Shown here piece by piece: positions 1 to 64,000 of a stretch of 64,000 bases of DNA. A program made the position numbers and the translations under genes. The first letter of the stretch is position 1, and each line of letters opens with the position of its first letter. The notes beneath the pieces were generated by a model, which saw only the letters and a program-made list of their open reading frames with translations, was not told the DNA's origin and did no database searches. This DNA comes from Zobellia alginiliquefaciens (GTDB lineage Bacteria; Bacteroidota; Bacteroidia; Flavobacteriales; Flavobacteriaceae), in NCBI RefSeq assembly GCF_029323795.1, contig NZ_CP119758.1, positions 2,294,001-2,358,000 of the forward strand. The letters are read 5' to 3'.

Positions 1-114
1 AATATGGCAGGAATGCAATTGCCCGAATATTTAAAAGGAAAAGATATTCCTGATGGTGAAGTTCCCGGGGATGGAAAGACCGTTGATTCTGAAAAGAAAA
101 ACGATTCGGAATAA
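1..114 (+). CDS. 3' end of an unidentified gene (partial)
   Basis: An open frame runs from the window edge to a TAA at 112-114 and gives 37 C-terminal residues. The visible part starts NMAGMQLPEYLKGKD and ends in an acidic, lysine-rich tail. It reads like the hydrophilic C-terminus of a longer protein. I do not recognise the family and assign no function. A stem-loop with a T-run follows at 139-170, which supports this being a real gene end. Confidence 0.6.
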   Translation, partial: NMAGMQLPEYLKGKDIPDGEVPGDGKTVDSEKKNDSE

Positions 115-138
115 ATCTTCTTTGTAATAATAAATTAA

Positions 139-170
139 AGGCCTGTCAAGATATTTTGATAGGCTTTTTT
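139..170 (+). terminator. Intrinsic terminator after the partial gene
   Basis: The arms GCCTGTCA and TGATAGGC (one G-T pair) flank a short A/T loop and run into six T residues. The hairpin lies 25 bases after the stop codon of the upstream gene and before the bioB promoter. Confidence 0.7.
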
Positions 171-200
171 AGTTTCCTGAAGCATGATTATTTGGCCTAA

Positions 201-233
201 TTTGGAATATCAATTTTAGAAAGGTTATTTTTG
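201..233 (+). promoter_or_regulatory. Bacteroidetes-type promoter of bioB
   Basis: TTTG at 201-204, a 21-base spacer, and TATTTTTG at 226-233 match the Bacteroidetes -33/-7 pattern (TTTG, about 19-21 bases, TAnnTTTG). The bioB ATG follows at 254, so the leader would be very short. Confidence 0.6.
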
Positions 234-253
234 ACCCGAGATTTCAAAAGACT

Positions 254-1348
254 ATGAGCGAAACAAGACATAACTGGACGAAAGAAGAGATTCTTGATAT
301 TTACAATAAACCATTAATGGAGTTGCTTTATGATGCGGCTACTATCCATAGAAAACATCATGATCCAAATACGGTTCAGGTTTCTACATTACTTTCTATA
401 AAAACAGGGGGGTGCCCAGAAGACTGTGGGTATTGTCCACAAGCGGCAAGATATCACACGGATATTGAAGGGAACGACCTTATGAAAGTTTCGCACGTAA
501 AAGCGCAGGCTTTAAGGGCAAAAGCTTCCGGTAGCTCGCGAGTTTGTATGGGTGCAGCATGGCGAAATGTAAAGGATGGTCCTGAGTTTGATCAGGTGTT
601 GGAAATGGTGCGTACCATTAACAAGCTAGATATGGAGGTTTGTTGTACGTTGGGTATGTTAACCGAAAATCAAGCACACCGTTTAGCTGAAGCCGGTCTT
701 TATGCTTATAACCACAATTTAGATACATCAGAAGATTATTATAAAGATGTTATTTCTACACGTGCTTTTGAGGATCGACTAGAAACAATAGATAATGTTC
801 GTAAGAGTAACGTAACAGTTTGTAGCGGTGGAATCATCGGTATGGGTGAGGCCATTGAAGATCGAGCTGGAATGTTGGTCGCTTTGGCAAGTTTAAATCC
901 TCAGCCGGAATCTGTTCCAATTAATTCCCTGGTGGCCGTAGAAGGTACGCCAATGGAAGATATGGAGCCTGTTTCCATTTGGGATATGATTCGTATGGTA
1001 GCCACCACGCGTATCGTTATGCCGGAAACACAGGTGCGTTTATCTGCTGGCCGTACGGAAATGAGTAGAGAAGGACAGGCCATGTGCTTCTTTGCAGGTG
1101 CTAATTCCATTTTTGCAGGAGACAAGTTATTGACTACTCCAAATCCCGATGTAAACGAGGATATGGAAATGTTTAAAATGTTGGGTCTAAATCCTCAAAA
1201 ACCATTTACTAAGGTATCTCAACCAAAAACAGTAGAAGCGGCAGAATCTAAACTGCAGCCTTTGGGTGAAAAGCCAAAATGGACTAGACCGGGACATACA
1301 ATTGAACGTAACGAAGAAGCAAAGGCAAAGAGTAAAGTGGTAGATTAG
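254..1348 (+). CDS. bioB: Biotin synthase
   Basis: Radical SAM enzyme that inserts sulfur into dethiobiotin, the last step of biotin synthesis, in the cytoplasm. The 364-residue protein has the [4Fe-4S]/SAM motif CPEDCGYC, with cysteines 54, 58 and 61, and the downstream family blocks CMGAAWR, YNHNLDTS and CSGGIIGMGE. The last part, from about residue 315, is a low-conservation charged tail typical of Bacteroidetes BioB. The ATG lies just after a well-formed promoter. No other biotin gene is adjacent; the next gene on the same strand is an unrelated cupin with its own possible promoter element. Confidence 0.97.
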   Translation: MSETRHNWTKEEILDIYNKPLMELLYDAATIHRKHHDPNTVQVSTLLSIKTGGCPEDCGYCPQAARYHTDIEGNDLMKVSHVKAQALRAKASGSSRVCMGAAWRNVKDGPEFDQVLEMVRTINKLDMEVCCTLGMLTENQAHRLAEAGLYAYNHNLDTSEDYYKDVISTRAFEDRLETIDNVRKSNVTVCSGGIIGMGEAIEDRAGMLVALASLNPQPESVPINSLVAVEGTPMEDMEPVSIWDMIRMVATTRIVMPETQVRLSAGRTEMSREGQAMCFFAGANSIFAGDKLLTTPNPDVNEDMEMFKMLGLNPQKPFTKVSQPKTVEAAESKLQPLGEKPKWTRPGHTIERNEEAKAKSKVVD

Positions 1349-1382
1349 TTTAATTTTAAGAAAATATTTCCATAAGGTTAAT

Positions 1383-1390
1383 TAAATTTG
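1383..1390 (+). promoter_or_regulatory. Possible -7 element of the cupin gene
   Basis: TAAATTTG fits the TAnnTTTG consensus and lies 26 bases before the TTG start at 1417. No clear TTTG is seen at the -33 position, so this is tentative. Confidence 0.35.
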
Positions 1391-1416
1391 CCAACTTATA
1401 AATAACCTTAGTTCCA

Positions 1417-2277
1417 TTGAAGTTAGCAGCCATTCCAAGGGTATCTACAATCTCCAAGGAAGATTTTTTAGAACACTATTTTAAACCACAGAAACCTGTG
1501 GTGATAGAGTGTGCTATAGAAAATTGGCCTGCATTTGAAAAATGGAGCCTTGACTATATCCGTGAGGTTGCCGGAGATAAAGTTGTGCCGTTGTATGATG
1601 ATAGGCCTGTGAACCATGAAGATGGTTTTAATGAGCCGCATGCAAAAATGAAGATGTCCGAGTATATTGATTTGCTAAAGGCCAAACCTACCAAATACCG
1701 GATTTTTCTTTGGAATGTTTTAAAGGAAGTGCCTCAGCTTCAAAAGGATTATGAGTTTCCAGATTTTGGGCTCACTTTAAAAAAGAAGCTGCCCATGCTC
1801 TTTTTTGGGGGTAGGGATTCGTTTACTTTTATGCACTATGATATTGACATGTCCAATATTTTCCATTTTCATTTTGAAGGGAAAAAAGAGTGTATTCTGT
1901 TTGCCCCATCTGAAACTAAATACTTGTATAAAGTCCCCAATTCGCTTATTACGCATGAAAGTATAGATTTTGATAACCCGGATTTTGAAAAATGGCCAGT
2001 GCTAAAGCAGGCCAATGGTTATAAAACGGAATTGAATCATGGAGAAGTACTGTTTATGCCCGAAGGTTATTGGCATTACATGAAGTATAAAACGCCAGGA
2101 TTTTCTATGAGCCTTAGGTCTTGGCCAAAGAACCCGATAAATTTTGCAGAGGGGCTTTATAATGTTTTCATAATGCGTAATTTTGATATTTTAATGAGAA
2201 AAATTCGAGGTCAGAAATGGATAGACCAAAAAAATAAAAAGGCAATAGAGCGAACCTCTAAGAGGGCTTCTAGATAA
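1417..2277 (+). CDS. Cupin-like / JmjC-type Fe(II), 2-oxoglutarate oxygenase
   Basis: The protein is a 286-residue cupin_8/JmjC-like one. The metal triad is visible as H140-Y-D142 (MHYDIDMSN) and distal H220 (PEGYWHYMKY), and the family-typical N-terminal block PVVIECAIENWPAF is at residues 27-40. Proteins of this fold hydroxylate proteins or other substrates; the substrate cannot be read from sequence. The start is TTG at 1417: an in-frame TAA at 1399-1401 closes the frame upstream and no ATG lies between, and the resulting N-terminus (MKLAAIPRV...ISKEDF) matches the way this family usually begins. The C-terminal 30 residues are strongly basic. Confidence 0.8.
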   Translation: MKLAAIPRVSTISKEDFLEHYFKPQKPVVIECAIENWPAFEKWSLDYIREVAGDKVVPLYDDRPVNHEDGFNEPHAKMKMSEYIDLLKAKPTKYRIFLWNVLKEVPQLQKDYEFPDFGLTLKKKLPMLFFGGRDSFTFMHYDIDMSNIFHFHFEGKKECILFAPSETKYLYKVPNSLITHESIDFDNPDFEKWPVLKQANGYKTELNHGEVLFMPEGYWHYMKYKTPGFSMSLRSWPKNPINFAEGLYNVFIMRNFDILMRKIRGQKWIDQKNKKAIERTSKRASR

Positions 2278-2314
2278 TTTTTTGTATATCCGTTTCCATA
2301 AAAAAACACTATAA

Positions 2315-2812
2315 ATGAAATTTTACGTTTTATCCATTTGCTTACTTCTTACCACTACCTTTTTATCTGCACAGGCCTATGAGGGCAGAGATGACCAAAA
2401 GTTTCAAGTAGGTGCCAATTTACAAAACCACGGTACGGGAATTATGGCTTCATATGACTTTGGTTTGGGTGAAAATATATCTATTGGAGCTACGGCAACG
2501 TATCTTTTAGGTATTGATGAAGGTATATCGGCTAGTACTTGGGAACGTTTTGATACAAAGGCACGCTTTAGTGCTCATTTAGGGAATATTATAGGTCTTA
2601 GTGATGAGGTTGATATTTACCCTGGATTGGATTTAGGTTTGAAAAACTTTGGTTTCCATATGGGAGCGCGTTATTTCTTTTCTGATGGGTTGGGTATTTA
2701 CACCGAACTTGGTTTTCCCATTGCCAAATACAAAATTGAAGACTTAGAACCGGCCGAAAAACTGCACAACCAGTTCATGGTTAATATTGGTGCGGTTTTT
2801 AATTTTTTATAG
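2315..2812 (+). CDS. Small exported outer-membrane protein, DUF6646-like
   Basis: The 165-residue protein has a clear signal peptide (MKFYVLSICLLLTTTFLSAQA, cleavage near residue 20). The mature part alternates glycine/aromatic and polar residues as expected for a small eight-stranded outer-membrane barrel (FQVGANLQ, IMASYDFGLGE, FHMGARYFF) and ends in ...GAVFNFL with a terminal hydrophobic residue. It resembles the Bacteroidetes DUF6646 family from memory; its function is unknown. It lies 37 bases after the cupin gene, so the two may be co-transcribed, and converges with recX. Confidence 0.65.
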   Translation: MKFYVLSICLLLTTTFLSAQAYEGRDDQKFQVGANLQNHGTGIMASYDFGLGENISIGATATYLLGIDEGISASTWERFDTKARFSAHLGNIIGLSDEVDIYPGLDLGLKNFGFHMGARYFFSDGLGIYTELGFPIAKYKIEDLEPAEKLHNQFMVNIGAVFNFL

Positions 2813-2838
2813 GTCTGATTTTTCTTTTTCTAAGTGGC

Positions 2839-3312
2839 TTACGGCACAAGTTCTTTGAGTTTTTCATAGACCAAATGGCTCTCCCATCCTCTGTATAAAA
2901 GGTAATCCGCTAACTTTTTCTTTCGCCTTAAAGGGTTTTGGTCCGTAATTTGAGAAAGTCTTTTCTCTGCCAGGGCGTCTAATGTCTTTAGATAGTCTTC
3001 TGAGTCTATCTCTTTAAGAGCTGTGGTGATATTGTATTTTGATATATTACGTTGTTTAAGTTCGCTTACAATACGTTTTTTGCCCCATTTCTTTATTGCG
3101 AATTTACCTCTTGCAAAACTTTGGGCAAAGCGTTCTTCGTTTAGGAAGTTCTCATTGATCAGGTGAACTACGATTTGATCTATGGCTTCGGGAATCATTC
3201 GCATTTCTCTAAGCTTTGCAACTACCTCCTTATGACAGCGGTCCTGATAGGCGCAATAGCCTTCTAGTTTTCTTTTGGCTTCTTCAATGGAATAAGCGCG
3301 TTGTTCGTGCAT
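2839..3312 (-). CDS. recX: Regulatory protein RecX
   Basis: RecX binds RecA and limits RecA filament growth during recombination and repair. The 157-residue protein has the family's three-helix repeats, with the signature blocks AYSIEEAKRKLEGYCAYQDRC near the start, LINENFLNEERFAQSFARGK in the middle and KKKLADYLLYRGWE near the end. The frame extends upstream to 3357, but the extra 15 residues look like leader sequence, and the ATG at 3312 gives the usual RecX start. No recA is in the window. The gene lies downstream of the RNase E/G gene, with a terminator between them. Confidence 0.9.
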   Translation of the reverse strand: MHEQRAYSIEEAKRKLEGYCAYQDRCHKEVVAKLREMRMIPEAIDQIVVHLINENFLNEERFAQSFARGKFAIKKWGKKRIVSELKQRNISKYNITTALKEIDSEDYLKTLDALAEKRLSQITDQNPLRRKKKLADYLLYRGWESHLVYEKLKELVP

Positions 3313-3401
3313 AAATAAATTCTGGTTTTGCCAATGGCTCGTGAAGCAAAAATACAATTTGAAGTGGTAAGGATACGAACTTAAAATTTAAATATAAGGC
3401 A

Positions 3402-3437
3402 TAAAAAAAGCGACCATCGTTGCTGAAGGTCGCTTTA
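3402..3437 (-). terminator. Intrinsic terminator of the RNase E/G gene
   Basis: On the minus strand AAAGCGACC pairs with GGTCGCTTT around a 12-base loop and is followed by T residues. It starts a few bases after the stop codon of the RNase gene at 3444 and separates it from recX. Confidence 0.85.
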
Positions 3438-3443
3438 AAACTT

Positions 3444-4991
3444 TTAATATATGGTTTTACCGTCTTTATCTTTAAAACGGTATTCAAGATACGTATACGC
3501 ATCTCTAGGTTGTATTTTAATCCATTTTTTGTGTTCTAAGAACCACTTAGAACGCATGGAAGGAAAGCCTTTAGTAATATAGGCCGCGATAAACGGATGA
3601 ATATTAAGTGTAATTCCGTTATCTTTTTTAGGGCCTTTCAACAACTTTTCAAGGTCGGCGTTAATTTTGTCTATCAAAACAATTGGGGCTTCAATTTCTT
3701 TCCCGTTACCATTCGGATTTTCCTCGGTAGTCTTGATGTTCATTTCGGGCCGTACCCGTTGCCTTGTAATCTGTATAAGTCCAAATTTACTTGGAGGTAA
3801 TATTTTGTGCTTTGCACGATCATCTTTCATCTCATCCCTAAGATGGTCAAAAAGCTTTTTACGGTGCGGCGCTTTTACCATGTCAATGAAATCAACAACG
3901 ATAATACCGCCCATATCACGCAAACGCAATTGTCTGGCTATTTCTGAAGCTGCCAGTAAATTTACCTCTAAAGCGGTGTCTTCTTGATTTTTGGCCTTGT
4001 TAGAACGGTTACCACTGTTTACATCTACAACGTGTAGTGCTTCGGTATGTTCTATAATAAGATAAGCGCCTTTACTCATACTGGCGGTGCGGCCAAAAGA
4101 AGTTTTTATTTGTCGCTCAATTCCAAATTTTTCAAAAATAGGAACAGAAGAATTATACAGTTTAACTATGGATTCCTTTCCAGGTGCAATTTCTAGCAAG
4201 TAATCTTTGATTTGCTCATAAAGGGTTTCATCATCAACATTGATTCCTGTAAAAGAATCATTGAAAATATCCCTAAGGATGGAAGATGCCCTGTTGAGTT
4301 CAACCAACACTTTTGAAGGCGTGTGAGCCTTGTACAATTTTTTACACATTGTTGACCATTTAGCCAACAAATTTTCTAGGTCTTTGTCTAGTTCCGCTAC
4401 TTTTTTGCCTTCGGCCACTGTTCTTATAATGACGCCGAATCCTTTAGGTTTTATACTTCTTACCAGTATTTTTAACCTTTCTTTTTCTTCGCTACTTCCT
4501 ATTTTTTGAGATACGGAAACACGATCGGAAAAAGGTACCATTACCAAATAACGCCCCGCTATAGAAAGTTCGGAGCTAATTCTTGGTCCTTTGGTTGAAA
4601 TAGGTTCTTTAACGATTTGAACCAATAACGACTGATTTGCCTTGATGACGTCTGTAATAACGCCATTCTTATCAATGTCTTTTTCGAATGGAAAGTTGGC
4701 TAGCGAGTAATCCGTAATTTTATTGGTACTCACGCCCTTTATGAATTTTAGCATAGTGGCCAATTGTGGGCCAAGGTCATGATAATGCAGAAAAGCATCT
4801 TTCTCATAACCAACATTAACAAAGGCAGCGTTTAGACCTGTTACGGGCTTACGAACCTTTGCCAAGAAAATATCACCAACGGAAAAATCGTTGTTGTCTT
4901 CTTCTTTATGCAATTCAGTGAGCTTTCCATCTTTTAAGAGGGCAAAATCGACGGCATCAGAACTAGATCTTACGATTAATTCTCTATTCAC
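3444..4991 (-). CDS. rng: Rne/Rng family ribonuclease (RNase G-like)
   Basis: Endoribonuclease of the RNase E/G family for rRNA processing and mRNA decay in the cytoplasm. The 515-residue protein has an N-terminal S1-type RNA-binding part (FSVGDIFLAKVRKPVTGLNAAFVNVGYEKDAFLHYHDL), then the catalytic domain with VDVNSGN and IIVVDFIDM, which carry the conserved catalytic aspartates. It lacks the long C-terminal scaffold of E. coli RNase E, so it is closer to RNase G. I chose GTG at 4991 (product begins MNRELIVRSSSDAVDFALLKDG), where Bacteroidetes homologues begin; the frame continues to a TTG at 5054, but that adds an unrelated hydrophobic stretch. Confidence 0.92.
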   Translation of the reverse strand: MNRELIVRSSSDAVDFALLKDGKLTELHKEEDNNDFSVGDIFLAKVRKPVTGLNAAFVNVGYEKDAFLHYHDLGPQLATMLKFIKGVSTNKITDYSLANFPFEKDIDKNGVITDVIKANQSLLVQIVKEPISTKGPRISSELSIAGRYLVMVPFSDRVSVSQKIGSSEEKERLKILVRSIKPKGFGVIIRTVAEGKKVAELDKDLENLLAKWSTMCKKLYKAHTPSKVLVELNRASSILRDIFNDSFTGINVDDETLYEQIKDYLLEIAPGKESIVKLYNSSVPIFEKFGIERQIKTSFGRTASMSKGAYLIIEHTEALHVVDVNSGNRSNKAKNQEDTALEVNLLAASEIARQLRLRDMGGIIVVDFIDMVKAPHRKKLFDHLRDEMKDDRAKHKILPPSKFGLIQITRQRVRPEMNIKTTEENPNGNGKEIEAPIVLIDKINADLEKLLKGPKKDNGITLNIHPFIAAYITKGFPSMRSKWFLEHKKWIKIQPRDAYTYLEYRFKDKDGKTIY

Positions 4992-5136
4992 CTGAATGTA
5001 TTTGTATTTGTCAATACTTATTGAATGAAATAAGTAGACAAATAGATTAAACAATAATTGAAACGAATCATAATGACTCGCCGAGATTTTCTGTAATCTC
5101 TATGTCAATGAACGTATGGGGTGAAAAAACAAGCAA

Positions 5137-5160
5137 AGGGGTTGAAAATTTTCAACCCCT
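5137..5160 (-). terminator. Perfect palindrome after the 29-codon gene
   Basis: This is a 24-base perfect inverted repeat with AGGGGTTGAA and TTCAACCCCT arms. On the minus strand it lies directly after the stop codon of the small basic protein gene and is followed a few bases later by a run of six T. It probably terminates that transcript. Confidence 0.6.
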
Positions 5161-5165
5161 AGCAA

Positions 5166-5255
5166 CTATTTTTTCTTGTGTCGGTTAGCTCTCCTGCGCT
5201 TCTTGCGCTTGTGGGTAGCTACCTTATGTCTTTTTCTTTTCTTACCACTCGGCAT
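5166..5255 (-). CDS. 29-residue highly basic protein, candidate small ribosomal protein (bL38-like)
   Basis: An ATG at 5255 opens 29 codons and a TAG, giving MPSGKKRKRHKVATHKRKK followed by RRRANRHKKK. About two thirds of residues are Lys, Arg or His, as in the smallest ribosomal proteins. I recall this tiny frame as conserved in Flavobacteriia next to the RNase E/G and HU genes, and the Flavobacterium johnsoniae ribosome structure revealed a new small protein named bL38. Whether this is that protein I cannot confirm. The frame is preceded by HU on the same strand and closed by a palindromic terminator, so it looks like a genuine gene. Confidence 0.75.
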   Translation of the reverse strand: MPSGKKRKRHKVATHKRKKRRRANRHKKK

Positions 5256-5280
5256 AAAATTCTACTTTAAGTTAGTATAT

Positions 5281-5571
5281 TTATTTTACTTGTACGTTGC
5301 TTTTGACACCTTCTACAAAAACCTTGGCAGGCTTAAATGCAGGAATATTGTGTGCCGGTATTTTAATTGTAGTGTTCTTGCTAATGTTTCTTCCGGTTTT
5401 TTCGGCTCTTGTTTTAATGATAAAACTACCAAAACCGCGAAGATAAACATTGTCACCACTTTCCAAAGAAGATTTCACCTCTTCCATAAAACTTTCAACT
5501 GTGGCCTGTACATCACCTTTTTCAATTCCCAGCTTGTCTGAGATCTTCGATACAATTTCTGCTTTCGTCAT
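5281..5571 (-). CDS. HU family DNA-binding protein
   Basis: The 96-residue histone-like protein bends and compacts DNA as a dimer. It begins MTKAEIVSKISDKLGIEKGDV and carries the beta-arm signature LRGFGSFIIKTRAEKTGRN near residues 44-62 and the C-terminal block IPAFKPAKVFVEGV. The length is normal for HU/IHF. A TATATTTG element lies 38 bases upstream on the minus strand. The small basic protein gene follows 25 bases downstream and may share the transcript. Confidence 0.95.
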   Translation of the reverse strand: MTKAEIVSKISDKLGIEKGDVQATVESFMEEVKSSLESGDNVYLRGFGSFIIKTRAEKTGRNISKNTTIKIPAHNIPAFKPAKVFVEGVKSNVQVK

Positions 5572-5609
5572 CTTTCGTGTTAAATTTTCAGTATAATTTT
5601 TTTGGGATG

Positions 5610-5617
5610 CAAATATA
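5610..5617 (-). promoter_or_regulatory. -7 promoter element of the HU gene
   Basis: TATATTTG read on the minus strand fits TAnnTTTG and lies 38 bases upstream of the HU start. The -33 region has only a weak TTTA match. Confidence 0.5.
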
Positions 5618-5749
5618 TAAATTAAAATTAATCTTTCGTGCTAAAGGGTTAATTTTAAGTCGTTCACCTTCACTTTTCAATTTATGCCCATTCTTGGGTA
5701 TGCATATCATTTAATAAACAATTAATTTCGTGCCATAGCAGTTACAAAA

Positions 5750-6790
5750 ATGACATTTTCAGAGCGAATTCTTGTTTGGTATAAAGTAAATAAAAGAACC
5801 TTGCCGTGGAGGAGCACAAGGGACCCATATAAGATATGGCTTTCTGAGATTATGTTGCAGCAAACACGGGTGGTTCAAGGTACTCCGTACTACTTAAAGT
5901 TCATTCATAATTACCCTAAAGTACATGATCTTGCAAACGCTTCCGAGGAGGAAGTTTTAAAGCTTTGGCAGGGTTTGGGCTATTATTCAAGAGCACGAAA
6001 CTTACATGCTACGGCTAAGATGGTAGTTGGTGAATATGGGGGTAAATTTCCTGATACCTATAAAGAATTACTGTTGCTCAAAGGAGTGGGGGACTATACG
6101 GCAAGTGCAATTTCATCTATTTGTTTTGATCGGTCCGAACCAGTCGTTGATGGTAATGTTTATAGGGTGTTGTCCCGTTATTTTGGAATAGATTTACCCA
6201 TTAATAGTACCGAGGGTGTTAAATATTTCAAAAAGTTAGCCAGGGAGGTCATGAATGTGCAGAACATTCGTGATTATAACCAAGGAATCATGGAATTTGG
6301 AGCTATTCAATGTTCTCCCAAAAGTCCGGATTGTAATTCTTGTCCTTTGAATGAAAGTTGTGTAGCGCTACAAACTAATAAGGTGGCAATACTCCCGGTA
6401 AAGTTGAAAAAGACTAAAGTTCGCAATAGATATTTCAATTATGTGGTTTTTATATCGGAACGAGGGGAAACAGTACTCGAACAGCGAAAAGGTAAAGGAA
6501 TATGGCAAAATCTTTGGCAATTTCCACTTGTGGAGTCAGATAGTGAACTTTCAAAACCTGCTTTGGAGGAGGAGTTAAGTACTTTATATTGTAGTACGGA
6601 AGTGGTTTCTGTGGATAAGTTTAATACAGATGCTATTGTTCATAAGCTATCGCACCAACATTTATATACTACATTTTGGATTGTACATACAAAAAGTGAG
6701 GTCAAGGACAGCGTCTCATTTGAAGACGTTGAGAACTATCCTGTACCCGTTCTTATTGCTGAGTTTTTAGCTCGGTTTGGAAAGAAGTAG
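5750..6790 (+). CDS. mutY: A/G-specific adenine glycosylase MutY
   Basis: Removes adenine mispaired with 8-oxoguanine. The 346-residue protein has the family start RTLPWR (residues 16-21), the catalytic glutamate E33 in SEIMLQQTRV, the helix-hairpin-helix LLKGVGDYTAS (about 107-117), the catalytic aspartate D133 in VVDGNVYRVL, and the iron-sulfur cysteines C187, C194, C197 and C203 (C-x6-C-x2-C-x5-C). The C-terminal third is the NUDIX-like domain that recognises 8-oxoG. It sits upstream of ssb, gldE and gldD, an order common in Flavobacteria. Confidence 0.96.
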   Translation: MTFSERILVWYKVNKRTLPWRSTRDPYKIWLSEIMLQQTRVVQGTPYYLKFIHNYPKVHDLANASEEEVLKLWQGLGYYSRARNLHATAKMVVGEYGGKFPDTYKELLLLKGVGDYTASAISSICFDRSEPVVDGNVYRVLSRYFGIDLPINSTEGVKYFKKLAREVMNVQNIRDYNQGIMEFGAIQCSPKSPDCNSCPLNESCVALQTNKVAILPVKLKKTKVRNRYFNYVVFISERGETVLEQRKGKGIWQNLWQFPLVESDSELSKPALEEELSTLYCSTEVVSVDKFNTDAIVHKLSHQHLYTTFWIVHTKSEVKDSVSFEDVENYPVPVLIAEFLARFGKK

Positions 6791-6890
6791 CTTTTGGTAG
6801 CATGCCTAACCTTTTCCATTTTCTGTTGACCTTTGCATAAATTATAAAAATCGTAACAGAATCACTTGGTACTGAAGGCTAAAAAACAAG

Positions 6891-6898
6891 TATATTTG
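6891..6898 (+). promoter_or_regulatory. -7 promoter element of ssb
   Basis: TATATTTG matches TAnnTTTG and lies 29 bases before the ssb ATG. A TTGG at 6866-6869 is a possible -33 partner with slightly long spacing. Confidence 0.5.
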
Positions 6899-6927
6899 TA
6901 GATTCAAATTGCAAAAAAAAGGAGACT

Positions 6928-7392
6928 ATGAGTGGTACATTGAATAAAGTAATGTTAATTGGCCATTTAGGTGATGAGGTGAAGATGCATTATTTTGAAG
7001 GCGGAGGATGTATTGGGCGTTTTCCTATAGCTACAAATGAAACCTATACCAACAAGCAAACCGGGGAACGCGTTACAAATACGGATTGGCATAATATTGT
7101 AGTACGAAATAAGGCTGCTGAAATATGTGAAAAGTATTTAAGTAAAGGTGATAAAGTTTATGTTGAGGGCCGTTTGAAAAATCGCCAATGGCAGGGTGAG
7201 GACGGTAATACACGTTACAGTACGGAAATACACGTTCAAGACTTTACATTTCTTACTACAAAGAAAGAAAGTATGTCAAATCAGCAATCTGGTGGGCAAC
7301 AACCACAACAAAATGCCGTTACAAATACAAGTAACAGCGTACAATCTACTCCGTTATCCAACTCTGAGCAGGAAGATGACCTTCCGTTCTAA
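6928..7392 (+). CDS. ssb: Single-stranded DNA-binding protein
   Basis: The 154-residue protein has an OB-fold in the first 110 residues (LNKVMLIGHLGDEVKMHYFEGG, WHNIVVRNKAAEICEKYLSKGDKVYVEGRL), a glutamine/asparagine/serine-rich linker, and the acidic tail EDDLPF that docks repair and replication partners. It coats single-stranded DNA during replication and repair. It follows mutY with its own promoter element. Confidence 0.97.
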   Translation: MSGTLNKVMLIGHLGDEVKMHYFEGGGCIGRFPIATNETYTNKQTGERVTNTDWHNIVVRNKAAEICEKYLSKGDKVYVEGRLKNRQWQGEDGNTRYSTEIHVQDFTFLTTKKESMSNQQSGGQQPQQNAVTNTSNSVQSTPLSNSEQEDDLPF

Positions 7393-7570
7393 GAAAAAAA
7401 TACGTATTTTTAGTATCCCCGCTAGAAATACAATTAAATGCTATGAAGCAAGTATATTCAGACAATTGTAGTTTTATAGAATCTTTGGACTCTACCAATT
7501 TATGTAATGGGCAGAAGTTCAGGTTTACGTTGCATTCACAAACCACTGTTTATTCCTAAATTTTTGGCCG

Positions 7571-8890
7571 TTGGACCCTGACCCCCTTAGTTTAGTACCT
7601 TATTTTATTACTTTAGTAGGTGCTTTTGCATTTGAAATTACAATTCTTGTTGTTCTGCTTATGTCGTCTGCACTTGTTTCTGGAGCGGAAGTCGCTTTTT
7701 TTGGGCTTTCCCCAACAGATGTAAATGAGATTTCTGAAGAGAAAAGTGTTCGGGGTAATATAATCGTTAAACTTCTTGATCGACCAAAAAAATTATTGGC
7801 TACTATTCTTATCGCTAATAATGCCATTAATATTGGGGTGGTACTGCTATTCAGTACCATTGGTAATTCTGTTTTTGCAAATGTTGAGTTAGAATGGGTA
7901 CGGTTTCTTCTGGAGGTCGTTGTTGCTACTTTTTTAATATTGATGTTTGGTGAGATTTTACCAAAAGTCTATGCCAACCGCAATAGAAAAGCGTTTGCCC
8001 ACTTTATGTCTTACCCTCTTAATGTATTGGATTTTATGTTCAGTCCGTTGAGTCTTCCTATGCGGGCGGGTACCCTATTTTTATATGATAAGCTGGGCAA
8101 ACAAAAATCTAATTTAAGTGTTGATCACCTTTCTCAAGCATTGGAATTAACTTCAGATGGTGATACCACCAAAGAGGAACAGAAGATATTACAAGGTATA
8201 GTAACCTTTGGAAATACGGATACCAAACAGGTAATGCGTCCGCGTATAGATATCTTTGCGGTTAGTGAGGATATGAAGTTTCTTGATATTTTAGCGGAGA
8301 TCAAAAAGCATGGGTATTCTAGGATTCCTGTTTTTTCGGAGAATATGGACAATGTTCTGGGAGTGCTCTACGTTAAAGATTTGTTGCCCTATATAGATAG
8401 AAAGACCTTTAATTGGATGACGCTAATCCGTGAACCCTATTTTGTTCCGGAAAACAAAAAGCTAGATGACTTATTACTAGAGTTTCAGGAAAAAAAGAAC
8501 CATTTGGCGGTAGTCGTAGATGAGTACGGAGGTACATCTGGTATTGTTACCTTAGAGGACATTATAGAAGAAATAGTAGGTGATATAAGTGATGAATTTG
8601 ATGATGAAGACCTTATTTTTTCAAAACTAGATGATTTTAATTTTGTTTTTGATGGGAAGACTGCGTTAAAGGATTTTTATCGCGTAGCTAAAATTGATAA
8701 TGAAACCGAGTTTGAAGAGCAAAAGGGAGAATCTGAAACCATTGCCGGTTTTGTGCTTGAAATAGCAGGGAGTTTTCCCAAAAGAGGAGAGGTCATAGTA
8801 TTTAACGAATATCAGTTTGTAGTAGAAAGCCTTGATAAAAAGCGGTTGAAGCAAATAAAAATAACGTTGCCCCAAGATGTACAGATATAG
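7571..8890 (+). CDS. gldE: Gliding motility-associated protein GldE (CNNM/CorC family)
   Basis: The 439-residue membrane protein has an N-terminal DUF21/CNNM domain with about four membrane helices (residues 10-195, including SGAEVAFFGLS and FGEILPKVYANRNR), a CBS pair (about 215-345, with DEYGGTSGIVTLEDIIEEIVGD), and a C-terminal CorC/HlyC domain. In Flavobacterium johnsoniae GldE supports gliding and overlaps functionally with GldD; the CNNM fold suggests an ion-transport role, but that is not established here. The start is TTG at 7571, giving MDPDPLSL. It overlaps gldD by 14 bases, so the two are translationally coupled. Confidence 0.92.
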   Translation: MDPDPLSLVPYFITLVGAFAFEITILVVLLMSSALVSGAEVAFFGLSPTDVNEISEEKSVRGNIIVKLLDRPKKLLATILIANNAINIGVVLLFSTIGNSVFANVELEWVRFLLEVVVATFLILMFGEILPKVYANRNRKAFAHFMSYPLNVLDFMFSPLSLPMRAGTLFLYDKLGKQKSNLSVDHLSQALELTSDGDTTKEEQKILQGIVTFGNTDTKQVMRPRIDIFAVSEDMKFLDILAEIKKHGYSRIPVFSENMDNVLGVLYVKDLLPYIDRKTFNWMTLIREPYFVPENKKLDDLLLEFQEKKNHLAVVVDEYGGTSGIVTLEDIIEEIVGDISDEFDDEDLIFSKLDDFNFVFDGKTALKDFYRVAKIDNETEFEEQKGESETIAGFVLEIAGSFPKRGEVIVFNEYQFVVESLDKKRLKQIKITLPQDVQI

Positions 8891-9431
8891 TTTTTTTCTT
8901 TTACTGGTATTCATATTAGCTATTGGCTGTAAAGAGGAGGTCTTGCCAAAACCTAAAGCGCAACTACGTTTGGAATATGAGGCTCCAAAGCAAGGAAAAT
9001 TGCAGGCGGAATATTTTATATTCGATTACAATACCAAGGCCAAAATAAAAAACCAAACAAAGACTTCTCTAGTTTTAGGGTACCCGGAGATGAAGGGTGA
9101 GATATACATTAACTATAAAAAGGTAGAGAACAATGTAGAAAAGTTGCTCGCTGATGCCCAAAGATTAAGTTATGAGCACTCCGTAAAAGCAGACGGTATA
9201 TTGGAACAGCCTTTTGTAAATGAAGAAAACGGTGTTTACGGTATGTTTTATGAGGTTACCGGTAATGCCGCATCACAAGCACAATTTTATGTTACCGATA
9301 GTACTACTAATTTTGTAACAGGCTCATTATACTTCTACACGAGACCTAATTATGATTCTATATATCCAGCGGCAGCCTATCTTCAAAATGATATTCGTGG
9401 GATTATGGAAACTTTAAAGTGGAAAGAATAG
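8877..9431 (+). CDS. gldD: Gliding motility lipoprotein GldD
   Basis: The 184-residue lipoprotein has a signal peptide that ends in the lipobox LAIGC, after which KEEVLPKPKAQLRLEY follows as in GldD proteins. The middle (YINYKKVENNVEKLLADAQRLSYEHSVKADGI) and the C-terminal block (GSLYFYTRPNYDSIYPAAAYLQNDIRGIMETL) also match the family. It is needed for gliding and for type IX secretion in F. johnsoniae. It starts inside the end of gldE, the usual order in this group. Confidence 0.93.
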   Translation: MYRYSFFLLLVFILAIGCKEEVLPKPKAQLRLEYEAPKQGKLQAEYFIFDYNTKAKIKNQTKTSLVLGYPEMKGEIYINYKKVENNVEKLLADAQRLSYEHSVKADGILEQPFVNEENGVYGMFYEVTGNAASQAQFYVTDSTTNFVTGSLYFYTRPNYDSIYPAAAYLQNDIRGIMETLKWKE

Positions 9432-9637
9432 TTAGGGGGTAGGCGCTGTACGCTTCAAACTTTACTTTGTTTTTTCTTCCGAAAAACTAATGTTTCATAT
9501 TAAATTTGGGTAATTCTAAATATGAATCCGTTTTGATTGATTCGTATTTTAGATGAAATGGAAAGTAATGTTCCCTTTCGTTTGAAATATTTATTCTTTT
9601 GTTATCAAAAAGTTAACCGTTTCGAAGTTTATTATAA

Positions 9638-9645
9638 TAAATTTG
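9638..9645 (+). promoter_or_regulatory. -7 promoter element of the GntR-type regulator gene
   Basis: TAAATTTG fits TAnnTTTG and lies 51 bases before the regulator's ATG. The 265-base gap between gldD and the regulator otherwise shows only A/T-rich DNA. The TAGCATAG repeats found at the two target promoters are absent here, so there is no sign of autoregulation through them. Confidence 0.4.
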
Positions 9646-9696
9646 TATTATTATACTTACAAAGTTCACCCTATTTTTAATTCTCAATAATACTTA

Positions 9697-10710
9697 ATGT
9701 CTTTAATCTATATCATCCAACGACTAAAAGAAGTAAATAGTTTAACCAAGCACGAGCAACTGGTGCACGGTGTTATAGAAGCTTTGGATTCTGGGGAGCT
9801 ATCGGTTGGAGATAAATTACCTTCCATAAACAAAATGGTGTCCGACATTGGCTATGCAAGAAAGACAATAGTTAAAGCATATGAGGAATTAAAGGAAAGA
9901 GGACTGGTAGAATCTAAAAAATTAAAAGGATATTTTATTATAAGTGATGAAACCAAGGTTACTTTAAGAATAGCCTTGCTTTTATTTTCTTTTCAGCGTT
10001 TTCAAGAAGATTTTTATAATACGTTTAGAAAAGAGTTGGGGAAACGCTATCAAATAGATGTTTTTTTTCATCACAATAATGTTTCCGTTTTTGAAACTAT
10101 ATTTAATAATATTAGAGGGAAGTACGGAATGTATGTGGTTGCGCCTATTCCAGACCAGGTAATCAAACCCTTACTTGAAACAATTGAACCTCAAAAATTA
10201 TTGATAGTTGACCGGTATTTGCCCATGCCGGAAGAATATTCCTATATCTCTCAGGAATTTGAGGCAACTACGTTTGATAAGTTAACAGAGCTGCTTCCGG
10301 AAATTAGAAAATATAAGAAGCTGGTTCTTTTTTATGCTGAAAATAGAGATTACCCACGCGGTATTCTGTTGGCTTTTCACAGGTTCATTGCAGATTATGG
10401 TATAAACGGCGTGGTGTTAGAGGATTATATTGAAGGTTCTCTTGAAAAGGATACGATCTATTTCTTCATTAATGACGCTTCACTCTGGGAGTTGCTTAAG
10501 GATTGCCATAATTCTGATTTAGTAGTAGGGCAAGATGTGGGTGTGCTATCTCATAATGATCATATAATTAAGGAAATTGCTTTTGGGGGCATTACTACAA
10601 TCTCTACGGATTTTAAAGATATGGCTACAATGGCGGCCCATCACGTAAAAAATAACATGGTTTCTAAAACTATTGTAACTTCTAAATTGTTTAAGCGTAA
10701 TTCACTTTAA
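9697..10710 (+). CDS. GntR-type transcription regulator with a periplasmic-binding-like sensor domain
   Basis: The 337-residue protein has an N-terminal winged helix of the GntR type (residues about 15-85, with GDKLPSINKMVSDIGYARKTIVKAYEELKERGL) followed by a LacI-like ligand-binding half (about 92-330, with MYVVAPIPDQVIKPLL, KLLIVDRYLPM, DLVVGQDVGVLSHND). Such proteins bind a sugar or sugar phosphate in the cytoplasm and switch DNA binding. It stands directly upstream of susC and on the same strand, in its own unit. I infer that it reads the repeated TAGCATAG sites at 10853-10872 and 24518-24537. The ligand is unknown. Confidence 0.88.
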   Translation: MSLIYIIQRLKEVNSLTKHEQLVHGVIEALDSGELSVGDKLPSINKMVSDIGYARKTIVKAYEELKERGLVESKKLKGYFIISDETKVTLRIALLLFSFQRFQEDFYNTFRKELGKRYQIDVFFHHNNVSVFETIFNNIRGKYGMYVVAPIPDQVIKPLLETIEPQKLLIVDRYLPMPEEYSYISQEFEATTFDKLTELLPEIRKYKKLVLFYAENRDYPRGILLAFHRFIADYGINGVVLEDYIEGSLEKDTIYFFINDASLWELLKDCHNSDLVVGQDVGVLSHNDHIIKEIAFGGITTISTDFKDMATMAAHHVKNNMVSKTIVTSKLFKRNSL

Positions 10711-11091
10711 TATTGATTCAGTATCGGGTTTTACTGTAGAAATTCAAATTTCTGAATTTTGAAATATCCATTTTTTAGCTCTTAAATTGAGTATTTCTCA
10801 TTTTTGGGAGAATAAATTGTTTTCAGTATCAAAAAATTTCTTATTTTTGCTTTGTAGCATAGTGTAGCATAGATTCTTTCTGCGGTGTTAAATATTTTGT
10901 TGCTCAACACCTTTAAATTTTAGTATTATCAAAAAAAAGGGGGTAACTTGTATTATAATGCCGTTAAAGTGTATTTGTCTAACACTAGGCTTAATTTTGT
11001 TTTTAGTCTTTCTTAACGTTCTCAAGGGTGTTAGGTAGGTCAAGGAACAAAAACTACTAACTCAATTTATTACTAACTTAAACTACTCATT
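10711..11091 (+). other. Intergenic leader between the regulator gene and susC
   Basis: This 381-base region has no credible gene. It holds the susC promoter-operator near its middle and then a leader of about 220 bases before the susC ATG. The first part is A/T-rich; no strong terminator hairpin after the regulator gene was found by eye. Confidence 0.7.
10817..10872 (+). promoter_or_regulatory. susC promoter with tandem 10-base operator repeats
   Basis: A -7 element TATTTTTG sits at 10842-10849, with a TTG at 10817-10819 as possible -33 (spacer 22). Directly downstream the 10-mer TGTAGCATAG occurs twice back to back (10853-10862, 10863-10872). The same arrangement, in the same register to the -7 element, recurs at 24507-24537 before the GH36 gene; from the -7 element to the end of the repeats 26 of 31 bases agree. 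A 10-base period places both half-sites on one face of the helix, as for a dimeric repressor covering the transcription start. Confidence 0.72.
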
Positions 11092-14000
11092 ATGAACCAG
11101 AACTTTAAGAGATTGAATAGGGTTCGAACACACCGTATTGTGCTCGTAGCTTTATTCTTCTTAAGTGTTGCGTCCTTATGCGCACAAACCACAATTTCAG
11201 GTACTACTTCTGACGACCAAGGCGTATTGCCTGGTGTAAACGTATTGGTGAAAGGGACTACCGTTGGAAGCGTTTCCGATTTTGATGGAAATTACAGTAT
11301 AGAGGTGCCGGAAGGCAGCTCTGCTTTGGTTTTCTCCTATGTGGGGTATTCCAAACAAGAAGTGGCCATTGATGGCCGATCAACAATCAATGTTACCTTG
11401 GCCGAAGATGCTCAAGCACTCAGCGAGGTGGTGGTAGTTGGGTACGGTACTCAACGAAAGGCCGATTTAACAGGCGCTGTTGGGTCGCTTGGTAGCGCAG
11501 AGATTGTTTCAAAACCTATTACTAGTCCTGATCAGGTACTTGCTGGTACACTATCTGGGGTTAATATTACTAATAGGAGTGGGGATCCAGGGGCACCAAT
11601 TAACGTGCGTATTCGTGGTATAGGAACACCTGGGGTTAACGATCCATTATGGGTAATAGATGGGGTGCCTATTGTACAAACGAGTAACATCACGGTAAAT
11701 ACCTCTTCTACTACTGATTCTAATCCACTTGCAGGTATTAATCCTAGCGATATAGAATCTATTGATGTTCTTAAGGATGCTGCTTCAGCTGCTATCTATG
11801 GTGCTAGAGCGGCAAATGGAGTAATTATAGTAACTACCAAAAGAGGTAAGGCAGGTGATGCAAAAGTTAATTATGATGGCTATACTTCTTTTAGTCAAGT
11901 AAGAGATAGATATGATGTTTTAAACGTAGAACAATATATTGATATTCAAGGTGAATTAGGAAGAGATGTATCTGAATTCAGTGGCTCCCAATTTGTAGAT
12001 TGGCAGGATGCAATATTTCGTACTGGTTTTGTTCAGAATCACAACGTTACTGTAAGTGGAGGTAGTGAAAATGCAAATTATTTAATATCTGGGGGATATC
12101 TTAATCAAGAAGGTATAGAAGTAGCCCAGGGTTTTGATAGGTATTCTTTTAAGGCTAACTCTGATATTAAAGTTGGAAAGAGATTGCGTTTTGGAGAGTC
12201 TTTATTAATTAGTCAGACAGATCGCTTGGTTCAAAGTGAAGGGGCATTCTTTTCTGGTTTCAATTCAGCTCTAAATGCACCATATTATAAAATTTATGGT
12301 GATGGGCCTTTTGGGTACAATCTAGAAAATCCTGATACAAGTGGTGATGGTACAGGAAACAATTACTTAATGAGGAATGATGAACGTCTTAATAGTACAA
12401 CTATAAGGAATAGAAAGGTTTTAGGTAATTTTTATGGAGAGTTAAAAATTCTCGAAGGATTGAAATTACGTGCTTCTTTAGGATTGGATTACAATGTTGG
12501 TCGAGGGGAGTATTATCAGGCAGCTACTGATTATTCTGGAAACAACCCAAGACAATCGCTTTTGGTGTCTTCTCGCCCCGTTGAATTAACACTTACGCCT
12601 TCAACTACATTACAGTATGATAAAACTTTTGGTAGTGACCATAGCATTTCTGCTCTATTCGGTTTTGAACAGACAGATTTCAGGTTTGATAAGGTAAGGT
12701 TACAAGGGCGTGATCTTTTTAACCAAAACTTTGCAGGTACTGGTTCAACCGTTTCTGGGGCTAATGAAGCTGACAATTGGGTACTACAAGGTTGGTTGGG
12801 ACGTCTGAGTTATAATTATCAAGGTAAATACTTGGCAACGTTTAATGTTCGTAGAGACGCCACTTCAAGATTTGCAGAAGGTAATCGAGATGATTATTTC
12901 CCGTCAGTTTCTGCTGGGTGGAGAATTTCGCAGGAGGAATTCTTTCCAAAAGAAGGATTTGTGGACGATTTGAAGGTTCGTGTTGGATGGGGACAATCTG
13001 GTAATCAATTTACAGGATTGAACTTTGCTTATTTGTTAGCACTGAACAACAATATTAGGTACGTAGTGGGAGATAGTCAGGATACTAAAATAGCCCCAGC
13101 ACCTACAAATTTTGCAAATCAAGATCTCAAATGGGAAACAAGTACACAGCTAGATGTTGGTATAGATGGTGCTTTCATGGATGGAAAATTGAATATGACG
13201 GCTGATTATTATAGTAAAGTAACTCAAGACGTATTACTTGGTCTTCCCGTTCCATATGTTTCTGGTTTCTTCTTGCCTGTAGATGCTAACGTGGGTGAGA
13301 TTAAGAACTCAGGGGTGGAATTTTCGGTTAACTATGGAGATGAAATAGGGGATTTCAACTTTAGTGTTGGAGCAAATATTACCACAGTAAAAAATGAAGT
13401 TACAGATTTAGGAGAAATAAATCAGATTGTTACAGGTCTTGGAGGGCCTGATACGCACCGTACAATAGTTGGTGAAAGCTTAGGTCATTTTTACGGCTAT
13501 AAAACTGATGGTCTGTATCAAAATGATGCTGAGGTCGCTGCTGCGTTGCCTGATGCAAATGGAACTCCTTCTCCGGGAGATATCAGATTTGTTGATGTAA
13601 ATGGAGATGGAAAGGTAGATTCGGACGATAGAACCTATTTGGGAAGTCCTTTTCCAGGTTTTTTCTACGGATTTAATTTTCAAGGTGAATATCATGGTTT
13701 TGACTTTTCGGTTAACTTTAGAGGAGTTGGTGATCAGCAAGTTTATAATCAAGCGCGTACGAGCTTGGAAAATTTAGATGGCGCGAATAATTTTAGTACC
13801 CAGGTTTTAGATCGATGGACAGGAGAGGGAACAACCAACTCTAGTTCTAATCCAAGACTTGTTAGAAATGATCCGAACGGTAATAATCGTTTTTCGGACC
13901 GTTGGGTTGAAGACGCGGGTTATTTGCGTATTCAAAATATCCAATTTGGATATAGTCTTCCCTCTGATAAGCTAAAAGGCTGGACAGGTGATTTTGTTTC

Positions 14001-14187
14001 TAGAATGCGGTTTTATGTAGGTGTACAGAATCTTGCGACATTTACTAAGTATTCTGGTTTTGACCCTGAAGTGGGCCGTACTCAGAGTTTCCAAAAAGGT
14101 GATTTTACATTGGCTAGCGGTCAAGATGGTGGGGCTTCTCCATTACCAAGAATAGTACAGTTAGGCTGGTCAGTTACATTCAATTAG
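11092..14187 (+). CDS. SusC/RagA-type TonB-dependent outer-membrane transporter
   Basis: The 1031-residue protein has a signal peptide ending near residue 31 (ASLCAQ), a carboxypeptidase-regulatory-like domain (about 34-115, TISGTTSDDQGVLPGVNVLVKG), the SusC linker EVVVVGYGTQ, a plug domain (about 128-235, with PLWVIDGVPI and DAASAAIYGARAANGVIIVTTK), and a 22-stranded barrel to the end. With the SusD lipoprotein encoded next it forms a lid-and-barrel pump that imports an oligomeric ligand using TonB energy. It is the first gene of a five-gene unit with SusD, two FG-GAP lipoproteins and a haloperoxidase-fold lipoprotein. The ligand cannot be read from sequence. Confidence 0.96.
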   Translation: MNQNFKRLNRVRTHRIVLVALFFLSVASLCAQTTISGTTSDDQGVLPGVNVLVKGTTVGSVSDFDGNYSIEVPEGSSALVFSYVGYSKQEVAIDGRSTINVTLAEDAQALSEVVVVGYGTQRKADLTGAVGSLGSAEIVSKPITSPDQVLAGTLSGVNITNRSGDPGAPINVRIRGIGTPGVNDPLWVIDGVPIVQTSNITVNTSSTTDSNPLAGINPSDIESIDVLKDAASAAIYGARAANGVIIVTTKRGKAGDAKVNYDGYTSFSQVRDRYDVLNVEQYIDIQGELGRDVSEFSGSQFVDWQDAIFRTGFVQNHNVTVSGGSENANYLISGGYLNQEGIEVAQGFDRYSFKANSDIKVGKRLRFGESLLISQTDRLVQSEGAFFSGFNSALNAPYYKIYGDGPFGYNLENPDTSGDGTGNNYLMRNDERLNSTTIRNRKVLGNFYGELKILEGLKLRASLGLDYNVGRGEYYQAATDYSGNNPRQSLLVSSRPVELTLTPSTTLQYDKTFGSDHSISALFGFEQTDFRFDKVRLQGRDLFNQNFAGTGSTVSGANEADNWVLQGWLGRLSYNYQGKYLATFNVRRDATSRFAEGNRDDYFPSVSAGWRISQEEFFPKEGFVDDLKVRVGWGQSGNQFTGLNFAYLLALNNNIRYVVGDSQDTKIAPAPTNFANQDLKWETSTQLDVGIDGAFMDGKLNMTADYYSKVTQDVLLGLPVPYVSGFFLPVDANVGEIKNSGVEFSVNYGDEIGDFNFSVGANITTVKNEVTDLGEINQIVTGLGGPDTHRTIVGESLGHFYGYKTDGLYQNDAEVAAALPDANGTPSPGDIRFVDVNGDGKVDSDDRTYLGSPFPGFFYGFNFQGEYHGFDFSVNFRGVGDQQVYNQARTSLENLDGANNFSTQVLDRWTGEGTTNSSSNPRLVRNDPNGNNRFSDRWVEDAGYLRIQNIQFGYSLPSDKLKGWTGDFVSRMRFYVGVQNLATFTKYSGFDPEVGRTQSFQKGDFTLASGQDGGASPLPRIVQLGWSVTFN

Positions 14188-14226
14188 AACCTTGTTAAAG
14201 TCATTTAATATAAAAATATAGCTATC

Positions 14227-15753
14227 ATGAAAAAATATATAATACTTGCCAGTATCTTCCTCGCTTTTTCTTGTGGGGAAAAGGAACTGGACCTGTTGCC
14301 TTTAGATAGGGTAACTGCCGATACCTTCTACAAAACCCGAGGAGATTTTGACGGTGCTGTTTTTGCATCATATTCATCAATACAAGATTTATGGGGTATC
14401 AGTGCAGAAACTTTAGGTGAAAATGGGGAATATTGGAAAATTTCTGTTGTCATTGGGGATGATGCAAATGCGGATACAGAAGTTGGTGATGCCGTTTCCC
14501 AAGATATTGATAAACTCCTTATTCGTTCTAGCGATGTGCCATACGGAGCAGCGTATACTCAAATTTATGAGGGGATATATAGAGCGAATTTAGTTTTGGA
14601 AAATGTGAATGGAGAGAATGAATTAACTGAAGAGGATAAAACTATTATTGACGCTGAGGCTAAGTTTTTAAGAGGCTGGTTCCATTTCCAAGCTTTAAAA
14701 ATGTTTGGTACACCACCACTGGCAATAGAGGTTAAGACGGACCTTAATGATTTGGCACTTGCAAATGCAACACAAGAAGAATTATACACCTCTATTTTGG
14801 CTGATTTAACAGATGCTGCGGCCGGCCTTCCTGCTGAATGGGATGGAGCAAATACGGGAAGAGCTACTTCATGGGCTGCCAAATCCTATATCGGAAAGGT
14901 TAATGTTTGGAAAGAAGATTGGGCAGCCGCAATTACAGCTTTTGATGATGTAATGGTGAATGGGCCATATATGTTGATGCCTGAATATAGTAACAACTTC
15001 AGTCATCTTTTCGAAAACAATGCGGAGTCAATTTTTGAAATTCAATTTGGCGGACCATTTTCTGATGATAATATATGGGTGTTTGATGATACACACTCTG
15101 AAAACTTTAAGGCATCTCAAGGCACTACTAGAAGCTATCATTGGGGGGCAGGAAATGGAGCTCCAGGGGGAAAGCGTGGTTGGTTTATACCCTCTCAAGA
15201 ACTTCTGAATGCTTATGAGCCTGGTGATTCTAGATTAGGAACTACAATTTATCAAGAGGGAGAAGAGTATTTTGTATGGTCAGGTAATCAGGTTGTAACG
15301 GAGGCTTATGACCCTGAATGGTCTTCAAATGGTCTTAGTGCGAAGAAGTATTTGGGAGAAGAAAATGCTGTTGGAGCGAACAGGTCACCTAATGGGGCTT
15401 CAGATTTTAATAATGAGCGTTGGTTTAGATTTGCCGAACTTAAATTACTTTATGCAGAGGCGTTGATTCAAGGTGGAGGTGATGTTGGACTTGCTTTTGA
15501 CGAAATTGATGATATTCGCGATAGAGCTGGTTTAGGCCCTGTTGACCGTTCGCAAGACCCAATGGATGCTTTAATGCAAGAAAGAAGGGTTGAATTGGCA
15601 TTGGAACCACATAGATATTTTGATATAACCAGATGGGGTATTGGAGCTGAAATTTTTGGAGCGGCTTGGGATGACAAGTACAATGTATTTCCTTTTCCAC
15701 TTACAGAAATCGATAGGTCTAAAGGACTGTTGATACAGAACCCAGGATATTAA
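14227..15753 (+). CDS. SusD/RagB family surface lipoprotein
   Basis: The 508-residue lipoprotein has a lipobox ending at C16 (LAFSC) and then the SusD start DLLPLDRVTADTFYKT. The TPR-like helical core includes IYRANLVLENV and AEAKFLRGWFHFQALKMFG, and the C-terminal SusD signature includes RFAELKLLYAEALIQGG, DIRDRAGLGP and QERRVELALEPHRYFDITRWG. It is the ligand-binding lid of the SusC transporter, 39 bases downstream of susC. A strong hairpin follows before the next gene. Confidence 0.95.
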   Translation: MKKYIILASIFLAFSCGEKELDLLPLDRVTADTFYKTRGDFDGAVFASYSSIQDLWGISAETLGENGEYWKISVVIGDDANADTEVGDAVSQDIDKLLIRSSDVPYGAAYTQIYEGIYRANLVLENVNGENELTEEDKTIIDAEAKFLRGWFHFQALKMFGTPPLAIEVKTDLNDLALANATQEELYTSILADLTDAAAGLPAEWDGANTGRATSWAAKSYIGKVNVWKEDWAAAITAFDDVMVNGPYMLMPEYSNNFSHLFENNAESIFEIQFGGPFSDDNIWVFDDTHSENFKASQGTTRSYHWGAGNGAPGGKRGWFIPSQELLNAYEPGDSRLGTTIYQEGEEYFVWSGNQVVTEAYDPEWSSNGLSAKKYLGEENAVGANRSPNGASDFNNERWFRFAELKLLYAEALIQGGGDVGLAFDEIDDIRDRAGLGPVDRSQDPMDALMQERRVELALEPHRYFDITRWGIGAEIFGAAWDDKYNVFPFPLTEIDRSKGLLIQNPGY

Positions 15754-15800
15754 TAATCTTCTTTTAGGGTTTCCCTAAAAAGTATGGTAATTTTACTGAA

Positions 15801-15840
15801 AGGAATCCAATTTTTGATAACCCCTAGATTGGATTCCTTT
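15801..15840 (+). terminator. Hairpin between susD and the FG-GAP genes
   Basis: AGGAATCCAAT and ATTGGATTCCT form a perfect 11-base stem with a 16-base loop, followed by TTCTATTC, only a weak T-run. It lies 48 bases after the susD stop and 31 bases before the next ATG. As no new promoter is obvious downstream, it is more likely a partial terminator or an mRNA-processing/stability element that lowers expression of the following three genes than a full stop. Confidence 0.6.
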
Positions 15841-15868
15841 CTATTCATAGACGTATTTAATTGCTTTC

Positions 15869-18800
15869 ATGTTCGCTACGTATAAAATCGGTTTGTTTTA
15901 TTACACACTCTTCTCCTGCGTGGTATTGTGTTTTACTTCATGCTCTCAAAAGGACCAAACGCTTTTTAGAGAGATTCATCCTTCTGAATCGGGACTTGGG
16001 TTTCAGAATACTTTAGCACTAACGGATTCCCTAACCATACTAGATTTTGAGTATATGTACAATGGGGCCGGTGTTGCTGTGGCCGATTTTGATTTGGACG
16101 GCCTTCAGGATGTCTATTTTACGGGAAATATGGTGAGCAACCGCCTGTATCGTAACCGAGGTGACTTTAAATTTGAAGATATTACAGAGTCGTCAAATGT
16201 GGGTTCTGCACACTGGTCCAATGGCGTGGCTATCGTTGATATCAATCAAGATGGTTATCCAGATATTTATGTTTGTAGGGCAGGGCCTAGAGACTCCAAA
16301 AGTGTAGATAAAGCAAACTTATTATTTGTAAATAATGGCTTGAAAGATGGAAAACTATCCTTCACGGAAGAAGCTCAAAAGTGGGGTTTGGCAGATACAA
16401 GTTATTCGGTGCAATCAGTCTTTTTTGATTATGATGGTGACGGCGATTTGGATATGTATCTATTGAACAATGCATTGGTAGATTTCAACCGAAATACGGC
16501 AAAACCTAAAGAAGGTCGAGAAAAAGTTCCTTCTGTAGATAAACTCTTTAGAAATGACAGTGGTGAGAACGAAGCTAGGAATCCCGTTTTTACAGATGTT
16601 TCGGCCGAATCAGGTATTTCTATTGAAGGGTATGGTCTTGGTATTGAAGTATGTGATATGAATTCAGATGGTTGGCCAGATATCTATGTGTCCAATGATT
16701 TCCTTACGGATGATTTGCTTTACATCAACCAAAAAGATGGAACTTTTAAAAATGAAATAGCCACCTATTTTAAGCATCTTACATTTAATGGTATGGGCAA
16801 TGATATTGCCGATATTGATAATGATGGTAATATGGATGTTGTGGTGCTGGATATGCTGCCGCCTGATAATAAACGATGGAAGCTGACTATGATGGGCAAC
16901 AATTATGATCAGTTTAGAAATAGGTTGGATTATGGTTACCAACCTCAATACATTAGAAATACGCTGCAATTGAACAATGGCAACGGATCGTTTAGTGAAG
17001 TTGGGCAGCTCACCGGAATTGATGCTACAGAATGGAGCTGGAGCGCCCTTTTTGCAGATTTTGACCAAGACGGACTTAATGACCTCTGCATTACAAATGG
17101 ATACAGACAAGATATTACCAACCTAGACTTTATGGTGTATGGTGACCGTGTGCTCACCATGGGTACCGAAGAGGCGAACAGAAAAAAACGCATTGAAGAG
17201 CTGAATAAACTGCCGGGCATAAAAGAAACGAACTATTTTTTTAAAAATATGGGAAACTTAAACTTTCAGGACCAATCTGAAGATGTCGGTTTTGACAAGC
17301 CGACTTACTCAAACGGAATGGCTTATGCTGATTTTGATAATGACGGTGATTTGGATCTTGTGACGAATAATATTGATGATCCTGCCGGCTTGTACGAAAA
17401 CACGCTATCTTCTGAGACAAACAAATATATTAGATTCAAGTTCAAAGGTTCGGAAAAGAACAAACAAGGATTGGGAAGCAAGGTTCATATTTTTTATGCG
17501 GATAGTGTACAAAAAAAGTATTTTACTCCTTATCGCGGCTATTTATCTACAGTTGAGCAAGCGCTACATTTTGGAGTAGGACAATCCAAAGAATTGGATA
17601 GCGTAAAAGTCATATGGCCCGATGGGAAGACTCAAAAGTTGGTAGCTGTTGCTGTCAATCAAGAAATCGTGCTTAAGTATGAGAATGCTGTGGACGGAAA
17701 ACAAACTACAAACAATGAGATATCTAAAACATGGTTTCAGCCAACGGATAATGTAGGTCTCAATCGGTTCCATGTAGAGAATGAATTTGTAGATTTTAAG
17801 GTTCAGGCATTGTTGCCGCACATGCATTCTAAAAACGGGCCTGGATTAGCGGTAGCTGATGTTAATGGTGATGGTTTAGAGGATTTGTACGTTGGGGCGG
17901 CAACGGGTCAAGCAGGAGCATTGATGGTTCAAAAGCAGGACGGTTCTTTTGAAACGGTGGAGTTTGATGAAACAAAGAATGAAGACATGGGCGCCTTATT
18001 TTTTGATGCTGATAATGACGGAGACCAAGATTTGTATGTCGTTAGTGGGGGATCGTCTTATCCGGTTGGTAATAAGGCATATCAAGATAGGCTTTATGAA
18101 AATGATGGATTAGGCAAATTTAATCTGGTTAATGCGCTGCCAAATATGTGGGTAAGTGGGTCCGTAGTTACGGCTGCGGATTATGATAAAGATGGTGATT
18201 TGGACCTTTTTGTGGGTGGAAGAGTAAGACCTGGTGAATATCCATTACCTCCTGAAAGCTTCCTTTTAAAAAATAATAGTAATGCTAATGGTATAAAATT
18301 CAGTACGGATTCGCAGTCTATCAGTTCGGTGTTTAAAGATTTGGGCATGGTAACTTCCGCTTTATGGACGGATTATAATAATGATGGTTGGCAAGATTTA
18401 ATTGTGGTAGGGGAGTTTATGGCGGTTCGTTTCTTTCAGAATAATAAGGGTGAATTATCCGAAGTTATGGAAGAAACGGGTCTTTCGCACACAAATGGTT
18501 GGTGGAACAGTATAACTTCCGGTGATTTTGATAATGATGGGGATCTTGACTATATCCTGGGGAATCTTGGTCTCAACAGTAAATTCAAGGCCAGTTCAAC
18601 AGAACCTTTGTGTATCTATGCTAGCGATTATGATAAGAATGGTCAAATAGACCCGGTCATGTGTCATTATGTAGATGGAGAAAACTATGTGGCGCATTCA
18701 CGCAATGATTTAATAAGCCAGATTAATGCTATGCGTTCACGTTTCAGAACGTTCTCTGACTATGCCAATGCCACTTTTGAAGATTCTTTTTTACAGGAAG

Positions 18801-19405
18801 AAATAGAAAATGCCTATGTAGTACGTAGCGAGACTTTTGCCAATTCCTACCTTGAGAATTTAGGCAATGGAGAGTTCAAACTTTCAGAATTGCCAAGAAC
18901 GGCGCAGATTGCTCCTATGTATGGTATGATGGTTGGAGATTATAATAATGACCAAAACCTAGATGTTTTGGCGGTTGGAAATTTCTATAGTGGGGAAGTA
19001 TTCTCAGGTAGGTATGATGCCTCTATAGGGTGGTTGTTGCTAGGTGACGGCGAGGGCAATTTCAGTAAGGCCAATGTCTCTCAAAGCGGGTTTTTCGTGG
19101 ACGGAGATGCAAAAAGCCTTGTAGGCTTAAATGCGGGAAAAAAGGAATTAATCGTGGTTGGAATAAACAATGCTGAGTTAAAAAGCTTTTATCGACCGGT
19201 AAAAAACCGAATTTATAAGCCGAAACCTAATGAAGTTGCTGCTTTAATAACATTTAAAAATGGAATGAAACAAAAAGTAGAGTTCTATTACGGCGGAGGT
19301 TACTTGTCAGGCTCAAGTAGAAATTTAATCATTCCGGATTCTGCAGTTTCCCTAAAAATTATAGATGATAACGGTGTTGAAACCGAAATTTTGACGAACC
19401 TATGA
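15869..19405 (+). CDS. FG-GAP/VCBS repeat lipoprotein with ASPIC/UnbV domain (CRTAC1 family), copy A
   Basis: The 1178-residue exported protein has a lipobox at C25 (CFTSC). It carries about 14 DxDxDG-type calcium loops such as DFDLDGLQD, DINQDGYPD, DYDGDGDLD, DVNGDGLED and DYDKDGDLD, consistent with two beta-propellers of about seven blades. Between them, near residues 535-590, is an ASPIC/UnbV-type block (GYLSTVEQALHFGVGQ, VIWPDGKTQ). This class is common in SusC/SusD loci of marine Bacteroidetes, with no established role; binding of a ligand or partner protein on the surface is likely. The gene overlaps its paralogue by four bases (ATGA). Confidence 0.88.
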   Translation: MFATYKIGLFYYTLFSCVVLCFTSCSQKDQTLFREIHPSESGLGFQNTLALTDSLTILDFEYMYNGAGVAVADFDLDGLQDVYFTGNMVSNRLYRNRGDFKFEDITESSNVGSAHWSNGVAIVDINQDGYPDIYVCRAGPRDSKSVDKANLLFVNNGLKDGKLSFTEEAQKWGLADTSYSVQSVFFDYDGDGDLDMYLLNNALVDFNRNTAKPKEGREKVPSVDKLFRNDSGENEARNPVFTDVSAESGISIEGYGLGIEVCDMNSDGWPDIYVSNDFLTDDLLYINQKDGTFKNEIATYFKHLTFNGMGNDIADIDNDGNMDVVVLDMLPPDNKRWKLTMMGNNYDQFRNRLDYGYQPQYIRNTLQLNNGNGSFSEVGQLTGIDATEWSWSALFADFDQDGLNDLCITNGYRQDITNLDFMVYGDRVLTMGTEEANRKKRIEELNKLPGIKETNYFFKNMGNLNFQDQSEDVGFDKPTYSNGMAYADFDNDGDLDLVTNNIDDPAGLYENTLSSETNKYIRFKFKGSEKNKQGLGSKVHIFYADSVQKKYFTPYRGYLSTVEQALHFGVGQSKELDSVKVIWPDGKTQKLVAVAVNQEIVLKYENAVDGKQTTNNEISKTWFQPTDNVGLNRFHVENEFVDFKVQALLPHMHSKNGPGLAVADVNGDGLEDLYVGAATGQAGALMVQKQDGSFETVEFDETKNEDMGALFFDADNDGDQDLYVVSGGSSYPVGNKAYQDRLYENDGLGKFNLVNALPNMWVSGSVVTAADYDKDGDLDLFVGGRVRPGEYPLPPESFLLKNNSNANGIKFSTDSQSISSVFKDLGMVTSALWTDYNNDGWQDLIVVGEFMAVRFFQNNKGELSEVMEETGLSHTNGWWNSITSGDFDNDGDLDYILGNLGLNSKFKASSTEPLCIYASDYDKNGQIDPVMCHYVDGENYVAHSRNDLISQINAMRSRFRTFSDYANATFEDSFLQEEIENAYVVRSETFANSYLENLGNGEFKLSELPRTAQIAPMYGMMVGDYNNDQNLDVLAVGNFYSGEVFSGRYDASIGWLLLGDGEGNFSKANVSQSGFFVDGDAKSLVGLNAGKKELIVVGINNAELKSFYRPVKNRIYKPKPNEVAALITFKNGMKQKVEFYYGGGYLSGSSRNLIIPDSAVSLKIIDDNGVETEILTNL

Positions 19406-22400
19406 AAATGTTGAAACCTTTAATATTCGTGTGGGGTCTCTCATTTCTATTTGTGGGTTGTGGCGCGAAAGAAACGCATCGTTTTCGGTTGTTAGATACT
19501 GCTAAAACAGGCATCGATTTTCAAAATACCATTACAGAAAACGATAGTATCAACGTATTTGAGTTTATGAACGTGTATACCGGTGCCGGTGTGGCAGTAG
19601 GTGATATAGACAATGACGGCCTTACCGATGTCTATTTTAGCGGGAACATGGTTTCAGGTAGGTTGTATCGGAACAAAGGAAACTTTCAATTTGAGGATAT
19701 CACGGAAAAATCGGGACTTCTAAATACACGTTGGGGTACGGGGGTAAGTATGGTAGATATTAACCAAGATGGATTTTTAGATATTTTTGTGTGCGTTTCA
19801 GGAAGCGCAGAGATTTCCGAGCGTGCCAATATGCTTTATATCAATAACGGTGATATGACCTTTACCGAAATGGCCGAGGAGTATGGTCTTGCGGATACAA
19901 GGCAAAGCATGCACTCCGCATTTTTAGATTTTGATAAAGATGGTGATTTAGATATGTACCTACTGGTAAATCCTGCCGCTTACGAGTATAATGTTAATGT
20001 TAGTAAACCACGTGAGATTGATGGGCAGTCCGTAAGTAATGACCGTTTGTATAAAAATTTGGGGAACGGCAAGTTTGAAGATGTTTCGGTAGACGCAGGA
20101 ATTCTAGTTGAAGGGTATGGCCTGGGTGTAGGGATCTCTGATATTAATGGCGATAACTGGCCTGATATTTATGTGTCCAATGACTTTATAGGGAATGATA
20201 TTCTCTATATCAACCAAAAGGATGGTACATTCAAAGACCAGATTACGGAGCAAATAAAGCATACTTCTTATGCGGGAATGGGAAATGATGTGGCAGATGT
20301 GGATAATAATGGTGAGCCCGATATTATGGTATTGGATATGCGGCCAGAAGACAATGAACGTCAAAAATTGATTATTTCCTCAACGGGTTATGACCGTTTT
20401 CAAATTATGTTAGATGCAGGTTACAATGCACAATACAGTCGCAATACGCTGCAATTGAACCAAGGTCAGGATAAGTTCAGTGAAGTTGGATTTATGGCAG
20501 GCATTAGTAGCACGGATTGGAGCTGGAGCCCATTATTGGCCGATTATGATAATGATGGGCGCAAGGATTTATACGTTACCAATGGTTTTTTAAGGGATTT
20601 AGGAGATTTGGATTATATCCATTATCAGAAAGCTTATGACAGCCCTGTAGGTGATGTGGATACAAAAATTAAAATGAAATTGAAATCCATAAGTGAACTG
20701 CCCATGGCAGATTTACCTAACTACGCCTATCGTAATAAAGGGGATATGACTTTTGAAAAAGTTTCCGATAGTTGGGGGATTGATAAAGCCAGTTGTTCCC
20801 ATGGTGCAGCATATGCCGATCTGGATAATGATGGGGATTTGGATTTACTGGTGAACAATATGGATCAACCTGCTTTTGTATATGAAAACGTGGGGCTTCC
20901 AGAGAAAAAAAATCACTATCTAAAAGTCAAGCTGAATGGAAAAAAAGGCAATCTGCAAGGAATCGGAGCTAAATTAAAGCTGACGACCGCAGACTCTGAG
21001 CAGTTCTATCAGCATTATTTAAGTAGAGGCTATGAGTCTAGTGTAGACCCTACGGCACATTTTGGTTTGGGACAGAGCAAAGAAGTGAAAAGTATTGAAG
21101 TTTGGTGGCCAAATGGTACATATCAGATTTTGAAGAACCAGGCAGTTGATACAATCTTGACATTGAAACAGTCAGATGCTATCAAAAATAGTCCAGAACA
21201 AAAAGACTTAAAGAATCAGTTTTTCTCTGATATAACGGATAGTTTAGGAGTAAGCTTCAAGCATAAGGAAGACGACTTTGTAGATTTTAAATTACAGCCT
21301 ATTTTACCGCATATGCATTCCCGAAACGGACCTGGTTTGGCTGTTGCCGATGTAAATGGAGATGGCTTGGAGGATTTTTATATCGGAGGAGCTACCGGCC
21401 AAGCAGGGGAATTATTTTTGCAGATGCCAGATGGCAGTTTTGTTTCAAATGAAGGTTTAGATGCCCATTTAGAAGACATGGGTGTTTTGTTGTTTGATGC
21501 CAATGGTGATGGTCATACTGATTTGTACGTGGTTAGTGGTGGGGTAAGTGCCAATACCGATGCTGAAATATATCAAGACAGACTTTACGTAAATGATGGC
21601 AAAGGTGGTTTTGCCCGGTCTGATGCTTTGCCTGCAATAAGTGCAAGCGGATCGTGTGTAGTTGCCAATGATTATGATAAGGACGGAGATTTAGATTTGT
21701 TCGTGGGTGGTAGGGTTAACCCTGGTAAATATCCAATGCCAACACAGAGTTACTTGCTCCAAAATCAATCATCAGATAGTGACTTTAAGTTTGTTGATGT
21801 AAGCAACCAGATTGAAGGTTGGGAGGAGCTGACAATGGTAACGTCTGGTTTGTGGACGGACTATGATAATGATGGGTGGACAGACCTCATAGCTGTTGGT
21901 GAGTTTATGCCAATAACTATTTTTCATAATGAAAAAGGAAGATTGGTATTGCAAAAAGAAACCACAGGACTAACTAAAACCGAAGGATGGTGGAACAGCA
22001 TCAACGGTGGTGATTTTGATCAAGATGGGGATATTGATTATATTTTGGGTAACCTTGGATTGAACAATAAATATACAGTCAGCCGTGAAGAACCTCTATG
22101 TATTTATGCTAATGATTATGATAAAGATGGCAGGATAGACCCTATAATGTGCTATTTTATTGACGGTGAAAACCATTTGGCACATTCACGTGATGAAATT
22201 ATTGGACAGGTCAATGCTATGCGTAGTAGGTTTAAAACCTATAAATCATATGCCGAGACCAGTTTTGATGAATCGTTTTTACCAGAAGAATTAAAAAATG
22301 CCTATGTAGTCAAGAGCCATACCTTTGCCAGTAGTTATTTGGAAAATTTGGGTAACGGAAAATTTGAACTTCGTGAGCTTCCACTGGCGTTACAAACAGC

Positions 22401-22908
22401 GCCAATAGAAGGTACAGTGGTAGATGACTTTGATAAGGATGGAAATTTAGATGTGCTCATGACCGGTAATTCGTATGCTACGGAAGCGGCAACCGGGCGT
22501 TATGATGCTTTTATTGGTGCATTCTTAAAAGGAGACGGTACGGGGACTTTTAGAAATATCCCTTTGGATGAAAGCGGTTTTGTAAATGATTTAGACGCGA
22601 GTGGCTTGGCTTTGATATATTCGGATAAAAAACAGACGATACTGGCAGCAAATAATGATAATCAGCTAAAAGTATTTCAGGAAAAAGGGCACGGTAAAGC
22701 AAAGACGATTTATATTGAAAATGATGTGCTTTCCGCCTTTGTAAAACTGAAGAATGGTCGCGAATACAAGAAAGAATTTTATTTTGGGTCGGGCTATTTG
22801 TCACAGAGCAGTAGGCGTATTTTTCTTAATGAGAACATTGAGAAAATTGAAGTTACAGATAGAAACGGAAATACAAAAACAGTGTATTTAGATGAAGAAG
22901 TTAGGTAG
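19402..22908 (+). CDS. FG-GAP/VCBS repeat lipoprotein with ASPIC/UnbV domain (CRTAC1 family), copy B
   Basis: The 1168-residue paralogue of the preceding gene has the same layout: a lipobox at C20 (LFVGC), about seven calcium loops (DIDNDGLTD, DINQDGFLD, DFDKDGDLD, DYDNDGRKD, DLDNDGDLD), an ASPIC/UnbV-type block (about residues 530-590, AHFGLGQ, VWWPNGTYQ), and seven more loops ending with DFDKDGNLD. Identical stretches such as LPHMHS, NGPGLAVADVNGDGLED and NAMRSRF show an old tandem duplication; divergence in the N-terminal propeller suggests different partners. Translation is coupled to copy A by ATGA and to the haloperoxidase gene by a 17-base overlap. Confidence 0.88.
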   Translation: MKMLKPLIFVWGLSFLFVGCGAKETHRFRLLDTAKTGIDFQNTITENDSINVFEFMNVYTGAGVAVGDIDNDGLTDVYFSGNMVSGRLYRNKGNFQFEDITEKSGLLNTRWGTGVSMVDINQDGFLDIFVCVSGSAEISERANMLYINNGDMTFTEMAEEYGLADTRQSMHSAFLDFDKDGDLDMYLLVNPAAYEYNVNVSKPREIDGQSVSNDRLYKNLGNGKFEDVSVDAGILVEGYGLGVGISDINGDNWPDIYVSNDFIGNDILYINQKDGTFKDQITEQIKHTSYAGMGNDVADVDNNGEPDIMVLDMRPEDNERQKLIISSTGYDRFQIMLDAGYNAQYSRNTLQLNQGQDKFSEVGFMAGISSTDWSWSPLLADYDNDGRKDLYVTNGFLRDLGDLDYIHYQKAYDSPVGDVDTKIKMKLKSISELPMADLPNYAYRNKGDMTFEKVSDSWGIDKASCSHGAAYADLDNDGDLDLLVNNMDQPAFVYENVGLPEKKNHYLKVKLNGKKGNLQGIGAKLKLTTADSEQFYQHYLSRGYESSVDPTAHFGLGQSKEVKSIEVWWPNGTYQILKNQAVDTILTLKQSDAIKNSPEQKDLKNQFFSDITDSLGVSFKHKEDDFVDFKLQPILPHMHSRNGPGLAVADVNGDGLEDFYIGGATGQAGELFLQMPDGSFVSNEGLDAHLEDMGVLLFDANGDGHTDLYVVSGGVSANTDAEIYQDRLYVNDGKGGFARSDALPAISASGSCVVANDYDKDGDLDLFVGGRVNPGKYPMPTQSYLLQNQSSDSDFKFVDVSNQIEGWEELTMVTSGLWTDYDNDGWTDLIAVGEFMPITIFHNEKGRLVLQKETTGLTKTEGWWNSINGGDFDQDGDIDYILGNLGLNNKYTVSREEPLCIYANDYDKDGRIDPIMCYFIDGENHLAHSRDEIIGQVNAMRSRFKTYKSYAETSFDESFLPEELKNAYVVKSHTFASSYLENLGNGKFELRELPLALQTAPIEGTVVDDFDKDGNLDVLMTGNSYATEAATGRYDAFIGAFLKGDGTGTFRNIPLDESGFVNDLDASGLALIYSDKKQTILAANNDNQLKVFQEKGHGKAKTIYIENDVLSAFVKLKNGREYKKEFYFGSGYLSQSSRRIFLNENIEKIEVTDRNGNTKTVYLDEEVR

Positions 22909-24214
22909 TTTACTTATATTATGTTCGGTTTTACTGGTGTCATGCGGCACCAAGCATAATCAAGAAGGGCTGGATGCCTATTTTGAAGGAGGGTTGTCAA
23001 AATATAATCGTCAACTTACAGATGTTATAGTTGCCGATATTTTTACACCGCCAGTCGCAAGTAGAATTTATGCCTATTCAAATGTAGCCGCTTATGAGGG
23101 TATTCGTTTTGCCGATGCATCAAAAAAATCCTTGGCCGCTACACTCAATAATTTAGAAAAACTGCCTGAACCTATTGCTAATAAAGAGTACTATTACCCT
23201 TTGGTTTCTGCAGTGGCATTCATGAATGTGGGTAAATCCTTAGTTTTTGATTTGGATAAAGTTGAAGCTATTAAGGGTGATATGTTGGCCGAAATTAAAG
23301 CTATTGGTATTGATGCAGTGGTTTATGAAAATTCGGTGTCTTTTGGTGAAGAGTTAGCTGCTGAAATCTTAAACTGGGCCGCGAAAGACGGGTACCTTCG
23401 TCGTACGGCACTTCCCAGGTATTCTGTAAATGATGACGCTGGCCGTTGGAAACCCACGCCTCCGGATTATATGGAAGCAATAGAACCACATTGGAATACC
23501 ATTCGTCCGTTCGTTTTGGATTCCGCTGGGCAGTTTGATCCAGGTTTACCTACCGCTTTTGATTTAGAAAAGGATTCTAAATTTTACGAAGAAGCTATTG
23601 AGGTGTATGAAACGGTTAATCAGTTAGACGATAAACAGCTGGAAGTTGCTAAGTTTTGGGACTGTAATCCTAATATTTCCCATACTAAAGGGCATGTTAT
23701 GTATTTTCAACAACAAATATCGCCTGGAGGGCATTGGATGCATATTGCAGCACAAGTTTTGGAAGAAGAAAAAGCTAATGGAGTAACCGCTGCGGAAACC
23801 ATGTCTTTATTAGGGGTAACTATTGCAGACGCATTTATAAGTTGCTGGGATCAAAAGTATAAGAGTAGCTTAACCAGACCAGAAACCTATATTAACAATT
23901 ATATAGATCAAGATTGGGAGCCTATTCTACAAACTCCAGCTTTTCCTGAGCATACTTCGGGTCATAGTGTGGCTTCGAGTGCTGCAGCAACGGCACTGAC
24001 AGCATTATTTGGTGAGAATTATGCTTTTGTAGATGCAACAGAAGTTCCTTATGGTCTACCGCCACGAAGCTTTCAGTCGTTTTGGCAAGCCGCGGAAGAG
24101 GCGGCTATTAGTCGTTTGTATGGTGGAATACATTACCGTCCCGCCATTGAACTCGGTGTACAACAGGGTAGGGCCATTGGTAATTTTGTGGTTAAGAGCG
24201 TAGAATTCGAATAA
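22892..24214 (+). CDS. Vanadium-dependent haloperoxidase / PAP2-fold lipoprotein
   Basis: The 440-residue lipoprotein has its lipobox at C18 (LLVSC). The vanadate site of haloperoxidases is complete by pattern: K322 and R329-P (KYKSSLTRP, spacing 7), S356-G357-H358 (PEHTSGHS), and R408 and H414 (SRLYGGIH, spacing 6). Known relatives either oxidise halides with peroxide or act as acid phosphatases in the same fold; which one applies here cannot be told. It is the last gene of the susC unit and starts inside the preceding gene, so it is made together with the two FG-GAP lipoproteins and should sit in the outer membrane or face the periplasm. Confidence 0.87.
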   Translation: MKKLGSLLILCSVLLVSCGTKHNQEGLDAYFEGGLSKYNRQLTDVIVADIFTPPVASRIYAYSNVAAYEGIRFADASKKSLAATLNNLEKLPEPIANKEYYYPLVSAVAFMNVGKSLVFDLDKVEAIKGDMLAEIKAIGIDAVVYENSVSFGEELAAEILNWAAKDGYLRRTALPRYSVNDDAGRWKPTPPDYMEAIEPHWNTIRPFVLDSAGQFDPGLPTAFDLEKDSKFYEEAIEVYETVNQLDDKQLEVAKFWDCNPNISHTKGHVMYFQQQISPGGHWMHIAAQVLEEEKANGVTAAETMSLLGVTIADAFISCWDQKYKSSLTRPETYINNYIDQDWEPILQTPAFPEHTSGHSVASSAAATALTALFGENYAFVDATEVPYGLPPRSFQSFWQAAEEAAISRLYGGIHYRPAIELGVQQGRAIGNFVVKSVEFE

Positions 24215-24676
24215 TAGGATTGTTCTCCATATGGGTTTTTTCCGGTCAGGAATCTGGTTCGCCTGAGCATCCATTTACTAGCATTGGTCTTTTATGGAAA
24301 AAGAAAGAAATTTCCCATGAATCACTTAATTTATCTGTATATTCAAGGCTGAATTTGTCAAAACCTTCATTTAAAAATAAAGGAGGCTCTTTCACAGGTC
24401 TTAAAAATTCGTTGTTTTTATTCTGTTATTGATAAGTTTTTGAGCTATGAGTCAAGTATTTATAGTTATTTGAACCAATTTTTTTTGAAGGTGATGGAAT
24501 ACGCTGTATATTTGTTTAGTAGCATAGTATATCATAGTATTGATAAAATATTTGTTCATGCTCTTTCTTACAACGAACCGCACGACATTTTTACTTTCTT
24601 GAGTTATTCTTTGTTCAACTAGAAGAATTATAAAATAATGAACGGCTAATTGATTCTGGCCTAATAATATATTTAG
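24215..24676 (+). other. Intergenic region before the GH36 operon
   Basis: This 462-base region has no gene I can support. Its 3' half holds the promoter-operator shared with susC (24484-24537) and a leader of about 140 bases. A 70-codon frame at 24220-24432 has no recognisable family or start context. No strong hairpin was found after the haloperoxidase gene. Confidence 0.65.
24484..24537 (+). promoter_or_regulatory. Promoter-operator of the GH36 operon, matching that of susC
   Basis: TTTG at 24484-24487, a 19-base spacer and TATATTTG at 24507-24514 form a textbook Bacteroidetes promoter. Immediately downstream is TAGCATAG (24520-24527) followed by the degenerate copy TATCATAG (24530-24537), one helical turn apart. 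Both the repeats and their distance from the -7 element equal those at 10842-10872. The most direct reading is a shared operator for the GntR-type regulator encoded at 9697-10710. Confidence 0.75.
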
Positions 24677-26446
24677 ATGATTGTAAACACTATTCTTACA
24701 GTTTCCCCCGAAATAACAATTATTGGTGCGGAACAAAATTTCCAAACGTCTCTTAAAAAAGTGCATGATCATCAAGGTACTGCAATCTATAATTTTGAAG
24801 TTACAGGAAAAGAAAAGCGAGTTCCAAAACCCATTACCCTACAGTGGAAAGTGCCCGCCATAAATGTAAAGGGGATTTGGAAGCCTACCACGGATTTTAA
24901 TAAACGTATTCAAGCAGATTGGGAGTTGGATAATATGGAGTCTAGAATCTCTATTGATTCTCCTGTTATTTCCTTGTTTGGTAATAGTGATGAGAACATT
25001 TTAACATTTGCTTGTTCCAATGCTATCAATAAATTAGAAATGAATGCACGTTTGCGTGAGGAGGACAATTGTTTTTATTGTCACATCACGTTTTTTATGG
25101 AGCAACATTATCCTCTTAAAAACTTTAAGGCACAGATAAGATTAGACAGTCAAAACAGGCATTTTTCAGATAGTCTTCGTGCCGTTTCCTCATGGTGGGA
25201 AACCTTTGAACAGCTGAAACCGGCCTATGTTCCGGATATTGCAAAAAAACCGTTGTATTCTACTTGGTATCAGTTTCATCAAAACTTAGAAGTGCCATTA
25301 CTTTTAGAGGAGTGTAGATTGGCTAAAAATCTAGGTTACGAGGCAATAATTATTGATGATGGTTGGCAAACTTTCGATTCGAATAGAGGTTATGATTTTA
25401 CCGGAGATTGGCAACCGGACCGTATTCCAGAAATGGCGGAATTCGTGAAAAGAGTGCAAGAAACGGGAATGAAAGTTGCCCTTTGGTATTCCGTTCCTTT
25501 TTGCGGGGAAAAGTCAAAGGCCTATAAACTTTTCAAAGGAAAATTCTTAACCGAAGACCACAGATGGGCACCTGTTTTTGATCCTCGTTACCCAGAGGTT
25601 AGGCAATATCTCATAAATATTTATACAAATGCGGCCAAAGACTGGAATTTGGATGGTTTTAAATTAGATTTTATAGATGATTTCAGATTTTATAAAGATA
25701 CACCTACTAATTTAGGAGCTGGTGCGGATTACGCTTCTATCAATGGAGCGGTGGACCGCTTGTTAACTGACGTGAAAAATGCTTTGACTGAAATAAATCC
25801 TGAAATTTTCATTGAGTTCAGACAGAAATATACCGGGCCGGCAATGCGTAAATATGGTAACATGTTCAGAGCGTTTGATTGCCCCGGAGATGCCACCATG
25901 AACCGTTTGCGAATTGCGGATATACGTATGCTTGCAGGGGATACGGCCGTTCATTCCGATATGGTTACTTGGCATGCGGATGAACCGTTGGAAATAGCGG
26001 CACTTCAAGTAATCAATACCCTTTTTGGTGTGCCACAGCTTTCCGTAATGTTAAGTGAAACTCCCAAAGAATATGTAAACATGATCGGGTTTTACACTAA
26101 ATATTGGAATGAAAATTCCGATGTTCTCATGAATGGCGATTTCCTTCCATCTAAGCCTTTGGCCAACTATCCCACAAAGCGGGTATCTAAAAACGGACAC
26201 CTTATAATAGGTGTATACGATACTTGGGTTATAGAGCTTAATGAAGCGCCTAATCAAGTAGATATTTTAAACGGACAGATAGCGGATCAAGTGGTTATCA
26301 GGAATACAAAAGACTTCGGGGTCTATCGTTGTAAAATTTATGATTGTCAAGGAAGTTTGATACGGGAAGATAAAGTAGTATTTTCGAAAGGCGTACTTGA
26401 AATTGTGGTTCCCGCCTGTGGAATCATAAAAGCCGAGAAAATATAG
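24677..26446 (+). CDS. GH36-like alpha-galactosidase (melibiase family)
   Basis: The 589-residue protein has a beta-sandwich N-terminal part (about 1-170) and a TIM barrel that carries the clan GH-D blocks PLYSTWYQFHQ, AIIIDDGWQ and LDGFKLDFIDDF. D331 of the KLD motif is the likely nucleophile; the aspartates of FDCPGD (D401, D405) fall in the acid/base region. The usual C-x-GGG-R-x-D block is replaced, so specificity may differ from standard alpha-galactosidase (for example alpha-N-acetylgalactosaminidase). There is no signal peptide, so it acts in the cytoplasm on an imported sugar. It is followed after 10 bases by the acetyltransferase gene. Confidence 0.85.
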   Translation: MIVNTILTVSPEITIIGAEQNFQTSLKKVHDHQGTAIYNFEVTGKEKRVPKPITLQWKVPAINVKGIWKPTTDFNKRIQADWELDNMESRISIDSPVISLFGNSDENILTFACSNAINKLEMNARLREEDNCFYCHITFFMEQHYPLKNFKAQIRLDSQNRHFSDSLRAVSSWWETFEQLKPAYVPDIAKKPLYSTWYQFHQNLEVPLLLEECRLAKNLGYEAIIIDDGWQTFDSNRGYDFTGDWQPDRIPEMAEFVKRVQETGMKVALWYSVPFCGEKSKAYKLFKGKFLTEDHRWAPVFDPRYPEVRQYLINIYTNAAKDWNLDGFKLDFIDDFRFYKDTPTNLGAGADYASINGAVDRLLTDVKNALTEINPEIFIEFRQKYTGPAMRKYGNMFRAFDCPGDATMNRLRIADIRMLAGDTAVHSDMVTWHADEPLEIAALQVINTLFGVPQLSVMLSETPKEYVNMIGFYTKYWNENSDVLMNGDFLPSKPLANYPTKRVSKNGHLIIGVYDTWVIELNEAPNQVDILNGQIADQVVIRNTKDFGVYRCKIYDCQGSLIREDKVVFSKGVLEIVVPACGIIKAEKI

Positions 26447-26456
26447 CGAACTTCAA

Positions 26457-27017
26457 ATGACCGAAAAAGAAAAAATGATTGGCGGACAGCCTTATAACCC
26501 TCATGATAAGGAATTGGTGAGAGGGAGGTTGAACGCAAGAAGATTAATGCGTGAAATTGAAGCCATACCCATGGATAAAGAACGCCAACGGAAACATTTT
26601 TTCAAAGAGCTATTCGCGGAGACCGGTAAAAACTTCTATATAGAAAATCGTTTTACTTGCGATTATGGCTTCAATATTTATTGGGGAGAAAACTCATACG
26701 CTAATTTTGATTGTATTATTTTAGATGCAGCACCAGTTTATATTGGTAAAAATGTGATGATGGCCCCTGCAGTAAAACTACTTACGGCAACACATCCTTT
26801 AGAGTTTGAAGCTCGCAATTCCGGTATTGAATATGCAAAACCCATAAAGATTGGCGATAATGTCTGGATTGGTGGCGGGGTAATCGTTAACCCAGGGGTT
26901 ACTATAGGAAAAAACAGTGTTATAGGTTCAGGGAGCGTTGTAGTGAAAGACATTCCTGAAAATGTAGTTGCTGTTGGTAATCCGTGTCGTGTACTAAAGA
27001 AAATTGATAACTCCTAA
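26457..27017 (+). CDS. Sugar O-acetyltransferase (maltose/galactoside acetyltransferase family)
   Basis: The 186-residue protein has an N-terminal Mac domain (KMIGGQPYNPHDKELV), a left-handed beta-helix of hexapeptide repeats (IYIGKNV-type VYIGKNVMMAPAVKL, IKIGDNVWIGGG, VTIGKNSVIGSG), and the catalytic histidine H113 in TATHPLE. It transfers acetyl from acetyl-CoA to a sugar hydroxyl in the cytoplasm, as LacA and Maa do. Its place between the GH36 enzyme and the symporter mirrors the lac operon order of glycosidase plus acetyltransferase and suggests detoxification of non-metabolised sugars. Confidence 0.9.
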   Translation: MTEKEKMIGGQPYNPHDKELVRGRLNARRLMREIEAIPMDKERQRKHFFKELFAETGKNFYIENRFTCDYGFNIYWGENSYANFDCIILDAAPVYIGKNVMMAPAVKLLTATHPLEFEARNSGIEYAKPIKIGDNVWIGGGVIVNPGVTIGKNSVIGSGSVVVKDIPENVVAVGNPCRVLKKIDNS

Positions 27018-27064
27018 TTATAGCTCCTCTCATACTCTCAACACCAACTTAAAACACCAAAAAT

Positions 27065-28714
27065 ATGCTCTCAATAGTTTCATTCGTAGGTTTTACGCTC
27101 TTAGTTGCGCTAATTGCTTGGTATGCTACAAGAAGTACCAATGAAAAATCTGCTGATGGCTATTTTTTGGCAGGTAGGAGTTTAGGGGCTATTACCATTG
27201 CCGGTTCATTGTTGCTAACTAACCTTTCTGCGGAACAGATTGTGGGGCTTAACGGGCAAGCATTTACGGAAGGGGTTTTGGTAATGGCTTGGGAAACTTT
27301 GGCAGCAATTGCTATGATTATCACGGCGGTATTCTTGCTTCCTAGGTATATGCGGGGTGGTATAACAACAATTCCACAATTTGTGGCAGATAGGTTTGAT
27401 CACGGTACAAAAGCCATACTAACAGCGCTGTTTTTATCTGGTTACGTTATTGTGGTCATTCCGTCCGTATTGTATTCGGGTTCTTTGGCGTTCAGTACTA
27501 TGTTTGATTTGCCTAGCCTTTTGGGACTTTCCGATACGGCTACCCTATGGATTTGCGTTTGGAGTATTGGTATAATCGGAATTATATATGCAATTTTCGG
27601 TGGATTGAAAGCGGTTGCGGTTTCTGACCTGATCAATTCTATTGGACTTCTGATTGGAGGACTCCTCATTCCTGTTTTTGGATTGTTGGCCATTGGTGAA
27701 GGGAGTATTTCTGATGGAGTCTCCATATTATGGGAAAGCCATCCGGAAAAATTCAATGTAAAGGGAGATGTGGATGCATCCATTCCTTTTGGGACAATCT
27801 TTACCGGTATGATGCTCGTACAAATGTTTTATTGGGGTACCAACCAAGTGATTCTACAACGTGTTTTTGGAGCTAAAAACTTAAAAGAAGGACAAAAAGG
27901 GGTGATTTTAGCCGCTTTGGTAAAATTCTTAATACCCATAATAGTCGTATTGCCAGGTATTATCGCATGGCATATTTTTGAAGGCAATCTTGATAATCCG
28001 GATCAGGCCTATCCTAAGTTGGTTGCAACGGTACTTCCTGCGGCTTTTACAGGTCTTTTTGCTGCGGTGCTTTTTGGTGCTATTCTTAGTTCGTTTAATA
28101 GTTTGTTGAACAGTAGTGCCACTTTATTCGGTTTTGACCTGTATCGTCAATATTTTAAAAAGAACGCGACCGAAATTGAAACGGTTAAAGCGGGTAAAAT
28201 GTTCGGACTTGTACTGGGTATTTTGGGTATGTGCGTTGCTCCTTTAATTGCTAATGCACCTCAAGGTTTGTTTGCATGGTTGCAAGAGGCCAACGGTTGT
28301 TATAGTATTCCCATTTTAACGGTAATTGTTGTTGGGTTCTTTACCAAGCGTGTGCCGGCCATAGCGGCAAAAATTGGTGTGATTTCCGGGGTTGTTCTGT
28401 ATTCTATCAGTCAGTTTATCATTAAACCTTATTTTGTAGAAAGCGCCTTGACGGAAGCTGCTCAAAATGGAATAACAGATGCCAAGGCCTTAAGTGTAAT
28501 TCAGGCGGAAGCTTATCCACACTTCTTGCATGTAATGGCTATTTTGTTCGTCTTGAATATTATTATCATGTTAGTTATCGGAAAATTACATCCAAGGGAA
28601 ACGGACTATCAGCCTATGACTACGGATGCGGTAAGTGTGGAACCGTGGAAATATGCTTTTATAGCGGGTGCTGTAATCACGGCTTTAGTGCTGAGTACGT
28701 ATTTGATATTTTAA
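27065..28714 (+). CDS. Na+/solute symporter (SSS family, SGLT-like)
   Basis: The 549-residue inner-membrane protein has about 14 hydrophobic helices. Family blocks are KSADGYFLAGRSLG near residue 28, SLLLTNLSAEQIVGLNGQAF around 50-70 and the FGGLKAVAVSDLINS region near 190. The N-terminal half is close to the sugar-transporting SGLT branch (galactose/glucose types keep the same TNLSAEQIVGLNG pattern), which suits import of the sugar that the GH36 enzyme cleaves. It ends the operon and converges with the PAP2 gene, leaving 9 bases between the stop codons. Confidence 0.9.
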   Translation: MLSIVSFVGFTLLVALIAWYATRSTNEKSADGYFLAGRSLGAITIAGSLLLTNLSAEQIVGLNGQAFTEGVLVMAWETLAAIAMIITAVFLLPRYMRGGITTIPQFVADRFDHGTKAILTALFLSGYVIVVIPSVLYSGSLAFSTMFDLPSLLGLSDTATLWICVWSIGIIGIIYAIFGGLKAVAVSDLINSIGLLIGGLLIPVFGLLAIGEGSISDGVSILWESHPEKFNVKGDVDASIPFGTIFTGMMLVQMFYWGTNQVILQRVFGAKNLKEGQKGVILAALVKFLIPIIVVLPGIIAWHIFEGNLDNPDQAYPKLVATVLPAAFTGLFAAVLFGAILSSFNSLLNSSATLFGFDLYRQYFKKNATEIETVKAGKMFGLVLGILGMCVAPLIANAPQGLFAWLQEANGCYSIPILTVIVVGFFTKRVPAIAAKIGVISGVVLYSISQFIIKPYFVESALTEAAQNGITDAKALSVIQAEAYPHFLHVMAILFVLNIIIMLVIGKLHPRETDYQPMTTDAVSVEPWKYAFIAGAVITALVLSTYLIF

Positions 28715-28723
28715 AAGAGATAT

Positions 28724-29557
28724 TTAAAACTGTAGTGCCACGCCCAGGGTTCCAGGTCCAAAATTAAGGTTCCAGCTCATTTTTTTGGCTCCGGCATTAT
28801 ATTTCTCATCATACTTTCTATCAAGGTAGCGGTCAATAGATTCCACCGTAGCTATACTTATGGCAATGGCGAATACAAAATCACTCAAATAATGTTGGCC
28901 GTCCCATATACGTGAAATACCAGGTATGGCTCCTAGAGTATATATTCCAGCTTTAACCCATGGACTTTTAAATTGTTTCCCAATGGCGTATGCATTTGTA
29001 AAGGCTAACAGAGCATGGCCCGAAGGGAAAGAATGAAAATTTCGGTTAGAGTTAAAAGGATCAAAGGTGTCTTTTCCTTTTTCTGCAACAGGTCTGGCTC
29101 TACCTACGGCTGATTTTAAGACTTGTTGTAAAAAACCTGCAGATGTCGCTGATGAAATAAGAAGAACACCGGTACGACGAAGTTTCTCATTTTTAGTGAT
29201 AAGTCCGGCCAAATATACACCTGAAGTGGCAATATAGTTGTTTTCCGGGCTCCCGTAAAGTTCTCCATATTCTCGAATGACTTGAGGAACACCATCCTTT
29301 TGATTTTGAATAAAGCGCGAGGTATCGTCATCTATAAGGTAGACTGCCCCGGTCCCTGCTATCACTCCGCCAAACTGTGCCCATTGCTGACCTTTCCAGT
29401 GAAATGGTCTGGCATAGGAATAACCAACACCCTTGAACATATTTACAAAATCGTACTTAAACATATCCCAACGTTTTTCAGTTGGGGCTACAATTGAATC
29501 TTGGGCATATACCCCCATGGAGAAGGCAGTAAACAGTAATGCAATGGTCTTTTTCAT
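28724..29557 (-). CDS. PAP2 superfamily phosphatase with signal peptide
   Basis: The 277-residue protein starts at the ATG at 29557, which gives a clean signal peptide MKKTIALLFTAFSMGVYAQ; the frame runs 30 bases further up without adding a better start. It carries the PAP2 triad of motifs KSAVGRARP, FPSGHALLAF and SRIWDGQHYLSD, with catalytic histidines in the second and third. It should act in the periplasm or outer envelope on lipid phosphates or similar substrates. It is a single gene convergent with the symporter and differs clearly from the haloperoxidase-fold lipoprotein in motif spacing. Confidence 0.88.
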   Translation of the reverse strand: MKKTIALLFTAFSMGVYAQDSIVAPTEKRWDMFKYDFVNMFKGVGYSYARPFHWKGQQWAQFGGVIAGTGAVYLIDDDTSRFIQNQKDGVPQVIREYGELYGSPENNYIATSGVYLAGLITKNEKLRRTGVLLISSATSAGFLQQVLKSAVGRARPVAEKGKDTFDPFNSNRNFHSFPSGHALLAFTNAYAIGKQFKSPWVKAGIYTLGAIPGISRIWDGQHYLSDFVFAIAISIATVESIDRYLDRKYDEKYNAGAKKMSWNLNFGPGTLGVALQF

Positions 29558-29701
29558 AGTATTGGCAAAACTAGATTTATTCTGCAAAGCTAGAACGGTT
29601 TAAAACAAAAAAATCACGTTTTTTTGGTCTGGTTGGTCGTTTTTATAGGAAAAAGGGCAGAAGCTTTTATAATTTACGAAATAAAACGGTACCGCTGGAA
29701 A

Positions 29702-30604
29702 TTAAAAAAAGATTTCTTGGGCCAATCTATAGGTGTTGGCATGAGCTTCTACAATAGTTTTGATGTCCGGAGTATAGCCGCCACCCATGCTGCATTGGAC
29801 AGGTATTTGAAGCTGATCACATGTTTTGAGAACAAAAGCATCTCTCTCTTTACAGCCCTCAATGCTAAGCCCCAAAGTCCCTAGTTTGTCGGAAGCTATA
29901 ACATCTACTCCGCAGAGGTAAAAGATAAAATCTGGTTTTTCTTGAGTGATTAACTGGGGCAATATTTTCTTTAATCGATATAAATACGCATGATCTTTAG
30001 TGTCTTTAGGAAATGAGATATCTAAATCCGATCGTTCTTTTTTAAAAGGATAGTTACTTTCTCCATGCATGGAAAAAGTAAAAACAGAAGTATCGTTCTG
30101 AAAAATTTCTGCTGTACCATTTCCTTGGTGCACATCTAAATCTACAATAAGGATTTTCTTGGCAAGTTTTTTTGCTTGCAAATACCTTGCGCCTATGGCT
30201 TGGTCGTTCAACATACAAAAAGCTTCGCCATGGCCGGTATATGCGTGATGGGTGCCACCGGCGATGTTCATAGATATGCCGTTTTCGAGCGAATAATGAC
30301 AGCACTTCATTGTACCATCGGCAATGATTCGTTCGCGCTCTACCAAATCCTCGGTAAGGGGAAAACCAATTTTTCTAGCCTCTCGCGGTGGGATTTTAAT
30401 ATTTAATAAATCATAAAAATATTCGGGATCATGAACCGCTACTATGTATTTATCGTTAGGTATTTGAGGTTCGAAGAAATTTTCAGGAGTGCAAGTACCT
30501 TCGTGTAAAAGTTGTTGGGGTAATAGCTCATACTTCATCATAGGAAAACGATGTCCTTGGGGAAGCGAGTGGTTGTAAATAGGGTGATTCGCTATTTTGA
30601 GCAT
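29702..30604 (-). CDS. Histone deacetylase-fold Zn hydrolase
   Basis: The 300-residue enzyme is of the class II HDAC/acetylpolyamine amidohydrolase type. The active-site pair H119-H120 (GGTHHAYTGHGEAFCMLND), the zinc ligands D157 and H159 (VDLDVHQGNGT) and D239 (GVDVIASDKLG), and the GGGY near the C-terminus are all present. It removes acetyl groups from lysines or polyamines in the cytoplasm; the true substrate is unknown. It stands alone between the PAP2 gene and the Lys/Cys-rich gene, all on the minus strand, with gaps of 144 and 67 bases. Confidence 0.92.
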   Translation of the reverse strand: MLKIANHPIYNHSLPQGHRFPMMKYELLPQQLLHEGTCTPENFFEPQIPNDKYIVAVHDPEYFYDLLNIKIPPREARKIGFPLTEDLVERERIIADGTMKCCHYSLENGISMNIAGGTHHAYTGHGEAFCMLNDQAIGARYLQAKKLAKKILIVDLDVHQGNGTAEIFQNDTSVFTFSMHGESNYPFKKERSDLDISFPKDTKDHAYLYRLKKILPQLITQEKPDFIFYLCGVDVIASDKLGTLGLSIEGCKERDAFVLKTCDQLQIPVQCSMGGGYTPDIKTIVEAHANTYRLAQEIFF

Positions 30605-30671
30605 GCTACAAATATAGCTTTCTATTCCCGATTAAATATGGAGTGGGTGATTGGTGGCAGGTATGAAGAAA

Positions 30672-30866
30672 CTATGCTACCTTTTTCAATAAGTCAAAAC
30701 AAGGGCATTTGCTACACCTTTTGCTTTCACTTTTCTTGTACTTTTTGCAGCACTTACTTTTAAGTTTCGCATTAGCGGCAAGTGCTTTCTCAACTTTACG
30801 TTTTAAAAGCTCCGGATCAACTTTTTTTTTGTCTTTCTTTTTAGACGATTTCTTTTTCTTTGACAC
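30672..30866 (-). CDS. Lys/Cys-rich 64-residue protein
   Basis: The ATG at 30866 opens 64 codons. The first 20 residues are almost all lysine and serine, then a short helix-like stretch (PELLKRKVEKALAANAKL) leads to a compact C-terminus with CC, C and C-x-x-C-x-C-type cysteines (KCCKKY...RCSKCPCFDLL). Five cysteines in 20 residues suggest metal binding. I believe similar short proteins occur in other Flavobacteria but cannot name a family. Function unknown. Confidence 0.65.
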   Translation of the reverse strand: MSKKKKSSKKKDKKKVDPELLKRKVEKALAANAKLKSKCCKKYKKSESKRCSKCPCFDLLKKVA

Positions 30867-31046
30867 TGGCCTGAATTCTAAGTAGATGACAAATGTAATT
30901 ATTTTAAATAAATCTAAATAAGATTGAAAAGTTAAAATTTAGATTTCGTGTGTTATGGTGTGCATTTTAATTGGTTGGTAGTAAAGGTGTTGCTTTGATT
31001 TATACTTAATTCCTAGTAATATGATAGGAATAGTAGGGATATATTT

Positions 31047-31076
31047 TTTGGAATCACAACAGTTCTTTTATCTTTG
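31047..31076 (+). promoter_or_regulatory. Promoter of the HPP gene
   Basis: TTTG at 31047-31050, an 18-base spacer and TATCTTTG at 31069-31076 match the Bacteroidetes promoter pattern, 54 bases before the HPP start. The rest of the 264-base gap from 30867 shows nothing else I can support. Confidence 0.5.
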
Positions 31077-31130
31077 GCCATTCTTAGCGGAATTGATAGG
31101 TAAATTGAATTGTAAAAAGAAGCATTTGCA

Positions 31131-31754
31131 ATGAAGACAGGAAGTGGACTAAGTAAAAAAATTAGCCGGAGGGCGCGTATTTCCAGGTACGTCATTTATA
31201 AAGAAACTTTAGTAGATTTTAAAGAGCAGTTTTGGTCTTTTTTAGGCGCATTTATTGGAATTGGTTTAATTGCGCTTCTACAGTCCTATTATCTTCCAAA
31301 AATGGAAAATGCCCTGTTGATAGGGTCTTTTGGCGCTTCTAGTGTTCTTATTTATGGAGCTATTGAAAGTCCTCTGGCGCAGCCACGCAATTTTATTGGC
31401 GGACAGTTGTTATCCGCTTTTATTGGTGTTACCGTATATAAACTTATGCCGGATTTAATATGGCTTTCGGCACCATTGGCAGTTGCCACATCTATTGTGG
31501 TAATGCAGATAACAAAAACGTTACATCCACCAGGTGGCGCTACAGCCCTAATTGCTGTAATTGGTACTGCAAAAATTAAATCTTTAGGGTACTTCTATGT
31601 TATTTCTCCAGTATTGGCAGGTACAGTAATACTTTTTGTTACCGCCCTTATTTTTAATAATATGACCAAGCATAGAAGTTACCCGGTTAACGGCCGTTTT
31701 TTACGTGTTATTAGGGGTAAAGTAGGCAGACGCAAGCGCAGTTTTAATACCTAG
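31131..31754 (+). CDS. HPP family integral membrane protein
   Basis: The 207-residue protein has five or so hydrophobic segments and the family-defining block TLHPPGGATALIAVIG near residue 140, plus GSFGASSVLIYGAIESPLAQPRN near 75. HPP proteins are membrane proteins, some linked to nitrite transport in plastids and cyanobacteria; no substrate can be assigned here. The C-terminus is very basic, which favours a cytoplasmic tail. It is flanked by minus-strand genes on both sides, so it is a single unit. Confidence 0.88.
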   Translation: MKTGSGLSKKISRRARISRYVIYKETLVDFKEQFWSFLGAFIGIGLIALLQSYYLPKMENALLIGSFGASSVLIYGAIESPLAQPRNFIGGQLLSAFIGVTVYKLMPDLIWLSAPLAVATSIVVMQITKTLHPPGGATALIAVIGTAKIKSLGYFYVISPVLAGTVILFVTALIFNNMTKHRSYPVNGRFLRVIRGKVGRRKRSFNT

Positions 31755-31776
31755 GAACCCATAGAATTGCGCAGGG

Positions 31777-33903
31777 CTATGATTTGTGTAGCTTGAGTTG
31801 AATTCGTTTGCGAGGTACATCTACCTGTAATACTTTAACAACAATCTGTTCATGAAGACTAACATGTTCGTTCACATCCTTTACAAAGGTATCAGCAAGA
31901 TTAGAAACATGAATTAGTCCGCTTTCTTTAATACCAATATCTACAAAACATCCAAAATTGGTAATGTTGTTGACGATTCCTGGCAATAATTGACCTTCGT
32001 GTAAATCTGTAATCGATTTTATATTTTGATTGAAGGTAAAGACTTTGGCCTTTTCCCGACGGTCAAGACCTGGTTTCTCCAATTCTTCTACAATATCCTT
32101 TAAGGTAGGTAAACCGATAGTTTCTGTGCAATAGGCTTCTAGATTTACACTTTTTAGAGTACTACTATTACCAATCAGTTCAGTTAGAGGAATTCCTTTG
32201 TCCTTTGCTATTTTCTGAACTATAGAGTAGCTTTCTGGGTGTACTGCAGAATCGTCAAGTGGATTCTTTGCGTCCTTTATCCGAAGAAAAGCCGCTCCCT
32301 GTTCAAAAGCTTTCCCTCCTAAACGAGCCACTTTTTTTATTTCTGCTCGGCTTTTAAAGGCTCCATTTTCGTTCCTGTATGCAACAATGTTTTCGGCCAG
32401 TTTAGGACCTATTCCGGAAACATAGCTGAGCAAGGGTACACTGGCCGTATTGATATTCACACCAACGGAATTCACACAACTTTCTACAACACTATCTAAG
32501 GAAGTCTGGAGTTTGCTCTGGTCAACATCGTGTTGATATTGCCCTACACCAATAGATTTAGCATCGATTTTTACAAGCTCTGCCAAAGGGTCTGCCAATC
32601 GTCTTCCGATGGAAACGGAACCACGAACCGTAACGTCGTAATTCGGAAATTCTTCTCGGGCAATTTTAGATGCTGAATAAATGGACGCTCCGGCTTCGCT
32701 CACCACAAAAACTTCAACCGGGTTTTTAAAGTGGATGCGTTTTACCAATTGCTCGGTTTCACGAGAGGCCGTACCGTTACCAATAGCGATGGCTTCAATT
32801 TTATAAGCATCACAAAGTGAACTTATTTTTTTTATAGCTTCTTTGTCTTTATTCTGGGGAGCATGCGGGTAAATGGTCTCATTGTGTTCTAAATCTCCTT
32901 GTGCGCTCAAACAAACCACTTTACAGCCAGTTCTAAAACCGGGATCAATGGCTAGAATTCTCTTTTCACCTAAAGGAGCACCTAAAAGTAATTGCTTCAA
33001 GTTTTTTGAAAATACTTTTATAGCATCTTCATCTGCTTTTTCTTTAGCGTTTTTCAGGATTTCGTTCGATAATGAGGGGTAAAGCAAACGTTTATAGGCA
33101 TCTGCAATGGCCAATTCAATTTGAGGTGTACAAGAGTTGTTCGATTTTATAACACGGTCCTCAATACGGCGAAGCATTTCGTCATTGTCAATTTCAATTT
33201 TTACACGTATGAATCCCTCGTTTTCTGCACGTAAAATAGCCAACAATCTATGCGAAGGACATCGTTTTAAAGCTTCGCTCCAATCAAAATAATCTCTGAA
33301 TTTCTGTGCTTTTTCATCGTCTTTCTTGGTGGAAATCACTTTAGTGACAATCAGAGCACTACGTTCCAACTGATTTCGCACTTGATTTCGAATGGAAATA
33401 CGTTCGTTGATCCATTCCGAAATAATATGCCTGGCCCCTTCTAAAGCTTCCGCTGTATTGGCAATCTCATTATTGGTGTATTGCAATGCTGCGGACTCAA
33501 TATCATTATGGTTTTGAGCCATTATAATTTTTGCCAGCGGCTCTAACCCATTTTTGCGGGCGGTCTCGGCTTTGGTCTTTCGTTTTTTCTTGAATGGCAG
33601 ATATAAGTCTTCTAGCGTAACTAGGTCATTGGCCTGTTCAATTGTATTACGAAGCTCGTCCGTTATTGCATCTTGTTCCTCAATAGCTTTTACAATGGCA
33701 GTTTTTCGTTTTTCCAGAGCCTCGAACTGCGCTTTGAATAGAACGATATTTCCAACCTGAACTTCGTCTAAATTGCCCGTTTTTTCTTTTCTATAACGTG
33801 ATATAAAAGGAACGGTACAGTCTTGGTTTAAAAGTTCTACGGTATTCTCAATACTCTTTTGTGGGAGCTGAGTGTGCTTGGAAATATAAGAAATGAGTTG
33901 CAT
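31777..33903 (-). CDS. tex: RNA-binding transcription accessory protein Tex
   Basis: The 708-residue protein has the Tex layout: an N-terminal helical part (SRYRKEKTGNLDEVQVG at about 36-52), a YqgF-like nuclease fold (ILAIDPGFRTGCKVVCL near 315), helix-hairpin-helix repeats (LLSYVSGIGPKLAENIVAYRN near 490), and a C-terminal S1 RNA-binding domain (LLPGIVNNITNFGCFVDIGIKESGLIHVSNL). The S1 domain closes within a few residues of the end, shorter than in proteobacterial Tex. It is a cytoplasmic nucleic-acid-binding protein of broad transcription effect. It follows metG on the same strand, 66 bases apart. Confidence 0.95.
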   Translation of the reverse strand: MQLISYISKHTQLPQKSIENTVELLNQDCTVPFISRYRKEKTGNLDEVQVGNIVLFKAQFEALEKRKTAIVKAIEEQDAITDELRNTIEQANDLVTLEDLYLPFKKKRKTKAETARKNGLEPLAKIIMAQNHNDIESAALQYTNNEIANTAEALEGARHIISEWINERISIRNQVRNQLERSALIVTKVISTKKDDEKAQKFRDYFDWSEALKRCPSHRLLAILRAENEGFIRVKIEIDNDEMLRRIEDRVIKSNNSCTPQIELAIADAYKRLLYPSLSNEILKNAKEKADEDAIKVFSKNLKQLLLGAPLGEKRILAIDPGFRTGCKVVCLSAQGDLEHNETIYPHAPQNKDKEAIKKISSLCDAYKIEAIAIGNGTASRETEQLVKRIHFKNPVEVFVVSEAGASIYSASKIAREEFPNYDVTVRGSVSIGRRLADPLAELVKIDAKSIGVGQYQHDVDQSKLQTSLDSVVESCVNSVGVNINTASVPLLSYVSGIGPKLAENIVAYRNENGAFKSRAEIKKVARLGGKAFEQGAAFLRIKDAKNPLDDSAVHPESYSIVQKIAKDKGIPLTELIGNSSTLKSVNLEAYCTETIGLPTLKDIVEELEKPGLDRREKAKVFTFNQNIKSITDLHEGQLLPGIVNNITNFGCFVDIGIKESGLIHVSNLADTFVKDVNEHVSLHEQIVVKVLQVDVPRKRIQLKLHKS

Positions 33904-33969
33904 AAGACTGTATTAACGACTTTTGAAAATAGGTGGATGCAATTATAAAGATAAGAGGTATGGGAGGTC

Positions 33970-36048
33970 TTAGCTTATACCTTCCCCATTACCCACGCTA
34001 TCCTCATCTGGATTCACAAAAACCAATTTACCATCCGTATTTTCGGTCATTAAGATCATGCCCTCACTTTCTACCCCGCGAAGTGCTCTTGGGGCCAAGT
34101 TAATAAGAACGGTCACTTTTTTGCCCACTATTTCTTCCGCTGTAAAACTTTCCGCAATACCGGAAACTATGGTTCTAGTGTCCAGTCCTGTGTCTACTTT
34201 CAATACTAATAGTTTCTTGGCTTTCGGCATTTTTTCTGCTTCCACGATGGTGCCTACGCGCATATCTAGTTTCGTAAAATCGTCAAAAGTAATGGTGTCT
34301 TTTTGTGGCATAAGTTCTTTGTTCGCGTTTTCGTTCGCCTTTTTTGTAGCTTCAAGTTTATCTAATTGGGCCTGTATTTCGCTATCCTCAATCTTTCTAA
34401 AGAGCAGTTCGGCCTTATTTATTTTGTGATTTGCGGGTAACAGTATTTCTTTGGTAGAAACCTCTTTCCAAGAAGTCTTAGCTTCCCCTGAACCGACGGC
34501 CAATATATTTTTAAGTTTCTCAGAAGTGAACGGTAAGAAAGGTTCACTCAAAACAGATAGTGCAGAGGCGATTTGAAGCGCAACGAACATAATGGTCTTT
34601 ACACGTTCTTCATCTTGCTTAATTACTTTCCAAGGTTCTTCATCTGCCAGATATTTATTTCCTAAACGAGCCAAATTCATCAATTCTTGACCTGCTTCCC
34701 TAAAACGATACCGTTCAATGGAATTGGAAATGATTTCAGGATATTTCTGAAGCTGCTCTAACGTTTCCTTATCTACTTCGGAAAATTCAGATGGAGACGG
34801 AACAATACCTTCGTAATATTTGTTTGTCAAGACCACTACGCGGTTAATAAAGTTTCCGAGAATAGCAACCAATTCATTGTTGTTCCTCGCCTGAAAATCT
34901 ATCCAGGTAAAGTCATTATCCTTGGTTTCCGGTGCATTTGCGGTTAAAGTGTACCTAAGTACATCTTGCATGTCCGGGAATTCCTCTAAATATTCATGTA
35001 ACCACACGGCCCAATTCTTAGAGGTAGAAAGTTTGTTGCCCTCTAAGTTTAGGAATTCGTTGGCAGGCACATTTTCCGGTAGAATATAATCGCCATGGGC
35101 TTTTAAGATAGCAGGGAAAATGATACAGTGAAAAACAATGTTATCCTTTCCTATAAAGTGAACCAATTTGGTTTTTTCGTCTTTCCAATAGGGTTCCCAG
35201 TCTTTGCCCTCACGTGCTGCCCATTCTTTGGTTGAACTGATATAACCTATAGGTGCATCGAACCAAACATATAGCACTTTGCCTTCGCCGCCTTCAACAG
35301 GTACGGGAATACCCCAATCTAAATCTCGGGTTACGGCACGTGGTTTTAATCCGTCATCGATCCAGCTTTTGCATTGGCCATATACGTTAGGTTTCCAGTC
35401 AGATTTATGTCCTTCTAAAATCCATTCTTTTAGAAAATCCTCATATCTATCCAAAGGTAAAAACCAGTGTTTGGTTTCTTTGGTAGTCGGTACAGAACCG
35501 GTAATGGTAGATTTTGGATTAATGAGGTCCGTAGCGTTCAAAGTAGAGCCACAGTTTTCACACTGGTCTCCATACGCTTCTTCAAATCCACATTTGGGAC
35601 ATGTGCCCACAACAAAACGGTCCGCCAAAAACTGTTTGGCTTCTTCGTCGTATAGTTGAGCGGTAGTTTCTTCAATAAAATCGCCTTGCTCATATAGCTT
35701 CACGAAAAAATCTGAAGCTGTTTTATGGTGAATTTCCCTAGATGTTCTTGAATAATTGTCAAAAGTAACCCCAAAATCCTTGAACGATTTACGAATGATC
35801 CCGTCATATTTGTCAATAACCTCTTGGGGGGTAATACCCTCTTTCTTAGCTTTCATTGAGATAGCTACGCCGTGCTCGTCACTCCCACAAACAAAGGCAA
35901 CATCATTACCGTTGAGGCGTAAATAACGTGCGTAAATATCTGCGGGTACGTATACGCCGGCCAAATGACCAATATGTATAGGGCCATTTGTATAAGGTAA
36001 GGCGGCAGTAATTGTATATCTCTCTGGGTGTGTAAGCTTTTCGGCCAT
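33970..36048 (-). CDS. metG: Methionyl-tRNA synthetase
   Basis: Class I synthetase charging tRNA-Met. The 692-residue protein has the HIGH motif ([20 protein letters not shown], near residue 20), a zinc knuckle [18 protein letters not shown], the KMSKS equivalent [11 protein letters not shown], and a C-terminal tRNA-binding OB domain ([32 protein letters not shown]). I chose the ATG at 36048, which gives [22 protein letters not shown] as in relatives; the frame extends to a TTG at 36069. Transcription with tex downstream is possible. Confidence 0.96.
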
Positions 36049-36151
36049 TGATTTCAAATTAGGGTGCAAAAGTACTGATTTTGCACAGCATTACACAAGC
36101 AGATTTAATGAAGGAACTATTTAGTTTATTTCTTTGGCAGGTAAGTGAAAC

Positions 36152-36190
36152 AAAAAAAGCCTTCGTTAGTCTCAATTCTAACGAAGGCTT
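36152..36190. terminator. Terminator between metG start and DUF1501 end
   Basis: GCCTTCGTTAG and CTAACGAAGGC form a perfect 11-base stem with an 8-base loop, flanked by A-run on the left and TTT on the right. On the minus strand the hairpin is followed by seven T and lies 24 bases after the DUF1501 stop, so it is a strong terminator for that transcript. Confidence 0.88.
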
Positions 36191-36213
36191 TATAAATTAT
36201 TGGGATGAGCTGA

Positions 36214-37926
36214 TTATGCAACCATAACCGATTTGCTCATTTTGTGCTGTTGTACTTGAATACGATAGATATACTTGCCAGCCGCTAAATGTCCTGGTAT
36301 TCTATCTTTAATATTAATCTCATTTACACCTTCGGACATGATGGCATTACTTATTGTACCTACTTTCTGTCCGATAATATTGAAAAGCTGAATATCTACA
36401 TGGGCCGTAACGGGCATTTCCAAATAGATATGTGGCGAGTTTTCAGTAGGATAAAATGGTTTGTGAACAATAGAATTTAATTGTTCATTATTAGGTATTA
36501 CAGGTTTATCCGTTAGTCCACCATCTGGTGAGGTAGGAATTGTTGGTTCACCATCACTATAAACAATATCGGGGAAATCGGTTCCACTACAATTAAATCC
36601 TAGATTAACCGGAGCATAGGTATGGCCTAGTAAATGTTGTTCCACTAAAGGTATGGGTACACAGAGCCATTCCGCCAAAACGGTGGCGTATAAGTCTCTG
36701 AAATCCATGGTATATTCTAGGTTACCTCTTCCATCTGGATTATCTAGTGTAGGGTGCTCTCCAACAAAAGCACTGCCTTGCAAACCTGGGCCAAAGAAAA
36801 GTGTTGGTGCTGCTTTACCGTGATCGGTTCCGTTAGATCCATTTTCAAAGATACGTCTCCCGAACTCTGAGAAGGTCATGCTAAGCACATTGTCATCATG
36901 TTCAGTATAAGCCAAATCTTCGTAAAAGTTGTCAATTGCAATAGAGAGGTTGCTCATTAATCGTTCGTGAGCCAATGGTTGGTTTCCGTGGGTATCAAAA
37001 CCGCCCATGGAAATCATATAGACCTTTGTTCCTAAATTTCCTTTTATTAATCGAGCTAATAATGCCAGTTGTCTTGCAAAACTATTGGTTTGATATTCTA
37101 CTTGGTTTGAACCTCTTTCCCAAGCTTCGTGGATTACACCAGAATATTCATAGGTGGTATTGGCCACACCTCTTAAAAATCTTAATTGGTCACCATACAT
37201 ACAGTCGTTAAATAACTCTTGTTCAAGACCGTAGCGAACGCCAGATTCTGCTATTTCTTCAAGTTGCTCCACATTGGAGGTTACAAATGCATAATTCGTT
37301 TCGTCTCCCTGAAAAACCAAACTTCCGAACTGACCAATTTGAATGGCAGCCGGAGCGGGTGGGGGAGAAATTAAGTAATCTGGGTAACATTCTTCAAAAT
37401 GTCTTCCCATCCAGCCTGTGTTAAGTCCGCTGAAACCAGTTGAGGTTAAATCTGTATTGGCAAAAATATCAGACCCCGTAAAATGGGAAAGGCTTTGACC
37501 TTCGTAGCCCACACCATGAACCGCCTTAAATTGACCTTCGGCCCATCTAGGTTCTAATGACTTCATATAGGAAGGTATGCCGTATTCGTCCGTTAGTTTT
37601 AAAACTTTACTCTCGGGCACATAAATATTAGGTCTCGCATTGGCATACAAATCGAATTGATCGATCGGTATAACCGTACTAAGTCCATCATTACCACCGG
37701 AAAGGCGAATCAATATGAGAATATTATCGGTTTCCGTACCGGCTATAGCTGAGGTTAAAGGTGATGGGGCCGATGCCGTAAGCATATTACTGCCTAACAT
37801 CATTGAGCCTGAACCTGCTATGCCTAATGCTTGTAAAAACGAGCGTCTGCTCCAAGATTTATGCTCTTGATCGTGACCTTCGTGTTCTAGTCCTTTATGG
37901 GGATCTGTGTGGTGAGTATCGCACAT
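36214..37926 (-). CDS. DUF1501 protein with Tat signal and type IX secretion C-terminal domain
   Basis: The 570-residue protein starts with a histidine-rich stretch, then a twin-arginine signal (SRRSFLQALG, arginines 27-28, followed by a hydrophobic run). The body matches DUF1501 (sulfatase-like fold; ILILIRLSGGNDGLSTVIP, KVYMISMGGFDTHGNQ, TFSEFGRRIFENGSNGTDHG). The last 80 residues form a type A sorting domain (NSIVHKPFYPTENSPHIYLE...IQLFNIIGQKV...GKYIYRIQVQQ) used by the type IX secretion system. The protein thus seems to be exported folded and then passed to the cell surface. It follows the DUF1800 gene by 10 bases. Confidence 0.88.
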   Translation of the reverse strand: MCDTHHTDPHKGLEHEGHDQEHKSWSRRSFLQALGIAGSGSMMLGSNMLTASAPSPLTSAIAGTETDNILILIRLSGGNDGLSTVIPIDQFDLYANARPNIYVPESKVLKLTDEYGIPSYMKSLEPRWAEGQFKAVHGVGYEGQSLSHFTGSDIFANTDLTSTGFSGLNTGWMGRHFEECYPDYLISPPPAPAAIQIGQFGSLVFQGDETNYAFVTSNVEQLEEIAESGVRYGLEQELFNDCMYGDQLRFLRGVANTTYEYSGVIHEAWERGSNQVEYQTNSFARQLALLARLIKGNLGTKVYMISMGGFDTHGNQPLAHERLMSNLSIAIDNFYEDLAYTEHDDNVLSMTFSEFGRRIFENGSNGTDHGKAAPTLFFGPGLQGSAFVGEHPTLDNPDGRGNLEYTMDFRDLYATVLAEWLCVPIPLVEQHLLGHTYAPVNLGFNCSGTDFPDIVYSDGEPTIPTSPDGGLTDKPVIPNNEQLNSIVHKPFYPTENSPHIYLEMPVTAHVDIQLFNIIGQKVGTISNAIMSEGVNEINIKDRIPGHLAAGKYIYRIQVQQHKMSKSVMVA

Positions 37927-37936
37927 AATAGTAGGT

Positions 37937-39430
37937 TTACTTTAGTTGAAATTCTGGTTGTCTTGCAAGATATTGTATGAGTAGATATACTTGGGAAGGA
38001 CCTTCCATTGCGGTGGCCAAGGTCCAAGTTGGAGTGCTTCCTCCCTCATAATATTGAGGAGGGACTTCATTTCTAAAAATAGCATATGCTTTATCGTATT
38101 CTGATTGGTTCAGCAAACCTTTTGGAAGTATAAAATCTATAATGGATTTTGCTACGATGTCTGGGTTGTTACTTGTGAGTCCGTCATTTCCTGATAATGA
38201 AAGGCCAAGAGTTCTAAATTCTTCGTCATCGGCATTAAAAAAATCTTCTAAGATGGTTTCTATAGTTAACCACCTGCCTATCATGAAATTGGTGTTGATC
38301 CACGAACGGTTTCTTTGCCAACCTGCCACATCAAATGGGTCAAACATACGCTGACTTAAAAGTCCGCTGTAGTTTATAAGACTTGCAATTGTGGTATCGT
38401 CATAACTAAAACTACTTTCTTTTACTAAGTTGAAATAGAAATCAAAAGGACTTTTTATAATAACTCCAATGGCTTCATCGTCAAAAAAATGTTGACTTTT
38501 AAACAGCTCGGATAATACTGGTGCAATCTCAAAATCATTGGCAATGAATATCGATGCCATACCCGAAATGATTACTTGTGCGTTTCCTGCATTGTCTTGG
38601 GAATCAGGATGAACAAAAAATTCATATAATTTTCTGCAGATGAATTCCGCTATTTCATTGGATCGTTGTTCAAATAGAATATTAATAACATCGTCATATC
38701 CCCAATTGCCCGCTTGTCCAAAAATGGTTTTGCTATCGGTGTCATGACGTTCGGCATCAAAAGTTACCTTTTCACAACCCAACTCACCACGCTCCACATA
38801 ACCGGAAAGGGCACGTGCAGTTTCTATAATATCTTCTTCGGTATAATTGTTTCCTTCGCCTAAAGTAAATAACTCGTAAAGCTCTCGAGCGTAGTTCTCA
38901 TTGGGGTTGTGGCCGTTATTGTAAACACCATCTAGGTAGTAGAGCATGGCGTCCGTAAGGCCAATTTCGCTCACAAACGTTTTAAAATTACCTAATGCGT
39001 TTCGCTGTAGGCAATTAACATAATGATATAGAAACGGGGTACATTCGTAAACATCTAGTTCTGTAACAAAATGATTGCTCCAAAAAAAGCTCATTCGGTC
39101 CAGGAGATTGTTGTTTAGCATACTTTTGCCATAGGCTAAACTAAAATCGCTCTCCTGTGTTCGTCTCAACTGATTGCGTAACGTATTGTCTTCAGGGTAG
39201 TTGCTACCGTTCCAATCTGCCCATTCAGGAGCAGGTATAAGAGGAGCGCTCATAGCTTGCGCCATAAGGGCGTTTACTATAGTTTCCGCAGTGGAACCAA
39301 CAGCTTGATCTATAGTTTCCACGGAGGCACTAAACCCAAGTCTTCTGTACAGGTGAGCCGCCCTAGTTCTGTCTAAGGGAGTGGTATACAGAGCCAACGG
39401 CGCTGTATTACAGTTAACAAAATATTCCAT
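37937..39430 (-). CDS. DUF1800 family protein
   Basis: The 497-residue protein matches DUF1800: RTRAAHLYRRLGFSA near the start, LLDRMSFFWSNHFVTELD near residue 110, and the signature GHNPNENYARELYELFTLGEGNNYTEEDI near 170-200. DUF1800 and DUF1501 genes are paired across many bacteria; their joint function is unknown. I see no signal peptide, unlike the partner protein. The ATG at 39430 is the only start before a stop upstream that fits the family. Confidence 0.88.
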   Translation of the reverse strand: MEYFVNCNTAPLALYTTPLDRTRAAHLYRRLGFSASVETIDQAVGSTAETIVNALMAQAMSAPLIPAPEWADWNGSNYPEDNTLRNQLRRTQESDFSLAYGKSMLNNNLLDRMSFFWSNHFVTELDVYECTPFLYHYVNCLQRNALGNFKTFVSEIGLTDAMLYYLDGVYNNGHNPNENYARELYELFTLGEGNNYTEEDIIETARALSGYVERGELGCEKVTFDAERHDTDSKTIFGQAGNWGYDDVINILFEQRSNEIAEFICRKLYEFFVHPDSQDNAGNAQVIISGMASIFIANDFEIAPVLSELFKSQHFFDDEAIGVIIKSPFDFYFNLVKESSFSYDDTTIASLINYSGLLSQRMFDPFDVAGWQRNRSWINTNFMIGRWLTIETILEDFFNADDEEFRTLGLSLSGNDGLTSNNPDIVAKSIIDFILPKGLLNQSEYDKAYAIFRNEVPPQYYEGGSTPTWTLATAMEGPSQVYLLIQYLARQPEFQLK

Positions 39431-39625
39431 AATTTTCGTAGGCTTTAAAGAACCGTTTCATGTGTTTGGGGCTAGTTCTTAACGTACAAAGATTTTGGAT
39501 AGTATGTCTTTTCTGGTATTTTCGACATACTGTTCAATGATTTACGGTCACAATCCAATTTTTGATGTTGGTTTACGTGCTTTTTCGACGAATTACCTTT
39601 TTTATTAAGATTTAGATGAATTTCT

Positions 39626-39985
39626 ATGGGAAAACATAACGAATTTGGCAAAGAAGGAGAGAAACTGGCTGCCGACTTTTTGCTTAAAAATGGATATGAA
39701 ATCCACTGTAAAAACTACCGTTATCTAAAAGCGGAAGTTGATATCATAGCTGAAAAGGAAGACATACTGGCTATAATAGAAGTGCGTGCTAGAAGCAATG
39801 ATCAAATTATACCGATTGCGGAAACTATAACTCCCAAAAAAATAAAGCTTTTGGTCAGTGCAGCAGATCAGTACATTACTGAAAATGACTTGGATATAGA
39901 GGTTCGTTTTGACGTAATAACTATCTTAAAAAATCGAAAAATATTTAAAATTGAACATTTAGAAAGTGCTTTTTATCATTTTTAA
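39626..39985 (+). CDS. YraN/UPF0102 family endonuclease-like protein
   Basis: The 119-residue protein has the whole UPF0102 domain: GKHNEFGKEGEKLAADFLLKNGYEIHCKNYR and the nuclease core AEVDIIAEKEDILAIIEVRAR, which resembles the restriction-fold D...E-x-K site, here ending EVR. A role in Holliday-junction or repair metabolism is often assumed for the family but not shown. It stands alone. Confidence 0.9.
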   Translation: MGKHNEFGKEGEKLAADFLLKNGYEIHCKNYRYLKAEVDIIAEKEDILAIIEVRARSNDQIIPIAETITPKKIKLLVSAADQYITENDLDIEVRFDVITILKNRKIFKIEHLESAFYHF

Positions 39986-40078
39986 AGTAATATTAACTAG
40001 TTAACTGTAATGGTATGTGCCCATTTTTAAGGGGAAAGTGAGATATTCTGAAATTTTCGAAAAGAACATTATACACAA

Positions 40079-40110
40079 TTTGTTTTATTTGTAACAATAT
40101 GTTATTTTTG
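40079..40110 (+). promoter_or_regulatory. Promoter of the ACT-like gene
   Basis: TTTG at 40079-40082, a 20-base spacer and TATTTTTG at 40103-40110 match the Bacteroidetes consensus. The gene starts 26 bases downstream. Confidence 0.6.
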
Positions 40111-40135
40111 CTCAGCAATCAATACTTATGAACCC

Positions 40136-40795
40136 ATGAAAACGATTTCGTCCGTAGTTGAACAGTACATTAAAAAGAAGCCTTTTTTGCAAAGTGCGCT
40201 TGCACAGGGTATTATTAATTTAACCTCACTTTCTAGGATCGTAAAACCTGAAATTGAGAACGAATTAGGAAAGGACATTCGCAATGGTGCAATCGTTATG
40301 GCTTTAAAGCGTCTTTCTGACGATTTAGAGTTTAGGGCCACTCATAAAATTATTAAAGTTCTAAAGAATATTGGTGAAATTACCGTGCGTTCATCGCTCA
40401 CAGATTTTACTTTTTTGGTTTCGGAGTCTATTCTAGAGAATCAAACACAATTACTTGAAGAGGTAAATAAGAACAAAGATGTTTTTTATACGTCTTCGCG
40501 TGGGGTAAATGAACTAAATATTGTTGTTAGTAATAGTTTAGACGGTACGGTAGAAGAGCTTTTTAAAAATGAAAAGTGTACGCAAAAGGCAATGCATTTA
40601 TCGTCTATAACGGTAAAACTTCCTGCTGAAAACGTATCGGTTCCAGGCATTTATTACTTTATTTTTCAGCGTTTGGCGTGGGAAGGAATTGTACTTTATG
40701 AGGTGATTTCAACCACCAACGAGTTTACCATCCTTGTGGATGATAAGCAAGTTGATGTTGCTTTTAAGACTATAAAAGACTTAAAAACTCTTTAA
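40136..40795 (+). CDS. ACT-like domain protein of unknown role
   Basis: The 219-residue protein starts with a helical region (SVVEQYIKKKPFLQSALAQGIINLTSLSRIVKPEIEN) that looks like a winged-helix or helical DNA/RNA-contact part. It then has two ACT-like alpha/beta segments, the second with SVPGIYYFIFQRLAWEGIVLYEVISTTNEFTILVDD, which resembles the regulatory ACT module of aspartate kinase. No kinase domain is present. Homologues are sometimes labelled aspartate kinase; I would not use that name. It has its own promoter and converges with the thioredoxin-like gene. Confidence 0.75.
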   Translation: MKTISSVVEQYIKKKPFLQSALAQGIINLTSLSRIVKPEIENELGKDIRNGAIVMALKRLSDDLEFRATHKIIKVLKNIGEITVRSSLTDFTFLVSESILENQTQLLEEVNKNKDVFYTSSRGVNELNIVVSNSLDGTVEELFKNEKCTQKAMHLSSITVKLPAENVSVPGIYYFIFQRLAWEGIVLYEVISTTNEFTILVDDKQVDVAFKTIKDLKTL

Positions 40796-40799
40796 GAGG

Positions 40800-42119
40800 C
40801 TACTTTCTCAAAAGTTCTACAACTTCTTTATCGCTTTCTGGCTTGGCTATAATACGTTTATCCGAATCTAATAGGAAATACGTAGGCGTCTTCTGTATAT
40901 CGTAGGTTTGGGCGTACTTACTTTCCCATCTGCCTAGGGCAATGGCATGTTCAAAATCCGGTAGTTTTGCGGATTCAGGTGTCCATGTAGTTGTATCGTC
41001 TTCCAAACCTATGGCAATGACCTTTACGTTATTGTGCTGTTTAAGTTCTTTATGAAGTTCGGGAAGCTCTTTTAAACAATGTGAGCAGGTACTGCTCCAA
41101 AAAACGAGCAGATATTTTTCTGCTCCATCAATAGTGCTTAATTTTTTTTGAACATTAGCCGTAGTCCATTCTAGTTCTGGTGCTTTGGCGCCAATTCGCA
41201 AGCGATGTTGAGCTGCCAATGTCTGAGCCTTATTTGGATCGCTGGAAGCGGGAATAAGAGGTTCTAGATAAGTGTCGTAAATAAAATCTGTAGTATCGTG
41301 CAACCCGCCGTTGGAACTCATTTTCCATATGTTATAAAATACATCAAATTTATAAGCATCGGCTACAGGGGCAAGTTGGGTGGATACTTCCTTAATATTG
41401 GCCTGAATTGCTTTTTCAGTTTCTCCAGCAGATAGGGGTTTTGCAGGAAGGGCCGTAAATACGTAGTTCTTGAGCTTGTCCGTTAAAAAGTCCGAGGCTT
41501 GTAAAACTTTGTTGTCCACTTTTAGATGGTCAAAATAATGCTCTTTTTTATGGACGATGTAATCTTCAACCGTTTCAAATTGTGAGGGGGTATAAGGTTT
41601 GTTGGCTTTAATAAAATGCTCTACCATTAGGTTTTTAGCCTGTTCTTCATAGGCTTCTTGGGTGGTTCTTAATTGCTCGGTACATTCTTGGAATTCCTTT
41701 TTATCGGATTTTCCCTCTACATAAAAATCTACTAGCTGCTCTACTAAGGAACCAATTGCTCGGAAGTAGGAGGTCATGATTTTATTTTCTTTGGAAGAAA
41801 TGAACGAAACCCCCTGGTTTTCGTTAAAAGCTAATTCAATATTTTCTTTGCCGTTGTAAATGACATCAAAATAGAACTCATCTTGAGGTACCGCGTAAAC
41901 TAAACGATACATGCCCGGACTGGCATTTTCCGGTATTTGCAATGTGAATTTTCCATCTTTAATTGTGGTGTTCGCCACAAAAGACTGTGAACCCGGCTTT
42001 AGTTTATAAGCCAATAAATACTTGTAATTGCTGGCAGGCGTAAAAGTACCGGAAATGCTATATTGTGCCTGTGCAAAAAATGCAAAAAGCAGGGTGAATA
42101 AGACTAGAATTTTTTTCAT
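40800..42119 (-). CDS. TlpA-like thioredoxin-fold protein with N-terminal DUF4369-like domain
   Basis: The 439-residue exported protein begins at the ATG at 42119, which yields the signal peptide MKKILVLFTLLFAFFAQAQ. Residues about 20-110 form a beta-rich domain like DUF4369, followed by a long helical middle. The C-terminal thioredoxin fold has the redox pair C345-S-H-C348 (FWSSTCSHCLKELPELHKEL). It probably works on disulfides in the periplasm or outer envelope. It is the last of three minus-strand genes for exported proteins (with the CocE/NonD and esterase genes), 54 bases from the neighbour. Confidence 0.87.
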   Translation of the reverse strand: MKKILVLFTLLFAFFAQAQYSISGTFTPASNYKYLLAYKLKPGSQSFVANTTIKDGKFTLQIPENASPGMYRLVYAVPQDEFYFDVIYNGKENIELAFNENQGVSFISSKENKIMTSYFRAIGSLVEQLVDFYVEGKSDKKEFQECTEQLRTTQEAYEEQAKNLMVEHFIKANKPYTPSQFETVEDYIVHKKEHYFDHLKVDNKVLQASDFLTDKLKNYVFTALPAKPLSAGETEKAIQANIKEVSTQLAPVADAYKFDVFYNIWKMSSNGGLHDTTDFIYDTYLEPLIPASSDPNKAQTLAAQHRLRIGAKAPELEWTTANVQKKLSTIDGAEKYLLVFWSSTCSHCLKELPELHKELKQHNNVKVIAIGLEDDTTTWTPESAKLPDFEHAIALGRWESKYAQTYDIQKTPTYFLLDSDKRIIAKPESDKEVVELLRK

Positions 42120-42173
42120 GATATAAATGCTCCAAAAATGATACCACAAAAGTATTAGTTTTGGGACGATACC

Positions 42174-44099
42174 CTAGTCTTTTATTGCATTTTCATTTGC
42201 TGAGCGAAAGGGTTCCGGAGCACAGCAATCTTGCGTACCACCTACTTCTACTGATGATGAGCCAAATACTTGAATGGTAGATTTAATAAAATCTTCTTCG
42301 TTAGCTTTATAGATATTGTCTACATATTTTTGTGGATTTCGGTCAATGTACGGAAACCATGTGCTATGTATTTGAATCATAATACGGTGGCCCTTTTTAA
42401 ACGTATGTAGTATGTCTTGCAATCTGAAATTTACATCACTTGGTTCACCTGGAATAAACGGTTCGGGCTTTTCAAAGCTATTTCTATATCGGCCTCTAAA
42501 AACTTCTGCACGAACCAATTGTTGGTAGCCTCCCATGATAATATTATCCGGATTGTGCTCATAATTTTTGTGGTCGTTAGGGTAAACATCTATTAATTTC
42601 ACGATAAAATCACCGTCTGTTCCGGTCATGGCTACTTTAAGTTTTGCCATAATTTCTCCAGCTAAAACCTTGTCGTCTTTCAGAGCATCGGTTTCAAAAG
42701 TTAATACGTCCGGGCGTCTAGAGGCATGTCTTTGATCGTCTGACATGTACCTTCGTGGGGTAAAGGTCAGCCCTTCCGTCTGAGAGGTATATGGAACTGG
42801 TTTCTGAGGGTCGCTCGTATATTCAAAGACCGCCTTTTTATCTATAGGCTTATTAATGCTCAATTTTCCGTTTTCACCAAAATAAAGGCTAATAGGTTCA
42901 ATTTCTTTAGGAGGCCATACATCAAAAGTTTCCCATTTTTTTGCGCCTGTATCAAACATGTAAGCTTCGGGTAGGGTATCCGGTCCATCTTCTTTTAAAT
43001 GGTGGGCGAAGAACTTACGCTCAATGTTTTTTAAGTAGAAAGATGAAATGCTATCTCCAAAATAAATATGGTTATGAACGGTTTTACCTTTTTCACGTGC
43101 CCATCCACCATGGTCCCAAGGCCCCATAACAATACTGTTCTTGGCTTTTGGACTTGTGGCTTCAACTGTTTTATAAATATTTAATGGGCCGTAGAGGTCT
43201 TCGGCATCAAACCATCCGCCCACGGTCATTACGGCATGGTCAATTCCCTTTAAATGAGGGAGAATATTTCTCTTTTGCCAAAACTCATCATAATTGGGGT
43301 GTTCAATAATTTGGTTCCAGAAAAAGTTATCGTGATGATAGTTTTTCGTAATGTTTTTTAACGGTCCCAGTTTTAGGAAAAAATCATAGGCGTCAGGAGC
43401 AGGGTTTCCGTACAAACGCATCAATTCATCCATATACCAAGGATCTCTAGTAAGGCTGTCTTTTTGGTAACCGAAAACGGCAAAGGCAGCACTGTAGCTT
43501 TCTAGATAGGCCCCTTGGTGATGAAAATCGTCAAAGAAAAAATCAGCAATTGGTGCTTGGGGAGATGATGCTTTTAGTGCAGGATGTGCATCTATCATAC
43601 CGGCAGCGGTGTAGTGGCCAGGGTATGAAATGCCATACATACCTACACGACCATTGTTTCCTTTGATGTTCTTGATCATCCAATCTATGGTATCGTAGGT
43701 ATCTGAACTTTCGTCTATATCTTTCTTGTTTCTGCGATTGTTACCCGGAATGTTCGGTCGCATATTATCAAATTCTCCATCAGACATGTACCTCCCGCGT
43801 ACATCTTGAAAAGCCAAAATGTAACCATCCTCGATTAAATATTTAGATGGGTAACTGCTATAATTATAATTAGAGTATTTACTGGCATTGTAGCACGTAC
43901 GGTTCAGTAAAACCGGGTAGTCTTTAGATTTGTCTTTTGGGGTGTAAATAGCTGTAAAAAGTTCCGCACCATCACGCATAGGAATTCGGTATTCCTTTAA
44001 ATCGTAATGCTGTCTGAAATAAAGTGAATCAGCATTTTGAGCTTGGGAAGGCAAAACCACCATGGCTATTAGAAGGGCAAGGATAAACCTGATTTTCAT
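42174..44099 (-). CDS. Exported CocE/NonD family hydrolase (X-Pro dipeptidyl-peptidase S15-like)
   Basis: The 641-residue protein has a signal peptide (LIAMVVLPSQAQ, cleavage near 21). The alpha/beta-hydrolase domain has the nucleophile S158 (GMYGISYPGHY), the aspartate region GGWFDAEDLYG and the histidine in GPWDHGGWAR. A C-terminal jelly-roll domain follows (VNFRLQDILHTFKKGHRIMIQIHSTWFP). Relatives include glutaryl-7-ACA acylases, cocaine esterase and S15 peptidases; the natural substrate is probably a peptide, amide or ester. It is likely co-transcribed with the esterase gene upstream and the thioredoxin-like gene downstream. Confidence 0.9.
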   Translation of the reverse strand: MKIRFILALLIAMVVLPSQAQNADSLYFRQHYDLKEYRIPMRDGAELFTAIYTPKDKSKDYPVLLNRTCYNASKYSNYNYSSYPSKYLIEDGYILAFQDVRGRYMSDGEFDNMRPNIPGNNRRNKKDIDESSDTYDTIDWMIKNIKGNNGRVGMYGISYPGHYTAAGMIDAHPALKASSPQAPIADFFFDDFHHQGAYLESYSAAFAVFGYQKDSLTRDPWYMDELMRLYGNPAPDAYDFFLKLGPLKNITKNYHHDNFFWNQIIEHPNYDEFWQKRNILPHLKGIDHAVMTVGGWFDAEDLYGPLNIYKTVEATSPKAKNSIVMGPWDHGGWAREKGKTVHNHIYFGDSISSFYLKNIERKFFAHHLKEDGPDTLPEAYMFDTGAKKWETFDVWPPKEIEPISLYFGENGKLSINKPIDKKAVFEYTSDPQKPVPYTSQTEGLTFTPRRYMSDDQRHASRRPDVLTFETDALKDDKVLAGEIMAKLKVAMTGTDGDFIVKLIDVYPNDHKNYEHNPDNIIMGGYQQLVRAEVFRGRYRNSFEKPEPFIPGEPSDVNFRLQDILHTFKKGHRIMIQIHSTWFPYIDRNPQKYVDNIYKANEEDFIKSTIQVFGSSSVEVGGTQDCCAPEPFRSANENAIKD

Positions 44100-44148
44100 A
44101 GTCGTGTTTTTCTGTGTGTTTAAAGATAACTATTTGTGCGGTTTTGAA

Positions 44149-45441
44149 CTAGTCTCGCAATTTGGAAAAAAGCCATTCATTTTTAAGTTCATGTTGTTCA
44201 GGGAAGGCCCAATGACGGGTTTCTTGAAAAACATGAAGTTCTTTTTTAGCAGGGATAAGATTGTATGCGGCATAAGTAGAGACAGGCGGACATACATTGT
44301 CATTGTAACCCCAGCTGTACCAACCTTCTGCCTTTACAAAGCGTGAAAAATTAACCACATCAAAATATTTTGATACTTCTATTTTTTCTGGTTTATTGGT
44401 AAAGTCATCTAGAAAAATCTGTGGCCAACCACCGGCACGACCATGTAGAAAACCAGTTAGGTCGCTCAAAGCAGGGTAGAACGCTGCTAAATAATCAATG
44501 CGGTCATCCAGCCCGGCAGTTACAATGGATAGCGCACCACCTTGACTGCCGCCTGTAACGGCAATGTCCTCGCCATTAAAATTGGATACACTTTCTAAAA
44601 AATCTACTGCGCGAATGCAACCAAGATATACCCTACGATAATACGCTTGGTCTTTATCATCCAGGTTAATTGTATTGTAATTACTTAAGGCACCTGCCCT
44701 TAAATCATCATAAACTTGTTGGTCAAGATTAACAGGAATACCATGGATGCCAATAGTGAAGGTTACGAAACCTTGAGCCGCTTCATCTACCTCTCCGTAA
44801 TAAGGTCTGATACCTGCACCGGGCACATGTAAAATAGCAGGATATTTCCCTTCTTTTTTAGGGGTACAGAGTATGCCGTAGATTTTTCCTTTTATATTAT
44901 CCAACCGTACGTGGTACACATCTACCTTGTCCGTGGAACGTTCCGGCATTAATGTCATAACCGCATTCATGGGTATAGCTGCAAGTTCTTCTTTTCCTTT
45001 ATTCCAGAAAGTTTCAAAGTCAGAAGGCAGCGTAGTTGTTGCCCTTATTTTTTCTGGAGAAAAACCAGCGGTAGCATATGAACTATATTCTTTACCGTCT
45101 ACGGTAACTCTTGCCGTACACCGTAGGAATCCAGGTTCATTGAATTTATTCGATTTTACTTTTACAGTTCCGTTTTTTAAGGTCAGCTGGCCTTCATCCC
45201 AAACTTTAACCGAACGATAACCAGGGTCGGTTTCAACAGTATACTTAATACTAATGTTTTCCAAAGGAACGTTATTGCGCAAAACCGTGATAGAAAATTC
45301 CGCTCTTTCACCAACCTTATAGGTCCAGTCGGTATGGTCAGGAGTTACGATTACATTTACAAGTTCTTTGCTAGGTTGAGCACTTAGATTTAAGCATAGA
45401 AGAATGGTAGCCGCTAGGCCAAAGCAGATTTTCAGTTTCAT
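44149..45441 (-). CDS. Exported acetyl xylan esterase (carbohydrate esterase family 7-like)
   Basis: The 430-residue protein has a signal peptide (ATILLCLNLSAQ), an Ig-like N-terminal domain (about 25-128), and an AXE1/cephalosporin-C deacetylase domain. The catalytic triad is visible as S299 (TGGSQGGA), D381 (YNDNVCPP) and H410 (ETRHWAF). It removes acetyl groups from sugars or oligosaccharides outside the cytoplasm. It heads the minus-strand cluster of exported hydrolases at 40.8-45.4 kb. Confidence 0.9.
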   Translation of the reverse strand: MKLKICFGLAATILLCLNLSAQPSKELVNVIVTPDHTDWTYKVGERAEFSITVLRNNVPLENISIKYTVETDPGYRSVKVWDEGQLTLKNGTVKVKSNKFNEPGFLRCTARVTVDGKEYSSYATAGFSPEKIRATTTLPSDFETFWNKGKEELAAIPMNAVMTLMPERSTDKVDVYHVRLDNIKGKIYGILCTPKKEGKYPAILHVPGAGIRPYYGEVDEAAQGFVTFTIGIHGIPVNLDQQVYDDLRAGALSNYNTINLDDKDQAYYRRVYLGCIRAVDFLESVSNFNGEDIAVTGGSQGGALSIVTAGLDDRIDYLAAFYPALSDLTGFLHGRAGGWPQIFLDDFTNKPEKIEVSKYFDVVNFSRFVKAEGWYSWGYNDNVCPPVSTYAAYNLIPAKKELHVFQETRHWAFPEQHELKNEWLFSKLRD

Positions 45442-45470
45442 TGTAATGTGTATTGTTTGGTCAACAAAAG

Positions 45471-45507
45471 GTTTCAGCTAAAAGACAGATAGCATTTTAG
45501 CTGAAAC
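45471..45507 (-). terminator. Perfect 13-base hairpin after mfd
   Basis: GTTTCAGCTAAAA and TTTTAGCTGAAAC form a perfect stem with an 11-base loop, 23 bases downstream of the mfd stop on the minus strand and upstream of the esterase gene. The T-run after it is weak, so it may terminate poorly or act as a 3' stabilising hairpin. Confidence 0.6.
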
Positions 45508-45530
45508 TAATATAGTTGATTAAAAAACAT

Positions 45531-48500
45531 TTATGAAACCGGTTCAACAATTTCCGAAAACGGCGCCATTGCTTTTAATGCTTTTTCTACGGAAGTGATG
45601 CGTTCAAAAACTAATAAGAGTCGAAGTCCGTTTCTAGTTTGCTTTTCTTTGATTTTGCAATGCTGTGGATGACTCTGTACAAATTGTAAAACTCTCGTAA
45701 AAATAGCGCTTTGGTAAAATGTAGACTGCTGGTCCGAAATAAAGTAGCCGATCAGTTTACCTTTTTTCATCACTACTTTTTCTATACCAATGCTGTTCGC
45801 TATCCATTTAATGCGTACCGAATTAAGCAAATCATCTGCCTCAGCAGGAAGCTCGCCAAAACGGTCTATCAATTGAGACTCGTACTTTTGAAGGCTTTCT
45901 TCATCCGAGATATCGTTAAGGTCCGTATAAAGGGTAAGTCGTTCCGTAATATTATTGATGTAATCATCAGGGAAAAGCAACTGGAAGTCAGAATCTAATT
46001 GGGTTTCTTTTACAAAGACTTTCTCTTTGTGCCCTTCTACTTCTTCATACAGGTCTTTAAACTCGTTCTCCTTAAGTTCGTCAATAGCTTCGCCCAGTAT
46101 TTTTTGATATGTCTCAAAACCAATTTCGTTGATAAAACCACTTTGTTCACCGCCCAATAAATCTCCCGCACCACGAATCTCTAGGTCTTTCATAGCAATA
46201 TTAAAACCACTGCCCAACTCCGTAAACTGGGCCAATGCTTCAATACGTTTTCTAGCTTCTGTAGTCATGGATTCGTAAGGAGGCGTAATGAAATAGCAAA
46301 ATGCTTTTTTATTGCTTCGCCCTACACGGCCTCTCATTTGGTGGAGGTCGGATAGGCCAAAATTGTTCGCATTGTTTATGAAAATAGTATTGGCGTTGGT
46401 TACGTCCAGCCCGCTTTCAATAATCGTGGTAGACACAAGAACATCAAACTCCCCGTTCATAAAGGAAAGCATGAGGGTTTCCAGTTTTTTACCATCCATT
46501 TGACCGTGACCTATGCCTACTTTGGCATCCGGAACAAGGCGTTGTATCATACCGGCAACTTCCTTAATATTCTCAATGCGGTTATGAATGAAGAAAACCT
46601 GACCGCCACGTTGTATTTCGTAGCTAATAGCATCACGAATTGTTTCTTCTCCAAAACGTATGACCCTACTTTCGATGGGGTAGCGATTTGGTGGTGGGGT
46701 TTTTATTACTGACAGGTCGCGCGCGGCCATTAGGCTAAACTGCAAAGTTCTTGGTATAGGCGTGGCCGTTAAGGTGAGTACATCTACATTCTCTTTAATG
46801 GATTTCAGCTTATCCTTCACGGAAACACCAAACTTCTGTTCCTCATCGACAATGAGAAGTCCTAAGTCTTTAAACTTTACATTTTTGTTTACCAGTTGGT
46901 GCGTGCCTATTATGATATCTACTTTACCCGCTTCTAATTTTTCTAAAGTTTCCCTACGCTCTTTTGTGGTTCTGAACCTGTTTAGGTAATCAACGTTTAC
47001 AGGCATTTCTTTTAACCTTTCACTAAAGGTACGGTGATGCTGAAAGGCTAGAATTGTAGTAGGAACCAATACCGCTACTTGTTTGCCATTATCCACGGCT
47101 TTAAACGCGGCACGAATGGCAACTTCAGTTTTGCCGAAACCTACATCACCACAGATAAGGCGATCCATAGGTCGTTCGCTTTCCATATCTTTTTTAAAAT
47201 CTTCCGTGGCCTTACTTTGGTCTGGGGTATCTTCATAAATGAAGGAAGCTTCCAACTCGGTTTGTAAGTAACTGTCAGGGTCATACTGAAACCCTTTTTC
47301 AAGTCGGCGTTTGGCGTAGATTTTAATTAGGTCAAAAGCAATTTTCTTAACCCGTGTTTTTGTTTTCTGTTTAAGTTTTTTCCAGGCAGCGGAACCGAGT
47401 TTAAATATTTTTGGTACCGCACCATCTTTCCCGTTAAACTTGGATATTTTATGAAGCGAATGAATGCTGACATAGAGAATGTCTCGCTCGCCGTACATTA
47501 ATTTAATGGCTTCTTGCTTTTTGCCTTCTACATCAATCTTTTGTAATCCGCCAAATTTACCGATACCATGGTCAATATGGGTAACGTAATCGCCAATTTC
47601 CAGTTTGTTGAGCTCTTTAAGCGTAATCGCCTGTTTTTTGGCGTAGCCGTTTTTAAGGTTGAATTTATGGTAACGCTCAAAAACTTGATGGTCCGTATAA
47701 CAGACCAGCTTTTGGTCGTCATCAATAAAACCTTGGTAAATAGGGGTAACGATAGTTTGATAGTCTACATCCTCATTTACCTCTTCAAAAATGGCATGAA
47801 AGCGCTTAGCCTGTTGCTCGCTCGCACAGAAAATATAATTAGTATACCCTCGGGCTTTGTAAGCGTTTAGGTTTTCGATTAAAAGGTCGAACTTTTTATT
47901 GAACGAAGGTTGTGGGTGGGTGTTAAACTGAATGGTAATTGCGCCGTTCATGAATTCTGAAGTTGTAGACGCTTCGGTAGTCATTAGGGCGAAAGTTTTC
48001 AATTGTTTTCCGAAACTGTCCGAATTCATAAAAAGAGCTTCGGGTTCTACATGCTTAATGTCCTTTGATAACTTAGAAAATGTCTCAACGGCTTTTCCGA
48101 AGAAATCGTCCAAACGGTCAAAGACGTAATCTGTGTTTTTAGCAAAAATTATAGTGTCTGCGGAGACATACTCTAAAAAATTCTGCCTTTTTTCCTCTAA
48201 AAATTTATTCGCTACGTTGGGTATAACGTTTATTTTATTGACCTTGTTGGTAGATAGCTGCGTGTCTACATCAAAAGTTCGGATGCTGTCCACTTCATCA
48301 CCAAAAAACTCAATTCGGTAAGGTTCGTCATTAGAGAAAGAAAACACATCTACGATACCGCCACGTACTGAAAATTCACCAGGTTCGGTCACAAAATCGA
48401 CCCTTTTAAATTTGTATTCAAAAAGCACCTCGTTCAAAAAATCGAGGGAAATGGTATCGTTCAATTTTACTTTAAGCGTGTTTTTCTCCAACTCCCTACG

Positions 48501-48935
48501 GGTAACCACTTTTTCAAAAAGAGCATCCGGATAGGTAACGATAATCGCTGGTTTCTTGCGAGAATTAATACGGTTCAGCACTTCCGCACGCAATAGTACA
48601 TTGGCGTTGTCCGTCTCTTCTATTTGATAAGGTCTTCGGTAACTGCCTGGGTAAAAAAGCACATCTTTCTCGCCTACAATTTGCTCAAGGTCGTTCAGGT
48701 AATAGGCGGCTTCCTCTTTGTCGTTGAAGACTAAAAGAAAAGGCCTGTCCGCTTTCTGAAAAACGTCTGAAAACACAAAGGATAATGAAGACCCTGTGAG
48801 CCCCTTTAAAACAATGGTATTTTCTGAATTTGATTTTTTTTCTGAGTTTGCCGGAAATTTTTGGGCAATAGTATCCTGCAGTTTTCGTGTTTGCGAAGAC
48901 TGAGAAAACAGTTGTTGAATAGAAGATTGCGTCAA
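45531..48935 (-). CDS. mfd: Transcription-repair coupling factor Mfd
   Basis: The 1134-residue translocase removes RNA polymerase stalled at lesions and recruits UvrA. In order it has UvrB-like N-terminal domains, the polymerase-interacting domain (GDYVTHIDHGIGKFGGLQKI near 480), the RecG-like helicase with Walker A GDVGFGKTEVAIRAAF and the DEEQ box (LIVDEEQKFGVSVKDKL), the MRGRVGRS motif, and the C-terminal TRCF domain (residues about 985-1100). The start is TTG at 48935, just after a short leader; no ATG lies between it and the conserved part that would give a normal N-terminus. Confidence 0.96.
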   Translation of the reverse strand: MTQSSIQQLFSQSSQTRKLQDTIAQKFPANSEKKSNSENTIVLKGLTGSSLSFVFSDVFQKADRPFLLVFNDKEEAAYYLNDLEQIVGEKDVLFYPGSYRRPYQIEETDNANVLLRAEVLNRINSRKKPAIIVTYPDALFEKVVTRRELEKNTLKVKLNDTISLDFLNEVLFEYKFKRVDFVTEPGEFSVRGGIVDVFSFSNDEPYRIEFFGDEVDSIRTFDVDTQLSTNKVNKINVIPNVANKFLEEKRQNFLEYVSADTIIFAKNTDYVFDRLDDFFGKAVETFSKLSKDIKHVEPEALFMNSDSFGKQLKTFALMTTEASTTSEFMNGAITIQFNTHPQPSFNKKFDLLIENLNAYKARGYTNYIFCASEQQAKRFHAIFEEVNEDVDYQTIVTPIYQGFIDDDQKLVCYTDHQVFERYHKFNLKNGYAKKQAITLKELNKLEIGDYVTHIDHGIGKFGGLQKIDVEGKKQEAIKLMYGERDILYVSIHSLHKISKFNGKDGAVPKIFKLGSAAWKKLKQKTKTRVKKIAFDLIKIYAKRRLEKGFQYDPDSYLQTELEASFIYEDTPDQSKATEDFKKDMESERPMDRLICGDVGFGKTEVAIRAAFKAVDNGKQVAVLVPTTILAFQHHRTFSERLKEMPVNVDYLNRFRTTKERRETLEKLEAGKVDIIIGTHQLVNKNVKFKDLGLLIVDEEQKFGVSVKDKLKSIKENVDVLTLTATPIPRTLQFSLMAARDLSVIKTPPPNRYPIESRVIRFGEETIRDAISYEIQRGGQVFFIHNRIENIKEVAGMIQRLVPDAKVGIGHGQMDGKKLETLMLSFMNGEFDVLVSTTIIESGLDVTNANTIFINNANNFGLSDLHQMRGRVGRSNKKAFCYFITPPYESMTTEARKRIEALAQFTELGSGFNIAMKDLEIRGAGDLLGGEQSGFINEIGFETYQKILGEAIDELKENEFKDLYEEVEGHKEKVFVKETQLDSDFQLLFPDDYINNITERLTLYTDLNDISDEESLQKYESQLIDRFGELPAEADDLLNSVRIKWIANSIGIEKVVMKKGKLIGYFISDQQSTFYQSAIFTRVLQFVQSHPQHCKIKEKQTRNGLRLLLVFERITSVEKALKAMAPFSEIVEPVS

Positions 48936-49240
48936 CCGTTATATTTTTTAAGAACTCGAATGAAATGCTACCGCTATGCACCCGAGACGATATTACCTTG
49001 GCCTAAAAATGAAATCGGCCTTTAGATTTTGAGGTTACAAAGATAATGAACTCATTTAATGTTTTTGCTCTCTTTTGTGCGATATCGAATAATAATTAAG
49101 CTAATATGATTGGAGGAATTCGTCTAGCGTTAACAATTGATTGTGTAGCATTCATTTAATCCGCCTAAAAAATGCAAATTGACTACCTGAGAATTAGGCC
49201 CATACTTTACTTTTTGGGTCGAAACAATAGCTAAAGAAAG
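48936..49240. other. Divergent intergenic region between mfd and the disulfide oxidoreductase gene
   Basis: This 305-base A/T-rich spacer has no gene I can support. On the minus strand CAAAGATA at 49038-49045 reads TATCTTTG, a -7 element for mfd about 103 bases upstream of its start. For the plus-strand gene only a near match (TACTTTTTG) lies 30-40 bases before the start. Confidence 0.55.
49038..49045 (-). promoter_or_regulatory. -7 promoter element of mfd
   Basis: TATCTTTG on the minus strand fits TAnnTTTG. No clear TTTG was found at the -33 position. Confidence 0.45.
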
Positions 49241-50590
49241 ATGGAAGAACAAAAATATGATGTATTTGTAATAGGAAGTGGAATTGCAGGTCAGACCGTA
49301 GCGGAAACTTGTGTAAAAGAGGGACTCAAGGTGGCAATTGCCGATAAGCGGGAATATGGAGGAACATGTGCAAATAGGGGCTGTGACCCTAAAAAGGTGC
49401 TCTTGGGGGCTACGGAGGTAATTGAGGTAAGTACTAATCTTTTAGGAAAAGGAATCAAGGATACGCCAGCACTGAGTTGGAAAAAGTTAATGAAGTACAA
49501 AAAAAGTTTCACATCTCCCGTACCTCAATCTACCAAAACAGACTTGAAAGAACTGGGTGTTGATCTGTATTATAAATCTCCAGAATTTTTGGATGAGCAA
49601 ACACTTTCTGTAGAAGGGAAAACCATAAAGGCCGATAAAATTGTTATAGCTACTGGTTTTGAACCACGTAAATTAGATTTTAAAGGCAATAAATACCTTA
49701 AAACAAGTGATGATTTTTTGAGTCAAAAGAAGCTTCCAAAGAAAGTTACTTTTATAGGTGCAGGTTATGTAGGAATGGAATTTGCCCATATCGCGGCTAG
49801 GGCCGGAGCACAGGTTACGGTTATAGATTCTGGAAAAAGACCATTGAAACATTTTGATGCCGATTTAGTGAAAGAGCTAACTAAATATTCCAAAGAAATG
49901 GGAATAGAATTTATTTTTGATGCTACCATTACGGGTATCAAAAGGGGGGCGAAAAATTTGAAGGTTTCCTACGATAGAAAAGGAAAGTCCGAGAAGCTAA
50001 AATCCAGAGTGGTTTTTAATACGGCAGGACGTGTTCCTGCAATTTCACAATTGAATTTGGAGAAAGGAAATGTAGATTTTGGTAACAGCGGAATTGAAAC
50101 GAACGATTATCTTCAGAGTAAGAGCAATAAAAATGTGTATGCTTGTGGTGATGTTGCGGACAAGGGCTTACCGCTTACACCACTTTCCGGTAGAGAGGGA
50201 TATGTGGTCGCAACCAATATTCTTGAGGGGAACAAAAAGAAAATTGATATTCCCGTTACGCCATCAGCGGTATTTACGTTACCTAATTTGGCATCGGTAG
50301 GTTATTCTGAAGAAGAGGCCAAGAATAGGTATAAGAATGTAATTGTGAATTTTAAGACGGCTTCAAAGTGGTTCAATGCCAAACGCATCAATGCACAGGT
50401 TTATGCCTACAAAATTATTTTGAACGAACGTACGGAGGAAATTGTTGGCGCGCATCTTATTGGGCCAGATGCTGGTGAAACTATAAATTTGTTTGCTTTG
50501 GCCATAAACCAAGGTATGACCGCCAAGGAAATTAAACAAACCATTTTTACCTATCCATCTTGGTCTAATGATATTAAATCTATGGTTTAA
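49241..50590 (+). CDS. Class I pyridine nucleotide-disulfide oxidoreductase
   Basis: The 449-residue flavoprotein has an FAD-binding motif (GSGIAGQTVAE), the redox disulfide C43-x4-C48 (GGTCANRGCDPKK), an NAD(P)-binding motif (FIGAGYVGMEFAHIAARAG), and the second FAD motif (NVYACGDVADKG). The C-terminal dimerisation domain is complete, but the usual HPT-x-x-E catalytic pair of glutathione and lipoamide reductases is replaced by YPSWSND, so the active-site base is missing or different. It reduces a disulfide or other electrophile with NAD(P)H; the substrate is unknown. It stands alone on the plus strand. Confidence 0.88.
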   Translation: MEEQKYDVFVIGSGIAGQTVAETCVKEGLKVAIADKREYGGTCANRGCDPKKVLLGATEVIEVSTNLLGKGIKDTPALSWKKLMKYKKSFTSPVPQSTKTDLKELGVDLYYKSPEFLDEQTLSVEGKTIKADKIVIATGFEPRKLDFKGNKYLKTSDDFLSQKKLPKKVTFIGAGYVGMEFAHIAARAGAQVTVIDSGKRPLKHFDADLVKELTKYSKEMGIEFIFDATITGIKRGAKNLKVSYDRKGKSEKLKSRVVFNTAGRVPAISQLNLEKGNVDFGNSGIETNDYLQSKSNKNVYACGDVADKGLPLTPLSGREGYVVATNILEGNKKKIDIPVTPSAVFTLPNLASVGYSEEEAKNRYKNVIVNFKTASKWFNAKRINAQVYAYKIILNERTEEIVGAHLIGPDAGETINLFALAINQGMTAKEIKQTIFTYPSWSNDIKSMV

Positions 50591-50608
50591 AATGGGATAA
50601 AAATGTTT

Positions 50609-51409
50609 TCAATTTTTGTGTAACCGTTCTTTGAGTTTTTGACCGGGACTCGTCTCCCGGTTACGAAGCCCGTGCGCAGCTGAAGAGATGAAAAGAATAA
50701 TCGCTGCTGCCAATGCAGAATAGGCAACACTTTCTATTTCACCTTTATGACGAACAAAAATAGCAACCAAGGCCCAAACGGCCACTAAGGCAAATTCCCG
50801 CATATTTCGTGTCCAAGTAATGGCAAGGTTAATTATCATTGCAATAGCTATGAGTATAATGGTCCAAGCGACTTCGGATAATGGGCCTCCGTTCCAACCT
50901 AATTTAGTAAGATATGCGGATATGTTGGCAATCGTTGCTACGGTAATCCATCCGCTGTACAAACAAATGGGCCACCATACAAAAGCGAGGACCTCAATGG
51001 GTGCGTCCCATTTTTCCATATTTGTATTTAGGATGATTTTTATCAGGGAAATAAGAATGCCCAGCATAATCAGAACCGATATGCCTGTATAATCATAAAC
51101 AAATGCCAATACCCATACAGAATTCAGGAGGTTGGCCATTAGAAACCAATAACCCGTTTGTTCTATGAAATCACTTTTTTTAGTGCTAAAAAACGCCCGC
51201 TTTACCTGAAAGATAGAGTAGGCCAAGAGGCTTAAAAATATTAGTCCCCAAATGGAAAATGCATAACCGGCGGGAGTAAAAAGATTATCATATCTGGCAC
51301 TGATTTCACCTATTGTAGTTCCGTTTAGTCTAAAAACTTGGGAAAGGTAATTGACCAAAATCACAAGAATTACCGAAAATATATTGAGGATGGAGTATGT
51401 TTTGGCCAT
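50609..51409 (-). CDS. TspO/MBR-like tryptophan-rich membrane protein
   Basis: The 266-residue protein has seven or eight hydrophobic segments, more than the five of canonical TspO. The TspO-type motif TPAGYAFSIWGLIFLSLLAYS near residue 45 and ANLLNSVWVLAF, VWWPICLYSGW and NGGPLSEVAW in the middle fit the wider tryptophan-rich sensory protein family. TspO proteins bind porphyrins and related ligands; this longer form has no assigned role. The C-terminal tail is strongly basic. Confidence 0.78.
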   Translation of the reverse strand: MAKTYSILNIFSVILVILVNYLSQVFRLNGTTIGEISARYDNLFTPAGYAFSIWGLIFLSLLAYSIFQVKRAFFSTKKSDFIEQTGYWFLMANLLNSVWVLAFVYDYTGISVLIMLGILISLIKIILNTNMEKWDAPIEVLAFVWWPICLYSGWITVATIANISAYLTKLGWNGGPLSEVAWTIILIAIAMIINLAITWTRNMREFALVAVWALVAIFVRHKGEIESVAYSALAAAIILFISSAAHGLRNRETSPGQKLKERLHKN

Positions 51410-51506
51410 ATTTTTCTGCTTTTAACAAATGTAATCTGCACATTTGATATGTATGAATGGCATCCCTATTAAAAAGAACTTAATTAAAAAGGACATGCGT
51501 TGAGAA

Positions 51507-52139
51507 TTACACTTTAATTACCTCATCATCGGCAATAACAAAAACCTGATCACTCTCTTGAGGTTCTAATACGTATGTTCCGGTAAACGCCCCAAAAGCG
51601 GGCAATATTAATTGATTGTCCGTTTTGAAAAAACAAGGTAGCCTTAGGAATTGGCGCCCAAAACCTTTCATTTTTATAGCAGGATGAATATGTCCGCAAA
51701 AGTTGAATAGCCCTTCTCTTTCTTCTGGGTGATGGGTCAATAAGAAGTGGTCTACAATTAATTCGTCAAATTGGTCTATTTCCAGAGCTTCAAACCTTTC
51801 GGGAGCTATGATATCATGATTTCCAGTAATCAGTGTGATTTTTGACGGGGTTTTGGCAATCCAATTTTCAAACAATGCCCATTCCTTATTTATATCCGAA
51901 TGAAACAAATCCCCTAAAAAGCAAACATTGAACGGGTGATAGGTTTTGATGAGTTCATCCATCAAAATATAATTTTTATGCACGGCATATTTTGGAACTG
52001 CAGCCCCAAATTTTCTAAAATGCGAGACTTTCCCTAAATGCACGTCACTAATCAAAAGCGTGGATTTTTCCTCCCAAAAAAGAGCCCCGGATTGGTGCAT
52101 GACAAAATGTTGATTTTGTATTTCTAAAGATGGGGTCAT
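51507..52139 (-). CDS. pdeM: Ligase-associated metallophosphoesterase PdeM
   Basis: The 210-residue calcineurin-like enzyme has all metal-binding blocks: SDVHLGKVSHFRK, FLGDLFHSD, TGNHD and FCGHIHPAIKMKG. It is the phosphoesterase/endonuclease member of the ligase-associated DNA-damage-response set. I use the ATG at 52139 (MTPSLEIQNQHF); the frame extends to 52196 with an unrelated leader. The other three members lie at 52721-57886 on the same strand, separated from it by a plus-strand lipoprotein gene. Confidence 0.92.
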   Translation of the reverse strand: MTPSLEIQNQHFVMHQSGALFWEEKSTLLISDVHLGKVSHFRKFGAAVPKYAVHKNYILMDELIKTYHPFNVCFLGDLFHSDINKEWALFENWIAKTPSKITLITGNHDIIAPERFEALEIDQFDELIVDHFLLTHHPEEREGLFNFCGHIHPAIKMKGFGRQFLRLPCFFKTDNQLILPAFGAFTGTYVLEPQESDQVFVIADDEVIKV

Positions 52140-52214
52140 AACCAACAAAGATACTAAATGGATAAATGATCCGTTTTGTAAAAAATCAAATAACAAAAAC
52201 CCAAACCTTTACTT

Positions 52215-52646
52215 ATGAAAAGAAGTTTTATTTTGTTCAGTGCAATCGCTCTAGGTCTATTTTCGTCGTGCAGTGATGACGATAGTTCTGATAGTCCAGA
52301 AGATGCATTATTAGGTTCTTGGCAAATCACGGCAGAACTCGAAAACGGTGACCCGTACGAGTTGGATAAATGTGATTTAGAAGAGACTATCATATTTCGT
52401 TCTGATGGCGTCTTTGAGTTTTTTGATTATGATCCGGCAGAAGATAATGAGAATGAATGTGTTCTTGATGATAGTTCTTTGGGAGAATGGTCTAGCCTTG
52501 CAGACGGTAAATTAACTGTTGTAGAAGATAATTCTAAATCTTATACTGTAGACTATTCTATTTCGGGCAGTACATTAATGATTACTGATGTTGAAGAATA
52601 TGGGGATGAAATTGTTGTTTATGAAACTTTCTATACGAGAAAATAA
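52215..52646 (+). CDS. Lipocalin-like lipoprotein
   Basis: The 143-residue protein has a lipobox ending in FSSC and then a very acidic serine/aspartate stretch (SDDDSSDSPED), the kind of charged sequence after the cysteine that marks surface export in Bacteroidetes. The rest reads as a small lipocalin-like barrel (LLGSWQITAELENG...TIIFRSDGVFEFF...YTVDYSISGSTLMIT). Ligand unknown. It lies in the opposite direction within the ligase-associated gene set and has its own terminator. Confidence 0.78.
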   Translation: MKRSFILFSAIALGLFSSCSDDDSSDSPEDALLGSWQITAELENGDPYELDKCDLEETIIFRSDGVFEFFDYDPAEDNENECVLDDSSLGEWSSLADGKLTVVEDNSKSYTVDYSISGSTLMITDVEEYGDEIVVYETFYTRK

Positions 52647-52678
52647 AAAAGTACAGACATTGTAAAGTACATTTGAAT

Positions 52679-52717
52679 AACCTGCTAAGTTTCATAGATT
52701 TGGCAGGTTTTTTTTTA
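52679..52717 (+). terminator. Intrinsic terminator of the lipocalin-like gene
   Basis: AACCTGC pairs with GCAGGTT around a 17-base loop and is followed by a run of T residues, 33 bases after the stop codon. It ends just before the 3' end of the convergent helicase gene. Confidence 0.85.
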
Positions 52718-52720
52718 TGT

Positions 52721-55183
52721 CTATTTCTTCATCAAAATTTTGGTCATTCTTTTAATACGGTCGGCCAGTTTTTCAGTACTTAACTTTTCACGCAGTCTGT
52801 CCGTAATGATCGGGAAGGAGAACGGTGTTGCTTTAGCACATGGTTTCCATACGATATCTTGCTTTGCAATACGTTCTAATGCTATTCTTAAACGACCTTC
52901 TTCCAGTTGATGTTCAAAGGTTTCCGTAAATGCTTGCTGAAAAAGAAGATTGTCTGCCTCGTAATCACGAAAAACATCAAACAAAAGTTGAGAGCTACTT
53001 TGTAAATGTTTCATTTTAACGCCTTTGTTCGGATATCCCGTAAAGACCATCCCACTAATTACCGCAACATCCCTGAATTTACGGCGTGCCATTTCATTGG
53101 AGTTTAAGCTGTTTTGTAAGTCGGCCAACATATAATCCGTAGTAAGCAAATTATTATCTAAAACCGCTTGTATGTCTATAGGTTTATCGCTCAACATCTC
53201 AAAACCATAGTCGTTGAATGCCAAGGAAACCGTAATGGGTTGCAATAAACTAATGCGATAAGACAACAAACTGCTCATGGCTTCATGCACTGCCCTACCT
53301 TCAAACGGATAGCATATATGATGATAGCCATCTCGGGTCTTAAATGTTTCGATTAAAAATTCGTCAGGCGTGGGCACTATGCTTTCTTCCCGTTGCTTGT
53401 CAAAAATATGTTTAAGCGATTTCAACTCCGGACCCTGCAATTCATTGGCTGCGGCTTTGTAGAGTTCTTGCCGAAGTAATTCTGACATCTGTGCAGAAAA
53501 ACTAAGTCGGCCACCCATCCAACTAGGCACTTTGTTCGTCTTTTTAGTACTGTTCCGTACATGTGCTTGCATGCCTTTAATGCGAATGAATTCTAAATTT
53601 CTTCCTGCAAACGTAAAAACATCACCTCGTGTCAATTTAGAAATAAAATACTCTTCTATAGAGCCAATATACCCTCCGGTTTGGTATTTTACGGTGATGG
53701 TAGCATCGCCAACAATAGTCCCAATTTGAAAACGGTGGCGCATTGCAATACCACGGTTGTTTACTTTAAACTTTCCGTCTGCTTCAACTTCTACCTTTTT
53801 GTATTCGTCATAACTGCTTAGGCTCTGGCTGCCCATTACCAAAAAATTCAGTAACCACTGCCATTGGTCTTCGGTAATACCTTGGTAGCAAAATGTTTGT
53901 TTGATTTCCGGAAAGATTTCGTTAGGATAAAATCCATCTGAAACCGCTAAAGTGGTTAAATATTGGAGCAAAACATCAAAACTATTCAGATAGGGGAGAC
54001 GGTCTTCCACAGCATTATCTCTTACGGCGACTTGCAGTGCGGAAGCTTCAATCAATTCCATGGCGTGCGTGGGTAAAAAATGGATTACACTTTCCTTTCC
54101 CGGTCTATGGCCACTTCGCCCGGCACGTTGTAAAAAACGCGCTACGCCCTTGGGCCCACCAATTTGTATGACCGTTTCCACAGGTGCAAAATCTACCCCT
54201 AAATCCAAACTAGAGGTGCAGACTACCGCTTTTAAACTTTCATTGCGAATGGCCTGTTCTACCCAAAGCCTTGTTTCTTTGTTAATGCTCCCGTGATGCA
54301 TGGCTATTTCACCTGCGTATTCCGGATGCTTGGCTAATATTTTCTGAAACCATATTTCGCATTGGCTACGCGTATTGGTAAAAAGCAATGTGGTTTTACT
54401 ATTGTTGATTATCGGCACCACCTCTTCTAATAAATGCAGGCCCAGATGTCCGCGCCACGGAAAAGTTTCCATACTTTTTGGGATAATGCTCTTTACCGTG
54501 ATTTTCTTTTTAAGGTTGGCCTTTATCATTACTGAATTCGCTAACTCGGGAGAGGAAGGGCCTAGAAGAACCTCTCTGGCTTGTTCTAAATTTCCGATGG
54601 TTGCAGAGATGCCCCAAACACGTAAATCTTTACAAACGGTTTTGAGCCTACTTAAGCCCAGTTCCATTTGCACCCCACGTTTGGTGCCCAGCAATTCATG
54701 CCATTCGTCTATGACAATGGCACTACAATCCTTAAATGTTCTTTCGTAGTTTTTGGAGGATAATAGCAACTGTAGACTTTCTGGTGTAGTGATCAGCAGA
54801 TCCGGCATGGTTGTTCGCTGTTTTGACCGTTCTTTGGTAGTCGTATCTCCTGTGCGTATGCCTACGGTCATCTGCGTGCCTAAATCTTCGGTGATACGCT
54901 CTGCGGATTGTTTTATTTCTTGGGATAAGGCTCGTAACGGGGTAATCCAAATAGCTTTTAGCCCTTTTTTATGTTTGGTTTTGTATTCGGGATTTTGCTT
55001 GATGTAATTTAATACTATGGGAAACCAAAGTGCATAGGTTTTTCCGCTACCCGTTGGTGCGTTTAAAAGACCGTGTTTACCTTGTAGGAAAGCTTTCCAA
55101 GTGTCTTTTTGGAACTTGAAGGGTTTCCAGCCTTGTTGGGTGAACCAATTTTTGGCAATATCGTAAAGCTTTTCTCTGTTCAT
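52721..55183 (-). CDS. Ligase-associated DEXH-box helicase (LHR-type)
   Basis: The 820-residue helicase has Walker A NAPTGSGKTYALWFP (about residue 42), the DEWH box AIVIDEWHELLGTKRG, the motif TTPESLQLL, and helicase C-terminal motifs (ATIGNLEQ, CTSSLDLGVDFAPVETVIQIGGPKGVARFLQRAGRSGHRPG). A C-terminal LHR-like region of about 400 residues follows. It belongs to the ligase-associated DNA-damage-response set and would unwind damaged DNA for the ligase and nuclease. It ends 7 bases downstream of the ligase gene, so the transcript is shared. Confidence 0.94.
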   Translation of the reverse strand: MNREKLYDIAKNWFTQQGWKPFKFQKDTWKAFLQGKHGLLNAPTGSGKTYALWFPIVLNYIKQNPEYKTKHKKGLKAIWITPLRALSQEIKQSAERITEDLGTQMTVGIRTGDTTTKERSKQRTTMPDLLITTPESLQLLLSSKNYERTFKDCSAIVIDEWHELLGTKRGVQMELGLSRLKTVCKDLRVWGISATIGNLEQAREVLLGPSSPELANSVMIKANLKKKITVKSIIPKSMETFPWRGHLGLHLLEEVVPIINNSKTTLLFTNTRSQCEIWFQKILAKHPEYAGEIAMHHGSINKETRLWVEQAIRNESLKAVVCTSSLDLGVDFAPVETVIQIGGPKGVARFLQRAGRSGHRPGKESVIHFLPTHAMELIEASALQVAVRDNAVEDRLPYLNSFDVLLQYLTTLAVSDGFYPNEIFPEIKQTFCYQGITEDQWQWLLNFLVMGSQSLSSYDEYKKVEVEADGKFKVNNRGIAMRHRFQIGTIVGDATITVKYQTGGYIGSIEEYFISKLTRGDVFTFAGRNLEFIRIKGMQAHVRNSTKKTNKVPSWMGGRLSFSAQMSELLRQELYKAAANELQGPELKSLKHIFDKQREESIVPTPDEFLIETFKTRDGYHHICYPFEGRAVHEAMSSLLSYRISLLQPITVSLAFNDYGFEMLSDKPIDIQAVLDNNLLTTDYMLADLQNSLNSNEMARRKFRDVAVISGMVFTGYPNKGVKMKHLQSSSQLLFDVFRDYEADNLLFQQAFTETFEHQLEEGRLRIALERIAKQDIVWKPCAKATPFSFPIITDRLREKLSTEKLADRIKRMTKILMKK

Positions 55184-55190
55184 GAATGGA

Positions 55191-56837
55191 TTAGGGAATC
55201 ATAGACTTTAAATCATTTAACGAGTTTGCCTCATGAATGGTCTTGTCTTTTCTCCAGCGCAAAATTCTTGGAAACCTTGTTGCAACGCCACTTTTATGTC
55301 TTTTTGATAGCGCAATACCTTCAAAAGCAATTTCAAAAACATGGTGCGGTGTAACGGAGCGTACAGGGCCAAAACGTTCCAATGTATTTCTTTTGATCCA
55401 GGCATCCACCTTTCTAAATTCCGCATCTGTAAGTCCGGAATAGGCTTTGGCAAAGGTTACCAATTCTTTTTCGCCCGCTTCGTTCTCGTTCCAGAGGGCA
55501 AACGTGTAATCTGTAAAAAGGTTACTACGTCTACCGTGACCTCGCATCGCATAAGTGAGTACGGCATCTATTGTTAACGGGTCTACTTTCCACTTCCACC
55601 AATCTCCTTTTTTTCTTCCTACTAAATAAGGGGAGTCTTTGCGTTTCAGCATTAGGCCTTCACTGAACATTTTACGCGAACGTTTTCTTTCATTTGCAAC
55701 TTCATCCCAAGAATTAAAATGCATTGTTTCCGAAAGATGTAAAGGAAGTTCAGTAGTTTCTAAATTATCATAGAGCTTTTCTAAAATCGCCCGGCGTTCG
55801 GTAAAAGCCAGGTTCCTGATGTCTTCTCCGTTCCATTCCAAAATGTCATAGGCCTTAAGAATAACTGGAACCTTATTTAGTAAAGCCTTAGAAACGGTTT
55901 TGCGCCCTATACGGGTTTGCAAGTTGTTAAACGTACCTATTTGGTTATCAATATAAGGAAGTATTTCTCCGTCAATAACAGTGCCGTTTGGTATCTTATT
56001 GATAAATAAGTTGAATTCCGGATACTTGTCCGTCACCAGTTCCTCTCCACGACTCCAAACAAAAAGCTCATCATTTCTGAGGATTACCTGAGAACGTATA
56101 CCATCCCATTTGTGCTCAGCGGACCATTGTTTAACCTCGCCTAAGTCTTCGGGCTCATCTTCTATAGCATAAGCCAAGTAAAACGGATATGGTTTGGACA
56201 AATAGTCGCTTTCGTTTTCTTCCAACACTAATTCCTGAAAGGTAATTTTATTCGGGTCCCAGTTTCCCATGAGTTTATAGGCCAAGATATCTTCATCTAT
56301 TTCGGTTGCCCTGGCTAAAGCTCTGGTCATAAGTTTCTGACTTACACCAATGCGAAACCCGCCCGTAATCAATTTCGTAAAGACAAAGCGCTCATAATAA
56401 TCAAGTACTTTCCAATTCTTAAAAAGGTAAGCCTTTTTGTCTTCATCCGTTTTCTTTTTTAAAGCAATCATTTCCTCAAGAAATTGAGTCAATGTCTTTT
56501 CTGTGGATGATTTACTGGAAGGGACAATGAGGGCTATAGTTTCAGCCAAATCCCCTACGATATGATAGCTTTCTTCAAAAAGCCACAACGGAATATTGGC
56601 GAGTTCCGAAGCCCACTCCCGTAACAAAGTGGTATTGACCGGCCGTGGAGGACGCCGGTGCGATAGTATAGCTATGGTCCAGACCTTATCTTTATCCGTT
56701 GCCACCAAAAAATATTCGGTAAGAGCCTGAACCTTTACATTGGTTTTATTGGTGCTGTCCAAAGTTTTGATGAGAGCGGCAAAACCTCTCATGCCCAGTT
56801 CTGTTGAAGCAGTTTCTTTTTTTGTTTCTGTTTCCAT
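55191..56837 (-). CDS. ATP-dependent DNA ligase (ligase-associated set)
   Basis: The 548-residue ligase has a large N-terminal DNA-binding region (about 1-210), the nucleotidyl motif EHKWDGIRSQV with the AMP-accepting lysine, GTVIDGEILP, SEGLMLKRKDSPYLVGRKKGDWWKWKVDP (motifs IV/V) and the OB-fold C-terminus. It seals nicks with ATP; this type differs from the replicative NAD-dependent LigA. Its genes for the helicase and the beta-CASP-type exonuclease lie immediately on either side. Confidence 0.95.
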   Translation of the reverse strand: METETKKETASTELGMRGFAALIKTLDSTNKTNVKVQALTEYFLVATDKDKVWTIAILSHRRPPRPVNTTLLREWASELANIPLWLFEESYHIVGDLAETIALIVPSSKSSTEKTLTQFLEEMIALKKKTDEDKKAYLFKNWKVLDYYERFVFTKLITGGFRIGVSQKLMTRALARATEIDEDILAYKLMGNWDPNKITFQELVLEENESDYLSKPYPFYLAYAIEDEPEDLGEVKQWSAEHKWDGIRSQVILRNDELFVWSRGEELVTDKYPEFNLFINKIPNGTVIDGEILPYIDNQIGTFNNLQTRIGRKTVSKALLNKVPVILKAYDILEWNGEDIRNLAFTERRAILEKLYDNLETTELPLHLSETMHFNSWDEVANERKRSRKMFSEGLMLKRKDSPYLVGRKKGDWWKWKVDPLTIDAVLTYAMRGHGRRSNLFTDYTFALWNENEAGEKELVTFAKAYSGLTDAEFRKVDAWIKRNTLERFGPVRSVTPHHVFEIAFEGIALSKRHKSGVATRFPRILRWRKDKTIHEANSLNDLKSMIP

Positions 56838-56851
56838 TGTCTGCTGTTGCT

Positions 56852-57886
56852 TTAAGAGGATTGGGTTTCTAGGGCGGTCGTTTCCGCAGCAGCAATATTA
56901 TCTTCCTCGTCCCCATATTGCATTTCTTCGGTACGGGCGTCATACCCCTGCTCACGTAAGTACTTGCTAAATATATCCGTGTAGCCGTGGGTGCAGATAA
57001 TTTTTTCCGCGCCGGTTGCTTCAATGCTAGATAACAGTCCTTGCCAGTCGCAGTGGTCACTTAATACAAAACCTTTGTCGATAGCCCGCCTGCGTCTCGC
57101 CCCCCGGAAGGTCATCCATCCACTTGCGGAAGCGGTTACATAAGGCACCATTTTACGAATCCAAGTACTGCCGTGCGCACTTGGTGGTGCCAAAACCATA
57201 TTACCTAGAAGTTCTTCTTTTTTTGTTTCCTTTGTAATTAATGTGGTTTCAGGAAAATCAACCAAAGGCCTTAAAACATTGGTCATATTTTCTATGGCGC
57301 CATGGGTATATATTTTACCAATATCGGTGTTTAAATATTTTAATAATCGCTGTGCTTTCCCTAAACTGTATCCAAATAAAATTGAGGTTTTTCCTTCTGA
57401 TTGGTTTTCTGCCCACCATTCATTTATACTGGACATGACCTCTTGTTGAGGTGTCCATTTAAAAGCAGGTAAACCAAAGGTACATTCGGTAATGAAGGTG
57501 TTACACTTTATAGATTCATACGGTGTAGAGATGCCATCATTTTCGGTTTTGTAATCGCCAGTAAAAACCCAAACTTCACCTTTATGTTCTACGCGTATCT
57601 GAGAAGAGCCGATAATATGACCTGCTGGATGCAGACTGAATTTCACATTGTTTATCACAAATGTTTCGCCCCATTCTTTGCCAATTACGTTAATTTCACC
57701 AAGGCGATGACTGATGATAGGAACGTTTCTATGATGTGTAATATACTTTTTGTGACCCCATCTGCTGTGATCCGCATGGCCATGGGAAATGATGGCTTTG
57801 TCCACCGGTTTCCATGGGTCTAAATAAACCTTAGCGGCACTGCAGTAAATGCCCTTGTTCGTAAATTCAAGAAGTGGTTTTTTCAT
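56852..57886 (-). CDS. Ligase-associated DNA exonuclease (metallo-beta-lactamase fold)
   Basis: The 344-residue protein has the metal site HGHADHSRWG (HxHxDH), HPAGHIIGSSQI, FTGDYKTEND and the later LSDHCDW block, as in SNM1/Artemis-like nucleases. It would trim DNA ends for the ligase encoded 14 bases downstream. It is the first gene of the helicase-ligase-exonuclease transcript. The C-terminal 30 residues are acidic and probably disordered. Confidence 0.92.
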   Translation of the reverse strand: MKKPLLEFTNKGIYCSAAKVYLDPWKPVDKAIISHGHADHSRWGHKKYITHHRNVPIISHRLGEINVIGKEWGETFVINNVKFSLHPAGHIIGSSQIRVEHKGEVWVFTGDYKTENDGISTPYESIKCNTFITECTFGLPAFKWTPQQEVMSSINEWWAENQSEGKTSILFGYSLGKAQRLLKYLNTDIGKIYTHGAIENMTNVLRPLVDFPETTLITKETKKEELLGNMVLAPPSAHGSTWIRKMVPYVTASASGWMTFRGARRRRAIDKGFVLSDHCDWQGLLSSIEATGAEKIICTHGYTDIFSKYLREQGYDARTEEMQYGDEEDNIAAAETTALETQSS

Positions 57887-58034
57887 GCTTGTAGAAAGTT
57901 ACGTAATTTTTTAAATGCCAATCAAATGATGTGTAGTTGGGAGTAATGGGTGATATGACGCCCAAAATAATCAATCAGTTAGAGGTGAATGACCTCTAAA
58001 AAAATTATATTTGCTGCCAATAAAATTGATAAAT

Positions 58035-58457
58035 ATGGCAATCGCAGATTTATATACTAGTGGTGAGCATAGGAGAAACCTGGCACACTTTGCAGCTATT
58101 GCAACTTTGGCTAGCATAGATGGTGAAATAAGCTCAGAAGAAAAAAGTATGTTGGACAACTTTGCAGCAAAGTTGGATATTACGGAGTCTGAGTATAAAG
58201 AGGTCTTGAAAAAGGAGAATAAATATCCTATTGACCCACCTCACACCTCGGAGAAAAGATTAGAGAGGCTTTATGATCTTTTTCGTATCATCTTTTCAGA
58301 TCATTTTATAGATGATGAAGAAATGGTACTATTAAAGAAGTATGCTATTGGTTTAGGTTTTTCAGGAGAACAAGCCGATGGGATTATTGAGAAATCTGTA
58401 GCTATTTTTAGTGGTCGAATAGATTTTGACGATTATCTATACCTGTTGAAGCACTAA
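58035..58457 (+). CDS. TerB-like domain protein
   Basis: The 140-residue all-helical protein has a TerB-like domain (HFAAIATLASIDGEISSEEKSMLDNFAAKLDI...LFRIIFSDHFIDDEEMVLLKKYAIGLGF), with acidic loops DGEIS and DDEE that could bind metal. TerB was named for tellurite resistance, but most stand-alone TerB-like proteins have unknown roles. The ATG at 58035 fits the domain start; an upstream TTG at 58011 adds eight residues of no apparent value. A strong terminator follows. Confidence 0.85.
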   Translation: MAIADLYTSGEHRRNLAHFAAIATLASIDGEISSEEKSMLDNFAAKLDITESEYKEVLKKENKYPIDPPHTSEKRLERLYDLFRIIFSDHFIDDEEMVLLKKYAIGLGFSGEQADGIIEKSVAIFSGRIDFDDYLYLLKH

Positions 58458-58468
58458 TAGAATAAGTA

Positions 58469-58508
58469 AAAAGCCCGTAAAAATTCTAAATTTTTACGGG
58501 CTTTTTTT
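58469..58508. terminator. Bidirectional terminator between the TerB gene and fbp
   Basis: AAGCCCGTAAAAA and TTTTTACGGGCTT form a perfect stem with a 7-base loop and T-rich (plus strand) and A-rich flanks. It lies 11 bases after the TerB stop; fbp ends 75 bases further on, so it can serve both strands. Confidence 0.88.
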
Positions 58509-58583
58509 ATTTGGTAGAAATTAGGATATAGCTTCTGCCATATTTTAGTTACATGTGCTTTGCACGAGTCATTCTATATTGGA

Positions 58584-59594
58584 TCAATGGTATTTATCTA
58601 AAAACTCTTGAAGTTTTTCTACCATGTTCCTGCTTCCGCAGAAAAAAGGTACACGTTGGTGCAGCTCTGTAGGAACAATATCCATGATACGTGTTTTGCC
58701 ACCTGTGGCTAAGCCGTTAGCCTGTTCCGCTAAAAACGCCATAGGATTACATTCGTATAATAAACGTAGTTTTCCTTCTTGCGTTACACTGCTCTTAGGG
58801 TACATATATATACCGCCTTTAATCATGTTTCTATGGAAATCAGAAACTAAAGAACCAATATATCGGGAGGTGTATGGTCTGTCACCTTCTTCTTGTTGGC
58901 AGTATTTGATATAATCTTTAACTCCTTGGTGAAAATGGATGTACTTTCCTTCGTTTACAGAGTAAATAGTACCGTTTTCAGGAAACTGCATATTGGGGTG
59001 TGATAGATAAAAAGTTCCAATAGCAGGGTTTAATGTAAATCCATTCACGCCATCACCGGTTGTATATACAAGCATTGTAGAGGTTCCATAGACCACATAT
59101 CCTGCGGCCACCTGTTGATTTCCAGGTTGTAAAAAATCTTCCAAAGTCACAGGTGTTCCTACTGGAGTAACCCTCCTGTAAATAGAAAAAATAGTTCCTA
59201 CCGAAACATTTACGTCCACGTTAGATGAGCCGTCCAAGGGGTCAATTAAGACCACATATTTATTTTGATGACGCTCATCATTACTATTTATTGTGATGAA
59301 ATCATCTTCTTCTTCTGAAGCGATCCCACACACAATCTCTCTGTTGGCTAGCGTGTTTATGAATTTCTCATTGGCAAAAACATCTAATTTCTGTTGGTCT
59401 TCCCCTTGAATATTAGTTTCTCCGGCTTTACCAAGAATATCCACCAGACCTGCTTTGTTTACTTCATGATTGACCACTTTTGCGGCCAGGCGAATGGCAT
59501 TAATCAATTTAGAAAGTTCACCCGAAGAATATTGAAACGAAGCTTGATTTTCAATAATAAATTCTCCGAGAGTTTGGTTTTTTTTGTGCTGCAT
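58584..59594 (-). CDS. fbp: Fructose-1,6-bisphosphatase, class 1
   Basis: The 336-residue gluconeogenic enzyme hydrolyses fructose 1,6-bisphosphate. It has the metal site IASEEEDDF and the family signature [28 protein letters not shown] near residues 120-145, plus [10 protein letters not shown] and [22 protein letters not shown] toward the C-terminus. Length and start ([17 protein letters not shown]) are typical. It is divergent from the GNAT gene. Confidence 0.96.
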
Positions 59595-59677
59595 GGTTAG
59601 AGTGTTTATTTGACCACAAATATCGGCTATTTTGTGAAACTATGGTTCAATGGTTTATATTTGAACTTTTAAATTTA

Positions 59678-59685
59678 TAACTTTG
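59678..59685 (+). promoter_or_regulatory. Possible -7 element of the GNAT gene
   Basis: TAACTTTG fits TAnnTTTG and lies 18 bases before the ATG at 59704. The nearest TTTG upstream is only 14 bases away, so the -33 partner is uncertain. Confidence 0.4.
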
Positions 59686-59703
59686 TGTTTTATTTGTAAC
59701 AAT

Positions 59704-60180
59704 ATGAACTATTCAATTCGCGAAGCAAAAGAGAGTGATATGCCGCAAGTCCTTACGCTTGTTAAGGAGCTGGCTATTTTTGAAAAAGAATCCGATGCAG
59801 TAGAAGTAACTGTAGAAGATTTAAAAAAGGATGGTTTTGGTGAGAAAAAACTTTTTCATTGCTTCGTTGGTGAAAATGAGGGTGATATCGTTGGGATGGC
59901 GTTGGTGTATCCAAGATATTCTACATGGAAAGGTCCTGTTATTCATTTGGAGGACTTGATAGTTACTGAAAAAATGCGGGGTAGTGGACTTGGAAGTGCA
60001 CTTTTAAAAGAAGTTGTAAAATACGGCAACGACCTTGGTGTAAGAAGGATTTGTTGGGAAGTGTTGGATTGGAATGAGCCGGCAATTGAATTCTATGAGA
60101 AAAAAGGAGCTAACGTAATGCGAGATTGGGATGTGGTTCAGTTAGATGAAAACGGAATTAAAGCATTTTTGGACTTATAA
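59704..60180 (+). CDS. GNAT family N-acetyltransferase
   Basis: The 158-residue protein covers one GNAT domain: SIREAKESDMPQVLTLVKELA at the start, the acetyl-CoA loop EKMRGSGLGSALLKEVV near residue 95, and LDWNEPAIEFYEKKGANVM near the end. The YPRYSTWKGPVIHLEDLIV segment matches the diamine/thialysine acetyltransferase branch, so a polyamine or amino-acid amine is a plausible substrate. The ATG at 59704 fits the domain start. The next gene follows after 10 bases. Confidence 0.9.
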   Translation: MNYSIREAKESDMPQVLTLVKELAIFEKESDAVEVTVEDLKKDGFGEKKLFHCFVGENEGDIVGMALVYPRYSTWKGPVIHLEDLIVTEKMRGSGLGSALLKEVVKYGNDLGVRRICWEVLDWNEPAIEFYEKKGANVMRDWDVVQLDENGIKAFLDL

Positions 60181-60190
60181 TAAACCTTTG

Positions 60191-60526
60191 ATGAACTACG
60201 ACGGCAAAAAGTTTCGGCCTGTTCAGAATTCCGAGAATGGGGAAACTACACAAGAAACTATTTTTTACTATCAGCAAAAAGGAAACATTCTTACATCCGA
60301 ATATGCTGGAGGAAAAATAAAAAAAGGACACCTAATTGGGTTGGTAGATGAGCAGGGGAATATAGACATGCGCTATCATCAAGTGAATACGGATGGTGAG
60401 TTAATGACCGGTGTATGTTCATCAGTACCGGAGATGACCAAAGAAGGAAAAGTAAGATTACACGAAAACTGGCAATGGACCTCTGGAGACAGATCTAAAG
60501 GCACTTCCATTTTAGAAGAGCTATAG
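60191..60526 (+). CDS. Small conserved protein annotated elsewhere as N-acetylglutamate synthase-like
   Basis: The 111-residue protein starts at the ATG at 60191 (MNYDGKKFRPVQNSENGETT). It reads as repeated beta-strands with G-x-I-x-x-G-x-L turns (GGKIKKGHLIGLVDEQGNIDMRYHQVN) and ends LHENWQWTSGDRSKGTSILEEL. I recall Bacteroidetes homologues carrying the label N-acetylglutamate synthase, but I see no acetyltransferase motif. It sits between a GNAT gene and lysC, 73 bases before the latter, probably in one transcript. Confidence 0.75.
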   Translation: MNYDGKKFRPVQNSENGETTQETIFYYQQKGNILTSEYAGGKIKKGHLIGLVDEQGNIDMRYHQVNTDGELMTGVCSSVPEMTKEGKVRLHENWQWTSGDRSKGTSILEEL

Positions 60527-60599
60527 CCGGGTTTTTTAAGAAAAGAAATAAGAAATATTTTTTCCGTCAAGCGGAAATAAGAATAAACAGTATAAAAAT

Positions 60600-61850
60600 A
60601 TGCGAGTATTTAAGTTTGGTGGAGCATCTGTAAAAGATGCGGATGGAGTAAAAAATGTGGTGAATGTATTAAGGCAAACAGGGCATGAAAATACTATAGT
60701 AGTAGTTTCTGCCATGGGTAAGACCACTAATGCTATGGAGGCTACGGTCAACGCTTATTTTGATGATAAGTCTGCTTTAACAGCAGCTTTTCAGGAAACG
60801 ATAGCGTATCATGATGCAATTCTAAAAGACCTTTTTACGAATACCAACCATGAGATTTTTGCGCTTGTAAAAGGCTTGTTCGATGAGGTGCAAGGTTTTT
60901 TAGCTTGGAATAAATCGCCTAATTATAACTTTGTCTATGACCAAGTGGTGGGTTATGGGGAGTTGATATCCACAACCATACTGAATGCATACCTAAACGA
61001 GGTCGGTATTAAAAGTAACTGGGTAGATATTCGTGATTTTATCAAGACAAACGATAGTTATAGAGATGTGTCCGTAAATTGGGAAAGAACTCAAGAGCGC
61101 ATATCTACAGGAATAGATAAGTCTAAATTGAACATTACGCAAGGCTTTTTGGGAAGTGATGATAATAACTTTACCACAACCTTAGGAAGAGAAGGCTCGG
61201 ATTATACTGCGGCTATATTGGCATACTGCCTAAATGCAGATTCAGTTACTATTTGGAAAGATGTGCCTGGTGTGCTCAATGCAGACCCAAGATATTTCTC
61301 TGAAACCCAGTTGTTGAACAATATTTCATACCGTGAGGCTATTGAACTTGCGTTTTATGGAGCTTCGGTAATTCACCCTAAGACGCTGCAGCCGTTACAG
61401 CAAAAAGAGATTCCGTTACATGTAAAATCCTTCTTAAATCCAACTAATTCGGGTACTACGGTTGGAAAAGGAGTGGGGATCGAGCCTAAGGTGCCTTGTT
61501 TTATCGTAAAGAAAAATCAGGTGTTGATGAAACTGTCTTCTTTAGATTTTTCATTTATTGTAGAGGATAGTATTAGTGAGCTTTTTAAATTATTTCATGA
61601 CCATAAAATGAAAGTCGACTTAATACAAAACTCCGCCATTAGTTTTTCGGTATGTGTAGATAATCGTTTTGGACGTTTGGAAGAGCTTTTAAATCTATTG
61701 AAAAGCAGGTTTAAAGTTGTTCATCATGAAGGGGTTTCATTATATACTATTCGTCATTTTAATGAAAAAGCAATTGAATCGCTACAAAACGGCCATGAAG
61801 TTCTATTGGAGCAACGTGGCAAAGAGACCTTGCAATTGGTAGTCAAGTAA
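60600..61850 (+). CDS. lysC: Aspartate kinase
   Basis: The 416-residue kinase phosphorylates aspartate, the first step to lysine, threonine and methionine. It has the start motif FKFGGASVKD, the substrate block TTTLGREGSDYTAA (about residue 195) and the nucleotide region WKDVPGVLNADPR. The C-terminal 110 residues hold ACT-type regulation domains (MKLSSLDFSFIVED...VDLIQNSAISFSVCVD). It is a monofunctional type without a homoserine dehydrogenase domain. Confidence 0.95.
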   Translation: MRVFKFGGASVKDADGVKNVVNVLRQTGHENTIVVVSAMGKTTNAMEATVNAYFDDKSALTAAFQETIAYHDAILKDLFTNTNHEIFALVKGLFDEVQGFLAWNKSPNYNFVYDQVVGYGELISTTILNAYLNEVGIKSNWVDIRDFIKTNDSYRDVSVNWERTQERISTGIDKSKLNITQGFLGSDDNNFTTTLGREGSDYTAAILAYCLNADSVTIWKDVPGVLNADPRYFSETQLLNNISYREAIELAFYGASVIHPKTLQPLQQKEIPLHVKSFLNPTNSGTTVGKGVGIEPKVPCFIVKKNQVLMKLSSLDFSFIVEDSISELFKLFHDHKMKVDLIQNSAISFSVCVDNRFGRLEELLNLLKSRFKVVHHEGVSLYTIRHFNEKAIESLQNGHEVLLEQRGKETLQLVVK

Positions 61851-61939
61851 TCATCATTTTGTAGGTCTAAATTTGTTAAAAAGGACTGCTCCTCTAACGT
61901 TTTTCCTATCTTAGCGGTCACCTAATTGATAAATGAACT

Positions 61940-63751
61940 ATGGGTTTAGTGACCGCGAAAGAAGTGGCCAAAGCTACAAATCTCGATAAATACGGGGTTT
62001 TTGGCACCTTTTCTGCTTGGGTATTGCTTAGGGTCACGAAGATTTCTAATATGAACCGGCGTTACGATAAAATGAGCCATTTAGATGGCCCGGATTTTCT
62101 TGATGCTGTGTTGGAAGAGTATGAAATAGATTACGAAATACCCGAGGAAGATTTAAAGCGTTTGCCAAAAGAAGGGGCTTACATTACCGTAAGCAACCAC
62201 CCTTTAGGAGGTATGGACGGGATTGTTCTTTTAAAGTTAATGCTACGTCATAGGTCCGATTATAAGGTGATGGCCAATTTTCTTCTACAGCGCTTTAAGC
62301 CTCTGGCACAATATATATTTCCGGTAAACCCCTTTGAAGATCGTAAAGATGCCAAAAGCAGTATGGCGGGATTTAAAAATGCCATGCTTCATCTAAGAGG
62401 TGGCCATCCGGTAGGGATTTTTCCTGCAGGAGAAGTGTCTACAAAAAAGGAAGGAAAAATAGCGGTTGATAAACCATGGGAGGAAACAGCAATTAAACTT
62501 ATTCGCAAGGCAGAAGTGCCTGTAGTCCCTATTTATTTTCATGCTAAAAACAGCAAATTATTTTATCGATTGGCGAAAATTAGCGGTGTGTTTAGAACTG
62601 CAAAACTGCCATCTGAGGTCTATTCCCAAAGAAACAGACCTATAAAAATACGTATTGGTCAGCCTATTTCCGTGGCTACTCAAAAAGAACATAAAACGTT
62701 AGAAGAGTATACGGAGTTATTGCGTAGAAAAACATACATACTAGCCAATGCCTATGAAAAAGAGAGGTTAATAGATCAAATACCAACCTCTTTAAAACTG
62801 CCAAAACAACCGCGCAAGATTGTGCAGGCAGTTAAGGGTGATGTTATCGAGGCGGAAATAGAAAAACTTGTAGAAAGCGATAGGCGCTTGTTGCAAAGCA
62901 AGAATTATGAGGTGTTTCTGGCTCCGGCGAACGAAATACCGTTTACCTTACAGGAAATTGGCCGCCAACGTGAAATTACTTTTCGTGAAATCGGTGAAGG
63001 AACTAATAATTCCATAGATATAGATGAGTTTGATTCATACTATCATCATATGTTTTTATGGGACAATGAGGCAAAGGTAATTGCGGGTGCATACCGTATG
63101 GGTCTTGGGTCTGAAATTTTTGCCAAACATGGTATTGATGGGTTCTATCTTCAAGATCTATTTCGTTTTGAACCTGAGCTTTTTGGTATGATGAGCCAGT
63201 CCATTGAAATGGGAAGGGCCTACATAGTAAAGGAGTATCAACTTAAGCCAATGCCGCTATTCTTACTGTGGAAAGGTATTGTACATACCACCTTACGGCA
63301 TCCTGAACATAAATACTTGATCGGAGGCGTGAGCATCAGCAACCAGTTTTCTAACTTTTCTAAGTCTTTGATGATCGAATTTATGAAAAGTAACTATTGG
63401 GATCCTTATGTGGCGCAATATGTGCGACCTAAAAAGGAATTTAAAGTAAAGTTGAAGGATGCCGATAAAGAGTTTGTTTTTGACGAAACTCAAGCCGATT
63501 TGAACAAATTTGATAGGTTGATAGATGAAGTGGAACCAGGAAACCTTCGTTTGCCGGTTTTAATTAAAAAGTACATCAAGCAAAATGCAAAGGTGGTTGC
63601 TTTTAATGTTGACCCTTTGTTCAATAATGCTATAGATGGCTTAATGTATATAAAGATTGCCGATTTGCCCGAAAGCACGGTTAAACCTGTAATGGAAGAG
63701 TTTCAGGCAGAATTGGAACGTAAATTTATGGAGTCCCAACAAAATGTTTAG
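61940..63751 (+). CDS. Two-domain acyltransferase, OlsF-like ornithine-lipid synthase candidate
   Basis: The 603-residue protein has a PlsC-like acyltransferase in its first half, with the catalytic block SNHPLGGMDG (H87, D93) and the later GIFPAGEVS. The second half (about 290-600) is a GNAT-type acyltransferase of the OlsB/hemolysin kind (EVFLAPANEIPFTLQEIGRQREITFREIGEG...AGAYRMGLG...EMGRAYIVKEYQ). The same two-part design occurs in OlsF of Serratia and Flavobacterium johnsoniae, which makes ornithine lipids. Both membrane-lipid acylations could be done by this one protein. It follows lysC by 89 bases. Confidence 0.8.
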   Translation: MGLVTAKEVAKATNLDKYGVFGTFSAWVLLRVTKISNMNRRYDKMSHLDGPDFLDAVLEEYEIDYEIPEEDLKRLPKEGAYITVSNHPLGGMDGIVLLKLMLRHRSDYKVMANFLLQRFKPLAQYIFPVNPFEDRKDAKSSMAGFKNAMLHLRGGHPVGIFPAGEVSTKKEGKIAVDKPWEETAIKLIRKAEVPVVPIYFHAKNSKLFYRLAKISGVFRTAKLPSEVYSQRNRPIKIRIGQPISVATQKEHKTLEEYTELLRRKTYILANAYEKERLIDQIPTSLKLPKQPRKIVQAVKGDVIEAEIEKLVESDRRLLQSKNYEVFLAPANEIPFTLQEIGRQREITFREIGEGTNNSIDIDEFDSYYHHMFLWDNEAKVIAGAYRMGLGSEIFAKHGIDGFYLQDLFRFEPELFGMMSQSIEMGRAYIVKEYQLKPMPLFLLWKGIVHTTLRHPEHKYLIGGVSISNQFSNFSKSLMIEFMKSNYWDPYVAQYVRPKKEFKVKLKDADKEFVFDETQADLNKFDRLIDEVEPGNLRLPVLIKKYIKQNAKVVAFNVDPLFNNAIDGLMYIKIADLPESTVKPVMEEFQAELERKFMESQQNV

Positions 63752-63763
63752 AAGGGTTTCTAG

Positions 63764-64000
63764 TTAGTCTATACCTACTACTTTGCTTCTTCTTTCAAAC
63801 AATACATTGTCTTTCCAAACGCCATCTCTTTTGCCTATACGCTCCCGTTTTCCTATGCGTCTGAAGCCCATTTTTTCATGAAGTTTAATACTTCCTATAT
63901 TTTCAGGAAACACACCGGATTGTAAGGTCCATATTCCGTTTTCTTCACTCTGTGCAATTAAGGCTTGCATAAGTACGGAGCCAACGCCCTTTCCTCTGGC
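63764..64000 (-). CDS. GNAT family N-acetyltransferase (partial, 5' end outside window)
   Basis: The frame is open to the window edge. The visible 78 C-terminal residues include the acetyl-CoA loop ARGKGVGSVLMQALIAQ, the block GVFPENIGSIKLHEKMGFRRIGKRERIGKRDGVWKDNVLFERRS, and the end VVGID. The block matches the phosphinothricin acetyltransferase-type branch, whose real substrates are often methionine derivatives. It converges with the OlsF-like gene, 12 bases apart. Confidence 0.85.
   Translation of the reverse strand, partial: ARGKGVGSVLMQALIAQSEENGIWTLQSGVFPENIGSIKLHEKMGFRRIGKRERIGKRDGVWKDNVLFERRSKVVGID

Follow-up and report, generated by a model that had tools for sequence, protein, structure and literature searches.

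What do two giant FG-GAP lipoproteins and a haloperoxidase-type lipoprotein contribute to a SusC/SusD locus? This question is raised by a locus of Zobellia alginiliquefaciens lying in the window, the whole stretch of 64,000 nucleotides that was analysed. One iodoperoxidase of bacterial origin has been crystallised, and enzymes of this type have been linked to marine iodine uptake. Our preferred reading, to which we give an even chance, is that the locus forms one arm of a regulon by which the cell feeds on a glycerol alpha-galactoside (floridoside or a red-algal relative of it being the likeliest), and that a removable FG1-FG2-VHPO cassette for peroxide and iodide chemistry has been added to it.

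Gene content of the locus

The susC and susD genes adjoin, as in SusCD utilisation loci, and are followed by three lipoprotein genes (Table 1). According to the ORF list, the five genes lie where an earlier note on this DNA had placed them, with both overlaps, namely a stop-start ATGA between FG1 and FG2 (19402-19405) and 17 bases between FG2 and VHPO (22892-22908). Family profiles bear out its description of a susC-susD pair with two giant FG-GAP lipoproteins and a haloperoxidase-fold lipoprotein. A lipobox-like cysteine could be read off near the N terminus of SusD, FG1, FG2 and VHPO; a cysteine occupies the column of FG1 Cys25 in 56 of the 59 aligned FG proteins and that of VHPO Cys18 in all 12 aligned VHPOs, and these proteins are presumably located at the cell surface.

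Table 1. Positions in the window of the genes and sequence elements of the locus.
Feature	Position	Strand	Evidence
GntR-type regulator	9697-10710	+	PF00392 39 bits; PF13377 24.9 bits, just below cut-off 26.5
-7 promoter motif TAnnTTTG, before susC	10842-10849	+	motif match
Operator-like repeat copy 1, before susC	10855-10872	+	pattern search; none in 100 shuffles
SusC/RagA-type TonB-dependent transporter	11092-14187	+	TIGR04056 861 bits, cut-off 368
SusD-like surface lipoprotein (predicted)	14227-15753	+	PF07980 108 bits; PF14322
Stem-loop between susD and FG1	15798-15841	+	folding versus shuffles
FG1, giant FG-GAP/UnbV_ASPIC lipoprotein, double beta-propeller, 1178 aa	15869-19405	+	PF13517 253 bits; PF07593 UnbV_ASPIC 77 bits
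FG2, FG1 paralogue (50% identical), 1168 aa	19402-22908	+	PF13517 255 bits; PF07593 88 bits
VHPO, vanadium-haloperoxidase-type lipoprotein, VIPO1 family, 440 aa	22892-24214	+	PF01569 46 bits, cut-off 27
-7 promoter motif TAnnTTTG, second transcription unit	24507-24514	+	motif match
Operator-like repeat copy 2, before GH	24520-24537	+	pattern search; none in 100 shuffles
Alpha-galactosidase-like glycoside hydrolase (GH), clan GH-D-like	24677-26446	+	phmmer, Foldseek, sub-cut-off Pfam
Maltose/galactoside O-acetyltransferase-like protein	26457-27017	+	matches below equivalog cut-offs
Sodium/sugar symporter, vSGLT-like	27065-28714	+	NF007790 740 bits, cut-off 401; E 1.3e-60 to 2xq2

The 115-nt gap between susD and FG1 folded with a z-score of -4.6 against 200 shuffles, and the arms of its stem-loop were also present in congeners and at an empty site that is without the cassette (L295); possibly this is an element that sets expression. 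Scans for sigma-70 promoters and terminators gave scores below the shuffle mean.

Genes for the GH, an acetyltransferase and an SGLT-type symporter lie co-oriented 3' of VHPO. The claim that the locus carries no glycosidase had to be given up, because a conserved glycosidase-like gene, preceded by the same operator-like repeat as susC, starts 463 bases beyond the point at which the earlier note had ended the operon. The best phmmer match of its product was weak (E 2.7e-6), every match to a Pfam glycosidase family was below the cut-off, and among the 50 Foldseek matches listed the top ones were alpha-galactos(amin)idases, with TM-scores by query of 0.46-0.59 and rmsd values of 6.5-14 for a model with a pLDDT of only 67. 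No signal peptide was seen in the GH sequence, and profile searches recognised no surface glycanase among the nine proteins scanned (9697-28714). The locus is like SusC/SusD polysaccharide utilisation loci in its SusC/SusD pair, adjacent regulator, symporter and glycosidase-like gene, but differs in that no surface glycosidase was recognised among these nine proteins, that FG-GAP giants and an enzyme of the haloperoxidase type make up the predicted surface lipoproteins, and that the regulator is of the GntR type.

Operator-like repeat and candidate substrate

The 18-bp operator-like repeat is adjacent to the promoters, the TAnnTTTG sequence being what we take to be the Bacteroidetes-type -7 motif, and was found at two sites in the window and at none in 100 shuffles. 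When the own genome was searched with a pattern from the two window sites alone, a site with one mismatch was found before glpK (GlpK 733 bits, cut-off 590). Across nine Zobellia genomes the repeat was present before susC in eight, before GH in nine and before glpK in nine, and a reversed-pattern control in the same genomes gave no site before any of the three genes. With a pattern broadened from known sites (the own glpK site included, so that sites in the source genomes fit by construction) and no more than one mismatch allowed, 39 sites were found in these genomes, of which 26 lie before susC, GH or glpK and 13 are unexplained. The repeat was found in Zobellia only. A site at GalM/GAPDH/TetR was rejected as a regulon member, as it occurs in only two of the nine genomes (G000 and G004), and the site at 1648827 is weak and probably due to chance.

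In all nine Zobellia genomes the repeat-bearing promoter is immediately preceded by a GntR-type gene. The product of this gene, which judged by sequence may have a periplasmic-binding-like ligand domain, is likely to read the repeat and would act by repression. The placement of the repeat before susC, GH and glpK points to a galactoside of glycerol, for example floridoside, as the substrate. SusC/SusD would import the alpha-galactoside of glycerol across the outer membrane, the symporter would carry the galactoside, or galactose derived from it, across the inner membrane, a cytoplasmic GH would split the galactoside, and GlpK and GlpD would consume the released glycerol.

Conservation and block absence of the lipoprotein genes

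In 29 of the 55 loci sampled outside the family (with a VHPO locus other than the best one used for the genomes G284 and G195), the VHPO gene directly adjoins a giant FG-GAP/UnbV gene, where about 0.3% would be expected by a rough estimate. Within the VHPO clade of the window, 17 of 18 rows are FG-adjacent and 16 have the exact order susC-susD-FG-FG-VHPO. The co-occurrence, which might have been limited to one genome, recurs across the phylum, in many cases with SusC/SusD in view. The proposed company of these lipoproteins with SusC/SusD holds for the clade of the window. In 17 of the 55 sampled loci no same-strand FG gene was in view beside the VHPO. The parts available to us of the literature searched (including PMC5064120, PMC9296495, PMC8490876, PMC11871015, PMC10643221 and PMC3174227) contained no description of the VHPO-FG-SusC/D association. 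Iodoperoxidases that stand beside giant propeller lipoproteins and SusC/D across the Bacteroidota would be tied to nutrient capture.

FG and VHPO could instead be a stand-alone surface module that is found in sugar operons merely for co-expression and has no role in uptake. This would fit seven related loci with FG-VHPO and no SusC/D found in the stretch (L239, L247-L252), as well as four further loci of the own genome (L013-L016), which share SusC/D and FG giants with the window locus and lack a VHPO. SusC or SusD was in view, however, in 25 of the 55 loci outside the family and, among the 38 family loci, in 24 (stretches cut at about 10-20 kb; some genomes contribute more than one of the 38, and distant paralogues, L084-L089, are among them), and we consider such a module rather unlikely. 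Sulfatase-like genes accompany L013 and a LacZ/GH2-like gene L015, both below NCBIfam cut-offs.

The sugar genes beside the VHPO vary. GlpK-like genes occur in 8, GlpD-like genes in 9 and kojibiose-hydrolase-like GH65 genes in 11 of the VHPO loci named here, which are the best 80 of 583 and lie in many cases on short contigs; in the 55 sampled loci a GlpK-like gene was in view in two and a GlpD-like gene in none. The GH is present in 8 of the 16 loci with the five-gene order, and a Saprospiraceae locus (L105) has a GlpD-like gene between a VHPO of the window's clade and the GH. Xylose isomerase and xylulokinase were found in 5 of 33 family VHPO/FG loci, and trehalase or alpha-amylase-type genes in others. 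This variety implies that glycerol glycosides are not the only setting of the cassette.

Two Zobellia genomes lack the whole FG1-FG2-VHPO block and retain SusC/D, GH, symporter and repeats, which marks the block as an accessory cassette. As had been supposed, the three genes form a set: they are conserved together, absent together in these genomes, and associated phylum-wide. The earlier note had also proposed, as a possibility, a surface complex that modifies its ligand oxidatively; for the imported ligand this could mean oxidation or halogenation. The haloperoxidase family and the conserved co-occurrence with SusC/D in the window's clade are in line with this, but where the pathway is kept without the cassette the ligand is presumably usable unmodified and uptake itself may not need the cassette, and like cassettes accompany several different sugar genes; we regard ligand modification as unlikely. 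Natural Zobellia strains with and without the cassette, Z. uliginosa being one that lacks it, together with the candidate operator and regulon, make its role directly testable.

The haloperoxidase-type and giant propeller lipoproteins

In a phmmer search of PDB sequences, the window VHPO matched 4cit with an E-value of 4.3e-136 over residues 9-436 of 440, and nothing else at E 0.001. The entries 4cit and 4usz are those of Zg-VIPO1, the vanadium iodoperoxidase of Zobellia galactanivorans. Residues K322, R329, S356-G357-H358, R408 and H414, which fit the vanadate-site motif of vanadium haloperoxidases (K, R, S-G-H, R, H), are invariant in the 12 aligned VHPOs. On its sequence, the window VHPO belongs to the iodoperoxidase (VIPO1) group, sharing with Zg-VIPO1 near-full-length homology, the vanadate-site residues, a lipobox and a place directly after FG giants; the Z. 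galactanivorans VHPO identical to 4cit (450 residues) lies directly 3' of three of these. It differs in being only 49% identical to VIPO1, the best match being a second Z. galactanivorans copy (80%), and its halide specificity, like its activity of iodide oxidation, is predicted. Two proteins that by eye look SRPBCC-like and propeller-like lie beside VIPO1-type loci; the window has neither.

An oxidative role, one of two suggested earlier, is favoured by this iodoperoxidase-type enzyme. Phosphate removal, the other, would make VHPO a PAP2-superfamily phosphatase at the surface, which strips phosphate from a phosphorylated sugar or from a glycerol-phosphate compound prior to uptake by SusC/D. 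The only positive point that the protein itself offers for this is its superfamily membership: it falls in the PAP2 Pfam family, and the seven vanadate-site residues are common to VHPOs and PAP2 phosphatases. The operator-like repeat is, in addition, shared with glycerol-phosphate metabolism. A phosphatase was dropped as first choice because the sole PDB sequence match, over near-full length, is the iodoperoxidase, and we find it quite improbable.

FG1 was modelled as a double beta-propeller (pLDDT 90.5), and its best fold and sequence matches were CRTAC1, the closest, and integrin alpha. An UnbV_ASPIC domain comes after the FG-GAP propeller in the giants, as in CRTAC1-like proteins. The propeller with DxDxDG loops is common to the giants, CRTAC1 (PDB 9etn) and integrin alpha, and the UnbV/ASPIC domain to the giants and CRTAC1; the giants differ in having two propeller units per chain, a predicted lipid anchor, a bacterial origin and no EGF domain from Pfam. 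With 12 DxDxDG-type loops in FG1 and 13 in FG2, of the calcium type, both may bind calcium. A sample of 40 genomes gave 210 UnbV_ASPIC matches, or 5.25 per genome, the giants being only part of these, and such common, uncharacterised proteins gain here a first functional context. An enzymatic role of the giants was rejected: aldos-2-ulose dehydratase came only at rank 50 in Foldseek amid many generic propellers, and the matches of a 59-sequence profile were to CRTAC1, to integrins and, weakly, to one esterase (E 0.01), with no aldos-2-ulose dehydratase among them.

In the preferred reading, a sugar-uptake system has gained FG1-FG2-VHPO as a removable cassette of outer-membrane lipoproteins. 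The probable part of the propellers would be to bind either a surface or a ligand, and VHPO would work at the cell surface with H2O2 and iodide from the alga. We place most weight on peroxide and iodide chemistry during feeding on algae, which may help the cell to withstand the oxidative burst of the alga or to damage the alga or competitors. A further reading, in which integrin-like propellers attach the cell to the alga, hypoiodous acid made by the surface-anchored iodoperoxidase from algal H2O2 and iodide causes algal cells to leak small osmolytes (for instance floridoside, glucosylglycerol or trehalose), and SusC/D and the cytoplasmic enzymes are tuned to the leaked compounds, seems to us very doubtful. 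Iodine uptake by Arenibacter C-21 requires glucose, oxygen and calcium, a source of H2O2 can replace the glucose, and five or more homologues of VIPO1 are present in this strain (PMC5064120). In Arenibacter palladensis, we found the arrangement FG-FG-VHPO (L156).

The lipoprotein gene set

ORF reading returned the five plus-strand genes susC, susD, FG1, FG2 and VHPO at the coordinates proposed in the earlier note; FG1 and FG2 overlap by ATGA, FG2 and VHPO by 17 bases. Family profile searches named SusC (TIGR04056, 861 bits), SusD, two giant FG-GAP_3/UnbV_ASPIC proteins (FG1 and FG2, 50% identical to each other) and one PAP2-superfamily protein, the vanadium-haloperoxidase-type VHPO. The 115-nt gap between susD and FG1 (MFE of the gap -32.7 kcal/mol, z -4.6) contains a strong hairpin, which may set SusC/D expression above that of FG/VHPO. 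Visual inspection traces its arms in congeners and at the empty site in locus L295.

The window VHPO matched the Z. galactanivorans vanadium-dependent haloperoxidase 4cit/4usz (E 4.3e-136, residues 9-436), and the PDB sequence search gave no other relative at E 0.001 or better. Residues K322, R329, S356-G357-H358, R408 and H414, which we take to be the vanadate ligands, are invariant in the VHPO alignment (n=12). The genome taken here as Z. galactanivorans (G005), on the strength of a protein 100% identical to 4cit (Zg-VIPO1), encodes that protein directly after three FG giants (L059), and the crystallised iodoperoxidase is therefore a member of the same type of gene set; no description of this FG context was found in the literature accessible to search. 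Its set has a SusC/D pair upstream with other genes intervening (L256), and loci such as L068, L073 and L076 have SusC-SusD-FG-FG-FG-VHPO without interruption. The window VHPO shows 80% identity to the other Z. galactanivorans copy and 49% to VIPO1. Work by Fournier in 2014 is said to have found two Z. galactanivorans enzymes strictly iodide-specific.

A single open frame of 1554 aa in one Zobellia genome (G004) covers both the third FG giant and the VIPO1-type VHPO, the same region being two genes in the other genomes compared; the junction sits at an A-run, so that either a sequencing error or a natural fusion could account for it. Proteins of ~300 aa without Pfam match and of ~290 aa, weakly propeller-like (below cut-off), were observed 3' of VIPO1-type VHPO genes in numerous loci of Flavobacteriaceae (26 and 17, respectively).

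FG1 was modelled with AlphaFold2 from 59 natural sequences (pLDDT 90.5, pTM 0.90), and we interpret the model as a pair of beta-propellers with an Ig-like/UnbV region after each. Murine CRTAC1 was its best fold match (E 8.9e-26, TM by target 0.71), and the FG profile search matched CRTAC1 (4.7e-28), integrin alpha chains (from 1.4e-9) and, weakly, one esterase (0.01). There are 12 DxDxDG-type loops in FG1 and 13 in FG2. We infer that both are calcium-stabilised binding or scaffold proteins. A ~195-aa protein without Pfam match was seen among FG giants in 17 loci (L066, L071, L075, L102 and 13 more).

Conservation of the gene order

VHPO relatives were detected in 28 of 99 near genomes and in 100 of 395 genomes sampled across the phylum (68 of 170 genera). 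From this sample, one VHPO locus was taken from each of the 55 genomes that belong to other families and match at E 1e-117 or better, the locus used differing from the best-scoring one in two of them. An FG giant was the same-strand neighbour of VHPO in 29 of the 55 loci and lay on its strand within the stretch in 38, with SusC or SusD in view in 25. The corresponding numbers were 30, 44 and 25 for the best 80 of 583 named loci, and 28, 30 and 24 for 38 of the 39 loci fetched from the own family; the 39th (L060) was left out, as FG and VHPO are in one frame there and VHPO is uncalled. At an average of 5.25 UnbV_ASPIC matches per genome (210 in 40 of the 55), a chance FG neighbour is expected in roughly 0.3% of loci, assuming about 4,000 genes per genome. 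Against the association, whole VHPO groups have no FG in view, and the tree requires 26 state changes, some from short contigs. In L239 and L247-L252, FG-VHPO is present and SusC/D was not found within the stretch.

A FastTree phylogeny of 167 VHPOs places the window VHPO in a clade of 18 rows (SH-like support 100), 17 with FG adjacent. Conservation of the order susC-susD-FG-FG-VHPO, raised in the earlier note, was borne out, all five genes being so placed in 16 of the 18 rows, among them Flavobacteriaceae, Agaribacillus and Saprospiraceae MAGs; of the other two, L090 has three FG but SusCD is not in view, and L096 is a 10-kb contig without FG. The locus is a variant within SusC/D loci and not a separate category.

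Empty sites and a shared repeat in Zobellia

Six of the nine Zobellia genomes carry FG1-FG2-VHPO. G004 and Z. uliginosa (G008) have the GntR regulator gene, SusC, SusD, the repeat, the alpha-galactosidase-like gene (GH), acetyltransferase and symporter, with FG and VHPO absent in between, and G001 has only GntR-repeat-GH-acetyltransferase-symporter. VHPO relatives in G004, G008 and G001 reach 49% at most against the window VHPO, so a window-type VHPO is lacking in all three. In Z. uliginosa the susD-side homology reaches to within a few bases of the FG1 start and restarts ~212 bases past the VHPO stop. The cassette-free site represents either loss or an ancestral empty site; on both views the three lipoprotein genes are gained or lost together, and the genes of the pathway can be present in their absence.

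The 18-bp repeat TAGCATAGTRTAKCATAG occurs twice in the window, each time 5 bases past a TAnnTTTG box, and its pattern was found in none of 100 shuffled windows. The own genome has five sites within two mismatches. One of these, with a single mismatch, lies at the glpK start; glpK scores 733 bits (cut-off 590), and a glycerol-3-phosphate dehydrogenase-like gene comes next. With the pattern broadened on the basis of known sites and at most one mismatch allowed, the nine Zobellia genomes contain 39 sites, and the reversed pattern, used as control, gave none in them. Of these, 26 precede susC (8/9 genomes, the G001 locus lacking susC), GH (9/9) or glpK (9/9), three with one mismatch (G008 susC, G001 GH, G004 glpK). 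The remaining 13 lie elsewhere, two before a TetR gene near GAPDH-/GalM-like genes (own genome and G004); the own-genome TetR site is perfect, and such a site was found in 2/9 Zobellia genomes. The non-Zobellia loci scanned gave no match closer than three mismatches. Judged from sequence, the repeat is probably an operator.

Coordinates of features in the window and in other loci
Feature	Location	Strand
Repeat before susC	window 10855	
Repeat before GH	window 24520	
GH-like gene	window 24677	+
Acetyltransferase	window 26457	+
SGLT-type symporter	window 27065	+
PAP2-like protein	window 28724-29587	-
Repeat before TetR gene (L261)	G000:C1:4892098-4892115	
Second VHPO locus, own genome (L011, L012)	G000:C1:2475763-2494094	
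~300-aa protein	L011:9814-10719 and relatives	
~290-aa protein	L011:8913-9908 and relatives	
Joined FG/VHPO frame	L060:13333-17997	
Xylose isomerase/xylulokinase-like genes	L062:5263-8074; L069, L070, L072, L074	

Candidate substrate

GH, an acetyltransferase gene and an SGLT-type symporter gene lie downstream of VHPO on its strand. The best sequence matches of GH, in which no signal peptide was seen, are alpha-galactosidases (phmmer 2.7e-6), as are its best Foldseek matches (TM by query 0.46-0.59 among the 50 rows listed; model pLDDT only 67). Z. galactanivorans has GH-acetyltransferase-symporter in the window's order (L258), and two loci of Saprospiraceae, L098 and L105, also have GH by a VHPO of the window clade, L105 having a GlpD-like gene between VHPO and GH. 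A PAP2-like protein with PSGH and SR motifs, noted by eye, adjoins the symporter, an order retained in congeners.

The apparently shared control of glycerol catabolism, a sugar symporter and an alpha-galactosidase-like enzyme suggests a glycerol galactoside as the substrate. One such compound is floridoside, a galactosylglycerol. Red algae use floridoside as a main storage carbohydrate (PMC8703398). With families assigned through representatives, VHPO loci in the best 80 of 583 named and the 55 sampled, respectively, contained glycerol-kinase-like genes in 8 and 2, GlpD-like genes in 9 and 0, MIP-channel genes in 5 and 1, and kojibiose-hydrolase-like GH65 genes in 11 and 5. Such neighbours would suit glucosylglycerol, which is an independent hint. 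Counter to a glycerol link, xylose isomerase and xylulokinase(-like) genes lie by VIPO1-type VHPO in five of the 33 loci of the family, and some VHPO loci have genes for trehalase or of alpha-amylase type.

On these sequence comparisons, our preferred reading, to which as a whole we give an even chance, is a regulon for glycerol galactosides that has acquired a surface cassette, made up of the propellers and the enzyme of iodoperoxidase type. Iodine uptake by Arenibacter C-21, the genome of which has at least five VIPO1 homologues, depends on glucose, oxygen and calcium, glucose not being needed given H2O2 or an iodide-oxidising system (PMC5064120). In Z. galactanivorans, a gene labelled vIPO3 is up on Ascophyllum versus alginate (PMC9296495). 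The physiology of both would agree loosely with an iodoperoxidase cassette.

The second VHPO locus of the own genome is FG-FG-FG-VHPO with SSF and SusCD, and is probably tied to alpha-glucoside use, since the set is divergent from LacI, beta-phosphoglucomutase, GH65 phosphorylase-like and GH13-like genes.
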